Below are positions 1 to 64,000 of a stretch of DNA of 64,000 nt, one piece after another. The notes beneath the pieces were generated by a model that worked only from the letters and a program-made list of their open reading frames with translations, was not told where the DNA came from and ran no database searches. The number at the start of each line of letters is the position of its first letter. The first letter of the stretch is position 1. Source of the stretch: Shimia aestuarii (lineage in GTDB: Bacteria > Pseudomonadota > Alphaproteobacteria > Rhodobacterales > Rhodobacteraceae); the NCBI RefSeq assembly GCF_900114635.1, contig NZ_FOTQ01000005.1:1-64000 (forward strand). The letters are read 5' to 3'. The position numbers and the translations under genes were made by a program.

Positions 1-12
1 GGTGCGCGCTAC

Positions 13-32
13 CTTCAAGTGCGACTCCTATT
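13..32 (+). repeat. IS30 left terminal inverted repeat
   Basis: This 20-bp sequence is the inverted copy of 1090-1109 with 17 of 20 positions matching. It lies 36 bp upstream of the transposase start. Confidence 0.75.
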
Positions 33-68
33 AGAAAACAATGAGTTATCTAATGAGGAGATTGTGCC

Positions 69-1094
69 ATGGGAGCTGTTTACACGCAACTGAGCATTGA
101 GGAACGCCGCAGAATCGAACGCTGGCGACATGCTAAGGTCCCTGTTCGCGAGATGGCGCGTGTGCTGAAGCGCTCGAAAGCCACGATCCACCGCGAGATC
201 AAGCGGAACTTTTTCAGCGATGAATGCATGCCTAAGTGTGACGGCTACTATGGTGCTGCCGCCCATCTGATGGCAGCCGATCGGCGTGCGCGGCAGCGCA
301 AGCTGATCCGCTATCCGCAATTGCTCAAAAGAGTTGTGGAACGGCTCAAGCATGGGTGGACGCCTGAACAGATCGGCAACCGAATGATCTATGAAGGCGC
401 AAGGCTGCGCGTCTGTCAGGAAACGATCTACCGGTACATCTATTCCAAGGAAGGCATGGCGCAGGAGCTGTGGTGGTATCTGCCAAACCACCGCAAGTAT
501 CGCCGTCCCCGCCGTGCCAGGGAACGCCAGGCGCCCAAGTTTGACCGCGATGTCAGCATCCTGTTCCGTCCGGATGATGTTGCCCATCGCCGCCAGTTCG
601 GCCACTGGGAAGGCGATTTGATGCTGTTCAAACAGAGCCTTGGGCAATCGAACGTCACATCGCTGGTCGAGCGGGTCAGCCGGTTCACGGTGCTGCTGAA
701 GAACCCGAACAAACGAACCAAACCCGTCATGGGCAAGATTATGAAAGCGGTGCGTGACCTGCCCCACCTGGCGCGCAAATCTATCACCTTCGACCGCGGC
801 ACCGAGTTCGTCAGCTGGCCGCACCTTCAGGCCGAGATCGGAACGCAGACGTGGTTCTGTGACCCCTCCTCGCCTTGGCAGAAAGGCACTGTCGAGAACA
901 CCAATCGCCGGGTTCGAAGATGGCTGCCCCGAAAACACGACATCACGGCCGTCTCAGACCACGAACTGAAACAGATCTGCGACCGGCTCAACAACACGCC
1001 CCGAAAATGCCTCGGGTGGAAAACGCCAGCGGAGGTCTTCAGGGAAAAGATGATGGTGGAACTCGGCCGATCTCCCTACCCTCGAAGGCAATAG
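69..1094 (+). CDS. IS30-family transposase
   Basis: This DDE transposase moves the surrounding element by cut-out circle or copy mechanisms typical of IS30. The N-terminus (residues about 5-50) is the IS30 helix-turn-helix, with the pattern LSIEERRRIERW followed by SKATIHREIKRN. The C-terminal rve-type catalytic core has D183 (GHWEGD), D242 (FDRGTEF) and E276 (KGTVENTNRR), with the usual spacing of about 33 residues between the last two. At 341 aa it has the normal family length, with no frameshift or stop. The ATG follows a GAGGAG-like ribosome site. It should be active if expressed. Confidence 0.93.
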   Translation: MGAVYTQLSIEERRRIERWRHAKVPVREMARVLKRSKATIHREIKRNFFSDECMPKCDGYYGAAAHLMAADRRARQRKLIRYPQLLKRVVERLKHGWTPEQIGNRMIYEGARLRVCQETIYRYIYSKEGMAQELWWYLPNHRKYRRPRRARERQAPKFDRDVSILFRPDDVAHRRQFGHWEGDLMLFKQSLGQSNVTSLVERVSRFTVLLKNPNKRTKPVMGKIMKAVRDLPHLARKSITFDRGTEFVSWPHLQAEIGTQTWFCDPSSPWQKGTVENTNRRVRRWLPRKHDITAVSDHELKQICDRLNNTPRKCLGWKTPAEVFREKMMVELGRSPYPRRQ

Positions 1095-1109
1095 GAGTCG
1101 CAGTTCAAC
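1090..1109 (-). repeat. IS30 right terminal inverted repeat
   Basis: This is the inverted partner of 13-32. The first bases overlap the last codons of the transposase, as is common in IS30 elements. Confidence 0.75.
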
Positions 1110-1273
1110 TATCGCTCACATTTTATGGCTTTAATACAATCCCCTACAGGCAGAACTTAACCTGTATCGCAACTGGGAATCCTAAGGGTCATCAAATCCA
1201 GCGTAAGAGAATACAAGAGTCCTTCTCCGCCTGCGACTATCTGTTCCACAATTTCACATAGTCGCCGGGATTC
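1110..1273. other. Short intergenic region between IS30 and phoB
   Basis: About 160 bp separate the right IS end from the phoB stop. I see no gene, no strong hairpin and no clear terminator for phoB here. It is possible that the IS separated phoB from its normal downstream sequence. Confidence 0.5.
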
Positions 1274-1963
1274 TTAACCAAGCGCATATCCAGCGCCGCG
1301 CACCGTGCGCAACGGATCCTCGCCACCATGCACGCACAACGCCTTGCGCAGACGCCCGATATGCACGTCGACGGTACGGCTGTCGACATAGATGTCCCTG
1401 CCCCAGACACGGTCCAGAAGTTGTTCGCGGCTCCACACGCGACCGGGTTTTTCCATGAACGTCGTCAGGAGACGGAACTCGGTCGGTCCGAGTTTTAGCG
1501 GCTTGTCCTGACGCGTGACACGGTGGGTTTCCGCATCCAGCACGATGTCATCAAACTCAAGCCTTTGCCCGGTGGCCGCAGGACGCACCCGTCGCAACTG
1601 GTTGCGCACCCGCGCCATGAGTTCCATCACCGAATAGGGTTTCACCACATAATCGTCGGCGCCGGTTTCCAGCCCCCTCACCCGGTCCACCTCTTCGCTG
1701 CGCGCGGAAAGCATGATGATCGGAATCGCCATTGTAGCCGCACGAGTCTTGAGGCGGCGGCATATTTCGATGCCGGAAGTGCCAGGCAGCATCCAGTCGA
1801 GCACGATGATGTCGGGATTGACTTCTTCAACCATCAAGAGCGCTTCGTCGCCGTCGGCGGCGGTTTGCACCTCAAAGCCATCGGCCTGCAGGTTGTAGGT
1901 CAACACGTCTCGCTGTGCGGGTTCGTCTTCGACGACAAGGACGGTGGGATGATCTTTGACCAT
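1274..1963 (-). CDS. phoB: Phosphate regulon response regulator PhoB
   Basis: PhoB is the DNA-binding output of the phosphate-starvation two-component system; phosphorylated PhoB binds Pho boxes and activates the Pho regulon. Residues 1-120 form the receiver domain with the acidic pocket E12/D13, the phospho-acceptor D56 (IIVLDWMLPG) and the conserved lysine in DDYVVKPYS. Residues about 130-229 form the winged-helix OmpR/PhoB DNA-binding domain (RLLTTFMEKPGRVWSR, RTVDVHIGRLRKAL). The length of 229 aa matches the family. It is the last gene of the phoR-pst operon, 25 bp downstream of phoU. Confidence 0.96.
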   Translation of the reverse strand: MVKDHPTVLVVEDEPAQRDVLTYNLQADGFEVQTAADGDEALLMVEEVNPDIIVLDWMLPGTSGIEICRRLKTRAATMAIPIIMLSARSEEVDRVRGLETGADDYVVKPYSVMELMARVRNQLRRVRPAATGQRLEFDDIVLDAETHRVTRQDKPLKLGPTEFRLLTTFMEKPGRVWSREQLLDRVWGRDIYVDSRTVDVHIGRLRKALCVHGGEDPLRTVRGAGYALG

Positions 1964-1988
1964 GGCGAAAGTGCTCCGTCGTGTTAGA

Positions 1989-2690
1989 TTATTCCGCCTC
2001 GATGCGGGTTGCCTTGGGGCGTGTGTCTTCCGGCATCTGCCCCGTCACGAGATAAATCACTTGCTCTGCGATCGAGGTCACATGGTCGCCCATCCGCTCG
2101 GTGTTCTTGGCGATGAAATGCAGGTGCATGCAGGGCGAAATATAGCGCGGATCTTCCATCATGAAGGTCAGGAACTCACGGAACAGGGCGTTGTACATCT
2201 GGTCAATGTCGCGGTCCCGCTCGAGTACATCACGCGCCAGTTCCGCATCACGCTGGATATAGGCGTCCAGTACGTCCTTGAGCATCAGCTGCACTTCGCG
2301 GGCCATGCGCCGCAGTCCGCCACGCGCGCCTTCGACTGGAGTCATATGCACCAGAACCGAGGTTCGCTTGGCCATGTTCTTGGCATAGTCGCCAATGCGT
2401 TCGAGGTTCGCGGCGATTTTCATCACAGATAGCACGACACGGAGGTCCACTGCCGTGGGCGCGCGCAGTGCGAGAACCTGAGCACAATCGGCATTGATCT
2501 GGTCTTCCAGTTCGTCAATCGCCTGATCGGCATTGCGGACCTGCTCGGCCAGTTCTTCGTCGCGGTTCTTCAGCGATTTCGAGGCGTCCAGAATGGCCGC
2601 TTCGACCAGCCCGCCCATTTTCATCACCTTGGCCTGAATGGCCTCAAGATCCCGGTCAAACCCCGAGACAATATGTTGTTCTTCGTTCAT
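1989..2690 (-). CDS. phoU: Phosphate signalling complex protein PhoU
   Basis: PhoU links the Pst transporter to PhoR and damps Pho signalling when phosphate is plentiful. The 233-aa protein is predicted to be all-helical with the two tandem three-helix bundles of the family; the repeated pattern LERIGDYAKNMAKR and TERMGDHVTSIAEQ shows both metal-binding helices. I chose the ATG at 2690 (MNEEQHIVSGF) because AAGGAG lies 9 bp before it; a longer frame to 2798 overlaps pstB and is rejected. It lies between pstB (13 bp) and phoB (25 bp). Confidence 0.95.
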   Translation of the reverse strand: MNEEQHIVSGFDRDLEAIQAKVMKMGGLVEAAILDASKSLKNRDEELAEQVRNADQAIDELEDQINADCAQVLALRAPTAVDLRVVLSVMKIAANLERIGDYAKNMAKRTSVLVHMTPVEGARGGLRRMAREVQLMLKDVLDAYIQRDAELARDVLERDRDIDQMYNALFREFLTFMMEDPRYISPCMHLHFIAKNTERMGDHVTSIAEQVIYLVTGQMPEDTRPKATRIEAE

Positions 2691-2703
2691 CTCGTCTCGC
2701 TCC

Positions 2704-3501
2704 TTAGCCGATACGGCCCGTGATGTAGCTTTCGGTCCGCTCATCCTTGGGGTTGGTGAAAATCTGCGAGGTGTCGCCGTATTCAACAAGGTTCCCAAGG
2801 TGGAAAAACGCGGTTTTCTGGCTGACGCGCGCGGCCTGTTGCATCGAGTGGGTCACGATTACCACCGAATACTGGTTGCGCAGCTCGTCGATCAGCTCTT
2901 CCACCTGCGCGGTCGCGATCGGGTCGAGCGCAGAACAGGGTTCGTCCATCAGCAGAACTTCGGGTTCGGTGGCCACGGCGCGGGCAATGCAAAGGCGTTG
3001 TTGCTGCCCACCCGACAGACCTGTGCCGGGCGCTTGCAGGCGATCCTTGACCTCGTCCCAAATGGCGCCGCGGCGCAGGGATTTCTCGACGATTTCGTCA
3101 AGATCGGCCTTGGATTTGGCAAGGCCGTGGATACGCGGACCATAGGCCACGTTGTCGTAGATCGACTTTGGAAAAGGGTTGGGTTTCTGGAATACCATGC
3201 CCACCTTGGCGCGCAACTGGACCGGATCGACCTTCTTGTCATAGATGTCTTCGCCGTCCAAAAGGATGTCACCCTCAACGCGGCATACATCAATTGTGTC
3301 GTTCATCCGGTTGATACAACGCAGAAAAGTCGACTTGCCACAACCGGACGGCCCGATGAAGGCGGTCACGGATTTGGCCTCGATATCCACGTTCACGTCT
3401 TTGATGGCATGGGTATCGCCATAGTAGACCTGAACGTTGCGGGCGGAGATTTTAGTGTCGGTCTGGACCATGGTGTCCCCTGGTGTGGGTGCGTCAAACA
3501 T
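2704..3501 (-). CDS. pstB: Phosphate ABC transporter ATP-binding protein PstB
   Basis: This is the ATPase of the Pst high-affinity phosphate importer on the inner face of the membrane. Counting from the ATG at 3501, Walker A (GPSGCGKST) is at residues 50-58, the ABC signature LSGGQ at 162-166 and Walker B (LLMDEP) at 183-188. The 265-aa form starts behind an AAGGA site; an ATG at 3471 (MVQTDTK) would give 255 aa and is a fair alternative. The open frame extends further upstream into pstA, but that extension is not needed. It lies 17 bp after pstA. Confidence 0.96.
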
Positions 3502-3518
3502 TTGTCGGGTTCCTTTGC

Positions 3519-4862
3519 TTACCAGCGGCGCTCGAACCGCCGGCGCAGGATGACTGCAAGAGTGTTCATCGAGATCAGGAAGATCAAGAGGATGATAATT
3601 CCGCCCCAGGCGCGTTCGTAAAAGGCCGGGTCGGCGCGTTTGGCCCATTCATAGATCTGGGCCGGCATTGCGGAGTTTGGCGACAACAGCCCTTCGCCGA
3701 TGGTTTCGGGCATGTTGGAGGCGATGAAACCGATCATACCGATCAGGAGCAGCGGCGCGGTTTCACCAAGCGCCTGCGCCAGACCGATGATGGTGCCGGT
3801 CAGGATCCCGGGCGCGGCCAGCGGGAGGACGTGGTGGAACACGGATTGCATCTTGGAGGCCCCTACCCCCAGCGCCGCATCCCGGATCGACGGCGGCACC
3901 GATTTAAGCGAGGCGCGCGTCGAGATGATGATGGTCGGCAGGGTCATCAGCGTCAGCACAAGCCCGCCCACAAGCGGTGCGGATTGCGGCAGGTGCATGT
4001 AGTTGATGAACACCGCAAGGCCAAGGATACCAAACACGATCGACGGCACGGCGGCGAGGTTCGAGATATTGACCTCGATAATGTCGGTGATCCAGTTCTT
4101 GGGTGCAAACTCTTCGAGATAGATCGAGGCGGCAACGCCAATTGGCAGCGCGAGCGCGAGGACCACGAGCATCATGAACAGCGACCCCATCATCGCCACC
4201 CCCATGCCAGCGGCTTCGGGGCGTTGGTCAGAGGCGTCGGCGCCAATGATGAAATCGATGTTGAAGGTCTTTTTCAATACGCCCGCGGCGATGAGTTGAT
4301 CCGCGAAATCAAGCTGCGCCGGGGTGACGTTCTTGTCGTTGGCGATGCTGTCACGGGTCACGCGCCCCTTGAGGTAACCATCGATGCGGCTGTTGGCGAG
4401 AAAGCGGAACTCGATGGTTTCCCCGATCTTCTCGGGATTCGCGATCACATAGTCGCGCAGCTGGGCCGCTGCCGATTTCGACAGCATCTTGGCCATGTCC
4501 TTGGACTTGAGCGCCGTTTCGATGCCATTCTCGGCCGTGGTCTTTTCAAAGGCGGTCTTGATCAGCGGCGCATAGCCGAACGTGGTGACCTTCTTGATCT
4601 TTTCGATGTCGCGTTCGCCGGTCTTGTCGAGTTTGCTTTCCAGAAGCTCGACCTGCATCGTGATAAAGCTTTGTTGAAACGCGCCAACACCTTTGGACAG
4701 GATCGTGTAGACCAGCGCGAGCAGCATCAGCAGGCCAATGCCAATGGCGATGATGCCATAGGCCTTGAACCGGCTTTCGGCGGCGTTGCGCCGCTTGGTA
4801 CGCGCATCCTGTTCGTGGATCGAGCCATGGGGCGTGGCGGTGGGCATAGAGGCGTCACTCAT
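3519..4862 (-). CDS. pstA: Phosphate ABC transporter permease PstA
   Basis: PstA is one of the two membrane subunits of the Pst importer. It has an N-terminal membrane helix (about residues 32-55), a large periplasmic loop of about 150 residues, and then the BPD-type permease core of several helices. The EAA-type contact for PstB is in the segment [23 protein letters not shown]. At 447 aa it is longer than E. coli PstA because of the periplasmic insertion, which is common in alphaproteobacteria. Its start overlaps the pstC stop by four bases (ATGA), which indicates translational coupling. Confidence 0.94.
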
Positions 4863-6331
4863 TCGTATTGCTCCCGGTATTTGCGCACGATGAAGAGCGC
4901 GAGCACGTTGAGGCCAAGGGTCAGGACAAAGAGCGTCAAGCCAAGGGCAAAGGCCACGAGGGTTTCGGGGCTGGCGAAATCGCCGTCGCCGGTCAGCTGG
5001 CTGACGATCCGGGTGGTGATGGTTGTCATCGACTCAAACGGGTTGAGCGAGAACTTGGCAATGGCCCCTGCCCCCATGACCACGATCATGGTCTCACCAA
5101 TCGCACGGCTGGCAGCAAGCAGGATGGCACCGACGATGCCCGGCAAGGCGGCTGGGATCACCACCTGGCGGATGGTTTCCGACGGCGTTGCGCCAAGACC
5201 CAGCGAGCCGTCACGCATGGATTGCGGTACAGCGTTGATGATGTCGTCAGAAAGCGAGCTGACAAAGGGAATGAGCATGATGCCCATCACCGCCCCGGCG
5301 GTCAGGACCGAGGTCGCACCCGACATCCAGTCGACACCCAATGCACCGTTCTGGCCAAACAGGTTGACCAGCATGGGCCCAACGGTCAGCAGCGCAAAAA
5401 GACCGTAAACGATGGTCGGGATCCCGGCGAGGATTTCCAGGAGCGGCTTGGCAATGGCGCGGGTTTTTGGGCCGGCATATTCCGACAGATAGATCGCGGC
5501 AAAGAGGCCCACGGGCACGGCCACCAGCAGCGCGATGAACGAGATATAGAGCGTGCCCCACAAGAGTGGCAGGATCGACAGGTCCGAGTCGCCGCGGAAG
5601 TTGGGCGCCCATGTGTCTCCAAAGAAAAAGTCGGCCGCGGAATGCAGCCGGAAGAAGTTGATCGATTCAAACAGCATCGACAGAACAATGCCGACAGTGG
5701 TCAGGATCGCCAGCGAGGCCGCTGACATCAAGAGGATCAGAACCGCGCGTTCGACCACGTTGCGGGCGCGATAGGCCCCGTGGCTGTTGCGTACCGAGAG
5801 GACAAAGCCAACCAGCCCAAGCGTGATCACCACGATGGTCATGGCCAGATTGCCGGTATGAGACAGGCTGCGATAGCTCTGTGCGGCGTTCAGCACTTCG
5901 GGGCGAACCTCCTGCCCCAGCGCTACGCCGACCTCCCCCAGAAGCGCCCGGATATCCGTATCCTCGGCCCGCAATGCATTAGCCTCGTTATTGGAGAGCG
6001 CGCCCTGCCCGACAGCTGCATCCAGACCATCGGCCACGCGGCGCACGTCGGCCATGACGAGGTTCAGGTTCGATCCTTCTGGGATCAGTTCGGCGGGCAA
6101 AAGGCCGGATACGGACCGTTCGATCAGCATCGGCTGGGCCAGCAACCACAGCACCAGAACACCAAGCGCGGGCGCCAGAACGCTGATCGCGACATTGGCG
6201 CCATAATAGACGGGCAGCGAATGCAGGTTGCGCCCGTCTCCCTGAACAGAGCTCAGAGCGCGCGAGCGTCCAACAAAATACCCCGCCACTGCAAGGGCGA
6301 GGATGATCAGGACAAGCCAGGAAACAGGCAT
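4859..6331 (-). CDS. pstC: Phosphate ABC transporter permease PstC
   Basis: PstC pairs with PstA to form the phosphate channel. Membrane helices are visible at the N-terminus (LVLIILALAVAGYFV, then VAISVLAPALGVLVLWLLA), with a periplasmic insertion before the permease core. The PstB contact loop is QSMRDGSLGLGATPSETIRQVVIP, about residues 370-395. The 490-aa length and the N-terminal extension match the longer alphaproteobacterial form. It lies 66 bp after pstS, and that gap carries a strong hairpin (6361-6388). Confidence 0.94.
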   Translation of the reverse strand: MPVSWLVLIILALAVAGYFVGRSRALSSVQGDGRNLHSLPVYYGANVAISVLAPALGVLVLWLLAQPMLIERSVSGLLPAELIPEGSNLNLVMADVRRVADGLDAAVGQGALSNNEANALRAEDTDIRALLGEVGVALGQEVRPEVLNAAQSYRSLSHTGNLAMTIVVITLGLVGFVLSVRNSHGAYRARNVVERAVLILLMSAASLAILTTVGIVLSMLFESINFFRLHSAADFFFGDTWAPNFRGDSDLSILPLLWGTLYISFIALLVAVPVGLFAAIYLSEYAGPKTRAIAKPLLEILAGIPTIVYGLFALLTVGPMLVNLFGQNGALGVDWMSGATSVLTAGAVMGIMLIPFVSSLSDDIINAVPQSMRDGSLGLGATPSETIRQVVIPAALPGIVGAILLAASRAIGETMIVVMGAGAIAKFSLNPFESMTTITTRIVSQLTGDGDFASPETLVAFALGLTLFVLTLGLNVLALFIVRKYREQYE

Positions 6332-6360
6332 GGAGGAAAGCCTATGCGTTTGGAATGGAA

Positions 6361-6388
6361 CGGGCGGCGCACGTGGATGCGCCGCCCG
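6361..6388 (-). terminator. Hairpin between pstS and pstC
   Basis: A perfect 10-bp GC-rich stem (CGGGCGGCGC against GCGCCGCCCG) encloses an 8-base loop in the 66-bp pstS-pstC gap. No T-run follows it, so it is more likely an mRNA stabiliser or attenuator than a full terminator. Such an element would keep PstS, the abundant periplasmic component, in excess over the membrane subunits. Confidence 0.75.
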
Positions 6389-6397
6389 AAAGGTCGA

Positions 6398-7450
6398 TTA
6401 CATGTTGGAGCCCATGATGGCTTCGTCCGCAACGGCGGACTGGGTGTCGGCCAGCTCGGGATCCGAAACCAGACCGTATTCGGCCAGCGGGCCGTCGGGG
6501 CCTGCGATCTCGTCGGCGATGAAGAATTCAGCGTATTCTTTCAGGCCGGGGATCACACCGATATGGGCTTTTTTGACGTAGAAGTAGAGCGGGCGCGACA
6601 CCGGGTATTCGCCGGTTGCGATCGACTCGGTCGAGGGAACGATGCCCGACATGGTCGCAACCTGCAGCTTGTCGGTGTTGTTCTCGTAAAAGGCCAGACC
6701 AAAGACGCCGATGCCGTCCTTGTTGCTTTCGATGCGTGCCAGCGTTTCGGTATAGTCACCGTCGATGTCCACCGACACGCCATCGGTGCGCAGCGAGATA
6801 CAGGCTTTCTCGGCGGCTTTCTTCTTGGCCTTGTCGGTGTCGCCTTCGGCATGGGCCAGCAGGTGTTCGAACGCGCCGGTGGCTTCGCAGCCTGCGAGGA
6901 TCACCTTGTCTTCAAACACTTCGCGGGTGCCGTGCTTGGTGCCCGGAATGAATGCTTGGATCGGCTGGGCGGGGAAGTTGGCATTCACGTCGGCCCAGGT
7001 TTTGTTCGGGTTGGCAACCAGCTCACCATCAACCATGACCTTGTCCGACAGGGCCAGGAACCAGTCGGTCGGGGTGAATTCGAAGCCGTTGCCGTTGATG
7101 TCGCTGGCAAAGACGATGCCGTCATAGCCGATGCGCACTTCGATGATGTCGGTCACGCCGTTTTCGGCGCAGGCCTTGATTTCCTTGTCCTTGATCTTGC
7201 GCGAGGCGTTGGCCACGTCGATGGTGTTCTCACCCACACCTTCGCAGAAGCGCTTGAGACCTGCCGAGGACCCGCCCGATTCAACAACCGGGGTCGGGAA
7301 GTCAAAGTTTTCACCAAAGGCTTCGGCAACGATCGACGCATAAGGCAGAACGGTCGACGACCCGGCCACCTGAACCTGGTCACGCGCGGCGGCAGAGGTG
7401 GCGGCGACGGCAGCAATTGCCAGGGCGGATGCGGTCAGTTTGACGGACAT
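6398..7450 (-). CDS. pstS: Periplasmic phosphate-binding protein PstS
   Basis: PstS captures phosphate in the periplasm and delivers it to PstCAB. The N-terminus is a Sec signal peptide (MSVKLTASALAIAAVAATSAAA, split here only for reading; cleavage likely before RDQVQ). The mature protein has the PBP-like phosphate-site motif VAGSSTV near the start and ESGGSSAG further on, where backbone amides and serines bind the anion. At 350 aa it is a standard PstS. A GGAG site lies 9 bp before the ATG, and a triple Pho box lies about 80-105 bp upstream. Confidence 0.96.
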   Translation of the reverse strand: MSVKLTASALAIAAVAATSAAARDQVQVAGSSTVLPYASIVAEAFGENFDFPTPVVESGGSSAGLKRFCEGVGENTIDVANASRKIKDKEIKACAENGVTDIIEVRIGYDGIVFASDINGNGFEFTPTDWFLALSDKVMVDGELVANPNKTWADVNANFPAQPIQAFIPGTKHGTREVFEDKVILAGCEATGAFEHLLAHAEGDTDKAKKKAAEKACISLRTDGVSVDIDGDYTETLARIESNKDGIGVFGLAFYENNTDKLQVATMSGIVPSTESIATGEYPVSRPLYFYVKKAHIGVIPGLKEYAEFFIADEIAGPDGPLAEYGLVSDPELADTQSAVADEAIMGSNM

Positions 7451-7528
7451 GTAAATTACTCCATTTGTCTCTGACTGTCAGAAGATCAGTCTCGGAGCGT
7501 GAATTAGGACGCGCTGGCAAAGCTTTTG

Positions 7529-7556
7529 TGACACGAACGTAACGGTTTTATGACGG
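7529..7556 (-). promoter_or_regulatory. Pho box (three PhoB half-sites) upstream of pstS
   Basis: Read on the minus strand, three direct 7-mers spaced 11 bp apart are CCGTCAT, CCGTTAC and GTGTCAC, separated by AAAA and GTTC. This matches the PhoB consensus CTGTCAT-N4-CTGTCAC and its direct-repeat geometry. It implies that pstS has its own PhoB-dependent promoter within the phoR-pst cluster. Confidence 0.82.
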
Positions 7557-7578
7557 TTGCCGTCGAGGTCGAAAAAAC

Positions 7579-8634
7579 TCAGAGTTTTGGGAGAAAAACC
7601 CGGAAAGTGCTTCCCTCTCCGGGCGCGCTTTCAATGGCCATGCGACCGCGATGGCGGTTGATGATGTGCTTTACGATCGCAAGGCCAAGGCCGGTGCCAC
7701 CCATTTCCCGCGAACGGTGGGAATCGATACGATAGAATCGCTCGGTCAGGCGCGGAATATGCACCGGATCGATTCCCGGGCCATTGTCCTTCACGGAAAG
7801 ACAGATGGCCGGGCCGCGCAGGCTGCGGTCTCGTTCGACTTCGTCCAGCCGGATCGTCACATGGGTGCCCTGCCCGCCATATTTCAGCGCGTTCTCGATC
7901 AGGTTCGTCACCACTTGCATGAGCTGATCGGAATCGCCCGGCACGATCATCGCCCCGCCCGGTGCAAGAAAATCGAGCGTTGAGCCGGCATCCGTGGCCA
8001 GCGGCATCAGGTTACGCACGACAGAGCGCACGAGATCCCCAAGATTCACCGCATCCGTAGGGCGCATGCGCGAGACTTCCTCGACCTTGCTGAGCGACAA
8101 CAGGTCTCCGACGAGCCGGTTCATGCGGCTGGCCTCGTCGGCCATGGTGCTGAGGAACCGCTCTTGCGCCTGAGGATCGTTGCGTGCAGGACCCTGCAGG
8201 GTTTCGATGAAGCCAAGGATCGCGGTCAGCGGTGTGCGCAGTTCGTGACTCACATTGGCGACAAAATCGCGGCGCATCTGGTCGAGCTGTCGCAGCTCGG
8301 TCACATCGCGAAAGCAGATCACCGCCCCCCGCCCGAAAGTGCCCTGTACCGGCGCACAGGTGACGTTGAAACGGTGTTCCTGCGGCCCTTCATTGTGAAA
8401 ATAAACCGCCCTCTGACGCGTCCGTGTCTCCAGACAGGTTTCAACCGCAGAGTTCAGCGCCGGTTGGCGAAATACGAGGATGAAGGGCAGGTCCTTGCGC
8501 GCCTGGGGCTGCAGCGAAACCGCCCGTTCGTTGGCCCCCGCTACCCGTGCGTCCTGACCCACGAAAATCGCGGGCAGCGGAATCGCCTCCAGGTAAGACA
8601 GGTCAAAGTGTTCGGCCATCAGCGTGTTTTCCAT
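7579..8634 (-). CDS. phoR: Phosphate regulon sensor histidine kinase PhoR (no membrane segment)
   Basis: PhoR phosphorylates PhoB under phosphate limitation and dephosphorylates it otherwise. From the ATG at 8634 the 351-aa protein has a PAS-like domain (about residues 15-120), HisKA with the H-box FVANVSHELRTPL, and HATPase_c with NLIENALKYG, DNGPGI and GTGLGLAIV. The frame is open back to a GTG at 8709, but a Pho box lies in that stretch, so I place the start downstream; ATG 8619 is also possible. No transmembrane helix is visible, unlike enteric PhoR, so contact with Pst/PhoU would have to recruit it to the membrane. Confidence 0.9.
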   Translation of the reverse strand: MENTLMAEHFDLSYLEAIPLPAIFVGQDARVAGANERAVSLQPQARKDLPFILVFRQPALNSAVETCLETRTRQRAVYFHNEGPQEHRFNVTCAPVQGTFGRGAVICFRDVTELRQLDQMRRDFVANVSHELRTPLTAILGFIETLQGPARNDPQAQERFLSTMADEASRMNRLVGDLLSLSKVEEVSRMRPTDAVNLGDLVRSVVRNLMPLATDAGSTLDFLAPGGAMIVPGDSDQLMQVVTNLIENALKYGGQGTHVTIRLDEVERDRSLRGPAICLSVKDNGPGIDPVHIPRLTERFYRIDSHRSREMGGTGLGLAIVKHIINRHRGRMAIESAPGEGSTFRVFLPKL

Positions 8635-8680
8635 CAGGGTTGCAACCAGCGAATCGACGGACTGACCCAACAGTGTAGAT

Positions 8681-8698
8681 GTAACAGTTTGATGACAG
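8681..8698 (-). promoter_or_regulatory. Pho box upstream of phoR
   Basis: The minus strand reads CTGTCATCAAACTGTTAC, two 7-mers 11 bp apart, matching CTGTCAT-N4-CTGTCAC at all but one conserved position. It lies about 47 bp upstream of the ATG at 8634 and would make phoR-pst-phoU-phoB autoregulated. It is also the main reason for rejecting the longer phoR start. Confidence 0.85.
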
Positions 8699-8747
8699 GC
8701 TATTTCCACATGTTTTTCAAACTGTTACCATCACCTCTTCGTGTGAA

Positions 8748-9269
8748 TCACACTTCCTTCAACCCCATTTTGAAGCGACGCGCATTGTCTTGGTAGTGCA
8801 GCGCCGAAAATTCCAGCCCCTTGAGCGCCTTCTCATCCAGCGTACGCACCACCTTGCCAGGCGCGCCCATGACAAGCGATCCCTCGGGAATTTCCTTGCC
8901 TTCGGTGATAAGGGCCCCTGCCCCAATCAGGCAGTTTGTACCGATCCGGGCACCGTTCAGAACAGTGGCTCCCATGCCGATCAGCGAATTATCGGCAATC
9001 GTGCAACCGTGCAGCATGACCTTGTGCCCAATCGTGCAGTTTTCGCCGATCAGGAGCGGAAAACCGAGATCGGTGTGCATGACGGTGTTTTCCTGCACGT
9101 TCGTACCCTTGCCGATCACGATTTGCTCGTTATCGCCACGCAGCGTGCAACCAAACCAGACCGAGGCCCCCTCTTCGATCACGACATTGCCGATGATATT
9201 GGCATCCGGCGCAATCCAGGCACTTTCAGCGATCTTGGGGCGCACCCCGTCCAGTTCGTAAATCGGCAT
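8748..9269 (-). CDS. Gamma-carbonic anhydrase family protein
   Basis: This is a left-handed beta-helix protein of the gamma-class carbonic anhydrase/PaaY/YrdA group. Hexapeptide repeats run from about residue 15 to 140 (for example DANIIG, EENTVM-like NVQENT, IGHKVM). The metal-ligand histidines expected for the family are present in NTVMHTD and [10 protein letters not shown]. The 173-aa length is typical. The stop is followed by the phoR promoter region and the start overlaps the gmk stop by one base. Catalytic carbonic anhydrase activity is not certain, since many members have other or unknown roles. Confidence 0.88.
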
Positions 9270-9910
9270 TATTGCATCTCCTCGAATTCGGCTTGAAGCT
9301 TGCGCACGTGATCCACGAGCGCGGGTTGCTGGATGCGGCGCAGTCGGGTGGCGGTAACGATGGAAATCAGGTCGCGTTCGGTGGCGTCCAGGTCATCGTT
9401 GATCAGCACGTGGTCATAGCTGCCCCAGTGGCTGATCTCGTCCCAGCTTTTCTGCATCCGCTTGGCGATCACCTCGTCGCTGTCCTGTCCACGGCTGACC
9501 AGACGGCGGTGCAGTTCGGTGATCGAGGGCGGCAGAAGGAAAATCGACAGGGTGTGCTGGCCAAGATCCGAGTTGCGCACCTGTTGGGCGCCCTGCCAGT
9601 CGATATCGAACAGAAGGTCCTGACCGGCGTCGATTGCCTGTTTCACCGGCCCCTTGGGCGAGCCGTAGAAGTTTCCAAAGACATGGGCATGTTCCAGCAT
9701 GTCCCCTGCGGCCACGTCGCGTTTGAAATGTTCTTCGGACATGAAGTGGTAATCCTGCCCATCGACCTCACCTGGGCGGGGCTTGCGGGTTGTGGCCGAA
9801 ACCGAAAACCGGATGGTCGGGTCCCAAGCGCGCAGGCGTTTGGAGAGGGTCGATTTGCCAGCCCCCGAAGGAGAAGACAGGATGATGAGAAGGCCGCGTC
9901 TTGGGGTCAT
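9269..9910 (-). CDS. gmk: Guanylate kinase
   Basis: Gmk converts GMP and ATP to GDP and ADP, an essential step in nucleotide metabolism. The P-loop [11 protein letters not shown] is at residues about 11-21. The GMP-binding segment [21 protein letters not shown] follows in two parts, and [11 protein letters not shown] gives the conserved acidic site. At 213 aa it has the standard length. It starts four bases after the yicC stop and ends at the gamma-carbonic anhydrase start, so the three genes are probably one transcript. The yicC-gmk linkage is widely conserved in bacteria. Confidence 0.96.
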
Positions 9911-9914
9911 GTCA

Positions 9915-10805
9915 TTATTCCACGTTTTGAACCTGTTCGCGCATTTGGTCGATCACCGTCTTGAGATCCAGCCCGATCCGGGTCAGCGCGACGGATTGCG
10001 CCTTGGAACAGAGCGTGTTGGCCTCGCGGTTGAACTCCTGCATGAGGAAATCGAGCTTGCGTCCGACGGGGCTGCCCTTGGACAGCAGATCCCGCGCCGC
10101 GTCGACATGGGCACGCAAGCGATCCAGTTCCTCGGTCACGTCGGCCTTGACCGCGATCATCGCCAGTTCCTGGGCCACGCGGGCCTCGTCAACGCCATCC
10201 GCATTTTCCAGAACCCGCGCGAGGTTGGCCCGCAGGGCTTCGGCGGTTTCCGCTCGGCGGGCTTCGGCCGCCACGGTGGCGTCTGCGGTCAGGCGTTCAA
10301 TCTCGTCGAGCTGGGTGCGCAACACGGTTTCCAACGCCGTCCCTTCGGCGCGGCGCATGTCAAGAAACGCTTCGATCAGGTCTGGCAACTGGGCCATGAG
10401 CGCCTCGCGCAGGGGATTGCTGTCGTCCTGATCCGTGGCGGTTTCCAGAACACCGCGCACGTTGAGAATGTCGGCGCTGCGCGACGCGGAAAGTGCGATT
10501 CCCTGCTCGGCGGCCAGCGTTTCGGCCTCGTGCAAGGCGGCAAGCACGTTTGAAAGTTGCGCCCGGTTGAGTGTCAGCGTGCCTTCTGATTCCTCGCGCT
10601 GCACCCGCAGACCAAGGCTGACCGAGCCGCGCGACATTGATTTGCCAAGCGCGCCACGCACCGCCGGCTCCAAACCTTCGATCCAGTCCGGCATCCGCAG
10701 GCGCAGGTCCAGCCCCTTGGCATTCACGGAGCGAATATCCCAAGTCCAGCTATGGGCACCAAGGCTGCCCTTGAGCGCAGCAAAGCCCGTCATTGATTGC
10801 AGCAC
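9915..10805 (-). CDS. yicC: YicC/YloC-family endoribonuclease
   Basis: YicC-type proteins are RNA-binding endoribonucleases linked to small-RNA turnover. I chose the GTG at 10805, which follows AAGGAG by six bases and gives the canonical opening (V)LQSMTGFA; the frame is open further upstream but without support. The N-terminal YicC_N domain (residues about 1-155) includes [14 protein letters not shown]. The C-terminal DUF1732 domain ends with [21 protein letters not shown] and the conserved C-terminal ELK-type segment [18 protein letters not shown]. Length is 296 aa. It precedes gmk by four bases. Confidence 0.93.
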
Positions 10806-11022
10806 ACCTGTCTCCTTGCGTTTTCCTTGGTTGCACCTAATGCCATTCGCCTGTCCGGAGCAACCAGTCCGCAAGGGCAGTTAACCATTCGCAACGGTTT
10901 TTATCCCATTTTGGAGAAAATTGGCCATATTAACGAAGTGGTAAGAAAGATGGGCCAAAGGTTAAGCACCGTGAGTTGAGGTGTGGTTCCGGGGCCGTCA
11001 TCATTGGCCTGGGGTGAGAGAA

Positions 11023-11661
11023 ATGGCGTTTTTGCGTGGCAGGAAATCGAACGTAACGGATTTGCGCAACCATCCGGTGCTGAGCGAGGTCAGCGCCTAT
11101 TGGGAGGCTTTGCGAAACGACAACAAGGTGCCCTATCGCGCCGATATCGATCCGCGAGGCATTCAACGCGCGCTCAAACATGCTTTCATTCTGGAGCGGA
11201 TTGCGCCGGGGATGGCGCGCATCCGCGTTGCGGGACAGACGCTGACTGACCTGATGGGTATGGAAATGCAGGGCATGCCGGTTTCCGCACTGGTTTCATC
11301 GGACACGCGAGAGGCGTTTCGCCGAACACTAGAGGACGTGTTTTCCGGACCGGCCAGGGCCAATCTGCATTTCCGCGCCGACGGCAGCTTTGGCAAACCG
11401 GCGCTGGATGCGCAAATGTTGTTGTTGCCGCTGCGCGGTGATGACGGCACCGTGACACGGGTTCTGGGTGTGCTGGTGCATGACGGGCGCCCGGGGCGGG
11501 CGCCGCGCAGTTTCCACCTCCAGGGCAGTTTCCTGCGCAGGATCAACGGGGGTGAGGAAAAGCACCGGATCACGTCGCGCGCACCGCAGGCCGAATATAT
11601 CACCGCGAACACCGTGCCGACACGGCACGCGCATCTCCGGCTGGTGGTGGAAAAGAGTTGA
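11023..11661 (+). CDS. PAS_5-family domain protein
   Basis: This 212-aa protein matches the alphaproteobacterial PAS_5 family (one PAS-like sensor fold with no attached kinase or cyclase). The segment PYRADIDPRGIQRALKHAFILERIAPGMARIRVAG is the typical PAS_5 opening (shown in pieces: PYRADIDP, AFILERI, ARIRVAG). The C-terminal 40 residues are basic and unlike any domain I know. Function is unknown; partner proteins are not visible nearby. It is divergent from yicC across a 217-bp gap and is followed directly by a strong terminator. Confidence 0.78.
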   Translation: MAFLRGRKSNVTDLRNHPVLSEVSAYWEALRNDNKVPYRADIDPRGIQRALKHAFILERIAPGMARIRVAGQTLTDLMGMEMQGMPVSALVSSDTREAFRRTLEDVFSGPARANLHFRADGSFGKPALDAQMLLLPLRGDDGTVTRVLGVLVHDGRPGRAPRSFHLQGSFLRRINGGEEKHRITSRAPQAEYITANTVPTRHAHLRLVVEKS

Positions 11662-11693
11662 CGGACGAATAGGAGAACCCATTCGTCCAAAGG

Positions 11694-11736
11694 AAAGGCG
11701 GGGCCCACTGGACATGGCACCCCGCCTTTTTCTTTT
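11694..11736 (+). terminator. Rho-independent terminator, probably bidirectional
   Basis: A 10-bp stem (AAAGGCGGGG against CCCCGCCTTT) is followed by a T-rich tail. It lies between the PAS_5 gene and the convergent DAHP synthase gene and can serve both. Confidence 0.85.
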
Positions 11737-11759
11737 TTAACAGCTGCTTGCAGCCCGGA

Positions 11760-13127
11760 TCAGACCGCTTCGGCCGCGCGGGTTTCGCGCAGATTGGACA
11801 GTTCCTCGGCAACAAGGAAGGCCAGTTCGAGCGATTGCGACGCATTGAGACGCGGATCGCACGCTGTGTGGTAGCGATCCGACAGGTTCTCTTCGGTCAC
11901 GGCCCGCACGCCCCCGGTGCATTCGGTGACGTCCTGGCCGGTCATCTCGAAATGCACCCCGCCCGGCACGGTGCCTTCGGCCTTGTGCACACCAAAGAAC
12001 TCTCGCACCTCGCGCAGCACGCTGTCGAACGGGCGGGTCTTGTAGCCCGTGGCCGATTTGATCGTGTTGCCGTGCATCGGGTCACAGGTCCAGAGAACAT
12101 TGGCGCCTTCTTCCTGAACGGCCTTGATCAGGCGCGGAAGGTGTTCGCCCACGGATCCGGCACCGAAACGCGCGATCAGGGTCAGACGCCCGGCTTCGTT
12201 CTCCGGGTTGAGCTTCTCCATCAGAACCTTGAGGTCGTCCGCCGTTGTGGTGGGGCCGCATTTCAGGCCGATCGGGTTCAGAACGCCGCGCGCGAATTCG
12301 ACATGCGCTCCGTCCGGCTGGCGGGTACGGTCGCCGATCCAGATCATGTGGCCCGATCCGGCCAACCATTTCCCGGACGTCGAATCGAGGCGTGTCAGCG
12401 CCTCTTCGTATTCCAGCAGGAGTGACTCGTGGCTTGTGTAGAAATCCACTGTGCGCAGGGCGCTCGACGTGCTGCTGCTCACGCCCGCAGCGCGCATGAA
12501 ATCAAGCGTGTCGCTGATGCGGTTGGCCATGTCGCGGTAATCCGCGGCCCTTTCGCTTTCGGTGAACCCTAACGTCCAGGCGTGGACCTGGTGCACATCG
12601 GCATAGCCCCCGGTCGAAAATGCCCGCAACAGGTTCAGCGTTGCAGCGGCCTGCGTATAAGCCTGAAGCATTTTCTTGGGATCGGGAATGCGGGCCTCGG
12701 GGGTGAAATCCAGCTCGTTGATGATGTCACCGCGATAACTGGGCAATTCGACACCATCGACCACCTCGGTCGGCGCCGAGCGGGGCTTGGCGAACTGGCC
12801 GGCCATGCGGCCCACCTTGACCACAGGCACCTTGGCGCCATAGGTCAGCACCATTGCCATCTGCAGCATCACCTTGAACGTGTCACGGATCGCGTCGGCC
12901 GAGAACTGTTCAAAGCTTTCGGCACAGTCGCCGCCTTGCAGCATAAAGGCTTCACCGCGAGATGCGGCCCCCAGTTTCGCCTTGAGCGACCGCGCTTCTC
13001 CGGCAAAGACCAGCGGCGGATAGCTTGCGAGCTGCGCCTCGACGGCGTGCAGGGCCTCGGTATCCGTATAGTCAGGCATCTGAACGCGCGGCTTGTTGCG
13101 CCAGTCAGATTTTTGCCATTCTGCCAT
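11760..13127 (-). CDS. Class II 3-deoxy-7-phosphoheptulonate synthase (DAHP synthase)
   Basis: This enzyme joins phosphoenolpyruvate and erythrose-4-phosphate in the first step of the shikimate pathway. The 455-aa sequence is of the class II (plant-like) type: [15 protein letters not shown] carries the metal-site cysteine, followed by [12 protein letters not shown] and the C-terminal DPMHGNT and [15 protein letters not shown] motifs. I chose the ATG at 13127 (MAEWQKSDW), which follows a GGAG site; the frame extends 21 codons further without support. No other aromatic biosynthesis gene is adjacent. Confidence 0.95.
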
Positions 13128-13298
13128 TGTCTTTACTCCGGTTGGACAGGTTGAGCCCGCCTTATACAAAAGCTCTTGAGCAAGCGCCACAGTTGAAATA
13201 TGCGCCCTTGACGCGCCCTGTGTGTTTGGCGCTAAAGTCGATGTCCATTAGAAGACCACAAGCAGACCGTCAAAGACGGGGACTCAGGATAGGCAGCC

Positions 13299-14300
13299 AT
13301 GGCCCTCAAGGCACCCCGCCCAGACGTATCTTCGCAGACCGGAACCCGGCGTTTCGTGTTCGTCCTTCTTCAAGATTTTACGCTGTTGTCCTTTGCCTCG
13401 GCGCTGGATTGCCTGCGTCTGGCCAACCGCAATCTTGGGCGGGATTACTATACGTGGAAACTGGTCGGTGAAGGCGGCGATACGATCAGCTGTTCGACAC
13501 GGACCACGTTCAAGCTTGACGGTGATCTTGAGGAATTGCATCGGGACGACACGATCGTGCTGTGTGGCGGAATCGACATCCAGAAAGCCGCGACCAAAAA
13601 ACTGCTGAACTGGCTTCGGCGCGAAGCACGTAAAGGGTCGCGGATCGCGGGTTTGTGCACGGCCGGGTATATAATGGCCAAGGCCGGTTTGCTGGATGGC
13701 AAGAAGGCGACGATTCACTGGGAAAATCAGGACAGTTTTGCTGAAGAGTTCGAAGAGGTCTTTCTGTCCAAGGCAGTCTTCGCGATCGACGGAAATCGAC
13801 TGACCACCGCCGGGGGCACATCGTCCATCGACCTTTTCCTGCAGATCATCGCCGACGACCTTGGCGAAGACGTGGCCAACTGGGTGGCAGATCAACAGAT
13901 CTACAGTTCGATTCGTACCGATCAGGACAGTCAGCGCCTGAGCGTGCCGACCCGCATCGGCGTGCGTCACCCCAAGCTGAGCATGGTCATCCAGATGATG
14001 GAAACCAACATCGAGGAACCAATCAGCCCCTCTTTGCTGGCCAAGGAGGTCGGGCTGTCCACGCGTCAGCTGGAGCGTCTGTTCCGGCGTTACCTGAACC
14101 GCTCACCCAAGCGGTACTACATGGAGTTGCGCCTGCAAAAGGCGCGGAACCTGTTGATGCAGACCGATATGAGCGTGATCAACGTGGCGCTGGCCTGTGG
14201 CTTTGCCTCGCCCAGTCATTTCTCGAAGTGCTATCGCGCGCATTACGACACCACGCCCTATCGCGAGCGCGGCAGCCACGCTGCGCGGCTGTCCATCTGA
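13299..14300 (+). CDS. GlxA-type AraC-family transcriptional regulator
   Basis: The protein has an N-terminal DJ-1/PfpI-like amidotransferase fold (residues about 20-190, with GLCTAGYIMAKAGLLDG and ATIHWE) and a C-terminal AraC-type double helix-turn-helix (about 225-325, SPSLLAKEVGLSTRQLERLFRRY and VALACGFASPSHFSKCYR). Relatives such as GbdR, CdhR and ArgR-type members regulate catabolism of choline-derived or amino compounds in Pseudomonas and roseobacters, but the target here cannot be read from the context. At 333 aa it is full length. Its stop directly abuts the stop of the convergent gene at 14301. Confidence 0.88.
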   Translation: MALKAPRPDVSSQTGTRRFVFVLLQDFTLLSFASALDCLRLANRNLGRDYYTWKLVGEGGDTISCSTRTTFKLDGDLEELHRDDTIVLCGGIDIQKAATKKLLNWLRREARKGSRIAGLCTAGYIMAKAGLLDGKKATIHWENQDSFAEEFEEVFLSKAVFAIDGNRLTTAGGTSSIDLFLQIIADDLGEDVANWVADQQIYSSIRTDQDSQRLSVPTRIGVRHPKLSMVIQMMETNIEEPISPSLLAKEVGLSTRQLERLFRRYLNRSPKRYYMELRLQKARNLLMQTDMSVINVALACGFASPSHFSKCYRAHYDTTPYRERGSHAARLSI

Positions 14301-14717
14301 TCAGAACTTCTCGAAGATCGTGTTCGAATTTGTATTGAGGTCAAAGCGCAGCACCACGAGGCTGTCGCCGCGGTCGTGCAGAAACGCATAGAAATAGGTA
14401 TAGCCCAACCGGTCGTGCCAATAGACACGCGCTTCTTGCCGGAACCCGTTGCCAAGATCGACGCTCTTGATCACCGCCACATTGGTGAAATCACGCTGCA
14501 TAGCATTCATCAACTGCACGTTGATCGCGTTCAGTTCGGCGTCGGTATATTTGCTGTTGCCGCCCAGTCGTTTGACCAAGGGCACAAAATCGCGATTCAT
14601 GACGCGCGCGTCGACGTAACGGGCATAGTCGGCATAGTCGGTGAACACCGATTCCTGAGCCTGGGCGGCCAGTGGCGCAAGCAGGCCGCACACAAGGGCA
14701 AGATGGGATCGGGACAT
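14301..14717 (-). CDS. Small secreted protein of unknown function (paralogue A)
   Basis: This 138-aa protein has a Sec signal peptide (about 20 residues ending AAQA before QES). The mature part is mixed and contains DLGNGFRQEARVYWHDRLGYTY followed by FYAFLHDRGDSL. The next gene upstream (14753-15178) has the same layout with GGFRQEMIGYWTEKGEYF and YVYFLLHTRETG in the same place, so the two are tandem paralogues. I do not recognise a described family. The gap between them is 35 bp and they are probably co-transcribed. Confidence 0.75.
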   Translation of the reverse strand: MSRSHLALVCGLLAPLAAQAQESVFTDYADYARYVDARVMNRDFVPLVKRLGGNSKYTDAELNAINVQLMNAMQRDFTNVAVIKSVDLGNGFRQEARVYWHDRLGYTYFYAFLHDRGDSLVVLRFDLNTNSNTIFEKF

Positions 14718-14752
14718 CGTGGCTCCTTTCCGTCGCCAAACGGACGGAATGA

Positions 14753-15178
14753 TCAGAACAGGGCGTATAGTTCGTTGAAATCGGTTCCATATCGGAATTC
14801 GAGCACATCCCGGTTGCCCCCGGTTTCACGGGTGTGCAGCAGGAAATAGACATAGAAATATTCGCCCTTTTCCGTCCAGTAACCTATCATTTCCTGACGA
14901 AACCCGCCTTTGAGCGTTTCCGAACGCACCGTGGCGTGACCGACGAAATCCCCTTCGTACAAGTTTTGCAGGTTTTCATTGAGAGCAGCGATCTCTTCCT
15001 CGTCCAGCTCAAGCTCGGAGCGGACATGTGACAGCGCCGTTCCTAGCTTCCCGCCCATTATCAGTTCGTTGAACTGGGCCACTCTTTCATTGAACAACGT
15101 GCGTTGGTTGGTTTGTGCCGCGCTCGGGGTCGTCAAACAAAGGGACAGGGAAAGGGCCAGAGCCAACATTCGAAGCAT
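14753..15178 (-). CDS. Small secreted protein of unknown function (paralogue B)
   Basis: This 141-aa protein begins with a signal peptide (MLRMLALALSLSLCLTTP, cleavage likely after SAA or AQA). The ATG at 15178 follows ATAGGA by six bases; a TTG six codons upstream is less likely. The C-terminal half shares the pattern G-GFRQE-x3-YW-x4-Y-x-YFL-x2-R with the downstream paralogue. No cysteines or catalytic motif stand out. A periplasmic or secreted binding or inhibitor role is possible but not supported by anything specific. Confidence 0.75.
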   Translation of the reverse strand: MLRMLALALSLSLCLTTPSAAQTNQRTLFNERVAQFNELIMGGKLGTALSHVRSELELDEEEIAALNENLQNLYEGDFVGHATVRSETLKGGFRQEMIGYWTEKGEYFYVYFLLHTRETGGNRDVLEFRYGTDFNELYALF

Positions 15179-15223
15179 GAAAAATCCTATGGGCAAAGAT
15201 GAAAGGGACGTTCTGAAAAGAGG

Positions 15224-16327
15224 TTAGCCGCCCGGGCTCATGCGGTAAAGTGCGCCTTGGTCTTCGGACAGGAACCATAAGGTTCCATCCGGAGCTTCGC
15301 GAATGTCCCGCACACGCTTGGTGCGGGCGGATCGGATCGTTTCACGCTGTTTCAGCGGCGTCCCTGACAGGCGCGCGATATGGTCGAATTTGAGACTTCC
15401 AACAAGGATATGGCCGCGCCATTCGGGCCAGAGCTTGCCCGAGTAGATGGCCATGCCTGAAGGCGCAATCGACGGGTCCCAGTAGAATGCGGGCTGCTCC
15501 ATGCCCGGCTTGGCGGTGCCTTCGCCAATCGCGCCTCCGGTGTAGTGACGCCCAAAGGCGATGACCGGCCAGCCGTAGTTGGCCCCCCTGCGAATGCGGT
15601 TGATCTCGTCCCCGCCCTTGGCGCCATGCTCCACGGCCCAAAGCCGCCCCTGCGCATCCAGCGCAGCGCCCTGCGGATTGCGATGCCCGTAGGACCATAT
15701 TTCAGGTCGCGCACCCGTCGTAGCCGCAAAAGGATTGTCCGCAGGGGCCGCGCCCGATTTGGTGATGCGGACAATGCTGCCATTGTGGCACGACAGGTCC
15801 TGTGCCGATGGGCGATCGCCCCGCTCTCCAATGGTGACGAACAGAGTCCCATCCCGCGCCTCGACAATGCGGCTGCCAAAATGGCGTCCACCGCTGCTGC
15901 CCGGGGTCATTTCGAAAATGACGGTCAAATCCGTCAGGCGGTGCCCATCCTCCGAGAGGCGCGCACGGGCGACGGCGGTGCCGGAACCGCCACGCTGTTT
16001 CTTGGCGTAGCTCAGAAAGACATGCCGCGTTTGCGCGAAATCACGGGGAACGAGCACATCCAGCAACCCGCCCTGCCCCTGCGCATGCACCTTGGGCACG
16101 CCCGAAATGGCTGTCACCTGTCCATCTGGCGTCAGGCGTTTCATGTTGCCGCCCCGTTCAGTGATCAGCACGCCGCCATCAGGTAGAAAGGCAAACCCCC
16201 AGGGTGTTTTGAGACCCTTTGCCATAGTCTCTACCCGTAACGCACCTACCGAGGTTTCAATGGATTGCGCCTGTGCCAATGAAGTCAGGGCAAGCAGAAA
16301 GAAAGCGACGAGCGCGCGCAGTAACAT
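15224..16327 (-). CDS. PQQ-dependent sugar dehydrogenase family protein (soluble aldose dehydrogenase type)
   Basis: This is a periplasmic six-bladed beta-propeller of the GSDH/YliI family, which oxidises aldose sugars with PQQ. A signal peptide (MLLRALVAFFLLALTS, cleavage after AQA) leads into LKTPWGFAFLPDGGVLITERGG. Further motifs are GGRHFGSRIV, GHRNPQGAALD and VEHGAKGGDEINRI, which hold the general-base histidine and PQQ/Ca2+ contacts of the family. I chose the ATG at 16327, behind a GGAG site; length is 367 aa. No PQQ biosynthesis genes are in the window. Confidence 0.9.
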   Translation of the reverse strand: MLLRALVAFFLLALTSLAQAQSIETSVGALRVETMAKGLKTPWGFAFLPDGGVLITERGGNMKRLTPDGQVTAISGVPKVHAQGQGGLLDVLVPRDFAQTRHVFLSYAKKQRGGSGTAVARARLSEDGHRLTDLTVIFEMTPGSSGGRHFGSRIVEARDGTLFVTIGERGDRPSAQDLSCHNGSIVRITKSGAAPADNPFAATTGARPEIWSYGHRNPQGAALDAQGRLWAVEHGAKGGDEINRIRRGANYGWPVIAFGRHYTGGAIGEGTAKPGMEQPAFYWDPSIAPSGMAIYSGKLWPEWRGHILVGSLKFDHIARLSGTPLKQRETIRSARTKRVRDIREAPDGTLWFLSEDQGALYRMSPGG

Positions 16328-16486
16328 GGGGTTTCTCCGTCTATGATATCGGGGTTTCACCTTACCATAGCCACGCAGGAACCGGTGTCGTTCAGGTGAT
16401 CAAATTATGGTCAGATGCCCCTTTTCTTTTCAAATATCCGCGCTTAGGCTCACCATCGGAAAAAAGACCAACTTGGGAGACAAACA

Positions 16487-17671
16487 ATGAAAAAACTGCT
16501 TCTGGCGACTGCCGCAAGCGCTCTTTTGACCGGGGTTGCCTCGGCGGAAGAGATCAAACTGGGCGTGATCATGGGCTTTACCGGCCCGATTGAATCGCTG
16601 ACCCCCGCCATGGCTGCCGGTGGCGAACTGGCCATGAAAGAAGTGTCGGATTCGGGCAAACTTCTGGGCGGCGCAACCGTGACCCCGATCCGGGGCGACT
16701 CGACCTGTGTTGATTCCGGTGCTGCAACCGCCGCTGCCGAACGCCTGATCACCTCGGACGGGGTAAAGGGCATCGTCGGTGCCGACTGTTCCGGTGTCAC
16801 CGGCGCCATTCTGGCCAACGTCGCAGTGCCTAACGGCGTGGTGATGATTTCGCCATCTGCAACCTCGCCCGCGCTGTCGGATGCCGAGGATAACGGCCTC
16901 TTCTTCCGCACCTCGCCTTCGGACGCCCGTCAGGGTCAGGTTCTGGCGGACGTGTTGATGGACAAGGGCATCAAGTCGGCGGCTATCACCTACACCAACA
17001 ACGACTATGGCAAGGGTCTTGCCGACAGCATCGCCGGCGCGTTCAAAGCAGCAGGTGGTGAAGTTACCGCGATGACCTCGCATGAAGACGGCAAAGCGGA
17101 CTATTCGGCAGAAGTTGGCGCGCTGGCTTCGGCGGGTGGTGATGTGCTGATCGTGGCGGGTTACGTCGACCAGGGTGGCCCTGGTATCATCCGTGCCGCA
17201 CTGGACACCGGCGCATTTGACATGTTCGCCCTGCCGGACGGCATGATCGGCGCCGCACTTGAAACCACCTTTGGCGACGAAATCGAAGGCTCGGTTGGCA
17301 CCGTTCCTGGTGGCGAAGCGGCCAACACCGATATGATCGTCAAGGCGATCACTTCGGACGCCTATGATTCCTCGGGCCCCTACATCGGCGAAAGCTATGA
17401 CGCGGCTGCCCTGATCATGCTGGCCATGCAGGCCGCCGGTTCGAGCGATCCGAGCGCCTATGCAGGCAAGATCATGGACGTGGCCAACGCGCCGGGCGAA
17501 AAGATCGGTACCGGTGAACTGGCCAAGGGTCTCGAGATCCTCGCCGCAGGTGGTGAGATCGACTATGTCGGCGCAACCGCTGTTGAGCTGATCGGTGGCG
17601 GCGAAGCTGCCGGTGGCTATCGCGAGATCGTCATCGAAGGCGGCAAGATCACCACGGCGCAATATCGCTGA
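16487..17671 (+). CDS. Branched-chain amino-acid/amide ABC transporter substrate-binding protein
   Basis: This periplasmic type I binding protein (LivJ/LivK-like, HAAT family) delivers substrate to the permeases encoded downstream. The signal peptide is residues 1-20, ending SA before EEIKLG. The mature protein starts with the family opening IKLGVIMGFTGP and has DGVKGIVGADCSG and FFRTSPSDARQG. At 394 aa it is of normal size. A GGGAG site precedes the ATG. The terminator just after the gene (17697-17723) probably sets higher expression of this protein than of the transporter genes behind it. The substrate is not determined. Confidence 0.92.
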   Translation: MKKLLLATAASALLTGVASAEEIKLGVIMGFTGPIESLTPAMAAGGELAMKEVSDSGKLLGGATVTPIRGDSTCVDSGAATAAAERLITSDGVKGIVGADCSGVTGAILANVAVPNGVVMISPSATSPALSDAEDNGLFFRTSPSDARQGQVLADVLMDKGIKSAAITYTNNDYGKGLADSIAGAFKAAGGEVTAMTSHEDGKADYSAEVGALASAGGDVLIVAGYVDQGGPGIIRAALDTGAFDMFALPDGMIGAALETTFGDEIEGSVGTVPGGEAANTDMIVKAITSDAYDSSGPYIGESYDAAALIMLAMQAAGSSDPSAYAGKIMDVANAPGEKIGTGELAKGLEILAAGGEIDYVGATAVELIGGGEAAGGYREIVIEGGKITTAQYR

Positions 17672-17696
17672 TTTTGTGATAAGCTGAAAAAATGAG

Positions 17697-17723
17697 GCAG
17701 CCCGGCTTGTCCGGGCTGCTTTT
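17697..17723 (+). terminator. Rho-independent terminator after the binding-protein gene
   Basis: A perfect 9-bp stem (GCAGCCCGG/CCGGGCTGC) with a 5-base loop is followed by TTTT. It sits between the binding protein and the ATPase gene and likely acts as a partial terminator that sets relative expression. Confidence 0.85.
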
Positions 17724-17783
17724 CCATATATAAGGCGCGGCCAGAATCGCGACCAAAACATACATGACGGGGGGGTGACAGTC

Positions 17784-18566
17784 ATGATCGTCGTCGAAGA
17801 CGTTCACAAGCATTTCGGCGGGTTTCGGGCCGTCGACGGGGCGACCCTGCGCATTGAGCCGGGCTCCATCACTGGTTTGATTGGCCCTAACGGCGCCGGA
17901 AAAACCACTCTTTTCAACGTGATTGCGGGGGTTCTCGAACCGACATCGGGCAAGGTAACGATGGATGGTGAGGACATCACCGGATTGCCGCCGCACGAAT
18001 TGTTCCACAAGGGGCTGCTGCGCACCTTCCAGATCGCGCATGAATTCTCGTCCATGTCGTGCCGGGAAAACCTGATGATGGTGCCGGGTGGCCAATCGGG
18101 CGAAACCCTCTGGAATACATGGTTCGGGCGCAAGCGCATCGCAGACGAGGAACGCGCGCTGCGGGCCAAGGCGGACGAGGTGCTTGAATTCCTGACCATC
18201 GAACATCTGGCCGACCACAAGGCCGGTCAGGTTTCGGGCGGTCAGAAAAAGCTGCTCGAACTGGGGCGCACGATGATGGTGGACGCCAAGATCGTCTTCC
18301 TTGACGAGGTCGGAGCTGGCGTGAACCGCACCCTGCTCAACACGATCGGGGATGCGATCATCCGTCTGAACAAGGAACGCAACTATACCTTTGTCGTGAT
18401 CGAACACGACATGGATTTCATCGGCCGCCTCTGCGACCCGGTCATCTGCATGGCCGAGGGCAAGGTTCTCGCCGAAGGCACACTGGACGAGATCAAGGCC
18501 AACGAACAGGTGATCGAGGCCTATCTCGGCACGGGTCTCAAGAACAAGGACAAGGTGGGGGCATGA
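17784..18566 (+). CDS. Branched-chain amino-acid type ABC transporter ATPase (LivG-like)
   Basis: This is the first of two ATPases of the importer. Walker A is GPNGAGKTT (residues about 36-44), the signature is VSGGQKKLLELGR and Walker B is KIVFLDEVGAG, where the usual DEP is DEV, an uncommon but tolerated change. The C-terminal TYLG-like segment AYLGTG is typical of LivG proteins. I prefer the ATG at 17784, eight bases after a G-rich ribosome site, over the GTG at 17775. It overlaps the next gene by four bases (ATGA). Length is 260 aa. Confidence 0.92.
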   Translation: MIVVEDVHKHFGGFRAVDGATLRIEPGSITGLIGPNGAGKTTLFNVIAGVLEPTSGKVTMDGEDITGLPPHELFHKGLLRTFQIAHEFSSMSCRENLMMVPGGQSGETLWNTWFGRKRIADEERALRAKADEVLEFLTIEHLADHKAGQVSGGQKKLLELGRTMMVDAKIVFLDEVGAGVNRTLLNTIGDAIIRLNKERNYTFVVIEHDMDFIGRLCDPVICMAEGKVLAEGTLDEIKANEQVIEAYLGTGLKNKDKVGA

Positions 18567-19387
18567 GCAACGGCGAATATGGCGACCGGGGCAACAAGGA
18601 CGCCTCGATCACGAATGCCAAGGGCGGCGGCGAGTTGCGCCCCTCTGTTGGCACGGGCAAGGAAATGCACACCCAAAACGCATTCCTGATCGGCGACAGC
18701 ATGACCGGCGGCTATGGCAAGAATGGCCCGGACATCCTGCATGACTGCACCGTTTCCGTTGATCCCGGCGAAATCGCGGTGATTGTTGGCCCGAACGGCG
18801 CCGGCAAATCCACCGCAATGAAAGCTGTCTTCGGCATGCTGGACCTGCGTCAGGGGTCGGTGCGGCTTGATGGCGAAGACATCACCAACCTCTCGCCGCA
18901 GGACCGCGTGGTCAAGGGTATGGGCTTTGTGCCGCAGACCAACAACATCTTTGGCTCGATGACGGTGGAAGAGAACCTTGAAATGGGCGCCTTCATCCGG
19001 CGCGACGATTTCACGGAAACCATGGAACAGGTCTATGACCTATTCCCGATCCTGCACGAAAAACGCCACCAAGCAGCCGGGGAACTCTCCGGCGGTCAGC
19101 GTCAGCAGGTCGCCGTGGGCCGCGCGCTGATGACCAAACCCAAAGTGCTGATGCTCGATGAACCCACGGCGGGCGTGTCGCCAATCGTCATGGACGAACT
19201 CTTTGACCGCATCATCGAAGTCTCGCGCACCGGCATCCCGATCCTGATGGTGGAACAGAACGCCCGCCAGGCGCTCGAAATTGCCGACAAGGGCTATGTC
19301 CTTGTACAGGGTGCCAATGCCTATTCGGGTACGGGCAAAGACCTTCTGGCGGACGAAGAAGTCCGCAAATCGTTCCTGGGGGGCTGA
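18563..19387 (+). CDS. Branched-chain amino-acid type ABC transporter ATPase (LivF-like)
   Basis: This second ATPase has Walker A GPNGAGKST, signature LSGGQRQQVAVGRALM and Walker B VLMLDEPTAG. It differs from standard LivF (about 235 aa) by an N-terminal extension of about 40 polar residues before FLIGDSMTGGYG, giving 274 aa. That extension has no domain I recognise, and an internal ATG (MHTQNAF) could also be used. The start overlaps the previous gene by four bases, which supports the long form. Confidence 0.92.
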   Translation: MSNGEYGDRGNKDASITNAKGGGELRPSVGTGKEMHTQNAFLIGDSMTGGYGKNGPDILHDCTVSVDPGEIAVIVGPNGAGKSTAMKAVFGMLDLRQGSVRLDGEDITNLSPQDRVVKGMGFVPQTNNIFGSMTVEENLEMGAFIRRDDFTETMEQVYDLFPILHEKRHQAAGELSGGQRQQVAVGRALMTKPKVLMLDEPTAGVSPIVMDELFDRIIEVSRTGIPILMVEQNARQALEIADKGYVLVQGANAYSGTGKDLLADEEVRKSFLGG

Positions 19388-19390
19388 CAA

Positions 19391-20401
19391 ATGGACTTCC
19401 TCAACGCCATCGTGGCGCTTTCCAACTTCGTGATCATCCCCGCGGTCGCCTATGGCAGCCAGCTGGCGCTGGGCGCTCTGGGGGTCACACTGATCTATGG
19501 CATCCTGCGGTTCTCGAACTTTGCCCATGGCGACACCATGGCCTTTGGCGCGATGATCGCCGTTCTGGTGACTTGGTGGTTCCAGTCGATGGGCGTGAGC
19601 TTTGGCCCCCTGCCCACGGCGCTACTGGCCCTGCCCATTGCCATTCTTGGCACCATGGCACTTGTCCTGTTCACGGACCGGGTCGTCTATCGCTTCTACC
19701 GCGAACAAAAGGCCAAGCCGGTGATCCTCGTCATCGTGTCCATGGGCGTCATGTTCATCATGAACGGACTCGTGCGCTTTATCATCGGCCCCAATGACCA
19801 GAAATTCGCCGATGGCGAGCGCTTCATCATCTCGGTCCGCGAATTCAAGGCCATGACCGGGCTGCGTGAGGGGCTGGCCATCAAGACGACACAGGGCATC
19901 ACCGTGGTCGTCGCGGTGATCTGCGTTGCGCTGCTGTTCTGGTTCCTGAACCGAACCCGCACTGGTAAATCGATGCGCGCCTATTCCGATAACGAGGATC
20001 TGGCCCTGCTGTCAGGCATCAACCCCGAGCGTGTCGTCATGTACACGTGGCTGATCGTGGCCGCGCTGGCCACCACGGCGGGTGTGCTCTATGGGCTCGA
20101 CAAGACGTTCAAACCCTTCGTCTATTTCCAGCTTCTACTGCCGATCTTTGCCAGCGCCATCGTGGGCGGACTCGGCAGCCCGCTTGGCGCGATCGCCGGC
20201 GGCTTCGTGATTGCCTTTTCCGAGGTCACAATCACCTATGCGTGGAAAAAGGTGCTGGTCTACCTGATGCCCGAGAGCCTCGAGCCTTCCGGCCTCGTGC
20301 AACTGCTGAGCACGGATTACAAGTTCGCGGTCAGCTTCGTAATCCTGATCGTGGTGCTGCTCTTCAAGCCCACCGGCCTGTTCAAGGGGAAATCGGTATG
20401 A
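19391..20401 (+). CDS. Branched-chain amino-acid type ABC transporter permease (LivH-like)
   Basis: LivH-type inner-membrane permease with about eight helices. The N-terminal segment has ALGVTLIYGILRFSNFAHGD, the standard LivH signature, and the C-terminal half has FASAIVGGLGSPLGAIAGGF. The length of 336 aa is slightly above E. coli LivH. It starts three bases after the LivF stop and its stop overlaps the next start (ATGA). It forms the heterodimeric channel with the LivM-like protein. Confidence 0.94.
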   Translation: MDFLNAIVALSNFVIIPAVAYGSQLALGALGVTLIYGILRFSNFAHGDTMAFGAMIAVLVTWWFQSMGVSFGPLPTALLALPIAILGTMALVLFTDRVVYRFYREQKAKPVILVIVSMGVMFIMNGLVRFIIGPNDQKFADGERFIISVREFKAMTGLREGLAIKTTQGITVVVAVICVALLFWFLNRTRTGKSMRAYSDNEDLALLSGINPERVVMYTWLIVAALATTAGVLYGLDKTFKPFVYFQLLLPIFASAIVGGLGSPLGAIAGGFVIAFSEVTITYAWKKVLVYLMPESLEPSGLVQLLSTDYKFAVSFVILIVVLLFKPTGLFKGKSV

Positions 20402-21702
20402 GCGATACAGTGAAAAACACCGCGCTGTTTGCGATCATTGGCGTGCTGATCCTGATCACCGGGATCATGCAAAGCTGGAACTCGGCCCTGTTGATCCTCA
20501 ACATGGGGCTGATCTCGGCCATCATGGCGCTGGGGGTGAACCTGCAATGGGGCTTTGCGGGCCTGTTCAATGTTGGTGTGATGGGCTTTGTTGCGCTCGG
20601 CGGTCTGGCCGTCGTCCTCACCTCGGTTGACCCGGTGGGCGAGGCCTGGGCGGCAGGTGGCACGCGCGTGGTCATCGGACTGCTGGCCGGCGCGGGCACA
20701 ATCGTTGCCGCCGTCATGGCCTATCAGAACCTCGCGCCGGGGCGACTGCGCAGTATTGTCATGATTGGCATCCTGCTGGGCGGCTTCTTCATCTACCGCG
20801 CGATCTTCGATCCCGGTGTCGCCGCTGTTGAAGCGATCGACCCGGCGGCCACGGGCTTTCTTGGCGGGCTTGGCCTGCCGGTGCTTCTGGCCTGGCCTGT
20901 GGGCGGTTTGCTCGCGGCAGGCGGTGCCTGGCTGATCGGCAAGACGGCGCTCGGCCTGCGCTCGGACTATCTTGCGATTGCCACGCTGGGGATTGCGGAA
21001 ATCATCATTGCCGTGATGAAGAACGAAGACTGGCTGGCGCGCGGCGTGAAGAACGTTGTCGGCCTGCCACGGCCCCTGCCCTACGAAATCGACCTTCAGC
21101 AATCAGCCACGTTTGTCGAGCGGGCACAGGGTCTGGGTCTGGATCCCGTCACCGCCTCGACCCTCTATGTGAAACTGGGCTATTCGGTGCTGTTCTCCAT
21201 TGTGCTGCTGGTTATCTTCCTGATGGCGCAGGCCGCGCTGAAATCACCCTGGGGGCGGATGATGCGCGCCATCCGCGACAACGAGGTCGCCGCCGAAGCC
21301 ATGGGTAAGGACGTCACCCGCCGCCATCTGCATATCTTCGTGCTTGGCTCCGCAGTCTGCGGGATCGCCGGGGCGATGATGACCACCCTTGATGGTCAGC
21401 TCACGCCGGGCACCTACCAGCCTCTGCGCTATACCTTCCTCATCTGGGTAATGGTGATCGTCGGCGGCTCGGGCAACAATCTGGGCGCGGTTCTGGGCGG
21501 CTTCCTGATCTGGTTCCTCTGGGTGCAGGTCGAACCGATCGGACTTTGGCTGATGCAGCTGATCACGAGCGGCATGGCCGAGGACTCGGGCCTGCGGCAG
21601 CACCTGATCGACAGTGCGGCCCATATGCGGCTCCTGACCATGGGGGTGATCCTCCTGCTGGTCCTGCGGTTCAGCCCGCGCGGCCTCATCCCCGAGCGCT
21701 AA
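20398..21702 (+). CDS. Branched-chain amino-acid type ABC transporter permease (LivM-like)
   Basis: LivM-type permease of 434 aa and about ten membrane helices. The family signature GVNLQWGFAGLFNVG lies near residue 45 and the C-terminal segment VIVGGSGNNLGAVLGGFL near residue 355. The cytosolic ATPase contact is RMMRAIRDNEVAAEAMGKDVT. The start at 20398 overlaps the LivH stop by four bases; a longer frame that begins inside livH is a shadow. The operon ends with a strong terminator. Confidence 0.94.
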   Translation: MSDTVKNTALFAIIGVLILITGIMQSWNSALLILNMGLISAIMALGVNLQWGFAGLFNVGVMGFVALGGLAVVLTSVDPVGEAWAAGGTRVVIGLLAGAGTIVAAVMAYQNLAPGRLRSIVMIGILLGGFFIYRAIFDPGVAAVEAIDPAATGFLGGLGLPVLLAWPVGGLLAAGGAWLIGKTALGLRSDYLAIATLGIAEIIIAVMKNEDWLARGVKNVVGLPRPLPYEIDLQQSATFVERAQGLGLDPVTASTLYVKLGYSVLFSIVLLVIFLMAQAALKSPWGRMMRAIRDNEVAAEAMGKDVTRRHLHIFVLGSAVCGIAGAMMTTLDGQLTPGTYQPLRYTFLIWVMVIVGGSGNNLGAVLGGFLIWFLWVQVEPIGLWLMQLITSGMAEDSGLRQHLIDSAAHMRLLTMGVILLLVLRFSPRGLIPER

Positions 21703-21711
21703 GAAAATCAA

Positions 21712-21747
21712 AAGGGCGCCCCACAAACCGGGCGCCCTTCTTCCTTT
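21712..21747 (+). terminator. Rho-independent terminator of the transporter operon
   Basis: A 10-bp stem (AAGGGCGCCC against GGGCGCCCTT) with an 8-base loop and a T/C-rich tail follows the LivM-like stop. A further small hairpin (GTCTCAG/CTGAGAC) lies between it and the convergent HerA-like gene. Confidence 0.85.
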
Positions 21748-21856
21748 TGCCAGAAAATATCCCGGGGAGTCTCAGCTTGCTGAGACGGGGCAGCGCCCCA
21801 TCCCGCGCGCCCCTTGGGCGTGCATATCCTGTGCGCCTGTAAGGCGCTCCAATGGA

Positions 21857-23404
21857 TCACCGTCCCTTGAACAACCCGCCCAGGATGCCGCGCACGATAC
21901 GCCGTCCCGTGGTGCCGGAGAGTTCCTTGACCACCATCTTGGTCAACGCTTCGCCGTATGTATCATCCGCCCGCACCCGCAAAGTCCGCGACGATGACCG
22001 GCTTACCCGCTTGCCCGAGTATCGCCGTGCCGCGTTGAATTCGCGATGGGCCGCGTCCATCTCCTCTTCCCGCGCCTCTGCCTTCTCGGCTTCCGCTGCC
22101 GCCTTGTCGGCTCGTTCGCGCAGGATTTCGTAGGCGGATCTGCGATCCACCAGCTTTTCGTATTTGCCCGACACCGGCGAGCAGTCGATCGCCTGTTTTC
22201 GCGTGTTCACGTCAAGCGGGCCCAGCTGCGATGAGGGCGGGCGGACAAGGGTCCGTTCCACAATGCCGGGCACGCCTTTCTTCATCAGCATCGACGTGAC
22301 TGCCTCCCCGACACCGACCTCGCGGATCGCTTCCTCGGTTTCGAAACACGGGTTGTCCCGATAGGTCTCGGCAGCCGCACGCAGCGCCTGCCGGTCCCGC
22401 GCCGTGAACGCGCGCAGCGCATGCTGCACCCGGTTGCCGAGCTGACCGAGAATATCTTCGGGAATGTCGTCCGGGTTCTGGGTGACGAAATACACGCCCA
22501 CCCCCTTGGAGCGGATGAGCCGTGCCACCTGTTCAACCTTGTCGACCAGCGCCTTGGGTGCATCTTCAAACAGCAGGTGCGCCTCGTCAAAGAAGAAGAC
22601 AAGCTTGGGTTTGTCGGGGTCACCGACCTCAGGCAGTTCTTCGAAGAGCTCTGACAAAAGCCATAACAGGAAGGTCGCATAGAGCCGAGGCGACCCCATC
22701 AGCTTGTCCGCCGCCAGGATGTTGATCCGACCCCGTCCATCAAGGTCGGTCCGCATGATGTCGCCAAGGTCCAGCGCCGGTTCGCCAAAAAGCTTGGCGC
22801 CACCCTGGTTTTCCAGAACCAGAAGACGGCGCTGGATGGCGCCGATCGAGTTGACCGACACATTTCCATAGCGAAGCGCCAGCTCTGCCCGGTTCTCACC
22901 AACCCAGACCAGCAGGGCCTGCAAATCCTTGAGGTCGAGAAGCGGCAGCCCCTGTTCATCGGCAAGACGGAACGCAATGTTCAGAATACCTTCCTGCGCC
23001 TCTGTGAGTTCCATCAACCGCGCAAGAAGAAGCGGTCCCATCTCGGCCACCGTGGTGCGCACCGGATGCCCCTGTTCCCCGAAAAGATCCCAGAAGGTGA
23101 CCGGGAATGCCTCATACACATAGTCGTCAAAGCCGATCTTGACGGCGCGTTCCTGAAAGGCGGTATGCAGCTTGAAATCTTCCCGACCGGCCGCGGCCAG
23201 CCCCGAGAGATCGCCCTTCACATCGGACAGGAACACCGGCACCCCAGCCGCAGAAAAACCTTCTGCCAGTATCTGCAGTGTCACGGTCTTACCGGTGCCC
23301 GTGGCGCCCGCAATCAAACCGTGCCGGTTGGCATACTTGAGCGTAAGTCCCTGTTTTTCAGCATAGTTTTCGCCGCCACCCCCAACGAAGATCTTTCCGT
23401 CCAT
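21857..23404 (-). CDS. HerA-like ATPase (DUF853/YjgR family)
   Basis: This 515-aa protein belongs to the DUF853 group of HerA/FtsK-type ATPases. The N-terminus has FVGGGG followed by [16 protein letters not shown] (Walker A near residue 33) and [14 protein letters not shown]. The Walker B region is [13 protein letters not shown] and a sensor region [15 protein letters not shown] follows. The C-terminus is rich in Ala/Glu/Lys and basic residues ([17 protein letters not shown]). The cellular role of this family is poorly defined; it may act on DNA or protein complexes. I chose ATG 23404 over GTG 23410 by its spacing from GAGGA. Confidence 0.88.
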
Positions 23405-23425
23405 CGCCACCAGTCCTCACGTCAA

Positions 23426-23453
23426 TTGCATCGTCACGCATTCAAAATACATT
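23426..23453 (+). promoter_or_regulatory. Candidate sigma-70 promoter for small RNA 1
   Basis: TTGCAT at 23426-23431 and TACATT at 23448-23453 are separated by 16 bp. They point away from the HerA-like gene and towards a structured, non-coding stretch that ends in a terminator. Confidence 0.45.
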
Positions 23454-23459
23454 CTTAAC

Positions 23460-23563
23460 CATTCTCTGCCAGCCTGTTCTGCATTCCGGGACCATGTCTT
23501 CCATGTTCTGGAATGACTTCCTCCCTGTCAGACTGGGCCGTGCCAAGGGCATGGCCGTTTTTT
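23460..23563 (+). ncRNA. Candidate small RNA 1
   Basis: This roughly 100-nt stretch has no convincing reading frame. It starts just after a promoter-like sequence. It folds into a first hairpin (23483-23514, ATTCC...GGAAT around CATG-TCTTC-CATG), then a pyrimidine-rich linker with CTTCCTCCC (complementary to ribosome binding sites) and then a Rho-independent terminator (23536-23563, 9-bp stem with one G-U pair, loop AAG, six Ts). That order is the usual plan of a trans-acting small RNA. No gene ends upstream on this strand, so the terminator is otherwise unexplained. Confidence 0.55.
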
Positions 23564-23596
23564 CGTGGAAAATCAGGAAGGAACACAGTTTTCCGG

Positions 23597-23625
23597 TTGA
23601 CGCTCTCCGTGATTCTGCGTAGCTA
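23597..23625 (+). promoter_or_regulatory. Candidate sigma-70 promoter for small RNA 2
   Basis: TTGACG at 23597-23602 and TAGCTA at 23620-23625 have the ideal 17-bp spacing, the best sigma-70 match I see in this part of the window. The expected start is near 23632. Confidence 0.55.
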
Positions 23626-23631
23626 TTCGTC

Positions 23632-23698
23632 AATGAATAAGTCGGCCAGTCCGACGGGGAGTGAAAATACCGGAAAAGGGGCCCTCGGGCCCCTTTTT
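23632..23698 (+). ncRNA. Candidate small RNA 2
   Basis: About 70 nt between a good promoter and a very strong terminator (23674-23698, stem AAAAGGGGCCC/GGGCCCCTTTT plus Ts). A small internal hairpin (GTCGG-CCAGT-CCGAC) lies before the terminator. A reading frame that opens with ATG at 23634 runs straight through the terminator into ialB in another frame, so I treat it as non-coding. A short attenuated leader for ialB is an alternative reading. Confidence 0.5.
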
Positions 23699-23832
23699 CA
23701 TTGGCTCGTAATGGCTGGCACCTGCGCGCGGAAAACCGCCAGAACGCCATACAATACCCCAGGCTTTACCCTGACATTCGCATCCGGGCGTGCTAAGCGA
23801 AGACAGATTCAATCAACCACACGGGAATCCTC

Positions 23833-24426
23833 ATGCCCAAGCTCAAACTTCTTCTCGGTGCCGCCGCAATCTCTCTTCTGGCTGCCCCCGTTCTGGCTCA
23901 GGGCGTCGGCTCGTTGTCCGATGGCTCGCTTGCCATGGGACAGAAAGTCGAAGCCGCGCCGGCACCGTCGGATGCCGAAGACATCACTGTGGAGCAGATC
24001 GGCGACTGGTCGCTGCAATGCGCGAAATCCGGCCCGGAACCCCGCCCCTGCCGCATGTATCAGTTGCTCAAGGACAACGCCGGCAATGCCGTGGCCGAGG
24101 TGACGCTTTACAAGCTCAAGACACCCGCTGGTGAAGCGATTGGTGGGGGCACCTTTGTTGTGCCGCTTGAAACCCTGCTGACGGGGCAGCTCACCGTGGC
24201 GGTCGATGGCGAAAATGCCAAACGCTACCCTTATGCATTCTGCAACCCGGTCGGCTGTTTTGCCCGCATCGGCCTGACACAGGAAGATGTCGATGCATTC
24301 AAGTCGGGAAGTGTTGCCAAGATTGCCATCGTCCCAGCCGCCGCGCCAGCGCAGGTCGTGACCGTGAACATGTCGCTGAACGGCTTCACCAAGACCTATG
24401 ACAGCGCGAACCCGGTGCAGGAATAA
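23833..24426 (+). CDS. Invasion-associated locus B (IalB) family protein
   Basis: This is a secreted 197-aa protein of the IalB family, named for a Bartonella invasion protein but widespread in free-living alphaproteobacteria, where its role is unclear. The signal peptide (residues 1-22) ends VLA before QGVGS. The IalB core begins with IGDWSLQCAKSG and has the paired cysteines around PRPCRMYQ and FCNPVGCFARIGL that form family disulfides. It stands alone between the candidate small RNAs and a terminator. Confidence 0.88.
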   Translation: MPKLKLLLGAAAISLLAAPVLAQGVGSLSDGSLAMGQKVEAAPAPSDAEDITVEQIGDWSLQCAKSGPEPRPCRMYQLLKDNAGNAVAEVTLYKLKTPAGEAIGGGTFVVPLETLLTGQLTVAVDGENAKRYPYAFCNPVGCFARIGLTQEDVDAFKSGSVAKIAIVPAAAPAQVVTVNMSLNGFTKTYDSANPVQE

Positions 24427-24453
24427 CTTGCCCAAGGCAAATGCCAAAAGCAC

Positions 24454-24483
24454 AAAGGCCGCCCCGGACCGGGCGGCCTTTTC
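24454..24483 (+). terminator. Rho-independent terminator between ialB and the ketosynthase gene
   Basis: An 11-bp stem (AAAGGCCGCCC against GGGCGGCCTTT) with a 6-base loop is followed by TT. It can act on both convergent genes. Confidence 0.85.
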
Positions 24484-24504
24484 ATTTGAAACATTCCAAT
24501 AGCC

Positions 24505-25713
24505 TCAGATCCGGCGCAGCGCCAACACCGCGTTCAGGCCGCCAAAGGCAAAGGCATTGGAGAGCGCAACATCCACATCCGCGTCGCGGGCCTCGTTCGG
24601 CACGACGTCCAGAGCGCATTCAGGATCGGGTTCCTCGTAGCCAATTGTGGGCGCAATCACCCCGTCCCGCACCGCCATGATACAGGCCAGAAGCTCGACA
24701 GCCCCTGTGCCGCCGATCAGATGTCCGTGCATGGACTTGGTCGACGAGATCATCAAACGATCTGCATGCGGTCCGAACACATCGGCCACGGCGCTACATT
24801 CGGTCTTGTCATTGGCGGCTGTCCCGGTGCCATGAGCGTTGATATATCCGACCTCGTCCCGGTTCACCCCAGCATCCTGCAACGCGCCGGAAATGGCCCG
24901 CGCCGCGCCTTGCTTTGAGGGCATCACGATATCCGCCGCATCCGAACTCATCGCGAAGCCGATCACTTCGGCAAGGATTTCGGCGCCGCGTTTGCGGGCG
25001 TGTTCCATCTCTTCGAACACAAACACCCCGGCGCCCTCGCCCTGAACCATACCGTTGCGATTGGCCGAAAACGGGCGGCAAGCGTCCTTGGACATCACGC
25101 GCAGACCTTCCCACGCTTTGACCCCGCCAAAGCACAGCATCGATTCGGCCCCGCCGGTGATCATGACCGGAGCCGTGCCAGACCTGACCATCTGAAACGC
25201 CTGGGCCATGGCGTGATTGGAGCTTGCGCAGGCGGAGGCCACGGTAAAGCTGGGCCCCTTGAGATTGAACTCCATGCTGACATGGCTTGCGGCGGCGTTG
25301 TTCATAAGTTTCGGAACAACAAAGGGATGCACCCGGTTCTTGCCGTCCTCGTAGACTGTGCGGTAATTCTCGTCGAGCGTCTGCATGCCACCGCCCGAGT
25401 TGCCAAGCACGACACCGGACTTGGCGGACAATTCACCGGAAAAACTCAGGCCCGACTGCGCCATGGCTTCGCGCGCGGCCACAAGGGTGAATTGGGTAAA
25501 GCGATCAAACAGCGCCATTTGTTGACGGTTGAAGATATGTTCCCCTTCGAACCCCTTGACCTGAGCCCCGATCTTGACGGCGAGCCGGTCGACGTCGCGC
25601 ATCTCGAGTTCACCAATGCCACAGCGGCCTTCGCGCATGGCTGCAAGCGTTTCGGTCACGTTTTGCCCCAGCGCGTTGATTGTACCCGCCCCGGTGATGA
25701 CGACCCGTTTCAT
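24505..25713 (-). CDS. Beta-ketoacyl-ACP synthase (KAS II/NodE-like)
   Basis: This condensing enzyme extends acyl chains carried on acyl carrier protein. The KAS catalytic triad is present: cysteine in VASACASSNHAM, histidine in NAHGTGTAANDKTE and histidine in STKSMHGHLIGGTGA. From ATG 25713 (MKRVVITGAG) it is 402 aa, the normal size. The ACP gene ends 14 bp upstream and an LpxD-type acyltransferase precedes that, which suggests synthesis of a special acyl chain for lipid A or another envelope lipid rather than bulk fatty acids. Confidence 0.92.
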   Translation of the reverse strand: MKRVVITGAGTINALGQNVTETLAAMREGRCGIGELEMRDVDRLAVKIGAQVKGFEGEHIFNRQQMALFDRFTQFTLVAAREAMAQSGLSFSGELSAKSGVVLGNSGGGMQTLDENYRTVYEDGKNRVHPFVVPKLMNNAAASHVSMEFNLKGPSFTVASACASSNHAMAQAFQMVRSGTAPVMITGGAESMLCFGGVKAWEGLRVMSKDACRPFSANRNGMVQGEGAGVFVFEEMEHARKRGAEILAEVIGFAMSSDAADIVMPSKQGAARAISGALQDAGVNRDEVGYINAHGTGTAANDKTECSAVADVFGPHADRLMISSTKSMHGHLIGGTGAVELLACIMAVRDGVIAPTIGYEEPDPECALDVVPNEARDADVDVALSNAFAFGGLNAVLALRRI

Positions 25714-25726
25714 GCGATATTCCCGT

Positions 25727-25984
25727 TCACGATTGCTCGGCAATCAGTTTTTCGATCCCGGCAATGATGCTGGCCACGGAAGAAATATCAAAATCGCTTT
25801 CCGTGGGTTCATTTGCATTGAACGGTACCGAGATGTCGAACGCTTCTTCGATGGCAAAAATGCTTTCCACAAGACCAAGGCTGTCGATCCCGAGATCTTC
25901 CAGCGTGTTGTCCAGTTTCACGTCCGAAGGTTCCAGCACGGCCTGTTCCGCGATGATTTCGATAACCTTGTCCTTGACGCTCAT
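25727..25984 (-). CDS. Acyl carrier protein (second, envelope-lipid type)
   Basis: This 85-aa acyl carrier protein carries the phosphopantetheine site S35 in LGIDSLGLVESIF. It differs from the housekeeping AcpP in its length and in VPFNANEPTESDF in the second half. It lies 14 bp before the ketosynthase gene and 33 bp after the LpxD-like gene, so its likely job is to carry the acyl chain for that pair. Rhizobial AcpXL, which serves very-long-chain lipid A acylation, is an analogous case but is not the same protein. Confidence 0.9.
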   Translation of the reverse strand: MSVKDKVIEIIAEQAVLEPSDVKLDNTLEDLGIDSLGLVESIFAIEEAFDISVPFNANEPTESDFDISSVASIIAGIEKLIAEQS

Positions 25985-26017
25985 GACGTGTTCCTTTTGC
26001 CCGATCTGCGGCTTGAT

Positions 26018-27109
26018 TTAGTCATTGGACCCGCTTTTTGAAACAGCTTTTTGAAGCGCGGCCACCTGTTTGGCCAACCGCGGCAATCTGCGCAATCCTT
26101 TGTACATATCCAGATGCGTGTCCATCTTGACCGCAGGGTATCCCAGCACGACCTGCCCCGTGGGAACCTTGGTCATGATCTTGGACGCGCCCCCCGCGAT
26201 CACGTTGTCGCCGATCCGGGTATTGTCGGTGATGCCGACCTGTCCGCCAAGGACCACGTTGTTGCCCACGGTGGTCGACCCGGCAATCCCGACCTGTCCG
26301 GCAAACAGGCAGTCATTCCCGACCACCACGTTATGCGCAATATGCACTAGGTTATCGATCTTGGTGCCGTTGCCGATCCGCGTATCCCGAACTGTGCCAT
26401 AGTCGATACATGTGTTGGCGCCGATTTCGACGTCGTCGCCAATGGTCACGGCGCCCAGCGAATGAATACGCGCCCAGCTCTGACTTTTGACCTCTCCCTG
26501 GTCCCCCAGCGTCTCGCGCACTTTCTCGACACCGGATTCTTCCGGCGTCACGAAGGACATGCCATCCGCGCCGATCCGCGCGCCCGGTTGCGCACGAAAC
26601 CGCGCTCCGATCGTGACCCGCGCCCCGACCGAGACATGATCCCGCAGATAGGCATCCGGTCCGATCACGGCGTCCGCGCCGATATGGCAATGCGGGCCGA
26701 TCACGCTCTTGGCACCGATGCGCGCGCGCGGACCGATCACTGCAAAGGGGCATACGGTCACCTCCGCGCCAATAATGGCTGTGGGGTCAATCACCGCGCT
26801 CGGATGGATACCTGCCGGAAAATCCTGGCCGGCGTCCATCATGGCCGTCAGCGCACCCATGGCAAACCGCCCACGCGGCGCAACAATGGCCGCTTCAAGA
26901 CCCAGCGCCTGCCAGTCCGCACCGGGCCAGAGAAGCGCTACGCGCGCCCGCCCCTTGGCAAGACCTTCAACAAATTTCGGATTGGTCAGAAGTGCTAGAT
27001 CGTCCGGACCTGCCATAGCCGGTTCCGACACACGCTCTACAACGATATCCGTCTGCCCAAACGCTTCGGCATCCAAGGCGGATGCGATGTCGCGAACCGT
27101 GTATGCCAT
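26018..27109 (-). CDS. lpxD: UDP-3-O-acylglucosamine N-acyltransferase (LpxD)
   Basis: LpxD adds the N-linked hydroxyacyl chain to UDP-3-O-acyl-glucosamine in lipid A synthesis. The N-terminal uridine-binding domain (residues 1-100) leads into a long left-handed beta-helix of hexapeptide repeats (for example IGAKSVIGPHCHIGADAVIG, shown in full repeats). The catalytic histidine region is NLVHIAHNVVVGNDCLF. From ATG 27109 (MAYTVRDI, after GGGGGA) it is 363 aa. A housekeeping lpxD in the fabZ-lpxA cluster cannot be excluded elsewhere in the genome, so this may be the second copy. Confidence 0.87.
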   Translation of the reverse strand: MAYTVRDIASALDAEAFGQTDIVVERVSEPAMAGPDDLALLTNPKFVEGLAKGRARVALLWPGADWQALGLEAAIVAPRGRFAMGALTAMMDAGQDFPAGIHPSAVIDPTAIIGAEVTVCPFAVIGPRARIGAKSVIGPHCHIGADAVIGPDAYLRDHVSVGARVTIGARFRAQPGARIGADGMSFVTPEESGVEKVRETLGDQGEVKSQSWARIHSLGAVTIGDDVEIGANTCIDYGTVRDTRIGNGTKIDNLVHIAHNVVVGNDCLFAGQVGIAGSTTVGNNVVLGGQVGITDNTRIGDNVIAGGASKIMTKVPTGQVVLGYPAVKMDTHLDMYKGLRRLPRLAKQVAALQKAVSKSGSND

Positions 27110-27139
27110 GCGTCCCCCGGTCATCATTCCGGGGCGTGT

Positions 27140-28747
27140 TTAGCCTTGATGGCCGCGCAACACCACCCCTTCATTGGCCAGTGCCGCCCAGATCTTGGCG
27201 TCACGCCCATAGACGTCGCGGCGATACTGAACCGGTCCCTTGGGCTCGGTATAGGCGGTGCGATAGATGATATGCACGGGGATTTGCGTTTCGAGGTCGA
27301 CCTGTGTTTCCCGGTTGGTCTTGAGTCGCTGATGGAAATATTCCTTTGGGTTCTCGACCTGCTTGGAAAGAAGCGTGTAGGCGAACTCGAACGGCTGGTG
27401 CAGGCGGATGCAGCCATGGCTGTAGGCACGAACTTCGCGCGCGAAGAGGTTCTTGGCCGGCGTGTCGTGCAGGTAGATGTTGTGCTTGTTCGGGAACATG
27501 AACTTGACCAGACCAAGCGCATTCCGGTTGCCAGGTGCCTGCTTCATGTCGAACGGGAAGTTGCGGGTATTGTACTGGCTGAAGTCAATATTGTCCCGGT
27601 TCACCGTGCGCCCGCGCGAGTCGATCAGCCGCAAATGCCCTGCCGCGTTCGGATTACGCTGCATCATCGGCAGGTATTCCTTGGTCGCGATCGAGCGCGG
27701 GACGTTCCATGTCGGATTGATGATCATGTGCTCCATCGTGTCCGAAAACTCGGGGCTGCGACGATCCGACTGGTTCTTGCCCACCACCGAACGGGTGCGG
27801 AACGTCAGCTTGCCATCATCGTATACCTTGGCTGTGAAGTCGGTCAGGTTGACGATGATCTCACGCCCCTGGTTGGCGCGGCCAATCCAGCGTTCCCGCT
27901 CCATGGCCACCAGCACGGATTTCAAACGCGCATCCGGGGATTTGTTGATCTCGTCGATGGTGCCCTGCCCCGCGACGCCATCAACCTCAAGACCGTGTGC
28001 GATCTGGAAGGCCTGCACCGCCTTTTCCAGCGCACGGTCATAGGTTGCCGTTGCGCTGCGTTCCATGAACCCCATCGCGATCAGACGATTGCGCAGGGCA
28101 ATCACTTTCGGCCCATTGTCACCCGGTTCAAGCTTGCTCGACGGCACTTTCGGCCCCCAGCCACCCTGAGCCATCAGCCGCTCCAGACGCAGGCGTTCTT
28201 TTTGCAGCCGCAGGTATTCCGGCGAAATCGGGGCAAGCTCCTTAAGGAAACGTTTGGGTTCGGCGCTGGCGGCAAATCCTTTGATCATGTCAACACGGTC
28301 GCGCCGTTCGACCTCGCGCACGATCCCATCGTCAATCTGCGACGGCACCAGCATGCCCGAGGAGACATCCCGCCCATATTTCAGAAACGCCCGCGTCAGC
28401 GCCACTTCGACAAGCCCCAGATCACGCGCTGTCCGGGCATTGGCCATCTGTGCCACGAGCCTGTCCACATCATAACGCGCGGCTGGCAGCCCATGATCCT
28501 CGACCCGCACCAGCGCCGCGATCAGCGCCTTGCGCCGCGCCTGGTCCAACTCACCCGGTCCAGTCCAGACCGGCGCATATTTGTTTCCGCGGTAAAACGT
28601 GGCCACATCCGCATCGCGTGAGGCAGCTTCGGCGATCGCCTGCTTAAAGGCCGTGAACGCCTGAGCGGGCTCTGCAGTAAATACTGACAGGCTGAGAAAC
28701 AGACCGGCGACCAAAAATGTAAAACGGGGCCGAAGCGCGTGAAACAT
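27140..28747 (-). CDS. L,D-transpeptidase (YcbB/LdtD-like)
   Basis: This periplasmic enzyme makes 3-3 cross-links between meso-diaminopimelate residues in peptidoglycan. The 535-aa protein has a signal peptide (residues 1-30, cleavage after AQA), a scaffold domain, a peptidoglycan-binding domain near residues 208-268 (GDNGPKVIALRNRL, VDGVAGQGTID) and the YkuD catalytic domain from about residue 295 with HGCIR holding the nucleophile C446. ATG 28747 follows GAGGA by seven bases. The same frame is open to 29356, but that part overlaps the divergent gene and has no homology I can see. Confidence 0.92.
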   Translation of the reverse strand: MFHALRPRFTFLVAGLFLSLSVFTAEPAQAFTAFKQAIAEAASRDADVATFYRGNKYAPVWTGPGELDQARRKALIAALVRVEDHGLPAARYDVDRLVAQMANARTARDLGLVEVALTRAFLKYGRDVSSGMLVPSQIDDGIVREVERRDRVDMIKGFAASAEPKRFLKELAPISPEYLRLQKERLRLERLMAQGGWGPKVPSSKLEPGDNGPKVIALRNRLIAMGFMERSATATYDRALEKAVQAFQIAHGLEVDGVAGQGTIDEINKSPDARLKSVLVAMERERWIGRANQGREIIVNLTDFTAKVYDDGKLTFRTRSVVGKNQSDRRSPEFSDTMEHMIINPTWNVPRSIATKEYLPMMQRNPNAAGHLRLIDSRGRTVNRDNIDFSQYNTRNFPFDMKQAPGNRNALGLVKFMFPNKHNIYLHDTPAKNLFAREVRAYSHGCIRLHQPFEFAYTLLSKQVENPKEYFHQRLKTNRETQVDLETQIPVHIIYRTAYTEPKGPVQYRRDVYGRDAKIWAALANEGVVLRGHQG

Positions 28748-29053
28748 GGAGTTTTCCTCGTGCGGGAACATAATTTGTGCAAACATCTTTGAAACTACTT
28801 TTCCCCCAGTCCAATCACAAGATCGCCAGAACAAAAAGCCCACGCCAAGTGTTGCAATCTGGGCGCGGCACCGGAACCACATCCTTCGCCTATTAAGCAA
28901 ATTTTTGCCGAATTCTGTTGATATGCCCAAGTGCGCGGAAATGAACGCTTGGTGCACGAATCGGAATATGCCATAAAACGCGCACATCTGGGGATGAAGA
29001 CATTGCCGCGTAACATCGCGGTGGCAGGTAGCGACGGGACAGGCGCTTATACT
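28748..29053. promoter_or_regulatory. Divergent intergenic region between the L,D-transpeptidase and MepK-like genes
   Basis: These 306 bp carry no gene I can support. It is AT-richer than its surroundings around 28890-28930 and must hold the two divergent promoters, but I could not pick clear -35/-10 pairs. Confidence 0.4.
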
Positions 29054-29623
29054 ATGACTCAACATAGCTCTTTGAGCATGACCAGACGTGGCCTGTTGGC
29101 CGCCTTTGCCGCCACAACAGTGGCAGCAGCCCCCACCTTCTCGAATGCAGCAGGTTTCCTGCGTGGCGGCGGCGACATCCGACGCATCCGGATGTATTCC
29201 GGCCGCACGGGGGAACGGCTCGATACGATTTATTGGGTGGAAGGCAACTACATCAAGGACGCGGTCAAGGAAATCAACGCTTTCATGCGGGACTGGCGCA
29301 CCAATGACGTCAAGACCATGGATATCCGTACCATCGACATCATGGCCGCCGCGCACAACCTTCTCGATGTCAACGAACCCTACATGCTGCTTTCGGGCTA
29401 CCGCAGCCCGGCCACCAACGCCATGCTGCGCTCGCGCTCGCGCGGTGTTGCCAAGAATTCATTGCACATGAAGGGCCAGGCCGCCGACCTGCGTCTCGGT
29501 TCGCGTTCGGTGAACCAAGTGGCCAAGGCGGCCAGCGCCTGTCGTGCCGGTGGCGTCGGACGGTATTCCGGATCGAACTTCGTGCATATGGATTGCGGCC
29601 CGGTCCGCACCTGGGGTCGCTAA
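29054..29623 (+). CDS. DUF882/Peptidase_M15-type murein endopeptidase (MepK/YcbK-like)
   Basis: This is a zinc metallopeptidase of the YcbK family; E. coli MepK cleaves peptidoglycan cross-links, including the 3-3 links made by L,D-transpeptidases. The N-terminus has a twin-arginine signal (SMTRRGLLAAFAA), so it is probably exported folded. The zinc ligands are H138 and D145 (SLHMKGQAADLRL) and H178 (FVHMDCGPVRTWGR). I chose the ATG at 29054; an ATG at 29078, directly before the RR motif, is also possible. It is divergent from the L,D-transpeptidase gene, as ycbB and ycbK are neighbours in E. coli. Confidence 0.88.
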   Translation: MTQHSSLSMTRRGLLAAFAATTVAAAPTFSNAAGFLRGGGDIRRIRMYSGRTGERLDTIYWVEGNYIKDAVKEINAFMRDWRTNDVKTMDIRTIDIMAAAHNLLDVNEPYMLLSGYRSPATNAMLRSRSRGVAKNSLHMKGQAADLRLGSRSVNQVAKAASACRAGGVGRYSGSNFVHMDCGPVRTWGR

Positions 29624-29655
29624 GCGACCACCCTATCACCGAAATACTCTCTGTC

Positions 29656-29679
29656 AGGGCGCCCACAGGGCGCCTTTTC
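29656..29679 (+). terminator. Rho-independent terminator after the MepK-like gene
   Basis: A 7-bp stem GGCGCCC/GGGCGCC with a 3-base loop is followed by TTTT. It overlaps the stop codon of the convergent gene and probably serves both. Confidence 0.8.
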
Positions 29680-30601
29680 ATTTGTCTGACACGGCTTGGG
29701 CGCCAAGGATCAGGTCGAACTTGACCCGCACAGCGCTCAGCTCCTTGTAGAAGTTGAGCAGTTGGCGCCATGGATCGCTGATCCGTTCAAGCGCCGCGAT
29801 CGAGGCGACAACCGTCCCGATATCGCTGCGCCCTTCCATCATCAGCAATCCCCCGATCATCAGAATACCCACCAAACCAATGCCGTTCAGCAGGTTCATG
29901 GCGAACTTCATCGACAGCTTGAGACGGAAAATTCCTCGCCGGGTCGAATAGATTTTGTCAAAATCATCCATTACTGCCTGCTGTGCTTCTTTGATCTGCG
30001 CAATATCCTCTTCCGAAATTGCCGATGTGGCCCCCCGAAGGATCAACGTGCGTTCCTTGACCCTGCGATTCACTTTTTCCTGCAGCAATAGGACGATCAC
30101 CGCCTGCGGCACGACAATTGCCACAAGAAACAGGCCCAGATAGGGCTGCGTACTGGCAATGTAGCTGATGACCGAAACAAGCGTGCCGACCTGAAGCAGC
30201 GGATTTGCAATCGCGGTTCCGGCAAACCGACCCACCTCTTCGGATTCGGCGGCTATGATCGTTGTCAGCGTGCCCATGTCGTCAAGCTGTTCAGGCACCA
30301 CTTCCTGATGACGCGCGCCATAGATGCGCTGGCGGATCATGCGAATTGTCGCCTCGCCCAGAATCGAGCTGCGATAGTTCAACAGGAACTTGAAGATGTT
30401 CGAAATCACGATGACGCCGAGATAACCCAGGCACAGCAGCGTCAGGGTCTCGACGTCGAGATCGGGGCCAAGGCTGTTGATGATGTCTTTTTGAAAACGA
30501 AGGGGCGCAGCGGCAAGCGCGGCGACGGCCAACGACAGAACGATTAGCAGAATTTGCGCCTTACCGGTATGGAGCCAGATACGTTTGTAGAAATTCAGCA
30601 T
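29678..30601 (-). CDS. ABC transporter membrane domain without an ATPase domain
   Basis: The 307-aa protein (ATG 30601, after AAGGA) is an ABC exporter-type six-helix membrane domain: IWLHTGKAQILLIVLSLAVAALAAAPL is helix 1 in two parts, and further helices include LCLGYLGVIVISNIFKFLL and AIVVPQAVIVLLLQEKV. It stops after the last helix and a short tail; Walker A, signature and Walker B are all missing, and no separate ATPase gene lies next to it. The ending is clean, with a terminator at the stop codon, so it looks like a stable short form, not a recent truncation. Its substrate is unknown. Confidence 0.82.
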   Translation of the reverse strand: MLNFYKRIWLHTGKAQILLIVLSLAVAALAAAPLRFQKDIINSLGPDLDVETLTLLCLGYLGVIVISNIFKFLLNYRSSILGEATIRMIRQRIYGARHQEVVPEQLDDMGTLTTIIAAESEEVGRFAGTAIANPLLQVGTLVSVISYIASTQPYLGLFLVAIVVPQAVIVLLLQEKVNRRVKERTLILRGATSAISEEDIAQIKEAQQAVMDDFDKIYSTRRGIFRLKLSMKFAMNLLNGIGLVGILMIGGLLMMEGRSDIGTVVASIAALERISDPWRQLLNFYKELSAVRVKFDLILGAQAVSDK

Positions 30602-30687
30602 GGGCGGGTCCTTGGATCTGAGGCGACCATAGGCCAAGGACCGGACCAATGGCCAGCCACAACGCTCTTGCTTCAAATGAGGGAAAA
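30602..30687. promoter_or_regulatory. Short intergenic region left of attL
   Basis: This stretch contains the promoter region of the ABC membrane-domain gene and the host flank of the integrated element. Nothing else is visible. Confidence 0.4.
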
Positions 30688-30701
30688 TGGCGCACCTGAG
30701 A
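30688..30701 (+). repeat. attL core (14-bp direct repeat)
   Basis: TGGCGCACCTGAGA is identical to 43559-43572, the CCA end and 3' acceptor arm of tRNA-Arg(CCG). It is the 3' tRNA fragment displaced by integration. Confidence 0.85.
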
Positions 30702-30722
30702 AGCGTTTGAACGCGGTGCGCC

Positions 30723-30794
30723 ACGGTGCATAGTGGGGATTTTATGCCTGACAATTCAATCTGTTAGCCCCTACCACGCACCACCATGCACCGT
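30723..30794. repeat. Inverted repeat near attL
   Basis: ACGGTGCAT at 30723-30731 is inverted as ATGCACCGT at 30786-30794. It lies between attL and the integrase gene and may bind the integrase or an accessory factor. Confidence 0.4.
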
Positions 30795-30810
30795 TATGCC
30801 CTTGCGTTGG

Positions 30811-30830
30811 GTGTACCCCGAGGTGTACCC
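30811..30830 (+). repeat. Left arm-type repeat
   Basis: GTGTACCCCGAGGTGTACCC is itself two copies of GTGTACCC. It recurs at 43506-43525 with one mismatch, in the same orientation, 33 bp inside the right core. This placement fits integrase arm-binding sites. Confidence 0.65.
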
Positions 30831-30837
30831 CGTCTAC

Positions 30838-31971
30838 ATGGCTTTAACGAATCGAAACCTCACCACCCTGCCCGCTGGGCTTCATGCCGACTCAGGTGTT
30901 CACGGCGTCCGTGGCCTGTATCTGAAGGTCTCCCCCGCTGGGTCTCGCTCATGGATCGGACGAACGAAGATCGAAGGCAAGACCCACAAGTTCGGTCTCG
31001 GTCCCCTGCGCGAAACACCCTTGCCCCTTGCCCGTGATCGTTGGGTGCGAATACGACAACGCCTGTTTGACGGCGAGACACCTGCACAGATACGCGGCAA
31101 GTCCGACGAGACCCACCTGTTCAGCTATCTGGCCCATGCGGCCTACGCGGCCCGCAGCGCCCGTATGAAGGGCAGCAAGAAAGATCAATGGCTCACCAGC
31201 CTAGAGAGCCACATGGGCGCGCTCTGGCACCGCCCCATCAGCGAACTGACGACACCTGTCCTGATGGACCACCTTGCGCCTCTGGTGCGCACCAAGACCG
31301 AGACGGCGCGCAAGGTCGTCGGTCGGATCAGTATCGTCTTCAAGCAGGCCGATGCACTGGGCATCACTGTCCCCAACCCTGCCCCGGCGTTGCGATCCGC
31401 ATTGCCTTGGCCGAAGCGATCCAAAGATCATCATGCCGCCGTGGATCGTGCCGACGCGCCCCGTGTGTTTCAGGATATTCTCGCCAAGAACACCACGGCA
31501 TCCGCAATTCTCGCCGTAACGATCCTGACAGGCGCGCGGGCCGGGACGATCCGGCAATTGCGCCCCGAGTGGATCAAGGACGGCGTGATCATTGCCCCGC
31601 CCGAGGCCATGAAATCAGATGTGGCGCATCACTACCCCCTGACCCCGGTCGCCCGCGCCATCGTTGATCACTGGGCCAGCATGGGGGGCGATGTCGTGTT
31701 CCCGTCGCGCAGCGGCGGACCCTTGTCCGACATGGCGATCCTGAAGCTTCAGAAATCCATCGCGCCCGACACGACTGTGCACGGCTGGCGCTCGGTTTTG
31801 ACGGACTATTTGCGCGACGAACATCACGTTGGGGAAGACATCATCGACGCGACTTTGGCGCATTCCAGTCGGGCCGCGCGGGCAGCTTACGCGAGGTCAA
31901 CTTTGTCGGAGCGCCGCCTGCTACTGCTTTGTAAATGGGAAGAATTCTTGCAATCCACCATTAACCTATAG
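30838..31971 (+). CDS. int: Tyrosine integrase (P4-type, DUF4102 N-terminus)
   Basis: The integrase catalyses recombination between attP and the tRNA-Arg attB. The N-terminal DUF4102-type arm-binding domain has GVRGLYLKVSPAGSRSW (the family G-L-x-L-V-x-P-G-G-x-K-x-W pattern). Catalytic residues are R234 (TGARAGTIR), H315 and R318 (VHGWRSV), H342 (LAHSSRA) and Y351 (AAYARST). It is 377 aa from the ATG at 30838; a longer frame reads through the arm repeat and is probably not used. It lies 136 bp inside attL, the normal position. Confidence 0.93.
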   Translation: MALTNRNLTTLPAGLHADSGVHGVRGLYLKVSPAGSRSWIGRTKIEGKTHKFGLGPLRETPLPLARDRWVRIRQRLFDGETPAQIRGKSDETHLFSYLAHAAYAARSARMKGSKKDQWLTSLESHMGALWHRPISELTTPVLMDHLAPLVRTKTETARKVVGRISIVFKQADALGITVPNPAPALRSALPWPKRSKDHHAAVDRADAPRVFQDILAKNTTASAILAVTILTGARAGTIRQLRPEWIKDGVIIAPPEAMKSDVAHHYPLTPVARAIVDHWASMGGDVVFPSRSGGPLSDMAILKLQKSIAPDTTVHGWRSVLTDYLRDEHHVGEDIIDATLAHSSRAARAAYARSTLSERRLLLLCKWEEFLQSTINL

Positions 31972-31986
31972 GATTAAGTCCTATAG
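31966..31986. repeat. Perfect inverted repeat at the end of int
   Basis: CTATAGGA and TCCTATAG form an 8-bp inverted repeat with a 5-base loop, overlapping the int stop codon. It may be a weak terminator or an operator for the promoter of the following gene, whose TTGACG and TACAAT elements (20 bp apart) lie just downstream. Confidence 0.5.
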
Positions 31987-32064
31987 CTAACCCATTGTAA
32001 CTATTGACGAATCGTTCCCCACGAAGCGATACAATTCCCTATCAATCACGATAGGAGTGAAACA

Positions 32065-32247
32065 ATGCGTATGCTGACGACGCTTGAAAAAGCACGGGAA
32101 CTGGGCGTCACGGACCGGGCGCTGAAGAAGTGGCGCAAGGAAGGAAAAGGCCCGCCGTTCAAGAAGTTTGGCAAGTCGGTCCGGTACTATCCCGAAGTCC
32201 ACCCGGAACTTGGCGAAATCGTTCAGGACGAAGAGGTGAAGTCATGA
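32065..32247 (+). CDS. Small HTH protein, excisionase/AlpA type
   Basis: This 60-aa protein has the winged-helix/MerR-like excisionase layout: LTTLEKARELGVTDRALKKWRKEG is the helix-turn-helix and GPPFKKFGKSVRYYPE is the wing. Such proteins direct excision or act as AlpA-type activators of int in satellites. The ATG follows TAGGAG. It overlaps the next gene by four bases, so it leads an early operon that ends at the 33823 terminator. Confidence 0.82.
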   Translation: MRMLTTLEKARELGVTDRALKKWRKEGKGPPFKKFGKSVRYYPEVHPELGEIVQDEEVKS

Positions 32248-32687
32248 GCGAGATAAAATACTGCAAGGTGTGCGACGAAACGCTGCAACCTCGGGTGATG
32301 GATGGTTTCTGCTGCCGATGTGCAGAACAACGGAAAATCGTCGCAGAGGTGAAGTCGTTATATGGTGAGGGACCACTTGCCGCAGAAGTGTTGCGGACGT
32401 TGTTGAGTCCAAAACCGACGATCCCCGCGACCCGCCCCTTCAAAGCCATTCATGTATATAGTGATGGGGGGCTGATGACTCAGTCCATTGTTGCTTGGGA
32501 ACGCAACAATGACGGGAGTTGGTCCCCCATGGTGTTGGATGCCGGACTCGGGCTGTATGTTTTGGACGACTATCGGGAGTTCGTCCTGTTGGATGTGGAT
32601 ACCGGAACAGCGTCTTGGGCGCTTGGAACCTACGACAATCTGGAAGAGGCGCTTGCCGCCAAAGCGAAGGGGGTGCGGTATGATTGA
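32244..32687 (+). CDS. Zinc-ribbon protein of unknown function (satellite early gene)
   Basis: This 147-aa protein begins with a four-cysteine ribbon, CKVCDE then CCRCAEQ, at residues about 7-25. The rest is a compact beta-rich part with TIPATRPFKAIHVYSDGG and DYREFVLLDVDTGTASW. I do not recognise the family. It overlaps its neighbours at both ends (four and eight bases), so it is translated as part of the early operon. A role in control of a helper phage or of replication is possible but unsupported. Confidence 0.65.
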   Translation: MSEIKYCKVCDETLQPRVMDGFCCRCAEQRKIVAEVKSLYGEGPLAAEVLRTLLSPKPTIPATRPFKAIHVYSDGGLMTQSIVAWERNNDGSWSPMVLDAGLGLYVLDDYREFVLLDVDTGTASWALGTYDNLEEALAAKAKGVRYD

Positions 32688-33132
32688 ACACAATGGCTGG
32701 CTCTATGCCCCCGTCACCATGAAACATGGTTTGCCGGAATACATCCTTGCCGAAGCGGCCCGAGTATCGGGGCGCTTTGAGGCCCGAAACGGTCTGACTC
32801 TCACATCCGCGTATCTTTGGGACATCGCGGTGATCGCGGGCCTTTTGCGCGAAGATCAGACCGAGCGGGCCACGCTTCACGCGCGGGCCGTCATCAACCG
32901 GACCAAGGCGCGCAAGTACGAGACCATTATCCCGGTGCAATACACTGGTGATAAGGTGACACGCCTGCCGAATGGACCCGTGGCAGAAGTGAAGTTGCTG
33001 GAAGAATGGCGCGGTTCTTCCCTGACCACTGCTATGTTTCGCAATCTTGTGGTGATCTGGCGACGCCTAGAACGTGGCGAATTCTTCGAAGCGTTGCAGG
33101 CCGCGCTGACCGTGATCGGGGGTGTGGAATGA
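32680..33132 (+). CDS. Hypothetical protein (satellite early gene)
   Basis: This 150-aa protein has no domain I recognise. It appears helical and basic in the middle (HARAVINRTKARKYETIIP). The ATG at 32680 overlaps the previous stop by eight bases and its own stop overlaps the next start by four, which strongly supports translation of this frame. It could bind nucleic acid or a partner protein; nothing in the sequence decides. Confidence 0.62.
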   Translation: MIEHNGWLYAPVTMKHGLPEYILAEAARVSGRFEARNGLTLTSAYLWDIAVIAGLLREDQTERATLHARAVINRTKARKYETIIPVQYTGDKVTRLPNGPVAEVKLLEEWRGSSLTTAMFRNLVVIWRRLERGEFFEALQAALTVIGGVE

Positions 33133-33590
33133 ATATCCCTGACATCATCCGAAGCCATGGACTCACTGCCCTTCCCGGCTGGCACCTTCCAATCAATCAC
33201 ATCGACACCGAAAAGGACGGGGAAGTATACCTGATCGGTACGGACGACATGTCGTCCGGCGTGATGTTCGTAAACTGCAACGGCCCGAACGAACTAATCC
33301 TTCCGCTTGAGTCACGCACTGTTCATGTGGGTGAAGGATATTGCCTTGTCTCTCCCGAAGACGACCCGTGGGCAAGCCACATGTGCATCATCACGGGCGA
33401 CTACATTGATCCGAACCTGTTTGTTGCACTTCGGGATCGTGGCGACACCATCGCGCGATATTGGGGGCCAAACCTGTTCTACATGTCACACATGTTCCAA
33501 ACCACACGGCCCGACGTGTGGCGCGCGAAATATGGGAGTGTGGAATACGAGTTCATAGACAAAGGCCACTGGTACATCGACCTGTGCTAG
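33129..33590 (+). CDS. Hypothetical protein (satellite early gene)
   Basis: This 153-aa protein is acidic and rich in aromatic residues (YLIGTDDMSSGVMFVN, RYWGPNLFYMSHMF, YEFIDKGHWYIDLC). No signal peptide or membrane segment is visible and I cannot assign a family. The ATGA overlap with the preceding gene indicates coupling. Anti-defence or helper-interference proteins of satellites are often of this size and type, but this is inference from position only. Confidence 0.6.
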   Translation: MNIPDIIRSHGLTALPGWHLPINHIDTEKDGEVYLIGTDDMSSGVMFVNCNGPNELILPLESRTVHVGEGYCLVSPEDDPWASHMCIITGDYIDPNLFVALRDRGDTIARYWGPNLFYMSHMFQTTRPDVWRAKYGSVEYEFIDKGHWYIDLC

Positions 33591-33658
33591 ACTCAAGCCC
33601 GCGTCCATGTGAGATTGAGGGCAAGGAATCACACAACAAAAGACATGGAGTGTGATCC

Positions 33659-33838
33659 TTGCCTGTCTCCAAACCTGTCAAAGCTTTCGGGCGCACGTGG
33701 CCGTCACAGCGCGAACTGTGCCGTGCCTATGGTGTGAACACTGGCTCATTGACCAAGCGGCGCAAGCGCCTGCCTGACGTGTCGGTGCAGGTCCACGTAA
33801 AGGAATTGCGCGCCAAAAGGAAAACCCGCCGAGCCTGA
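33659..33838 (+). CDS. Small basic helix-turn-helix protein (59 aa, TTG start)
   Basis: Reading from TTG at 33659, eight bases after GGAG, gives a 59-aa protein with a clear helix-turn-helix: WPSQRELCRAYGVNTGSLTKRRKRL. The C-terminus is strongly basic (KELRAKRKTRRA). The terminator stem begins inside its last codons. The pattern SQRELCRAYGVNTGSL resembles small phage DNA-binding proteins and could be a repressor, an activator of the late genes or a packaging-type small subunit. Start choice and function are uncertain. Confidence 0.6.
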   Translation: MPVSKPVKAFGRTWPSQRELCRAYGVNTGSLTKRRKRLPDVSVQVHVKELRAKRKTRRA

Positions 33839-33860
33839 CTACTCGGCGGGTTCTTTTGTT
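33823..33860 (+). terminator. Rho-independent terminator ending the early operon
   Basis: An 11-bp stem (AACCCGCCGAG against CTCGGCGGGTT) with an 8-base loop is followed by CTTTTGTTTT. It separates the early genes from the primase-helicase gene. Confidence 0.88.
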
Positions 33861-33885
33861 TTCATCCAACCACGAATGAAAAGGT

Positions 33886-36231
33886 ATGACTGAAATGAAC
33901 CTACCCACAATCGACGCATCATGCAATGCTTGGAACATGCCAATGTGTTCGGGTCTCGGGCAGTACGATAGCCGCGCCGATCTGTTGAGCAACGGAACCC
34001 CGAACAATTCCCCGATGAAGGGTCTCGCCTACGACACGATCACCGGGGCGCAGATCGTGGATATGGTGGTCAATCCACCTAGTGTGGACAAAGCATCGGC
34101 CCGCTGGGTGATCCCGAGTTCGATCCACTCGAAGGACGCACGGACCCACCACCACCAGAACACCCACGGCGTCTTCTGGATGATCCCCTTCGACTTCGAT
34201 GTGGACCCACCCTCATTGGAAAGAGCGCGTGATGCGATCCTGTCGATCTTCCCCGGCGCGTATCTGGTGCAATTCACATCCAGTAGCGCCACGATGGAGA
34301 AGCCGAAGTCGCGGGCGTTCGTCTATCTGGCGCACCCGATCATCGGCGCGGATTACGGCGACACGATTGATGCGGTCTACGACATCTTGGATGAAGACCA
34401 CGGCATCAAAGCAGATCGCGCCCTGCGACGTACCGCACAACTCATTTACCTGCCCAACCGTGGCGCTTTTTATCAGCACCAGATCACCAATGGTCACGCC
34501 GTCGTGCTGACCGACGATCATCCGGTCATTGTCCGGCGCGAGGCGAACCGGGCCGAAGCCGCAGAAGCGCGCCGTAAGGCCGATGCGATCCATGAGCAAA
34601 AGCGGGCCGAGTTGGAACGTCGACGGGCAGCGGGCGAGACCTTGCCGATTGATGACTGGAACGCCCAACACAGGCTAGAAGATGTTCTGGAACGCTATGG
34701 TTACGAACAGGGCCGCATGGGGCGCTGGAAGGCACCACACAGCGAGTCGGGCAGCTTTGCCCTCTACACCTCAGAGGACGGTCGATGGACCTATTTCGGC
34801 GCGTCCATGGCAGGTGTCGGCATGGCGGGCAAAGGGTGTCAGCACGGGGACGCTTTCGACCTGTTTTTGCATCACGAACACAATGGCGACCGGAACGCGG
34901 CGCTGCGCTCGTTGGACACACCAGAGGCCGCATTCACACGCACCCTGAACGGTGCCTTTGCCGCCGGGATGCCAGAGAAGGCGACGATGCCGCCGGGTGT
35001 TGTTTCAATCCCCGAGGGCGAATGGGTCGATTTGGTGCTGGATGACAAGGGTCTCCCGGTTGCGAATTCGGCCAATGTCGCCGCCTACATCCGCAACGAG
35101 GCGATCTGGAACGAGTGCTTTGCCTATGACGCCTTCAACGAGCGTCCGGTGGTCCTGCATCCGATGCCGGGGGACAATAACAAAAAGGTGCCGCGCTTCT
35201 TGGAAGATCACGATTACATCTCGACCTTCCACTGGTTCCAGCGGTACGTCTTCCCCCGGATCGCCAAGGGCAATGTGATCGACGCCGTTGATATTGTATG
35301 CCGCAAGAACACATTTGAGCCAGTGCAGGATTATCTGCGCGCTTTGCACTGGGACGGCGTATCTCGAATCGACAATTGGCTGTTCACCTATGCTGGTGTC
35401 GACAAAAGCACCGACGACGCGATGATGACCTATCTCACACAGATCGCGCGCAAGTGGTTGATCAGTGCCGTCGCGCGGGCGATGGACCCCGGATGTCAGG
35501 TCGATCACGCGCTCGTGCTGGAAGGGGCGCAAGGCAAGGGTAAATCCAGCTTGTTCCGGGCGCTCTGCCCGACTGAGGACTGGTTCGGGGATGCCCTGCC
35601 AGATTTCCACCACAAGGATGCCAGCGAATACATGGCGGGCAAGTGGATCATCGAAATGTCCGAATTGACCAACGTGTTGAAGTCGGAAGTCGAAGACATG
35701 CGACGATTCCTCACACGCCGGGTCGAACAATTCCGCCCCAGTTACGGACGCAACGAAGTCACCCGACCACGGCGCGCGGTGTTCTGTGGATCGACCAACC
35801 GGGGCGATTACCTGAAGGACGCGGAAGGTGAGCGCCGCCTGTGGATCGCGCGGTCCATCAATTCGATGGATGTCGCAGGGTTAAAACGGGATCGCGACCA
35901 GATTTGGGCCGAAGCCTATGCGGCATACGTGGCCAAGGAACGGTGGCACCTGATGCCGGAGGTGGAAGCCTACGCGCGGACGATCCAGCAACAACGCGTC
36001 CCGATTGATGAATGGAAGCACGAATTGTCCCTGTTCTTGTCGGACAAATTTGAGGTGACGGTAAAGATGTGTTGTCACGCCTTGGGGTTGCTGGAACACG
36101 GGAAGCGCAATTCCAAAGTCGAGAAAGAAGTTGGTGCAGAACTTCGCAATCTCGGTTGGGTTTATGCGGACAGGCAATACACCCGCGAACCGTACAAGGG
36201 CCAGCTTGTGTTTGTACGCCAAAGCCTATAG
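33886..36231 (+). CDS. Primase-helicase (AEP primase plus VirE/P4-type helicase)
   Basis: This 781-aa protein likely starts replication of the excised element. The N-terminal third resembles archaeo-eukaryotic primases, with a DxD site at D103/D105 (MIPFDFDVDP). A middle segment, GCQHGDAFDLFLHHEHNGDRNAALRSL in two parts, is typical of mobile-element primases. The C-terminal virulence-associated E/SF3-like ATPase has Walker A GAQGKGKSS (547-555), Walker B WIIEMSEL (587-594) and a sensor region FCGSTNRGDYLKD. ATG 33895 is a possible alternative start. A field of iterons lies directly downstream, as for P4 alpha protein and its origin. Confidence 0.88.
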   Translation: MTEMNLPTIDASCNAWNMPMCSGLGQYDSRADLLSNGTPNNSPMKGLAYDTITGAQIVDMVVNPPSVDKASARWVIPSSIHSKDARTHHHQNTHGVFWMIPFDFDVDPPSLERARDAILSIFPGAYLVQFTSSSATMEKPKSRAFVYLAHPIIGADYGDTIDAVYDILDEDHGIKADRALRRTAQLIYLPNRGAFYQHQITNGHAVVLTDDHPVIVRREANRAEAAEARRKADAIHEQKRAELERRRAAGETLPIDDWNAQHRLEDVLERYGYEQGRMGRWKAPHSESGSFALYTSEDGRWTYFGASMAGVGMAGKGCQHGDAFDLFLHHEHNGDRNAALRSLDTPEAAFTRTLNGAFAAGMPEKATMPPGVVSIPEGEWVDLVLDDKGLPVANSANVAAYIRNEAIWNECFAYDAFNERPVVLHPMPGDNNKKVPRFLEDHDYISTFHWFQRYVFPRIAKGNVIDAVDIVCRKNTFEPVQDYLRALHWDGVSRIDNWLFTYAGVDKSTDDAMMTYLTQIARKWLISAVARAMDPGCQVDHALVLEGAQGKGKSSLFRALCPTEDWFGDALPDFHHKDASEYMAGKWIIEMSELTNVLKSEVEDMRRFLTRRVEQFRPSYGRNEVTRPRRAVFCGSTNRGDYLKDAEGERRLWIARSINSMDVAGLKRDRDQIWAEAYAAYVAKERWHLMPEVEAYARTIQQQRVPIDEWKHELSLFLSDKFEVTVKMCCHALGLLEHGKRNSKVEKEVGAELRNLGWVYADRQYTREPYKGQLVFVRQSL

Positions 36232-36243
36232 CAAATCAGGGGA

Positions 36244-36480
36244 GTAGAACAGAATGGTAGAACAGGCTGTTCTACTCCCTATAGCGAAAAACCTATAAGT
36301 TAGTAGAACAGAAAAGTAGAACACACTAAAGACTCTCTGTGGATTCAGTATCCATATAAATCAATGACTTAGCATTACTAATACCTATACAATTTAGTAC
36401 TATATAAGTAGAACAAGGTCTGTTCTACCGACAGTAAATTTTACAATATGGTCTATTAGGAAAAGGGTGTTGTGTTCTAC
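36244..36480. other. Candidate replication origin with eight iterons
   Basis: The octamer GTAGAACA occurs eight times in 237 bp: forward at 36244, 36257, 36303, 36316 and 36408, and reversed at 36268, 36421 and 36473. Two pairs form palindromes: GTAGAACAGGCTGTTCTAC (36257-36275, perfect) and 36408-36428 (5-base centre). The intervening DNA (36330-36410) is the most AT-rich in the element. It has no gene and sits just after the primase-helicase, matching the plan of P4-type satellite origins. Confidence 0.72.
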
Positions 36481-36780
36481 TCTCGACTGGAAAAACCTCT
36501 ATAACCCAACCCCTGATCAACACTGGCTATAGCGCGACCCGCTATCCCCGACACAACCACGAGGGCGGACCGAAGAGGGGTATAGTGTAAGTCCCTAGCC
36601 CCGGCTCCCCATATCCATCTCGACAACCAGCACCACCCCGGCACCACCCCGACACCAGCCAAGCACCAGACCGAGGTCAGAGCGGGATCGGCTCGACGGG
36701 GGGCGGGTGGGTCGTAACCGAAGCTTTGGGGTGCGGAACCGCACGGGGGAGTGAATCTCAAAAACGAACGGGCAAAATGA
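36481..36780. other. Non-coding stretch between origin and late promoter
   Basis: About 300 bp without a gene I can support. It is GC-rich with C/A-rich runs (CACCACCCCG repeats near 36625-36660). Antisense frames here have no recognisable features. Confidence 0.4.
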
Positions 36781-36781
36781 C

Positions 36782-36812
36782 TTGACGGTCTCTTGCTTGC
36801 GTGGGGTAATAT
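36782..36812 (+). promoter_or_regulatory. Candidate promoter of the late operon
   Basis: TTGACG at 36782-36787 and TAATAT at 36807-36812 are 19 bp apart, a good pair of hexamers with long spacing, which often indicates activator dependence. The first late gene starts at 36863. Confidence 0.5.
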
Positions 36813-36862
36813 AGCACCCCATTCCCCGCGCGCCCCGACGCGGATTGCTTGGACTGAATCTG

Positions 36863-37087
36863 ATGGAAACAGAATTATCCAGACTCATCGCAGAAGAACG
36901 CGCAGCAGCGGCGATCCAACATGCGCGAAGGATGATCGCGCGCCATGTCGGCGCACCGACGGTCTACGAGCGGCTGGATTTCTACACACATCAGATCACG
37001 TGTCTGGAAACCACCATCGCCTTCACCACCGCGCGATCTTCCAAGGACATTTTTGAAAGATGGAAGGAAGCGTATGAATCACATTGA
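36863..37087 (+). CDS. Small helical protein of unknown function
   Basis: The 74-aa protein (ATG 36863) is helical and charged (METELSRLIAEERAAAAIQ, then RRMIARHVGAPTVYERLDFY). It is the first gene after the candidate late promoter. Its end overlaps the next gene by 14 bases. A TTG six codons upstream is possible. I do not recognise it. Confidence 0.55.
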   Translation: METELSRLIAEERAAAAIQHARRMIARHVGAPTVYERLDFYTHQITCLETTIAFTTARSSKDIFERWKEAYESH

Positions 37088-37268
37088 CGCCAAAGCTTGC
37101 GCCCGCCTGTGGAGCGCAGCACTGGCGGCGCAAATAAAGGCCGCGCGTGGTGGTGATCGCGCGGCGGTACATTGGCTCCAAACCAGCGGCCCGCCCGTCG
37201 CCGCGATGATCGGGATCGACCCGGATGTCATACAAGATATAGCGGTAGATATTATAGCTAACCACTAA
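37074..37268 (+). CDS. Small hypothetical protein
   Basis: This 64-aa protein starts at ATG 37074 inside the end of the preceding gene. It is helical with ARLWSAALAAQIKAARGGDRAA followed by a hydrophobic C-terminus (DVIQDIAVDIIANH). No family is recognised. The overlap supports translation; the frame is otherwise short. Confidence 0.5.
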   Translation: MNHIDAKACARLWSAALAAQIKAARGGDRAAVHWLQTSGPPVAAMIGIDPDVIQDIAVDIIANH

Positions 37269-37291
37269 GTCTTGATCGAATCACCTACATC

Positions 37292-37387
37292 ATGCACCCT
37301 GCGCAGGACGGGCCGGGTGCGAAGAAGTTCCCTCTGCTGATCCGCTCGGTCTCGTCAAACCACCCGAACCATGGGACCGAGATATGA
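37292..37387 (+). CDS. Possible 31-aa leader peptide
   Basis: A short frame (MHPAQDGPGAKKF..., 31 aa) starts at 37292 and its stop overlaps the next ATG by four bases (ATGA), the same coupling seen throughout this operon. No ribosome site is visible before it, so it is a weak call. Confidence 0.25.
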   Translation: MHPAQDGPGAKKFPLLIRSVSSNHPNHGTEI

Positions 37388-37932
37388 CACTGACCGTCCG
37401 CACCGCGCCGACATTGGCCCGCAAGCTGATCAAATCCACTGGATATGTCCGGCGAGAACTCGCAGCGGCAAGCAAGGCCGAACAAGCAGGCCGCGAAGGC
37501 GCGACCGAGACCAGACAAAAAATCACATCCATATTCACCGACCGCTTGAAAGCCGCAGAGCAGGCCGTCGAAGATACCCTCTCCCTTGCCGAAGAATTTG
37601 AGGCCGCAGTCCATATCCTGCGCTTCAAGCAACCCGGCGCTTTCCACCCGTCGCCCGTCATCGGGGCGGCAAAGCGGTGTCTGGCGTTGGGTTGCACCAA
37701 TCCTGTTCTGATCGAAAAGCTGGAACGCGCCGCAGATCGCGCCCGAGACGCCGCAGATCGCGCCGAGAAGCGCCTGACGGATGCCGAGGCCGATCTGGAC
37801 GCAACGGCGCTTCACGGCGAATTGCTGGGCGCATTGCCCGCGTGTGACTTCGATCCACAACATCCCGACATCAAAGACCTGCGCCAAAAATACATGGCCG
37901 CAGCGAACGCATCTCGAAAGGCCCGTGCATGA
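37384..37932 (+). CDS. Coiled-coil protein of unknown function, capsid module
   Basis: This 182-aa protein is largely helical. Long heptad-like stretches occur at residues about 20-75 and 105-145 (KLERAADRARDAADRAEKR). It overlaps the next gene by four bases and lies two genes before the capsid gene. Its place and its coiled coils fit a scaffold or head-assembly protein, but no family match is apparent, so this is inference. Confidence 0.6.
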   Translation: MTLTVRTAPTLARKLIKSTGYVRRELAAASKAEQAGREGATETRQKITSIFTDRLKAAEQAVEDTLSLAEEFEAAVHILRFKQPGAFHPSPVIGAAKRCLALGCTNPVLIEKLERAADRARDAADRAEKRLTDAEADLDATALHGELLGALPACDFDPQHPDIKDLRQKYMAAANASRKARA

Positions 37933-38195
37933 GTGAGTACCGCAACCCCTATCGCCGGAAAGAGGCCGAACCCGTCCTGACCCAAGCGCAAATGCAGGTC
38001 ATCGCGCAAGCGATGGGTCAATTGATCGTCAAACACGTGAAGCCTCTTCGCGACCGCGTTGCAACCTTGGAAAAGACGCTGGAACACGCGCAGGCCGATG
38101 CCGAGGCAGCGCTCGAAAAACAGGCCGATGAATTCACACTGGATGATCTGAGCGCCATGGCCAAACGAGCAACGGAGACCCGACATGCGAAATGA
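37929..38195 (+). CDS. Small coiled-coil protein, capsid module
   Basis: This 88-aa protein has a proline- and charge-rich start (MSEYRNPYRRKEAEPVLT) and a coiled-coil part (DRVATLEKTLEHAQADAEAALEK). It overlaps its neighbours by 4 and 11 bases. A role in head assembly is possible by position. No homology can be named from the sequence. Confidence 0.55.
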   Translation: MSEYRNPYRRKEAEPVLTQAQMQVIAQAMGQLIVKHVKPLRDRVATLEKTLEHAQADAEAALEKQADEFTLDDLSAMAKRATETRHAK

Positions 38196-38397
38196 TCACA
38201 AACTGCGCGCCGCGATCCGCGCCGATTACACACTGGCAAAAGCCAAGCTTCTCGCCGCCGGATGTTCGGTCGTGGATGCCAAGCGAGAAGCCGCATCCTT
38301 TACCCGGCGCGTCTGGCGCTCCGTGGCCGAAGAAAAGTCCATCACCGGACAAAACCGCATTCGGAGCGCCCTGCGCGCCGTGATCACAGGAGACTGA
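38185..38397 (+). CDS. Small basic protein, capsid module
   Basis: This 70-aa basic protein (MRNDHKLRAAIRADYTLAKA, ASFTRRVWRSVAEEK) precedes the capsid gene by three bases. Its start overlaps the preceding gene. The high positive charge would allow DNA binding. No family recognised. Confidence 0.52.
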   Translation: MRNDHKLRAAIRADYTLAKAKLLAAGCSVVDAKREAASFTRRVWRSVAEEKSITGQNRIRSALRAVITGD

Positions 38398-38400
38398 ACA

Positions 38401-39717
38401 ATGCCCAAAGATTCCACCGCCGTGATCGGCGAAATCGAAAACCCGATTTTGCGACAGAAGGTTGCAACAGAGCGCGACCGAATGCGCGCCGAACGCGCGC
38501 TGGACCTTGCCCATGAGGAACTGAAAAACGCCGAAGCGGCGGCGGCGCGCTTGCCTGCCGTTGAGGCCGAATTGGCGACCGTGCGGCGCATGTTGGATCG
38601 TCCCCAGCGGCTCGAAGCCAGCCTGAAGGCACCCGCGCAGGCCAAGCCAGCGGTGAAGGCTCCCACGGCGCTGGGAACCATCGCTCTGGCGGTCTCTGCT
38701 GAGATTGTCCGGCGTCTGGATGGCACCGACCCCGCTGACTTTATCAAGCAGGTTCGACCGGGGGACGAATGGCGACTGGTGCGTCGTTACGCGCAGAAAG
38801 CCGCAACTGATCCGGCCTATACCAACGTCGCAGGATGGGCGCAGGAACTCACCACCACAGGACTGGGACCGGACTTTGTGGACCGCGCACCGAGCGCGGT
38901 TATCCCCCAGCTTCTCGGGGCTGGCGCGCGGGAAATGAATTTCCGTGGCCACAACGCGATGTCGTATCCCCGCCGCCTGCGCGACACCCTTCCCGCCGCG
39001 TGGAAAGAGGAAGGGACGGAAATCCCGGTCAAGGCGGGCATGTTCGGATCGGTCACGCTCACCCGTTATTCGTTGGGCGTCATCGCCACCTTGTCGGAAG
39101 AAATTCGGCGCGTATCGCGTCCCCAGATCGTGGACGTTGTTCAGCAAGGTATCATTGACGACAGCGCCCGAGCGCTCGACGGATTTTTTCTCGACGCCAA
39201 CGTCCCCGTCGCAGGCGTCCGTCCCGCTGGTATCCTGAATGGAGCCGCGTCGCAGGTGAGTGCGGGCAATGATGTTGATAGCGTCCAAGTAGACCTCAAA
39301 TGGCTACTCGGGCACCTCATCGGCATCCGCGCCCGTCGCCCCGTGTTCATCATCAACCCGCTGCGCGTGGCGTCCCTGTCATTGACCACGGCACCCGGAA
39401 CGGGCATCCGTCCGTATCAGGCTGAACTGGAACGTGGCACCCTTGCTGGCGTCCCGCTGGTCATTGCCGACAATGCCCCCGCTGATCAGGTCATCGCGAT
39501 GGATGCGGACTCGTTGTTTATGGGGATCGACATTCCCGAAATCGACATGTCGAACCAAGCGGTGTTGACCATGAGCGGCGATCCCGCGAACGACAGCGGC
39601 ACCCCAGTCCGGTCACTCTTCCAGACATGGGAAGTCGCGCTGCGGTTCGTGCAACCTGCATCGTGGGGTTTCGGGCGTCCTGATACCGTGGCCACGCTCA
39701 CATCGGTGGATTGGTAA
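38401..39717 (+). CDS. HK97-type phage major capsid protein
   Basis: This 438-aa protein forms the head shell. Residues 1-75 are a charged coiled coil like the HK97 delta (scaffold) domain, followed by an Ala/Pro/Lys linker (SLKAPAQAKPAVKAPTALG). The capsid fold follows, with LSEEIRRVSRPQIVDVVQQGI, DGFFLDANVPVAGVRPAGILNG and GTLAGVPLVIADNAPADQVIAMD as typical E-loop-distal and P-domain segments. Maturation of such proteins normally needs a prohead protease to remove the delta domain; none is found in the element. AGGAG lies before the ATG. Confidence 0.87.
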   Translation: MPKDSTAVIGEIENPILRQKVATERDRMRAERALDLAHEELKNAEAAAARLPAVEAELATVRRMLDRPQRLEASLKAPAQAKPAVKAPTALGTIALAVSAEIVRRLDGTDPADFIKQVRPGDEWRLVRRYAQKAATDPAYTNVAGWAQELTTTGLGPDFVDRAPSAVIPQLLGAGAREMNFRGHNAMSYPRRLRDTLPAAWKEEGTEIPVKAGMFGSVTLTRYSLGVIATLSEEIRRVSRPQIVDVVQQGIIDDSARALDGFFLDANVPVAGVRPAGILNGAASQVSAGNDVDSVQVDLKWLLGHLIGIRARRPVFIINPLRVASLSLTTAPGTGIRPYQAELERGTLAGVPLVIADNAPADQVIAMDADSLFMGIDIPEIDMSNQAVLTMSGDPANDSGTPVRSLFQTWEVALRFVQPASWGFGRPDTVATLTSVDW

Positions 39718-39996
39718 ATGATCATCTCAATCGACCACGACAGCCCCATCACGGCCCGCGTCAGCATCAACGGCGCACACCGCGCCACACTGACCCACCC
39801 CGGCGCTTTGAACGCCGCCATCGGCGCGTATCTCGTTGACCTGAACCTGCCCCCGCAGGCAACGGTCTGGGTCGCGCCTGAAGGCCGCAAGGCCACCCCT
39901 GCCGATGCTGGGCAATACATCGGCGCGGCAAAGGTCTACGCCGAGACAAATGGTCCGACGGCGTTGGCCAAACTGTTGAAAGGAGCGCTGACATGA
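39718..39996 (+). CDS. Small protein directly after the capsid gene
   Basis: This 92-aa protein starts immediately after the capsid stop (TAAATG) and overlaps the next gene by four bases. It is beta-rich in the first half (ISIDHDSPITARVSINGAHR) and ends in a helix (TALAKLLKGALT). By position it could be a head decoration, head-tail connector or tail-type protein, but no family pattern decides between them. Confidence 0.58.
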   Translation: MIISIDHDSPITARVSINGAHRATLTHPGALNAAIGAYLVDLNLPPQATVWVAPEGRKATPADAGQYIGAAKVYAETNGPTALAKLLKGALT

Positions 39997-40172
39997 ATCC
40001 CGATCTGGAAACCGTCAACAGTCTGCTACTCGACCTGATCAGACAGGCGCTACTCGACGGCGCGGCGATGCAGAAGAACCCCCGCGCTGACGTCAGCGAG
40101 ACCATGCGTGATCTGAACCAGCGCAGGCTCACCATTCTCGAATTGGTTGATTCGGACAGTGCTGCAGGATGA
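39993..40172 (+). CDS. Small 59-aa protein (late operon)
   Basis: A short frame, MNPDLETVNSLLLDLIRQAL..., starts with the ATGA overlap to the preceding gene and ends with LELVDSDSAAG at 40172. A GGAGCGCTGAC sequence before the ATG can serve as ribosome site. It is helical. It overlaps the next gene by up to 26 bases. Function unknown. Confidence 0.58.
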   Translation: MNPDLETVNSLLLDLIRQALLDGAAMQKNPRADVSETMRDLNQRRLTILELVDSDSAAG

Positions 40173-40389
40173 GATTGGCATAGCCCTGCGCCTGTGCTGG
40201 TGCGCTGAGGATGACGAAGCATTCGCGCGTCACGTGACGGCCCTATGCCGGGACGTGTGGCGGCTCGTGCGGTCCGATCCCTTCCCCGATCCGACGGCGC
40301 TGGCACATCACATCGAAGGCGTCCAGATGGGCGATGGAGAAGAACTCTTGCGGCGCATCCTGTCATTTGGGGAGCGCGTCCTGCAATGA
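40147..40389 (+). CDS. Small protein with conserved-looking Trp/Cys (late operon)
   Basis: About 76-80 aa, depending on whether TTG 40147 or GTG 40159 is used; neither has a good ribosome site, so coupling to the previous gene is likely. Sequence features include LRLCWCAEDDEAFARHV and LCRDVWRLVRSDPFPDP. The stop overlaps the next ATG by three bases. It resembles small tail-assembly chaperones in size and place but is not identifiable. Confidence 0.5.
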   Translation: MIRTVLQDEIGIALRLCWCAEDDEAFARHVTALCRDVWRLVRSDPFPDPTALAHHIEGVQMGDGEELLRRILSFGERVLQ

Positions 40390-41129
40390 TCCCGCTCCTA
40401 AAAGATGACCTGCCATACAAACCCTTCAGGGGCGTCCGAAAGATCGACCCGTTCAAGCCGCTGAAACACCCACCCATCGACCTCGGGAGGAAGCGCGCCA
40501 GATCGGCACTCAAAGCGCAAATTGTGCCTGATCTGGTGCGCTCCATGCGGACCTTTCACATGCAGACGGCGGCGCAGGGCGTCCAGTATTACCAAGCACA
40601 GGGTGAGGTGTTCCAGCCGGGTGATCCGGTGGTGACGCTCGTGGACGGATCGCCCAACCGAAAGGTGACAAATGTCCGTTTGGGCGGCAATATCACCTAC
40701 GTCCAAGGTCCGGGCGTTCAGGCGATCATCGAAGCGGTACAGGCCGCGTATCTCATGCTGACCGAGCAGGCTCGGTATTTCCGCGAGACAGGGCAATACA
40801 TCGGCGGGTTTGTTGTCCTGATCAACGGCGATACCGAAGTCCAACCCAGCGAACTGGATCGCTACGCCGACCGGATCGACATCGTTCAGATCATTAACGT
40901 CAGACCCTACAGCGGCAAGATCGAACGCATCCACGAGCCGTTTTACACGGTCTGGAAAGCGCTGCGGCAATTCAAATACACCGAGCGGGCATCCATCCGG
41001 CTCACTATCGGCGCGAACCCGGAACATCAGCGCGAGAAAGGTGGGAACATCGCCATGCCGATCCTGACCTTTGCCCCGCTTGGCCGAAGCCCGTCGCGCG
41101 GCCCGAACAGGAGGAATTTCTATGGTTAA
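40386..41129 (+). CDS. Hypothetical structural-type protein (247 aa)
   Basis: This 247-aa protein starts with the ATGA overlap at 40386. It has a basic N-terminus (KHPPIDLGRKRARSALK), a small beta-domain (FQPGDPVVTLVDGSPNRKVTNVRLGG) and a long helical C-terminal part (IIEAVQAAYLMLTEQARYFRETG). The last 20 residues are basic and disordered (PLGRSPSRGPNRRNFYG). It lies directly before the tape-measure-like gene, where siphophages keep tail proteins. No family can be named. Confidence 0.55.
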   Translation: MIPLLKDDLPYKPFRGVRKIDPFKPLKHPPIDLGRKRARSALKAQIVPDLVRSMRTFHMQTAAQGVQYYQAQGEVFQPGDPVVTLVDGSPNRKVTNVRLGGNITYVQGPGVQAIIEAVQAAYLMLTEQARYFRETGQYIGGFVVLINGDTEVQPSELDRYADRIDIVQIINVRPYSGKIERIHEPFYTVWKALRQFKYTERASIRLTIGANPEHQREKGGNIAMPILTFAPLGRSPSRGPNRRNFYG

Positions 41130-42732
41130 TCAAGTTCAAACGCGTCACGAAATGGTGCTTTCCGTCGACGCCGCGAAGATGCTGCGCGATCTGCAAAAAG
41201 CAGAGAAGGAAGTCGCGGACCTCGCCCAGCAATTTGATCGCGCGCAGGCGGCGGGCAAGAAGTTCCAAACGGTCGCGGCAAACACAAATCGCTCACTGCG
41301 CAACAACGGTCGCTTTGCTCAGCAGGCCGGGGTTCAGTTCGGTGATTTCCTCGTTCAAGTAGGCGGTGGCCAGAATGCCCTTCTCGCCTTCGGTCAACAG
41401 GCCAACCAGATGGCCAGCTTCATGGCGGGGCCGTGGGGGATCGGCTTCACGGTCGCGACAGGTCTTCTCGCCGCGTTCGCCGGGAAATTGGGCAAGTCTT
41501 CTGAGGAAGCCGACGAGTTGCGCAAAAAGCTGGAAGCCGCCGAGAAGGCCACGGCGGACCTTGTGCGCGAGACAGAACGCCTGCGGTCCGGCGACAGCAG
41601 GGAAGTCCAGAACCTGCGCGAAATCATCGCCGCAGAACAAGAGCGCCTGCGGATCAACGAAGCGCAGGAACGCACCACTACGAACACGCTGCGACTTAAC
41701 TCGGAGCGGATTGAGATTTTACGCACCATCCGACAGGCCGAAGCGGACCTTGCCGCGCAGTTCAATGCCGAAGAGGAAGCCCGCGCCGTCAACGATCTGC
41801 TCGAAGCCCGCGAAGGGTTGCTGAACGGCTTTTTCGGAATCTACGGATCAATTGCGGGGCGCTTGGATGAAATCTGGAAAGGTGAAAAAGCAATCACCGA
41901 CGAACTCTCCAAGCGCCTCGGGATCGCATACGAATATGCAGGTCTGATCCGGGCGGCATCCGAGGCTGAAAAGGCAATGGGTCTGGATGCTTTCGGCGGA
42001 TACGGCGACTGGCGATACGATCTTCCCCAGACTATCCGACCACCAGCCCCAGACACAGGCACCAGCACAGGCGGTGGCGGTGCCACTGGCGGTGATGTCG
42101 TCGATGACGTCCAGCGCGTGATCGACGCGCTGGAACGCGCACAGAAACAGGCCGATCAGTTCGGGCAGTCGCTGGATGTGGCCCTCGGTGGTGTGGCGTC
42201 CAGCGCCTTGGATGATTTTGTGGACGGTCTGGTGACGGGCGAGTTGGCTTTCAAAGACTTTGCGCGCTCGGTCCTCAACGATCTGGCCAAGATCATGGTG
42301 CGCGCGATCATCGTGAATTCGCTGATGTCAGCCTTTGGCGGTGTACCCGGCAACCCCACCAACACTGTGCAATCCATTATTCAAGGGTTGGCAGGCGTTC
42401 AGAGGTTCGGCAAAGGCGGTGTCGTGTCCGGTCCGACCTTGTTTCCCATGTCGGGCGGTGCGGGGCTGATGGGTGAAGCCGGACCCGAGGCCATCGTGCC
42501 TTTGCGTCGTGATGGCAACGGCGATCTGGGTGTCGGTGCCAGCCCGGTTGTGATCCACAATTACACGGGCGCGCAGGTGCAGGTTGAGGATCGCGAGGGT
42601 GAACGCCACGTGATCATCGGACAGGCGCTGGAAGCCGTGAAGAACGATTTCAGCAAGTCCATGGCCAGCGGACAGGGAACCTTTGCCCGCGCGCTGGAAG
42701 CTGGCTATGGCACCCGCAGGAAGGCGACTTGA
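41122..42732 (+). CDS. Tail tape-measure-like protein (short)
   Basis: The 536-aa protein has the general plan of a lambda-family tape-measure protein. It has an N-terminal coiled-coil part (KMLRDLQKAEKEVADLAQQF), a hydrophobic stretch around GPWGIGFTVATGLLAAFAG, a long helical region (about 120-260), and the C-terminal signature FGKGGVVSGPTLF...GLMGEAGPEAIVPLRRDGNG. Two C-terminal hydrophobic segments (IMVRAIIVNSLMSAF) are typical. An ideal AGGAGG precedes the ATG at 41122. By the rule of about 0.15 nm per residue it would specify a tail near 80 nm. Confidence 0.83.
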   Translation: MVNQVQTRHEMVLSVDAAKMLRDLQKAEKEVADLAQQFDRAQAAGKKFQTVAANTNRSLRNNGRFAQQAGVQFGDFLVQVGGGQNALLAFGQQANQMASFMAGPWGIGFTVATGLLAAFAGKLGKSSEEADELRKKLEAAEKATADLVRETERLRSGDSREVQNLREIIAAEQERLRINEAQERTTTNTLRLNSERIEILRTIRQAEADLAAQFNAEEEARAVNDLLEAREGLLNGFFGIYGSIAGRLDEIWKGEKAITDELSKRLGIAYEYAGLIRAASEAEKAMGLDAFGGYGDWRYDLPQTIRPPAPDTGTSTGGGGATGGDVVDDVQRVIDALERAQKQADQFGQSLDVALGGVASSALDDFVDGLVTGELAFKDFARSVLNDLAKIMVRAIIVNSLMSAFGGVPGNPTNTVQSIIQGLAGVQRFGKGGVVSGPTLFPMSGGAGLMGEAGPEAIVPLRRDGNGDLGVGASPVVIHNYTGAQVQVEDREGERHVIIGQALEAVKNDFSKSMASGQGTFARALEAGYGTRRKAT

Positions 42733-42733
42733 T

Positions 42734-42768
42734 AGCGTAACGCTCACACACGTGATATTCGTTACGCT
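42734..42768. repeat. Perfect inverted repeat directly before the methyltransferase start
   Basis: AGCGTAACG (42734-42742) and CGTTACGCT (42760-42768) are a perfect 9-bp inverted repeat with a 17-base loop that ends one base before the ATG. As RNA it would mask the ribosome site; as DNA it could be an operator. Confidence 0.65.
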
Positions 42769-43461
42769 ATGATCCGATGTCAGACCTGCAAAACCGCTTT
42801 CACACCCCAGCGCAAGACCGCGCGATATTGCAGCACCCGCTGCCGTATGGCCGCGTACCGAAAGCGTGAGCGTGTCCGTACCGCCCCGGTCGAGTCCGTG
42901 GTGCGCGGAACCAATGCCAACCTGATCCGTGAGGTGTGCAGGCTCTACGCGCCGTCAGGCACCACCATAGCCGACGTGACGTGGGGTAAAGGTGCGTTCT
43001 GGCACAAAGCACCCGCTGGTGTAACCGTCACCGGATCGGACCTGATCACAGCGCCCGAGGGGCGCGCGTATGACTTCACCGACTTGCCCTACGCTGACGG
43101 GGAATTTGATATTGTCGTGCTGGACCCACCGTACAAACCAAACGGGAAAACCGCCACGACCAGCGACCAATATCAGCTTCACACGGTCAGCGGCATGGAT
43201 GATGTGAAGCGTCTTTATATTGACGGCATGTCAGAGGCCGCGCGCGTCGCGGGAAGGCAAGTGTGGGTCAAATGTCAGGATATGGTCCACAATGGCCGTC
43301 AGCACGACATGATGGTCAGTGTGGTGATGCATGGCTATGTGCTGGACCTACACCTGCGTGACACCTTCATTCTGGTCGGCAACGGCAGTCCAGCATCACG
43401 GTGGGACACGCAGCATCACGCCCGAAAGCGTCATTCGTATTTGTTGGTGTTTGACGTGTGA
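42769..43461 (+). CDS. Zinc-finger DNA N6-adenine methyltransferase-like protein
   Basis: This 230-aa protein joins an N-terminal four-cysteine finger (C4, C7, C21, C25; CQTC then CSTRC, similar to bacterial C-C/C-C fingers) to a class I methyltransferase core. The SAM-binding region is IADVTWGKGAFWHK and the catalytic motif is DPPY (119-122). No recognition partner or restriction enzyme is encoded nearby, so it is probably an orphan, regulatory or protective methylase. A hairpin (TGGCGC/GCGCCA, 43462-43479) follows the stop. Confidence 0.8.
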   Translation: MIRCQTCKTAFTPQRKTARYCSTRCRMAAYRKRERVRTAPVESVVRGTNANLIREVCRLYAPSGTTIADVTWGKGAFWHKAPAGVTVTGSDLITAPEGRAYDFTDLPYADGEFDIVVLDPPYKPNGKTATTSDQYQLHTVSGMDDVKRLYIDGMSEAARVAGRQVWVKCQDMVHNGRQHDMMVSVVMHGYVLDLHLRDTFILVGNGSPASRWDTQHHARKRHSYLLVFDV

Positions 43462-43505
43462 TGGCGCATAGGAGCGCCAAGAAATGACCGACACCCGCTG
43501 TGAGA

Positions 43506-43525
43506 GTGTACCCCGAAGTGTACCC
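43506..43525 (+). repeat. Right arm-type repeat
   Basis: GTGTACCCCGAAGTGTACCC, 19 of 20 identical to 30811-30830 and in the same orientation; see that entry. Confidence 0.65.
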
Positions 43526-43558
43526 TCATTCTGTAAGTCATTGATTTATATAAAGTCG

Positions 43559-43635
<77 letters not shown>

Positions 43636-43689
43636 CTGAAGCGGGGTATAGCCAGCCCTGCAATCCGCCGCAATCGGAAAAATGCGCGA

Positions 43690-44910
43690 TCAGGCGAACA
43701 ACTCGTGCGCCAGTTCCAGCGCGTCAATCAACGCGTCGACCTCTTGGGTGGTGTTATAAAGGCCAAAGGACGCCCGACAGGTGGCCGTGACACCGAGATG
43801 ATCCATCAGCGGCCCTGCACAATGGTGCCCTGCCCGCACGGCAACGCCCTTCTTGTCGAGAATCGTCGAGATATCATGGGCATGCGCGGCCCCGTCCAGA
43901 GTGAAGCTGAAGATCGCCGCCTTGTCGGGTGTCGTACCCTGAACCTGCATCCAGTTCAGCCCGGCGAATTTCTGCATCGCATAGTCACGCAATCCCGCTT
44001 CATGCGCGGCAACGTTTTCCATGCCCAGTTCCATCAGGTAATCCAGCGCCACGCCAAAGCCGATGGTCTGAACAATGCCGGGCGTGCCAGCCTCGAACTT
44101 CATTGGCGGATCGTTGTAGATCACGCCTTCCTTCGAAACCTCCTTGATCATGTCGCCACCCCCGAGGAACGGGCGCATCTCGGCCATGCGCTCGGACTTG
44201 ACATAGATCGCGCCAGAGCCGGAGGGACCATAAAGCTTGTGCCCGGTGATCGCGTAGAAATCGCAACCAATATCTGACACGTTGACCGGCGCATGCACCG
44301 ACCCCTGCGAGCCATCCACAAGCACCGGAACGCCCTTGGCATGGGCACCTTGGGTGATCGCCTTCACGTCAACCATCGTGCCCAGAACGTTGGAACACTG
44401 CGTCACCGCGACAAGTTTGGTTTTGGGGGTGATCGCATCCAGCACGGCCTGCGGATCGAGCGCCCCGGTGGCGTCCACGTCCACCCATTTGATCACCACG
44501 CCCTGCCGTTCCCGCAGGAAATGCCAGGGCACGATATTGGCGTGATGTTCCATCACCGAAAGGACAATCTCGTCTCCCGCCTGCATGCGCGGCATGGCCC
44601 AGCCATAAGCCACCATATTGATGCCCTCGGTGGTGCCCGAGTTCAGGACGATCTCGTCTTCGCTTGCAGCGCCCAGGAACCGCGCAATTTTGCCCCGCAC
44701 TGCCTCGTATTGGTCGGTGGCGAGATTGGAAAGGTAATGCAACCCCCTGTGCACATTGGCATATTCATGCGAATAGGCCCGCGTCACTGCGTCGATCACC
44801 ACCTGCGGCTTCTGCGCCGATGCACCGTTATCGAGATAGACCAGCGGCTTGCCGTTCACCTCGCGCGACAGGATCGGAAAATCCGAACGGATCTTGGCGA
44901 CGTCATACAT
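43690..44910 (-). CDS. sufS: Cysteine desulfurase SufS
   Basis: SufS is a PLP enzyme that takes sulfur from cysteine for Fe-S cluster assembly. The PLP lysine is in AITGHKLYGPSG and the catalytic cysteine in RAGHHCAGPLMDHLG, both of the group II (SufS/CsdA) type. At 406 aa it is full length. It is the last suf gene before the tRNA-Arg gene. A second, IscS/NifS-type desulfurase is at 50316-51368, so the operon has two. Confidence 0.95.
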   Translation of the reverse strand: MYDVAKIRSDFPILSREVNGKPLVYLDNGASAQKPQVVIDAVTRAYSHEYANVHRGLHYLSNLATDQYEAVRGKIARFLGAASEDEIVLNSGTTEGINMVAYGWAMPRMQAGDEIVLSVMEHHANIVPWHFLRERQGVVIKWVDVDATGALDPQAVLDAITPKTKLVAVTQCSNVLGTMVDVKAITQGAHAKGVPVLVDGSQGSVHAPVNVSDIGCDFYAITGHKLYGPSGSGAIYVKSERMAEMRPFLGGGDMIKEVSKEGVIYNDPPMKFEAGTPGIVQTIGFGVALDYLMELGMENVAAHEAGLRDYAMQKFAGLNWMQVQGTTPDKAAIFSFTLDGAAHAHDISTILDKKGVAVRAGHHCAGPLMDHLGVTATCRASFGLYNTTQEVDALIDALELAHELFA

Positions 44911-44911
44911 A

Positions 44912-45493
44912 TCAAGAGAATCCCATTGCAGTGACGCCGATCAGGGAGAGAAAGAGCGACAGCCCCACCGTCATCCCGACCAGCGTGAAAACCAGCATCA
45001 TCACGGCCTTGCCCATCGTGTCGAAACCATGTGCGACCTTGAGAAAGTTGAGCACGATCCACGCGCCATAAAGACCCGTGGCCATGACAAAAATCTGGGC
45101 CAGACCGGGCAGGAAGATCATCAGCACCAGGGCTCCAAGCTGCACTGCCAGCCGCATGTATTGCAGCCAGCCCATCATGAGCAGGATGTCTTCGAACCGC
45201 GCCTGACCGCCCATCGCGCGTCCGACCCAGTAAAAGGCAAAGACAAAGATCACCGTGACCGAGCCCAGCACCATGCAGACCAACACAGGTGAGGTCAGCA
45301 GAGGCAGGGCGATCTCGGCCGGAACCGGAAACAGCGTGATGGAAAGGAAATAGGCCAGCGTATTGAGGATCACCGCCAGCGCAAGGATCAGCCAGCCCGC
45401 CGCGCGATCGACCTGCTGCGCCACCAACACCTGCCCCGCCTGTGGCGGATTATAGATGGTGAGCATGAAAAGCTGACGCAAAAACGCGCTCAT
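44912..45493 (-). CDS. Yip1-family membrane protein A
   Basis: This 193-aa protein has five or so membrane helices (WLILALAVILNTLAYFLSI, VLVCMVLGSVTVIFVFAFYWVG, and VMMLVFTLVGMTVGLSLFLSLIGVTAM), the Yip1-type layout. The start at 45493 overlaps its upstream neighbour by four bases (ATGA). It sits one base after sufS. Members occur next to suf genes in other Rhodobacteraceae; the link to Fe-S assembly is unexplained. Confidence 0.78.
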   Translation of the reverse strand: MSAFLRQLFMLTIYNPPQAGQVLVAQQVDRAAGWLILALAVILNTLAYFLSITLFPVPAEIALPLLTSPVLVCMVLGSVTVIFVFAFYWVGRAMGGQARFEDILLMMGWLQYMRLAVQLGALVLMIFLPGLAQIFVMATGLYGAWIVLNFLKVAHGFDTMGKAVMMLVFTLVGMTVGLSLFLSLIGVTAMGFS

Positions 45494-45975
45494 ACCGCAC
45501 CCTTTCCGGCCTGCAACAGACCCGAGATCCAGAACCACAGGAACACCAGCAACCAGATCAGCCCAACTACGCTCAGTCCGATTCCCGGACCGATGAACCC
45601 CGCCACAAGGCCGTGCAACAGGATCAGTGGCGCTGCTGCAAGCAAGGCCCAGAAGAGCGCCAGACGGGCACCGTATGAGGTTTGCTTGCGCCCGACTGCG
45701 CGCAGAAAGATATGGGACAGAAAGGCGATGAAATAGAGCAGCAAAGGCGCGATGAAAAGCCACGCCAGAAGCGTTCCGCCCAGAAGCGCGTTCAATTCCT
45801 GTCCCGTAAGATGCGCCTCGCGCGCAAGGCGTGGCCATTGCGCGACGAACACGATCCCGCAACCCGCCATGAGGATGGCCAGCGCACGATCCTCACGCTG
45901 CCCCATGGACAGCAGCCGCGCCACGACGCGATGCGGCCCCCGATAGGTCGCCACCATGTCACGCGTCAGAGACAT
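45490..45975 (-). CDS. Yip1-like membrane protein B
   Basis: This 161-aa protein has about four membrane helices (ILMAGCGIVFVAQW, LLAWLFIAPLLLYFIAFLSHIFL, ALFWALLAAAPLILLHGLVAGFI and VGLIWLLVFLWFWISGLL). It overlaps protein A by four bases and the sufD stop by one base. It is smaller than usual Yip1 proteins, and the two could form one functional unit. Confidence 0.75.
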   Translation of the reverse strand: MSLTRDMVATYRGPHRVVARLLSMGQREDRALAILMAGCGIVFVAQWPRLAREAHLTGQELNALLGGTLLAWLFIAPLLLYFIAFLSHIFLRAVGRKQTSYGARLALFWALLAAAPLILLHGLVAGFIGPGIGLSVVGLIWLLVFLWFWISGLLQAGKGAV

Positions 45976-47258
45976 CAGCCGCGCCGACGCTCCAGCCAGC
46001 CTTCGAGCCGACCGATGATTTCGTCGCGAAGTTCTTCGCTTTCGATCTCTTCCACGGCTTCGGCAAGGAAAGCCAGCGTGAGAAGGTCGGTGGCGATGTC
46101 ACGCGGAACGCCCCGCGCCCGCAGGTAAAAAAGCGCATCCTCGTCAATGGCGCCCGACGTGGAGCCATGCGAACAGGCCACGTCATCGGCATAGATTTCC
46201 AACTCGGGCTTGGCGAGAAACTGGCTGTCATCATCCAGCAAGAGCGACTGGCTGATCTGGTAGCCATCGGTTTTCTGCGCGCCGGGTTTGACAAGGATCT
46301 TGCCCTGGAACACACCAGTTGCCCCGTTGCGCAGCACCTTCTTAAAGACCTGACGGCTTTCACAATTGAGTGCGTCATGGGTGACAAAGACCGTGTCATC
46401 ATGATGGAAGTCCCCATCCCCAAGCGCCGCACCGGCCACATGGGCCACCGCGTCGTCTCCGGTCAGGGTCACAACTGCTTCATTTCGGGTCAGGACGCCA
46501 TTCACGGTCAGTGTAAAGCTTTTGAAAACCGACTCCGTGCCAAGGCGGGCAAAGAGATGCGTGACCGCACGACGTTCATGGTCGCGCCCCTGTGCACGTA
46601 TGTGATGCAGCGTGCCGCCATCGGCAATGTCGATCTCCATGCACTTGTTGAACCGTGCAGCCGCCGGGCCGTTTTCGAGGATCGTCGCCTCGGCACCGCT
46701 TTCCACCCTTACAACATGATGTAGGAACACGTCCGACGTCACGTCCTCATGGGTGTAAATCAGGCTGATCGGCTTGCTTGGCTTGCCGGTCACGCGAATG
46801 GTGACTCCGTCGCCTGCATAAGCCGTATTGAGCGCGGCCAGGGGGCGATGCACCGGATCATGGCCGTCCGCTTCCAGCGCGCCATAAAGGTCTTCGGCCC
46901 AGTGATCATCCTTGCAGCAGACGTCTTCCAGCCGGTCGATCTGGACCCCTTCCAGCGCAAGGTCATCGGATTTTTCCGGGCTGAACACACCGTCGACAAA
47001 GACGATCTTCAACCGCTCGACGTCGGAAAACATGGGCTCTTCGCCTGCGTCGAACAACGCCGCTTCGGGCGCTTCGGGCTGGATCAGCGTGTCAGGCCGA
47101 GTGAATTTCCAGTATTCGTCCCGGCGCTGCGGCAGGCCCATCGCGCGCACGCGCGCCAGAGCCGCCTCCCGGGCGTCCTTGGTGCATCCCACGTCCGGCA
47201 TGACCATCGCTGCCAGCCGGGTTTCGGTTGCGCTTGTCTTGCGATCATCTAGCGCCAT
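45975..47258 (-). CDS. sufD: Fe-S assembly protein SufD
   Basis: SufD pairs with SufB as the Fe-S scaffold with the SufC ATPase. The C-terminal beta-helix core carries AHVAGAALGDGDFHHDDTVFVTHDALNCESRQVFKKVL (shown as ALGDGDFHHDD and CESRQVFKKVL) and CSHGSTSGAIDEDALFYLRARGV, both typical. At 427 aa it is standard. The start overlaps the sufC stop by one base. Confidence 0.94.
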   Translation of the reverse strand: MALDDRKTSATETRLAAMVMPDVGCTKDAREAALARVRAMGLPQRRDEYWKFTRPDTLIQPEAPEAALFDAGEEPMFSDVERLKIVFVDGVFSPEKSDDLALEGVQIDRLEDVCCKDDHWAEDLYGALEADGHDPVHRPLAALNTAYAGDGVTIRVTGKPSKPISLIYTHEDVTSDVFLHHVVRVESGAEATILENGPAAARFNKCMEIDIADGGTLHHIRAQGRDHERRAVTHLFARLGTESVFKSFTLTVNGVLTRNEAVVTLTGDDAVAHVAGAALGDGDFHHDDTVFVTHDALNCESRQVFKKVLRNGATGVFQGKILVKPGAQKTDGYQISQSLLLDDDSQFLAKPELEIYADDVACSHGSTSGAIDEDALFYLRARGVPRDIATDLLTLAFLAEAVEEIESEELRDEIIGRLEGWLERRRG

Positions 47259-48013
47259 TACGCCACCTCGGCCAGAATGTCGGCATAACCGTTCTGTTCC
47301 ACTTCAAGCGCCAACTCCGGCCCACCCGTTTTTACGATACGGCCATCTGCCATGATGTGCACGACGTCCGGTTTGATGTGATCGAGCAGACGCTGATAGT
47401 GGGTGATCACGAGGAAACCACGCCCCGCGTCGCGCAGGGCGTTGACGCCCTCGGAAACGAGCTTCATCGCGTCCACGTCAAGACCCGAGTCGGTCTCGTC
47501 AAGGATGCACATCTTGGGTTCCAGCATCGCCATCTGCAGGATTTCGTTGCGCTTTTTCTCGCCGCCCGAGAAGCCGACGTTCACGGGGCGCTTGAGCATA
47601 TCGGCATCGATCTTGAGCGTCTTGGCCTTAGCGCGGACCACCTTGAGGAACTCGGCCGCCGACATTTCCTCCTGTCCGCGCGCTTTGCGCTGTGCGTTCA
47701 CGGCGGTGCGCAGGAAGGTCATGTTGCCCACGCCGGGGATTTCCACCGGATATTGGAACGCCAGGAACAGCCCCAGTGCGGCACGCTCTTCCGCTTCCAG
47801 CTCCAGCAGGTCTTCGCCCTCAAGCGAGGCGCTGCCGCCGGTCACTTCATAGCCATCACGCCCCGAAAGGACATAAGACAGGGTCGATTTGCCCGACCCG
47901 TTCGGCCCCATGATGGCATGCACCTTGCCGGCTTCCACGGTGAGGTCGACCCCTTTCAGGATCTGCTTGTCTTCTTCTTCAAGTTTGACCTTCAGGCCCT
48001 TGATTTCCAACAT
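47258..48013 (-). CDS. sufC: Fe-S assembly ATPase SufC
   Basis: SufC is the ABC-type ATPase of the SufBCD scaffold. From the ATG at 48013 (MLEIKGLKV) it has Walker A GPNGSGKSTLSYVL (residues about 36-49), the signature FSGGEKKRNEILQ and Walker B MCILDETDSGLD. Length is 251 aa. The longer start at 48031 is not favoured, because AAGGAAAAG precedes the chosen ATG. It stands between sufD and a cluster of three small genes. Confidence 0.95.
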   Translation of the reverse strand: MLEIKGLKVKLEEEDKQILKGVDLTVEAGKVHAIMGPNGSGKSTLSYVLSGRDGYEVTGGSASLEGEDLLELEAEERAALGLFLAFQYPVEIPGVGNMTFLRTAVNAQRKARGQEEMSAAEFLKVVRAKAKTLKIDADMLKRPVNVGFSGGEKKRNEILQMAMLEPKMCILDETDSGLDVDAMKLVSEGVNALRDAGRGFLVITHYQRLLDHIKPDVVHIMADGRIVKTGGPELALEVEQNGYADILAEVA

Positions 48014-48057
48014 GTTCTTTTCCTTCGTCATTCGACCGGCGGTTCGCGCGCCGCCTG

Positions 48058-48372
48058 TTATTCCACGGTGACAGCCGTGCCGCTGGCCGAAACCATCAGC
48101 ATCGTGTCACCCACCACTTCGTAATCCAAATCGAAACCCACAACCGCATTGGCACCCTTCTGCGCCGCGCGGCTTTCCAACTCGGAGAGCGCAGTTTCCC
48201 GCGCGTCCTGCAACTTGGTTTCATAAGCGCCGGATCGCCCCCCTACTATGTCGGTGATCGAGGCGAAGATATCGCGCACCACATTCGCACCCATGATCGC
48301 TTCGCCCACGACAATGCCGTGATAGTTGGTGATCCGGCGGCCTTCGATGCCCGGAGTTGTCGTCACGATCAT
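48058..48372 (-). CDS. YbjQ-family (UPF0145) protein
   Basis: This 104-aa protein is of the YbjQ/UPF0145 family, with [21 protein letters not shown] as the core in similar form ([20 protein letters not shown]) and [16 protein letters not shown] near the end. Members form pentamers and have been suggested to bind heavy metals, without proof. Its presence inside the suf operon, between sufC and sufB, is noteworthy. It overlaps nothing and ends 44 bp before sufC. Confidence 0.85.
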
Positions 48373-48375
48373 GGC

Positions 48376-48585
48376 TCAGAACCCTCCGAAATAGGTGATC
48401 AGCATCATCACGCCCATCGCAACCATCCCGAAAACCGCCGAGGTCACGAAAATCGAGCCGCCAATCAGCCCCTCGTCGTTGCCCTTGCGGTGACGACGCA
48501 CCAAAAGACCGACGGCGGTGCCAATGGCGATCCCCGCCCCGACACCGGCAGATTTCTGCATGAGAAGCTGGATCGTTTCCATCAC
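48376..48585 (-). CDS. Small membrane protein in suf operon (69 aa)
   Basis: Two predicted membrane helices (SAGVGAGIAIGTAVGLLV and GGSIFVTSAVFGMVAMGVMMLITYF). It overlaps the next gene by four bases. The Gly-rich helices resemble short glycine-zipper proteins. Function unknown. Confidence 0.7.
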   Translation of the reverse strand: MMETIQLLMQKSAGVGAGIAIGTAVGLLVRRHRKGNDEGLIGGSIFVTSAVFGMVAMGVMMLITYFGGF

Positions 48586-48767
48586 CGCCGCCTTTGCATC
48601 AGCTTGAGAATGATCCGCCCGGCAATCCAGCCAAGCACGATCCCGCCGCCAATCCCGAGTACGGGGTTGATGAAGTCCATCTTGAACGCGTTGACCCAGA
48701 TAACGCCAGCCAGCCCGCCCAGGGCGGGCATGCCAATCGGGATCCAGGCTTCGAGACCACGGCCCAT
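48582..48767 (-). CDS. Small membrane protein in suf operon (61 aa)
   Basis: From the ATG at 48767 this 61-aa protein has a helix (IGMPALGGLAGVIWV) and a second one (GIGGGIVLGWIAGRIILKLM). It starts one base after the sufB stop region and overlaps the preceding small gene by four bases. I do not recognise it. Confidence 0.68.
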   Translation of the reverse strand: MGRGLEAWIPIGMPALGGLAGVIWVNAFKMDFINPVLGIGGGIVLGWIAGRIILKLMQRRR

Positions 48768-48768
48768 A

Positions 48769-50292
48769 TCAGCCCACCGACCCTTCGAGAGAAATCGCCA
48801 CAAGCTGTTGTGCTTCCATGGCAAATTCCATCGGCAACGCCTGTAGAACTTCCTTGGCAAAGCCGTTCACGATCAGCGCCACGGCCTCTTCCTCGTCCAT
48901 GCCGCGCTGGCGGCAATAGAACATCTGGTCGTCATCCACCTTGGATGTCGTCGCCTCGTGTTCCACGCGGGACGAGTTGTTCTTGACCTCGATGTAAGGC
49001 ACCGTATGCGCCCCGCATTTATCCCCGATCAGCAAGCTGTCGCACTGGGTATAGTTGCGCGAATTCTTCGCCTTGGGATGCATGGACACAAGACCGCGAT
49101 AGGTGTTCTGGGCAACGCCCGCGCTGATGCCCTTTGAGACGATCCGCGACTTGGTGTTCTTGCCCAGATGGATCATCTTGGTTCCGGTATCGGCTTGCTG
49201 GTGGTTGTTAGTGATCGCGATCGAGTAGAACTCCCCCTGGCTGTCATCGCCGCGCAGAATGCAGGACGGGTATTTCCACGTCACCGCAGACCCGGTTTCC
49301 ACCTGCGTCCACATCACCTTGGAGCGGTCACCCCGGCAATCGGCGCGCTTGGTCACAAAGTTGTAAATACCGCCCTTGCCGTTCTCGTCGCCGGGATACC
49401 AGTTCTGAACCGTCGAATATTTCACCTCGGCGTCTTCCTCGACGATGATCTCGACCACTGCGGCATGAAGCTGCGAGGTGTCACGCTGCGGCGCAGTACA
49501 GCCTTCGAGGTAGGACACATAGCTGCCCTTGTCGGCAATGATCAGGGTGCGTTCGAACTGACCGGTGTTTTCCGCGTTGATACGGAAATAGGTGCTCAAT
49601 TCCATCGGGCAACGCACCCCCGGCGGCACGTAAACAAACGAACCATCCGAGAAGACGGCGCTGTTCAGCGTGGCGTAGAAGTTGTCTGACACAGGCACAA
49701 CCGAGCCTAGGTATTTCTTGACCAGCTCGGGATGCTCCCTGATCGCCTCGGAAATCGAGCAGAAAATCACGCCCGCCTCTTTCAACTCTTTTTGGAAGGT
49801 GGTGCCTACCGAAACCGAGTCAAAAACAGCGTCCACGGCCACTTTGCGCCCCTCGGCTGGGGCCGCGTCAGCGCCTTCGACCCCGGCAAGGATCATCTGT
49901 TCTTTCAGAGGGATGCCCAGCTTTTCATAGGTTGCCAGCAGCTTGGGATCGACCTCGTCCAGCGACTTGGGTTTTTCTTCCATGCTTTTCGGGCGGGCAT
50001 AATAATACTGATCCTGGAAATTCACTTCCGGGTAATCCAGCATCGCCCAGTCGGGTTCTTCCTTGGTCAGCCAGCGGGCATAGGCCTCGAGCCGCCACTC
50101 GGTCATCCATTCCGGTTCATCGTTCTTGTCCGAAATCAGGCGCACGATATCTTCGGTCAGCCCCTTGGGGGCATATTCCATCTCGATCTCGGTTTCCCAA
50201 CCGTACTTGTACTTGCCGCCGACTTCGCGAACGGCATCCACGGTTTCCTGATCGACACCTTCCTTGACGTCTGTCTGGTCCAGACTGGCCAT
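48769..50292 (-). CDS. sufB: Fe-S scaffold protein SufB
   Basis: SufB is the main scaffold on which new Fe-S clusters are built. The 507-aa protein (ATG 50292, AGGAG six bases before) has the SufB core: [41 protein letters not shown] (shown in parts: [23 protein letters not shown]), [21 protein letters not shown] and [21 protein letters not shown] with the active cysteine and glutamate residues of the family. A longer start at GTG 50319 is possible but weaker. Confidence 0.95.
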
Positions 50293-50315
50293 CGTGTTCT
50301 CCTGTTCGTTCGCGT

Positions 50316-51368
50316 TCACGCCGCCCCTTTGAGGGTCCGGTCGCGATGTTTCCTCATCCGGGTGAGCCAGCTTTCGGCAAAACCCAAAACGTCCTGTTCC
50401 GTTGTGTCCGGCCCCAAAGAGACCCGGATTGCGCTCGCGGCGGTGGCATCGTCATAGCCCATCGCCTTGAGCACGCGGCTGGCGCGCACTTTGCCCGATG
50501 AACAGGCCGATCCTGCGGAAATCGCAAAACCGGCAAGGTCCATCTGCATAACCTGTGTCTCGCCCTTCCAGCCGGGTGTGGCGATACAGGTGGTGTTGGG
50601 AAGGCGTTTCTCGCCTTTCCCGACAAAAATGGTATCTTTTGCCTCTGCAGCAAGGGCCTCTTCAAGCAAATCGCGCAAATTGGCAACCCGTTCCCACACC
50701 CCATCGGCCAAATCTTTTGCCGCAGCCGTGGCCGCTGCCGCAAATCCGGCCATGCCAATGAGGTTTTCCGTGCCCGCGCGGCGGCCCATTTCCTGCCCCC
50801 CGCCCAAAAGCTGTGCGGGGATATCCGTGCCCCGCTTGACAACCAGCGCGCCGATGCCCTTGGGCCCGCCAAGCTTGTGCGCAGAAACCAGTGCCATGGT
50901 CGCCCCGGACCAGTTGAAGGCCACGGGCAGCTTGCCAAAGCCCTGCGTCATGTCGCTGAGCAACAGCCCATCTGGGAGCGTCTGAACAATCCCGGTCTCG
51001 GAATTGGCCAGTTGCAGCGCCGTCTTCGCCGGGTCTTTCACAGAAACCTGCCCATTGCCATCAACCGGCAAATCAGACGTGACCCAAGCAGACACCGCGT
51101 CATGTTCAATATCGCCCGCGTGCAAATCCCGTCCCTGCAGGGCCAGCGCTGCGGCCTCGGTCGCGCCCGAAGTAAAGACGACATCCGCGCCATCCGCACC
51201 GAACGCCGCTGCAATCTCGGCCCGTGCCTTCTCCATCAGCCCCTTGGCGGCCCGCCCTTCGGCATGCACGCTCGACGGATTGCCGACAATCTCCATCGCG
51301 GCGATCATCGCGGCCTTCGCCTCGGGCCGCAGCGGCGCCGTGGCATTATGATCGAGATACACGCGCAT
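50316..51368 (-). CDS. Cysteine desulfurase, IscS/NifS type
   Basis: This PLP-dependent enzyme provides sulfur for Fe-S clusters. The PLP lysine is in [17 protein letters not shown] and the mobile catalytic loop is [17 protein letters not shown], the group I (IscS-type) pattern. At 350 aa it is shorter than E. coli IscS. It is the second gene of the operon, one base after iscR; together with sufS the operon has two desulfurases of different groups. Confidence 0.92.
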
Positions 51369-51832
51369 CAGGTGTCGTCATCCACCACCGAAAACAGGGT
51401 TGGCACTGCCGGACAGGGGGCCAGGTCGTTTTTCACTACGTCCGAAAGGCGCGTCTGGTGCAAAAACACGTAGACATGCGCCGAGAGACCCTCCCAAAGC
51501 CGGTTGGCCATTGATTGCGCGCGCGATCCGCTTAGGCCCCCGCTCGCGCCGGCCCCGGTATGCAGCGCCGATACGGTTTCGTCCACCGCCGTCAGAATTT
51601 CGACCACGCGAATGTCGGACGCGCTTTTGGCAAGCCGGTACCCGCCCCCCGGCCCGCGCACCGATTCCACCAGCCCGGCGCGGCGTAGCTTGACAAAAAG
51701 CTGTTCGAGGTAGGGTAGCGAAATATCCTGACGTTTCGAGATCTCGGACAGGCTCACCAGCCCCTCTGGTGGCTGCAAGGCAATATCGGCCAAAGCCACG
51801 ACCGCATAGCGCCCTTTCGTCGACAGTTTCAT
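51368..51832 (-). CDS. iscR: Rrf2-family regulator IscR
   Basis: IscR represses or tunes Fe-S assembly genes according to cluster status. The 154-aa protein has the Rrf2 winged helix (residues 1-75, with ISLPYLEQLFVKLRRAGLVES and RGPGGGYRLAK). E. coli IscR binds its [2Fe-2S] cluster with three cysteines near residues 92-104; here that region (SALHTGAGASGG) has none, and the only cysteine is C140. A single-cysteine IscR has been reported in Rhodobacter sphaeroides, so this may be the normal form in the group. It leads the suf operon. Confidence 0.92.
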   Translation of the reverse strand: MKLSTKGRYAVVALADIALQPPEGLVSLSEISKRQDISLPYLEQLFVKLRRAGLVESVRGPGGGYRLAKSASDIRVVEILTAVDETVSALHTGAGASGGLSGSRAQSMANRLWEGLSAHVYVFLHQTRLSDVVKNDLAPCPAVPTLFSVVDDDT

Positions 51833-51873
51833 CCTGCACCCCCAGCGAATAGATTGACGTCAGCCGCTCAGGT

Positions 51874-51890
51874 GCTTAAGTCCCTTAAGC
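51874..51890. promoter_or_regulatory. Palindromic operator candidate upstream of iscR
   Basis: GCTTAAG-TCC-CTTAAGC is a perfect palindrome with 7-bp arms, 41 bp upstream of the iscR start. It could be the IscR operator or another iron-response site. Confidence 0.55.
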
Positions 51891-51919
51891 CCTTGCCGGT
51901 GGCAACGCCGGATCAATGA

Positions 51920-51934
51920 TTAGAACCGTTCTAA
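51920..51934. promoter_or_regulatory. ICE/Irr-box-like palindrome
   Basis: TTAGAAC-C-GTTCTAA is a perfect palindrome that matches the Irr (ICE) box pattern TTTAGAA-N3-TTCTAAA except for the outermost bases. It lies between divergent iscR and the alpha/beta hydrolase gene and would tie the suf operon to iron through Irr. Confidence 0.68.
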
Positions 51935-51996
51935 GGTAGCTTAGCAAATTCGTCAAGAATTGCATCGCACCTTTTGCAGGAGACAAGAAGCACACC

Positions 51997-52653
51997 ATGC
52001 CAGAGGTGATTTTTCCCGGACCCGAAGGCCGCCTCGAAGGCCGCTACCACCCGCAAAAAGAAAAAGACGCACCGATCGCCATCGTGCTTCATCCACATCC
52101 CCAATTTGGCGGAACGATGAATAACAAGGTGGTCTACAACCTGCATTATGCCTTCTACAACATGGGCTTCACCGTGCTGCGCTTCAACTTCCGAGGCGTC
52201 GGCCGGAGCCAGGGTGAGTATGATCAGGGCGTGGGTGAGCTTTCCGATGCGGCGTCGGCGCTCGATTACCTGCAGTCGATGAACAACAACTCCAAGCATT
52301 GCTGGGTTGCCGGCTTCTCATTCGGCGCGTGGATCGGGATGCAGCTTCTGATGCGCCGCCCCGAAATCACCGGGTTCATTTCTGTCGCACCGCCTGCGAA
52401 CATGTATGACTTCTCTTTCCTTGCGCCCTGCCCCAGCTCGGGCCTGATGATTAACGGCACCAATGACCGTGTCGCCCCCCCGGCAGACACGCATGCCCTT
52501 GTGAACAAGCTGCATGAGCAAAAGGGAATCACCATCACCCATACCGAGATCGAAGGGGCAGGCCATTTCTTCGAAACCGAGGAATACATGGATGCGATGG
52601 TGGGCAACGTGACCAATTACGTAAAGCGCCGCCTGACTGAAACGACGCGCTGA
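51997..52653 (+). CDS. Alpha/beta hydrolase family protein
   Basis: This 218-aa alpha/beta hydrolase (COG2945-like group) has the nucleophile elbow GFSFGAW, with HPHPQFGGTMNNKVV near the N-terminus, NFRGVGRSQGEYDQG, and catalytic-acid and histidine regions INGTNDRVAPP and EGAGHFF. Substrate is unknown; relatives are carboxylesterase-like. AGGAG precedes the ATG. The stop overlaps the next start by one base. Confidence 0.88.
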   Translation: MPEVIFPGPEGRLEGRYHPQKEKDAPIAIVLHPHPQFGGTMNNKVVYNLHYAFYNMGFTVLRFNFRGVGRSQGEYDQGVGELSDAASALDYLQSMNNNSKHCWVAGFSFGAWIGMQLLMRRPEITGFISVAPPANMYDFSFLAPCPSSGLMINGTNDRVAPPADTHALVNKLHEQKGITITHTEIEGAGHFFETEEYMDAMVGNVTNYVKRRLTETTR

Positions 52654-52889
52654 TGGGCACGATCGAGACGCTGGCGGCCAAGCTCGCCGAGGACACGCTG
52701 AAAGCTCAGCGCATAACGGGCGATGACCGCCTGTTCGTTCAGGTTGGCGCCGTTCTGGCCGCCGCGTCGCAATCATTGGAAGAGGCCTTCCTGACCGAGG
52801 TACGAGTCCGTCTCGCCGAAGAAAAGGCCCGCGCCTTTCTTGTCGGCAAGGTCAAGGAAGCCCGTGAAGCTGCCGGGTCAGCTGAATGA
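52653..52889 (+). CDS. Small helical protein (78 aa)
   Basis: Short helical protein between the hydrolase and HD genes: LAAKLAEDTLKAQRITGDDRL and AASQSLEEAFLTEVRVRLAEEKAR. It overlaps its neighbours by one and four bases, so it is co-translated. Family and function are not recognised. Confidence 0.72.
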   Translation: MGTIETLAAKLAEDTLKAQRITGDDRLFVQVGAVLAAASQSLEEAFLTEVRVRLAEEKARAFLVGKVKEAREAAGSAE

Positions 52890-53473
52890 GCGCCCGCCTC
52901 GACGCCCAAATCGCCTTTCTGAAAGAAGCCGACCACCTCAAGGCCGTGCTGCGTGCCTCGCGCCTTCTGGATGACTCGCGATTTGAAAACTCGGCCGAGC
53001 ATTCATGGCACGTCATGCTCTATGCACTTGTTCTGGTCGAACATTCCGCCGAGCCGGTCGACATCGCGCGCGTGCTCAAGATGCTCCTGCTGCATGACAT
53101 CGTCGAAATCGACGCTGGCGATGCGCCGATCCACGGCGACGTGGACCATGCCGCCAAGGCCGCCGCAGAAGAGGCGGCGGCAGAGCGTCTTTTTGGGCTC
53201 CTACCGGATGATTTGCAGCATGAATTCAAATCCTTGTGGGTTGAATTTGAAGCAGAAGAAACGCCAGAGTCGCGCTTTGCCAAGGCGATTGACCGGATGC
53301 CCACACCGATCACCAATCTTGAACTGGGCGGTGGTTCCTGGATTGATTACAACGTGACGCTCGAACAACTCGACCATCGCGTCGGCGTACCCATCAACGG
53401 TGGCGCCCCCGGCGTCTGGGGCTGGTTGCGCCCCAAGCTGGAAAGCTGGTTTCACCGCAACGGCCGCGCCTGA
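52886..53473 (+). CDS. HD-domain hydrolase (HDDC2/YfbR-like 5'-deoxynucleotidase)
   Basis: This 195-aa HD-domain protein has the metal ligands of the family: H in NSAEHSWHVML, HD in LLLHDIVEIDAGD and a later D in AKAIDRMPTP. The YfbR/HDDC2 group dephosphorylates deoxynucleoside monophosphates. It overlaps the small helical gene by four bases. Activity towards other nucleotides or phosphonates is possible, so the substrate is uncertain. Confidence 0.87.
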   Translation: MSARLDAQIAFLKEADHLKAVLRASRLLDDSRFENSAEHSWHVMLYALVLVEHSAEPVDIARVLKMLLLHDIVEIDAGDAPIHGDVDHAAKAAAEEAAAERLFGLLPDDLQHEFKSLWVEFEAEETPESRFAKAIDRMPTPITNLELGGGSWIDYNVTLEQLDHRVGVPINGGAPGVWGWLRPKLESWFHRNGRA

Positions 53474-53477
53474 GCAG

Positions 53478-54029
53478 TCACCAACATTGCGGCCACCCAT
53501 AGCCCCAGCGCCATGACAGTCCCGAACAGGGCGCGCCACCAACTCGTACTGCATCGAACATGGCCTTGCCGATGAGCTCATAGGCGGTGGTGACCTGCGC
53601 ATCTGACAGGTCATAAAGCGTCTTCAGATCGTCGCCGCGCCTGTTAGCTGTCGCGGCAACACAGGTTTCAAGCGCCTCATCCGCTGCCAGCCGAGCGAAA
53701 TAGCTGTCCTCAGGTGCACTCGACACCCCCCCGAGATGATAGGCGCGGTCATGGATCACACAGCACTCTTCCCAAGGGGGCTGGTTTTCATGCGCTTCGG
53801 CAAATTCCGGAAACAGGCGCGCGACCGTGGTCCATGCCGACGACATCCCGCCGGAACACCCATCCGTCGTGAAAGGCGCAAGAACCGCGTCAGGGGCGGT
53901 ACGGGTAGCTTCCAGCCGCGCATGCCGCCACACTTCCAAACGCGCGGTCGGCCCGAGGTCGACCTCCTCTGCGCCAACCGAAGAGCCACCCAGGATCAAC
54001 AGAAGCGAAGCGCATTTAAGGCGATTCAT
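53478..54029 (-). CDS. Secreted phospholipase A2-like protein
   Basis: This 183-aa exported protein (signal peptide about residues 1-20, ending VGA before EEV) has the hallmark of the secreted phospholipase A2 fold. C89-C90-x2-H93-D94-x2-Y97 (ECCVIHDRAYHLGG) matches the PLA2 CCxxHDxxY catalytic motif, and DGCSGG at residues 56-61 fits the Ca2+ loop. Further cysteines (123, 168, 182) can form disulfides. Its start overlaps the GDPD gene stop by 14 bases in an operon, which supports a role in phospholipid breakdown. Relationship to known PLA2 families needs a profile search. Confidence 0.74.
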   Translation of the reverse strand: MNRLKCASLLLILGGSSVGAEEVDLGPTARLEVWRHARLEATRTAPDAVLAPFTTDGCSGGMSSAWTTVARLFPEFAEAHENQPPWEECCVIHDRAYHLGGVSSAPEDSYFARLAADEALETCVAATANRRGDDLKTLYDLSDAQVTTAYELIGKAMFDAVRVGGAPCSGLSWRWGYGWPQCW

Positions 54030-55857
54030 CGCGATAGCTCCGGTTTTCTACATCAAGCCCGATGGACCCGGCCAGCCCGATGATCATACGTTCGATGGTA
54101 TTGAGGTCCCGCCGCTCGGACAGCACTTGCCGTGCCAGCGCGGGTTCATCCGTGATCAACCCACTCACCCCCAAAGACACCATATGTGACATAGACAAGG
54201 CATCATTGACGGTCCACACGAACAGCTCCTTGCCTGCCTTGCGGGTCTCGCGGACCATGCGATGCGACGCCGCTGCCTGATTGACGGCAAGGAAATCGAC
54301 GTCCAACTCCCACATCCGCCCCAGCGACGCGGTCGCCAAGAGCCCCATGTTCCAATCCGGGCGCAGGGCGCGCATTTTCTGGATCGCCCCGTATTTCAGC
54401 GACATGATCCGGACCTGATCCTGCATCTCCAACTCTTCCACGATGCCCGCGACGCGCTCTTCAAGCTTTTCGTCATGACCATAGTATTTCAGCTCGATCA
54501 CCACGCCCGCCTTGCCCTTGGCCAATATCAGAGCGTCACGCAAAAGCGGCGTACGCTGATCGGCGTAAGCCGGGTCGAACCAGCCGCCAATGTCGATGTC
54601 CGCCAGATCGGCCGCGGTCGCGTCCCAGGCCTTGAGGTTGACCCCGGCGATCTTCATGAAATCGCTGTCATGGACGACGATAACCTCCCCTTCCGCAGAT
54701 TCCTGCACATCCAGTTCGATCCAGTCCGTGCCGTCCTCAAGCGCCTTTTCAAAGGCAGCCATGGTGTTCTCCGGCCGACTTCCCGCCGCGCCCCGATGCG
54801 CTATGATCTGAACGTTCGGATCGGCCTTGACCCGCGCTAGGTCCACCAGCCCCAGAACGCTGAACACAGCCGCAGCGGCAACCGCCACCAGCGTTCCGAT
54901 AAGCAATCCGCGCGGTAATGCCGCTTTGGACGTGGCAAGCCGCTCCGGCCACTGTGCCAGCGTCATCAGGATCACCGCCAGCGCCCCGGTGGTAAGCGTA
55001 ACCACCAGCAGGTTCGCCAGCGCCCCAAGCCCGCCGAACACCAGCAGAACCGCCGCAATTCGGCGCAGGCTGTCCCCCATCATCGGCAGGATCAGATCCG
55101 CCAAAGCGCCGACAACTCCAAGAAGAACCGCACTCAGAATAAATGAAATACCAAGCCATATCAATATGTTGCTCAGAAGCGTGAAAGCTTTTCCCCGCAT
55201 GCGCTGGCGGCTTTGGACAAACGCGTCGCGGGGCCTGACACCATCAAACAGGACCAGCGGCAAGATAAGCGCCCAACCGATCAGAGCACGCAGCAACACC
55301 AGCGCCATAACTGCGAGCACGGCCCCGATCACGACCACCGCCCGCATGAATTCCGGGGGTTTGTTGCTCAGGTAGTAGTTGATGTCATACTCGGTCAGCC
55401 ACAAAAGGTAGAGCCCGCCCGCCACCACGACAAAAGGCAGGCAGAGGACCAGCACCCGCAAAGTCAGCCGCGCTCCAAGATCAATCAACCGGGGCGCCTG
55501 TGGCAGGATCTCCCACAATCCGTCAAGCCCGGTGACCCGCCCTTTGTTTCGGGACCGACCAGCCAGAGCCATCATGCAGGCCACGTCCAGCACATATATG
55601 AACACCGCCAATCCGGCGATGATCAGGAAACACAGGAAACCGACCGGGGACAGCAAGAAAAAGGCAATGTCGAAATCCGACAATGCGGGCTGCCCCGCAA
55701 ACCAAAGCGCCAAACGCACGGTTAGGGCCATCAGTGGAACCAGAATGACGGCCAGCACCGCGTTAAAGGCCACGTGCACCGCCAAAAGCCGCCATCTCAG
55801 CTGCCATGCAGCGCTAAATGCGGCCAGAACCTCTCGAATACTTTCAGTCACGCGCAA
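54016..55857 (-). CDS. Membrane-anchored glycerophosphodiester phosphodiesterase
   Basis: The enzyme splits glycerophosphodiesters to glycerol-3-phosphate and alcohol. Residues 1-345 form a membrane domain with about eight helices (the glycerophosphodiester phosphodiesterase membrane domain, as in YhdW/GDPD-type fusions). The catalytic TIM barrel starts at HRG (354-356), with E363/N364 (ENT), E381/D383 (ELD) and H396/D397 (HD), all typical of GDPD. At 613 aa it is full length. It is upstream of and overlaps the PLA2-like gene. Confidence 0.92.
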
Positions 55858-55945
55858 TCTCCTGTTCCAATGGGGTCAGACTAGGGGCTGGGCGCGCTGG
55901 CGTCGACTCCCAACACAGGACGTGACATTCAAAAGCGGGAATAAT

Positions 55946-55963
55946 TGTATACCATTGCATACA
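55946..55963. promoter_or_regulatory. Palindrome in the icd promoter region
   Basis: TGTATACCATTGCATACA is an inverted repeat (7-bp arms, one mismatch) like GntR-family operators. It lies about 73 bp upstream of the icd start in a short AT-rich patch where the promoter is expected. Confidence 0.45.
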
Positions 55964-56035
55964 TACCCTTCTCATGGCCCGCGATCTGCGCTAAAAGCGG
56001 CCCGTGCAAACGACTCGGATGTCAGGAGACACCCC

Positions 56036-57250
56036 ATGACCAAGATCAAGGTAACGAACCCCATCGTCGAGATGGACGGTGATGAAATGACCCGTATCAT
56101 GTGGCAGTTCATCAAGGAAAAATTGATCCTGCCCTATCTCGATATCGACCTGCTGTATTACGATCTCGGGATCGAGGAACGCGACCGCACCGAAGATCAG
56201 ATCACGATTGATGCCGCCGAAAAGACCAAGGAAGTGGGCGTTGCCGTGAAATGTGCCACGATCACACCTGATGAGGCCCGCGTCGAGGAATTCGGGCTCA
56301 AGAAGATGTGGCGCAGCCCCAATGGAACGATCCGCAACATCCTTGGTGGCGTGGTGTTCCGTCAACCGATCATCTGTCGCAACGTGCCCCGGCTTGTGCC
56401 CGGCTGGACCAGCCCCATCGTCGTTGGGCGTCATGCATTTGGCGACCAGTATAAAGCCACCGATTTCACCTTCCCCGGCGCTGGCAAGCTGACCATGAAA
56501 TTCGAAGGCGAAGACGGTACCGTTATCGAGCGCGAAGTCTATGACGCGCCGTCCGCGGGCGTCTACCAGGCGATGTACAACCTCGACAGCTCCATCCTCG
56601 ATTTCGCCCGCGCCTCGTTCAACTACGGCCTGAACCTTGGCTGGCCGGTGTACCTCTCGACCAAGAACACCATCCTCAAGGCCTATGACGGGCGGTTCAA
56701 GGACCTGTTCCAGAAGGTCTACGAGGAAGAGTTCGAGGAACAATTCAAGGCCAAGGGCATCTGGTACGAACACCGCCTGATCGACGACATGGTCGCCTGC
56801 GCGATGAAATGGAACGGGAAATTCGTCTGGGCCTGCAAGAACTACGACGGCGACGTGCAGTCCGACACCGTGGCGCAGGGTTTTGGCTCTTTGGGTCTCA
56901 TGACCTCGCAACTGATGACGCCGGATGGCAAGATCGTCGAGGCCGAGGCCGCCCACGGCACCGTCACCCGCCATTACCGCCAGCATCAGGCGGGCGAAGC
57001 GACCTCGACCAACTCGATCGCCTCAATCTATGCCTGGACCGGCGGGCTGAAACACCGCGCCAAGCTCGACGATAACGCGGCGCTGGCCAACTTTGCCGAG
57101 ATGCTGGAAAGGGTGATCGTGGATACCGTGGAAAGCGGCTCGATGACCAAGGACCTCGCCTTGCTGGTTGGTCCGGATCAGGGCTGGCTGACCACCATGG
57201 GCTTCCTCGAAAAGATCGACGAGAACCTGAACAAGGCCCTTGCAGGTTAG
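56036..57250 (+). CDS. icd: NADP-dependent isocitrate dehydrogenase
   Basis: Icd oxidises isocitrate to 2-oxoglutarate in the TCA cycle. The 404-aa type resembles the eukaryotic NADP enzyme: [16 protein letters not shown] at the start, [12 protein letters not shown] for the substrate site, and [31 protein letters not shown] in parts ([21 protein letters not shown]) for metal and nucleotide. [23 protein letters not shown] is the NADP segment. The ATG at 56036 follows AGGAG; the open frame begins earlier inside the divergent gene but without support. Confidence 0.97.
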
Positions 57251-57313
57251 GACCCGTCACGCAATCTTTCGGGGCGTCTGGACATTTCCGGGCGCCTCTG
57301 ACACTTCCCTCCC

Positions 57314-57934
57314 ATGGTCAGTTTTCTCGAACCCTCCACAACAGACAGGCACAGCCTTCTCGAAGATGCCCAAGGCATCGTCGTCGGTACGTTGCTGATG
57401 GCGCTCAGCGTGCAGTTCCTGCAGGGCGGCGGGCTCATCACCGGGCAGATCGCCGGTTTGTCTCTGACCATCGCCTATGCTGGGGGATTTGCCTTTGGTC
57501 TGGTGTTCTTCCTTTTGAATCTGCCGTTTTACGCCGTCGCCCTTCTGCGCATGGGCTGGGCGTTTACGCTCAAAACCTTTGCCGCCGTCGGGTTGATGAC
57601 CGCGTGGACCTTTTTCTTGCCGCAAGTGATGCAATTTGCCGACCTTCACGTCGGGGCCGCCGCCATTCTGGCCGGGGTCACGTCGGGCGCCGGGCTGATC
57701 GTGCTGTTCCGGCACGGGGCCACGCTGGGCGGCGTTGGGATTGTCGCGGTCTGGCTGCAGGATACGCGCGGGATCAAGGCCGGCTGGGTCCAGCTTGGCT
57801 TCGACCTCTGCGTCTTTGGCCTTGCGTGGTCGCTTTTTGACGGGCGCATGGTGGTCTATTCCCTTATCGGAGCGGCTGTGACCAATGTCATGGTCGCCAC
57901 CAACCACCGCCGCGACCGGTACATCGCGCGCTGA
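57314..57934 (+). CDS. YitT-type membrane protein
   Basis: This 206-aa protein has five or six membrane helices (VVGTLLMALSVQFLQGGGLITGQIAGLSLTIAY in parts, AFGLVFFLLNLPFYAVALL). GLITGQIAGLSLTI matches the YitT/YczE transporter-like family. No C-terminal DUF2179 domain is seen. Function is unknown. It is 14 bp before the SMR gene. Confidence 0.82.
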   Translation: MVSFLEPSTTDRHSLLEDAQGIVVGTLLMALSVQFLQGGGLITGQIAGLSLTIAYAGGFAFGLVFFLLNLPFYAVALLRMGWAFTLKTFAAVGLMTAWTFFLPQVMQFADLHVGAAAILAGVTSGAGLIVLFRHGATLGGVGIVAVWLQDTRGIKAGWVQLGFDLCVFGLAWSLFDGRMVVYSLIGAAVTNVMVATNHRRDRYIAR

Positions 57935-57948
57935 GGAGACCCCTGTTC

Positions 57949-58278
57949 ATGGCTTATTTCTACCTGCTCATAGCCGTCGTTTTCGAAACCATCGGCACCT
58001 CTGCGCTGCAAGCCAGTCAGCAATTCTCGCGCCTCGTCCCGTCGATGATCGTCGTGACCGCCTATGCCGCGTCCTTCTTTTTCATGGCCATTGTGCTGCG
58101 CTATCTGCCCGTCGGGATCACCTATGCAATCTGGTCCGGCCTTGGCATCGTGCTGATCGCGGCCATTGGTTTCGTGGTCTTCGGGCAACGGCTCGATTGG
58201 CCCGCGATCGTCGGGATGGCGATGATCCTTGGCGGCATCCTGATCATCCACCTCTTTTCCAAATCGGCCGTTCACTAA
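57949..58278 (+). CDS. Small multidrug resistance (SMR) family transporter
   Basis: This 109-aa four-helix exporter has the SMR pattern: YFYLLIAVVFETIGTSALQAS holds the conserved glutamate of the EmrE-type site (E-14 equivalent), and GITYAIWSGLGIVLIAAIG is the third helix signature. It works as an antiparallel or parallel dimer. SMR members export quaternary ammonium drugs or guanidinium. It follows the YitT-type gene by 14 bp. Confidence 0.9.
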   Translation: MAYFYLLIAVVFETIGTSALQASQQFSRLVPSMIVVTAYAASFFFMAIVLRYLPVGITYAIWSGLGIVLIAAIGFVVFGQRLDWPAIVGMAMILGGILIIHLFSKSAVH

Positions 58279-58284
58279 CCCCCC

Positions 58285-59055
58285 TCAAGGTTCGAAGGAC
58301 ATCACCTCAACACCATCCTGCGTGAATCGCGCAATCGTGCCCGCCGCAAGCTCGCTCCAGCCGCCTTCGCTGGTTTCCAGCGGTTCTGACACCACCGCCC
58401 ACCCTGCCCGGCTCTCGCTCCAGCGATAGAACACAGACGGGGCGATCTCGTCAGAGGAATAGCGGGCAGCCCAGAGCGATGTGCCATCTGAAAAGGCCGA
58501 GGAAAGCCGCATATGAGGCGTCGCGCCATATGTTTTGGACAGGCCGCGCAACTGACGTACCGAGGCGGCAAGCGCGGCTGCCGGATCCTCCATCCCCTGC
58601 CCCAGCATCAACAGGAACAAAACCTCGCTGTCAGTGGCCCCCTTGCGATGGGCGTAAAGCGCGTCGGGGATTGCCATATCAGCTTTCTTGCGGAACCCTT
58701 CGAAACCGCCAATCTGGCCGTTGTGCATGAAGCTCCATTCGCCACAGGTGAACGGGTGGCAATTGTTGCGGCTGGTCGCGGTGCCGGTCGAGGCCCGCAC
58801 ATGCGCGAGAAACAGCCCCGAGCGGACCTGGTGCGCCAGCGCCCGCAGGTTCGGATCGGACCATGCCGGATAGATATCGCGATACAACCCCGGCTCCGCG
58901 CGCTCGCCATACCACGCAATACCGAACCCGTCGGCATTGATCGCGGTCTTGGCCTTGGTTGCATCCTGGCTCTGGATGACCAGAGAATGCGCGGGCTTGG
59001 TGATGACCTCTTCCAGAAAGATCGGTTTGCCAAGATAGGCGGCCCAGCGGCACAT
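58285..59055 (-). CDS. Class II glutamine amidotransferase (YafJ/EgtC-like)
   Basis: This 256-aa Ntn-type amidotransferase has its nucleophile directly after the start (M-C2-R-W). I chose the ATG at 59055 so that C2 is in place, and GAGGGA precedes it. SWIHNGQIGG-like SFMHNGQIGGF and FLAHVRASTGT are the family glutamine-site motifs. EgtC members take part in ergothioneine synthesis, but no egtABDE genes are nearby, so the general YafJ/Dug3 type is more likely. Confidence 0.87.
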   Translation of the reverse strand: MCRWAAYLGKPIFLEEVITKPAHSLVIQSQDATKAKTAINADGFGIAWYGERAEPGLYRDIYPAWSDPNLRALAHQVRSGLFLAHVRASTGTATSRNNCHPFTCGEWSFMHNGQIGGFEGFRKKADMAIPDALYAHRKGATDSEVLFLLMLGQGMEDPAAALAASVRQLRGLSKTYGATPHMRLSSAFSDGTSLWAARYSSDEIAPSVFYRWSESRAGWAVVSEPLETSEGGWSELAAGTIARFTQDGVEVMSFEP

Positions 59056-59219
59056 GGTACGTCCCTCACATTGTTTGGCGCAGCAAAGCGCCAAGTTTCG
59101 CAGGCTTGCAAGGGGCGAATTCGCCCTGATGCGGATTTCCGCGCGGGCGGGCGCATTCACCTCTGGCCTTTTTGCGCAACCCCGTATAGGGCGGGCGCGA
59201 ACAGGAAAAGAGATACCTC

Positions 59220-61040
<1,821 letters not shown>

Positions 61041-61045
61041 ACTCC

Positions 61046-61075
61046 AAAGGCCACCGCTTCGGTGGCCTTTTCTTT
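61046..61075 (+). terminator. Rho-independent terminator after typA
   Basis: AAAGGCCACCG and CGGTGGCCTTT form an 11-bp stem with a CTT loop, followed by TCTTTT. Confidence 0.9.
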
Positions 61076-61148
61076 TGCCCGCCGGGTTGCTTGAAAAACG
61101 GTTCTGGTTGAAGCTGCACCTAATTGTTTGCTGCCAAATGACCTGCCC

Positions 61149-62201
61149 ATGCGACTTTTTTCCGTGTTTTTCCTTGTTCTCTGTCTTGTTGGCGGCCCGT
61201 TCCAACGCGCCCAAGCCGAAGGTCTCGGCAGTATTACTGCCGAAATCGCGGAGCAGACCGTGGGCAAGCTTGACGTAGATGTCGCAATCAAGATTGACCA
61301 GATCACCTTTGTCGACCAGCAAGCGGAGAACTTTGGCGCCGTCGGCACCCTCGTCATGCGCTACACCGATCCCGCACTTGCTTTTGATGCGGCCGAACAC
61401 GGCTATTCCCTGCGCAGCTTCAACGTCGACGATTTCCGCAACTACGCTCACGAGAAAAAAGCCCTGGTTCCGATTTTCCTGATCCGGAACCAACAGGGGC
61501 GGCGTTTCGTCCAACAGTCACAACTGGTGGTCAGCAACGAAGGCAATGTGACGTTTGTCGAACGCTTCTCTGCCACTTTTCAGGCGCCGTACTTTAACTT
61601 CAAGAAATATCCCTTTGATAGTCAAAAGTTTTTCATAGAAGTTTCTTCGATCTTCCCGCTGAGATATGTTGAGTATCATCCTTTGGAGGATCTCTCCGGT
61701 CTGGGCGATCTTCTTGGCGAAGAAGAATGGATCATGCACAGCCCGCGCATTTCGGCAACCATGGTCGAAGGCCTTACCGGACAGGAATCCTCTCAGGTGC
61801 AGCTGTCCTTTGAGGCCAAGCGCCACGTTCAATACTACCTTTTGCGCTTCATGCTGCCGCTGATCATCATTCTTTTCGTGTCGTGGGCGACCTTCTTTCT
61901 CGAAGAGTACAGGCGCCGGATCGACATGGCGAACGCCAACCTGCTCGTGTTCGTGGCCTTCAACTTCGCCATCTCGACCACCCTGCCCAAGCTTGGTTAC
62001 CTGACCTTCATGGATATGCTGCTGGTCGGCATGTTCATCATTACCGGGTCCATGGTGCTCGTGAATATTGCTCTGCGACGTCTCAAGCTGATGGATCGCG
62101 AGGTGCTGGCCCGCAAAATCGACATGTACCTGATCGTCTGGGTCTATCCGCTGATGTATCTCGGGTTCCTGTTCTGGGCGGTCCGGTTCTACCTGATCTG
62201 A
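61149..62201 (+). CDS. Prokaryotic pentameric ligand-gated ion channel (Cys-loop superfamily)
   Basis: This 350-aa protein has the GLIC/ELIC plan: a signal peptide (residues 1-23, cleavage after AQA), an extracellular beta domain and four membrane helices. YPFDSQ (154-159) is the Cys-loop family motif (the cysteines are absent, as in bacterial members). TM1 is about 228-250 and TM2 (ANANLLVFVAFNFAISTTLP, 261-280) is close to GLIC M2. TM3 is about 284-306 and TM4 325-348. The ligand and ion selectivity are unknown. The ATG at 61149 lacks a strong ribosome site. No neighbour suggests the ligand. Confidence 0.88.
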   Translation: MRLFSVFFLVLCLVGGPFQRAQAEGLGSITAEIAEQTVGKLDVDVAIKIDQITFVDQQAENFGAVGTLVMRYTDPALAFDAAEHGYSLRSFNVDDFRNYAHEKKALVPIFLIRNQQGRRFVQQSQLVVSNEGNVTFVERFSATFQAPYFNFKKYPFDSQKFFIEVSSIFPLRYVEYHPLEDLSGLGDLLGEEEWIMHSPRISATMVEGLTGQESSQVQLSFEAKRHVQYYLLRFMLPLIIILFVSWATFFLEEYRRRIDMANANLLVFVAFNFAISTTLPKLGYLTFMDMLLVGMFIITGSMVLVNIALRRLKLMDREVLARKIDMYLIVWVYPLMYLGFLFWAVRFYLI

Positions 62202-62215
62202 GCGCCGCAAAAAAA

Positions 62216-62244
62216 GGGGCCGCGAGAGATTACCCCACGGCCCC
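62216..62244. terminator. Hairpin between the ion-channel gene and DUF1330 gene
   Basis: GGGGCCG/CGGCCCC stem of 7 bp with a 15-base loop after the channel gene stop. It is flanked by a poly-A run on its left side, which is a T-run on the minus strand, so it can terminate the convergent DUF1330 transcript. Confidence 0.65.
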
Positions 62245-62265
62245 TGAATCGTTGTTTGTTCAAGC

Positions 62266-62553
62266 TTATTCGGTGGTTTCCACCACCATCAACTCACGTT
62301 CGGATGCCCCGCGCGCGTGGTTCAGCGCCTCTTGGTATTCCGGGCTGTGATAGCAGGCCACCGCCGTATCGACGTCCGGGAAGGTCGCCACGACATTGCG
62401 CGGGCGTTCCTTACCCTCTAGCTGCACGAAACGGCCACCGCGCGCGATGAACTTGCCACCGTGCTTGGCAATGGCCGGCCCCGCAAGGGCTGCGTATTTG
62501 CCATAGGCTTCGTCATCCGTCACGGTCACGTGGGCAATCCAGAGTGCACCCAT
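62266..62553 (-). CDS. DUF1330 family protein
   Basis: This 95-aa ferredoxin-like fold protein is of the DUF1330 type, with GALWIAHVTVTDDEAYGKYAALAGPAIAKHGGKFIARGG in pieces (WIAHVTVTD, AIAKHGGKFIARGG) and ATFPDVDTAVACYHSPEYQEA. Members are small stand-alone proteins of unknown role, similar in fold to EthD and antibiotic monooxygenases. It is four bases after alaS and probably transcribed with it. Confidence 0.85.
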   Translation of the reverse strand: MGALWIAHVTVTDDEAYGKYAALAGPAIAKHGGKFIARGGRFVQLEGKERPRNVVATFPDVDTAVACYHSPEYQEALNHARGASERELMVVETTE

Positions 62554-62557
62554 ATCC

Positions 62558-64000
62558 TTATCCTCCGATCACGGCCTCGGCGGCTGCGACAGCGGCCTCG
62601 GCATTGCTTGCATCCTTGGCGCCACCCTGCGCCATGTCCGGGCGACCACCGCCGCCCTTGCCGCCAAGGGCCTCGACTGCGGCGCGCACCAGATCAACAG
62701 CCGAAACTGCCCCGGTGAGGTCCTGGGTCACCCCGGCGGCCACGGCCACCTTGTCGCCTGCATCGGCTATCAGCAAGACCGCACCGCTTTCCATACGCGC
62801 CTTGTGCTCGTCGATCAGCGGCGGCAGGTCTTTGCCCGTCACCCCCGACAGAACCTGCGCAAAGAACTTGATGCCCGCGATCTGCTTGTCCTCGGGCGCG
62901 GCACCCTGCCCGGCACCGCCGGCCATCGCCAGCTCGCGCCGCAGCTGCGCCACTTCGTTCTGCAGCGTCTTGCGCTCATCCATCAGCGCTTTGAGGCGGT
63001 CAAGCACGTCCTCGGGCTGTGCCTTGAGCGCCCCGGCCACCTCGCCCATCCGGCGTGCTTCACGCTCCAGATGTTCAAACGCCGCGGCTCCGGTCAGCGC
63101 TTCGATCCGGCGCACACCAGCCGACGACGCGCTGTCGCCCAAGAGTACAAACACCCCGATATCGCCGGTCTGTTTGACATGCGTGCCGCCGCAAAGTTCG
63201 ATCGAATAGGTCATCCCATCCAGCCCTTTGCCGGTATCGGCACGGCCCATCGACACCACGCGCACTTCGTCGCCGTATTTTTCACCGAACAGGGCCTGCG
63301 CCCCGATCTCGCGCGCATCATCCGGGGTCATGATCCGGGTTTCCACCGGCGCATTCTGACGGATATAGGCGTTCACATCGGTGCCGACCTTGTGCAGTTC
63401 TTCCGCCGTCAACGCCTTGGCATGGCTGAAGTCAAACCGCAGACGGTCATCTGCATTGAGCGAGCCGCGCTGCGCCACGTGATCTCCCAGCGTTTCGCGA
63501 AGCGCTTCGTGCAGCAGGTGTGTGGCCGAGTGGTTGGCCCGAATGGCCGTGCGGCGCGCATGATCCACCTCAAGAACCGCTCCGGCGCCCACTTCGATCT
63601 CGCCTTCGACAACTTCTGCAACATGGATGAATACACCGGCCGCCTTGCGAGTATCCGTGACCTCGGCCAAACCACCCTCGGTTTTTACCGTGCCGGTGTC
63701 GCCCACCTGACCGCCGCTCTCGGCATAGAACGGCGATTGGTTCAGAACGATTTGAACCGTGTCACCTTTCACGGCCTTGTCCACCTCGGCCCCGTCCTTG
63801 ACCAGCGCAGTAACCTGCCCTTCGGCGGTCTCGGTGTCATAGCCTAGGAAATCCGTGGTTCCCTTGTGCTCGGCAATGTCGAACCAGATCGTGCTGTCCG
63901 CCGCTTCGCCCGAACCAGCCCATGCGGCACGCGCCTTGGCTTTCTGTTCGGCCATGGCCGCGTCGAACCCGTCGGTGTCCACCTCGCGCCCCTTTTCGCG
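62558..64000 (-). CDS. alaS: Alanyl-tRNA synthetase, C-terminal part (runs off the window)
   Basis: The 3' part of alaS; the frame stays open to the window end (5' end of the gene lies beyond 64000). Editing-domain motifs are visible: [25 protein letters not shown] (in parts [18 protein letters not shown]) and [15 protein letters not shown], and the DHHA1 C-terminal domain ends with [18 protein letters not shown]. The catalytic domain is not in the window. Confidence 0.95.

Follow-up and report, generated by a model that had tools for sequence, protein, structure and literature searches.

P4-like satellites and proteobacterial PICIs carry an integrase, an AlpA-like protein and a primase-helicase, integrate at tRNA genes and bear cargo at their ends, and the element described here has the same layout. 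To our knowledge, they as a rule have no major capsid protein (MCP) or tape-measure protein (TMP) of their own, and we know of no portal or protease belonging to the cos-type SaPI SaPIbov5. SaPIbov5 carries Ccm, a homolog of a capsid protein (PMC8569155). The initial annotation of the present locus divided known satellites into those lacking capsids and those with a capsid, portal and terminase together, a division that Ccm does not support as worded (PMC8569155). PLEs, which build chimeric tails, have their own TMP, chaperone and hub proteins, and putative TMPs occur in some cf-PICIs (PMC12987554).

The window analyzed here is a 64,000-nucleotide stretch (64 kb) of Shimia aestuarii contig NZ_FOTQ01000005.1. 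It contains an element of 12,871 bp (30688–43558, approximately 12.9 kb), as first proposed, with the 14-bp direct repeat TGGCGCACCTGAGA at both ends (30688 and 43559). The right copy is the 3′-end of a tRNA-Arg(CCG) gene, which was the only match in the Rfam search. Integrase and att repeats, the marks of an integrated element, are thus both present, with a repeat of 14 bp only. The search for the pre-integration site gave matches in all 25 congeneric genomes, nearly always to the right half or to other tRNA genes, and the left flank was nowhere adjacent in the matches listed. The integrase, AlpA-like and VapE-type primase-helicase genes and the iterons are followed by a single tight operon with the MCP and the TMP. 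A total of 19 ORFs were called, of which 18 were searched against Pfam (g4 left out) and all 19 against PHROGs; an extra profile scan included g4, g9 and parts of elements L021, L034, L071 and L076. The features are as follows.

30688–30701, forward strand: attL-like half, repeating 14 bp from the 3′-end of tRNA-Arg in direct orientation (repeat comparison)
30838–31971, forward strand: tyrosine integrase, 377 aa (Phage_int_M 3.6e-13, Phage_integrase 3.5e-6, Arm-DNA-bind_3 5.6e-9; phrog_1 1e-25)
32065–32247, forward strand: AlpA/excisionase-like HTH protein, 60 aa (HTH_17 3.2e-5, below the Pfam cut-off; phrog_66 2.3e-5)
32244–33838, forward strand: small early ORFs g3–g6, without a supported family, as in the next four lines
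32244–32687, forward strand: g3, early ORF
32680–33132, forward strand: g4, early ORF, sharing 97% identity with a C13-element ORF
33129–33590, forward strand: g5, early ORF
33659–33838, forward strand: g6, HTH-like, start uncertain
33886–36231, forward strand: primase-helicase with a VapE-like domain, 781 aa (PF05272 1.6e-76; phrog_256 4.3e-88)
36244–36480, no strand: iteron field, likely origin, with GTAGAACA in both orientations
36726–36781, forward strand: conserved 56-bp noncoding site between the replication and late modules, found in related elements
36863–37087, forward strand: g8, small late ORF, in 7 of 16 elements
37074–37268, forward strand: g9, small late ORF, in the three elements of this genome
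37384–37932, forward strand: g10, 182 aa, in 10 of 16 elements
37929–38195, forward strand: g11, present in 10 of 16 elements, 88 aa, coiled-coil-like, its N-terminus of NPY/NPF type
38185–38397, forward strand: g12, 70 aa, kept in the three elements of this genome
38401–39717, forward strand: HK97-type MCP, 438 aa (phrog_617 3.1e-24; TIGR01554 7.2e-11, above the cut-off)
39718–39996, forward strand: g14, in 7 of 16 elements, weakly in L033
39993–40172, forward strand: g15, late ORF
40147–40389, forward strand: g16, 80 aa, just upstream in the TMP module
40386–41129, forward strand: g17, 247 aa, optional partner before the TMP, in 4 of 6 TMP elements (phrog_16336, a family with no assigned function, 6.3e-5)
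41122–42732, forward strand: TMP, 536 aa (Tape_meas_lam_C 2.6e-8, above the cut-off; phrog_1716 3.5e-25)
42769–43461, forward strand: zinc-finger/DNA-methyltransferase-like cargo, 230 aa (phrog_24333 1.6e-33)
43559–43635, reverse strand: tRNA-Arg(CCG), integration target, with the attR-like repeat at 43559–43572

The integrase, small excisionase-like protein, primase-helicase and iterons named by the initial annotation were all recovered from the Pfam and PHROGs matches and the iteron count. The iteron GTAGAACA/TGTTCTAC occurs 8 times in 36244–36480 and 9 times in the entire 64 kb, and the field is likely a replication origin. The 56-bp site is present in 8 of 16 elements and missing from the other half. 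It is a candidate cos/packaging site or late promoter. The prophages that were examined gave no match to it, nor did a first scan of viral contigs. Another viral-contig scan returned five stretches, without matches to the satellite module save one weak AlpA match in L065, which we judged to be due to chance.

The HK97-type capsid protein reported earlier was supported by phrog_617 and TIGR01554, and it had no match in the Pfam search. MCPs of solved structure (PDB) were matched at 0.002 and 0.008, while the same kind of search with g17 and g10 gave nothing useful. The MCP has an N-terminal stretch of approximately 110 aa and no protease, and its phage matches start at residue 115 or beyond; this first part may be a delta domain. 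No match to g10 was found in 50,697 phage records, and it was seen only in these elements. The protein g11 is possibly a scaffold: its homolog in L033 weakly matched head-scaffolding PHROGs (4.6e-4), and also others such as SbcC-like proteins.

In the MCP tree, a 99/97 branch separated the 14 satellite MCPs of Rhodobacteraceae from the tested phage MCPs. The clade contained no full phage within the sample of 22. The MCP matched 12 phage records at 27–31% identity, and no closer phage MCP was found; further MCP matches lie in G198 (2e-4) and G152 (1.4e-11). These data bear on whether the MCP redirects a helper's head, in the manner of Ccm, by co-assembling with the helper capsid protein (for instance, in pentamers) into a small mixed shell while the TMP acts in the tail. 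An N-terminal stretch ahead of the capsid domain and the absence of an own protease suit such a role, which would however tie the MCP to a helper MCP. No near phage relative of the satellite MCPs was found, and their clade is diverged (this MCP is 31–33% identical to its counterparts in L017–L020). Moreover, the MCP gene usually lies together with g10, g11 and g14, which suggests a co-adapted shell. We regard the Ccm-like role as unlikely, though it deserves attention. The earlier proposal that the element remodels the head of its helper is possible, but an own shell is at least equally likely.

The short tape-measure-like protein was likewise borne out, by Tape_meas_lam_C and phrog_1716. The satellite TMPs of L014, L015, L032 and L033 align almost end to end, whereas none of 412 phage records covered 80% of the TMP. 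A TMP search of 394 genomes of 393 genera at E 1e-20 returned this genome alone. The presence/absence comparison covered 16 elements, 6 with and 10 without a TMP; g16 accompanied the TMP in 6/6 and was found in 0/10 of the others. Its position and this linkage suggest that g16 is a probable tail-assembly chaperone. Profile scans gave no match of g16 or g17 to chaperone or tail families.

Two further copies of the capsid-TMP module lie at other sites of the genome, alongside different integrases and replication genes, and a search for the same gene set elsewhere revealed three more in two other genera. This excludes an orphan oddity. Related elements with an MCP and without a TMP also exist, and the elements probably form a satellite family scattered in the Rhodobacteraceae. 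Flanking repeats were found on 8 of the 14 Rhodobacteraceae MCP elements surveyed, those of W, L017 and L032 being only 14–16 bp long. Seven of the spans bounded by repeats measure 12.3–14.8 kb and that of L076 measures 10.3 kb, lengths that would fit into a small head. Scans of the genome and viral contigs with short peptide patterns returned only one locus, L038, which is element L016 of Shimia thalassica again, and no relatives in viral contigs.

All reading frames of the element are open. Pairs of same-genome elements gave dN/dS of 0.15–0.39 for the MCP, TMP, g10 and g16, and these main late genes are under purifying selection. The element is therefore intact, as had been stated, and its open frames, selection and recurrence lead us to reject a decayed prophage. 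Of all the explanations, we give least credence to a reduced prophage which lost its packaging and most tail genes and is now a remnant. Both the MCP and the TMP derive from phages, the L016 MCP has lost its N-terminus and L036 resembles a remnant; but six elements retain the MCP, g16 and TMP with open frames, three different integrases serve the three elements of this genome, and both the dN/dS values and the MCP clade speak against it. Anti-phage genes, frequent in satellites, occur in the relatives L018 and L017. Another possibility is that the MCP and TMP act as decoys which sabotage the building of heads and tails by incoming phages, with the element serving mainly as a defence island. 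Assembly inhibitors are known from satellites, namely Tai (PMC11364771) and Rta (PMC12987554), but the passages cited here do not describe these as MCP or TMP homologs. Since the MCP and TMP keep their domains, share an operon with a conserved partner gene and are under purifying selection, we find decoys improbable.

Terminase, portal, protease, tail-tube, baseplate and lysis families had no support among the ORFs in Pfam and PHROGs, and no connectors were recognized in the same scans. The AlpA-like protein matched a terminase small subunit at 0.0048 through its HTH part, and an excisionase more strongly (2.3e-5). Weak matches linked g12 to a head fiber (0.15), and g6 (0.28) and the TMP (0.29) to an Rz-like spanin. 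Inside related elements, neither PF03354 terminases (13 genomes) nor PF04860 portals (9 genomes) were found; PF03354 covers one kind of terminase and detected the TerL mentioned below only just above its cut-off (25.6 versus 23.7 bits), so diverged terminases could be missed. The earlier view that packaging, portal and lysis genes cannot be recognized was thus upheld by ORF sizes and profiles. It had named two findings that would speak against a satellite, namely diverged terminase and portal genes among the small proteins, or relatives that carry the genes lost here, and neither appeared in these searches. With g17 the largest ORF without an assignment (247 aa), ORF sizes and profile searches lead us to reject a minimal or autonomous phage.

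The search for a helper yielded none. The sole PF04860 portal of this genome lies in a presumed gene-transfer-agent cluster, near a TMP-like ORF. A separate 12.4-kb element at tRNA-Asn in the same genome has integrase, primase, HNH and TerL genes and no recognized capsid. A resident helper, consisting of this TerL-bearing satellite and/or the gene-transfer-agent cluster, would make use of both, but it is very improbable. Across 9 genomes, the TerL matched, besides its own, only G007 and G016, where it adjoins portal genes. In genome G415, the host of two capsid-TMP elements, neither a PF04860 portal nor a PF03354 TerL was found, and this makes the gene transfer agent weak as a helper.

We therefore favor, as the rather probable explanation, an integrated phage satellite that has its own shell and tail ruler and relies on a helper for the motor, the portal, the protease and the rest of the tail. 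By gene content, the element appears to lack the genes for an independent virion and would hence be helper-dependent. As no DNA-packing machinery is recognizable in it, hybrid particles with a helper phage would be needed. Helper infection or induction would lead to excision, and replication would rely on the primase-helicase and the putative iteron origin. The late operon would start after the 56-bp site and make a small shell from the MCP, with g10/g11 possibly assisting in a scaffold-like manner. The TMP would act as tail ruler with its cognate chaperone g16, sometimes with g17, and the helper would supply terminase, portal, head protease, tail tube, tip and lysis. Particles assembled in this way would combine a satellite shell with a chimeric tail. 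A more specific reading is evenly balanced in our judgement: a distinct alphaproteobacterial satellite family, in which a small satellite shell without the protease of its phage relatives is mounted on helper portal and motor, the helper tail is built to the satellite ruler with a satellite chaperone, and the 56-bp site lures the helper terminase or a late activator. Such a combination of own shell and ruler with borrowed DNA-handling parts would be a middle state between head-resizing and whole-head satellites. If true, a foreign shell must accept the portal, protease and motor of the helper, and compatibility rules of virus assembly become testable. Satellite tail manipulation, so far shown for PLEs, would also be extended to another lineage, in marine bacteria.

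Of the 12 matched phage records, four related phages were examined. PAJU2 (Pseudomonas), FSL SP-016 (Salmonella) and RHph_X2_26 (Rhizobium) have related capsid domains at the identities given above. In contrast to the element, their MCPs include a protease part, with TerL and portal nearby; the fusion is annotated in PAJU2 and deduced from length and name in the other two. In phage SOVA965, the protease is encoded by a gene of its own, and there are two MCP genes. AH14b of the Pseudomonas pair AH14a/AH14b resembles the element in its P4-like integrase, AlpA-like and primase genes and a tail-assembly protein homolog, whereas the passages of PMC4936722 cited here identify no capsid gene and assign the virion proteins found to the helper. 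The cf-PICIs resemble it in having their own MCP, depending on helper tails and, in some cases, carrying putative tmp genes (PMC12987554), the dependence of the element being read from its genes. They encode MCP, protease, portal, connectors, TerS, TerL and HNH (PMC10690885), of which the MCP alone was recognized here.

Like SaPIbov5, the element has a satellite homolog of an HK97-fold capsid protein, which in SaPIbov5 makes a small shell (PMC8569155). The 438-aa MCP shares the Ccm-type features of a capsid homolog with an N-terminal domain, presumably a delta domain, and no own protease. In contrast, the cited passages of PMC8569155 describe no TMP, and Ccm was insufficient for shells by itself. 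The element has its own TMP, as have PLE1, PLE4 and PLE11 of Vibrio cholerae, which also carry a putative tail chaperone (PMC12987554); g16 may be the counterpart of the latter, given its linkage to the TMP, although profile scans gave it no match. The combination of capsid protein and TMP is new, as first suggested, but a new satellite class is partly anticipated by the satellite TMPs of PLEs (2026) and the capsid homolog of SaPIbov5. PLE11 forms chimeric tails on helper parts with helper capsid proteins in its virions (PMC12987554), whereas the present element encodes its own HK97-type MCP.

The window element spans 30688–43558 (12,871 bp), and its borders are marked by a repeat, short at 14 bp, that copies the tRNA-Arg(CCG) 3′-end. 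In its left half, an AlpA-like gene and four small ORFs lie between the genes of a tyrosine integrase and of a VapE-type primase-helicase; 3′ of the latter lie iterons with eight of the nine GTAGAACA/TGTTCTAC words of the whole window. The right half carries, in order, g8–g12, the major capsid protein (MCP), g14–g17, and the tape measure protein (TMP), and the genes from g10 to TMP overlap or nearly abut. The last gene is methyltransferase-like. The initial annotation described an intact, satellite-like element with a capsid and a tape measure, and the element is indeed real, intact, and recurrent. It is a new version of a known kind of element, the phage satellite, for which we infer a mechanism.

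The 19 ORFs of the window element were scanned against Pfam (18 ORFs, g4 left out), PHROGs (19), and NCBIfam (10), and no terminase, portal, protease, tail-tube, baseplate, or lysis family was supported. As noted initially, packaging, portal, tail-tube, and lysis genes are not recognisable, and these profile scans brought up no diverged terminase or portal. For the AlpA-like protein, an excisionase profile (2.3e-5) scored better than terminase-small-subunit HTH profiles (phrog_57, 0.0048). Weak contacts were seen with Rz-like spanin profiles for g6 and TMP (0.28–0.29) and with a head-fiber profile for g12 (0.15). Among the ORFs with no assigned role, g17 (247 aa) is the longest, and it is too small to be a large terminase or a portal of the usual kind. 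Genome-wide profile searches, with PF03354 as the only terminase family and PF04860 as the only portal family, found no terminase (13 genomes) or portal (nine genomes) inside the elements; PF03354 places the TerL of the S. aestuarii genome (25.6 bits) just over the cut-off. The profile scans of relatives covered chosen ORFs.

That TerL lies in a fourth small element of the same genome, L021 (G000:C13:261001–281000, about 2508–14920; 12,412 bp), which is flanked by 47-bp tRNA-Asn repeats and also carries an integrase, a primase, and an HNH nuclease. No capsid gene was recognised among its ORFs searched, and its gene set is the complement of that of the capsid-TMP elements. The sole PF04860 portal of the genome, a Phage_portal gene, accompanies a TMP-like ORF at G000:C11:267744–273765, presumably a gene transfer agent cluster.

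Two further MCP copies (97% and 63% identical) were found in the S. aestuarii genome, both in elements with the g8–TMP module and different integrases and replication genes (L014 and L015). With this genome counted, the MCP protein search matched 5 of 194 relatives, and the MCP profile matched nine of 390 genomes of the order and, at E 1e-10, six of 385 genomes of the class. The matches include phage or prophage-like loci (L037, L072, L073). Sixteen satellite-like loci were inspected: 14 from Rhodobacteraceae, the family of S. aestuarii (the window element, L014–L020, L032–L036, and L076), while L071 and L074 come from outside that family. TMP occurs in 6/16: three in S. aestuarii, two in G415, and one in G475. 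The MCP of L016 no longer has its N-terminus, L036 resembles a remnant, and no integrase was identified in the inspected locus of L034. L038, from Shimia thalassica, coincides with L016, whose genome, G009, belongs to the genus of S. aestuarii.

Repeats were searched in the Rhodobacteraceae MCP elements except L036.

Repeats and adjoining tRNA genes of the elements
L015: 47-bp repeat, tRNA-Cys
L034: 44-bp repeat, tRNA-Cys
L076: 47-bp repeat, tRNA-Asn
L016: 30-bp repeat, tRNA-Ser
L019: 23-bp repeat, beside tRNA-Met
Window element, L017, L032: 14–16-bp repeats

The 18-bp repeat of L033 begins within its integrase gene, and the search gave nothing clearly longer than chance in L014, L018, L020, and L035. 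The size between repeats was 12.3–14.8 kb in seven Rhodobacteraceae elements and 10.3 kb in L076; such sizes would suit a T=4 head. L071, L074, and L076 are small MCP-only elements beside tRNA genes (9.3–10.7 kb between repeats). L071 and L074 belong to other alphaproteobacterial families, and capsid-only satellites may be wider than the Rhodobacteraceae satellite family. Directly downstream of TMP, L014 and L015 have common shuffled repeats of about 30–240 bp in the place of the window element's methyltransferase, which looks like a cargo-swapping hot spot. Genes for phage defence are present in two capsid-only relatives: L018 encodes a reverse transcriptase of the Drt type (L018:6739–8475; Drt6 model, 1.7e-147), and L017 encodes SduA (L017:7262–8530; 2.8e-163).

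The MCP tree (22 rows) placed the 14 Rhodobacteraceae satellites on one side of a 99/97 branch, and six phage or prophage-like rows, L071, and L074 on the other. L076 and L074 have long branches and unsure placement. The L071 MCP was placed near a true prophage MCP, so L071 may have an independent origin. TMP presence requires four changes on this tree, so TMP has been gained, lost, or swapped several times. MCP matched 12 phage records, of which four were examined: the PAJU2 annotation gives a fusion of prohead protease and capsid protein, SP-016 (named protease) and X2_26 have fusion length, and SOVA965 has separate protease and capsid genes. The satellite MCP alignment to phrog_617 begins at position 208 of 626, and the satellite MCP appears to lack the protease part, judging by its predicted position. 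The first 110 residues of MCP are probably a scaffold-like delta domain.

Linkage was assessed by searching the six-frame ORFs of 21 loci, unfiltered, with profiles made from a subset of the members. The 80-aa g16 was found in 6/6 TMP elements and in 0/10 without TMP, two of them damaged (L016, L036); five of the six g16 rows built the profile, so L014 is the sole independent match. A weak g16-like tblastn fragment in L017 (0.006) was not confirmed by profile search. g17 occurs in 4/6 TMP elements, and g10 and g11 each in 10/16 elements. g16 lies directly upstream of TMP or of g17-TMP, and in tailed phages the tail-assembly chaperone gene sits directly upstream of TMP. Since g16 matched none of the profile families searched, we infer its role as a tail-assembly chaperone from position and TMP linkage. 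In each of the three S. aestuarii elements, g15 and g16 share 26 bases but are read in different frames (40147–40172 in the window), an arrangement resembling frameshifted chaperone pairs of phages. The L032 and L033 TMPs align nearly end to end with the window TMP (36–37% identity), and that of L034 aligns in its C-terminal part only (tblastn). None of 412 matching phage records reached 80% coverage of TMP; among the 20 matches listed, one reached 73% and 19 reached 25–37%.

Between the three S. aestuarii elements, dN/dS was 0.19–0.34 for MCP, 0.27–0.39 for TMP, 0.19–0.36 for g10, and 0.10 for g11 (one pair; pairs with L014 left out). It was 0.15–0.23 for g16 and 0.73–0.76 for the short, little diverged g15, both biased by the 26-base overlap, and 0.18–0.61 for g14, also short and little diverged.

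Downstream of the replication module and ahead of the late module lies a 56-bp noncoding site (window 36726–36781), 44 bp of which are shared without change by all three S. aestuarii elements. A weight matrix also detected it in the equivalent position of L016, L018, L019, L032, and L034; at that strength it was absent from the other eight elements. In leave-one-out runs, with the three S. aestuarii elements left out together, the true site topped its locus at 37.7–55.7 bits, against a background maximum of 15.5 bits (952,876 positions, 26 loci). Across 390 genomes the core pattern has four occurrences, every one of them within these elements, and its reversed control had no match. A shared factor should read this site, because the adjoining replication genes differ between the S. 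aestuarii elements. The site is a candidate target of either a helper terminase (cos) or a late activator (promoter).

Among the matches listed in searches of 5.39 million open papers, outside the central publications on cf-PICIs, VEIMEs, and tycheposons, we came across no satellite that has both capsid and TMP and lacks packaging genes, and "tape measure" does not occur in the accessible text of a Rhodobacteraceae prophage survey (PMC8224337). According to one study, putative tmp genes are named in cf-PICIs (Extended Data Fig. 10 legend), PLE11 replaces the TMP and hub protein in the helper tail and encodes a putative chaperone, and transfer of PLEs without their TMP falls by 96–99.9% (PMC12987554). 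SaPIbov5 forms small T=4 shells via a capsid-protein homolog (PMC8569155). The best reading combines the strategies of PLE11 and SaPIbov5: the window element would make its own small shell and its own tail ruler, assembled on helper parts.
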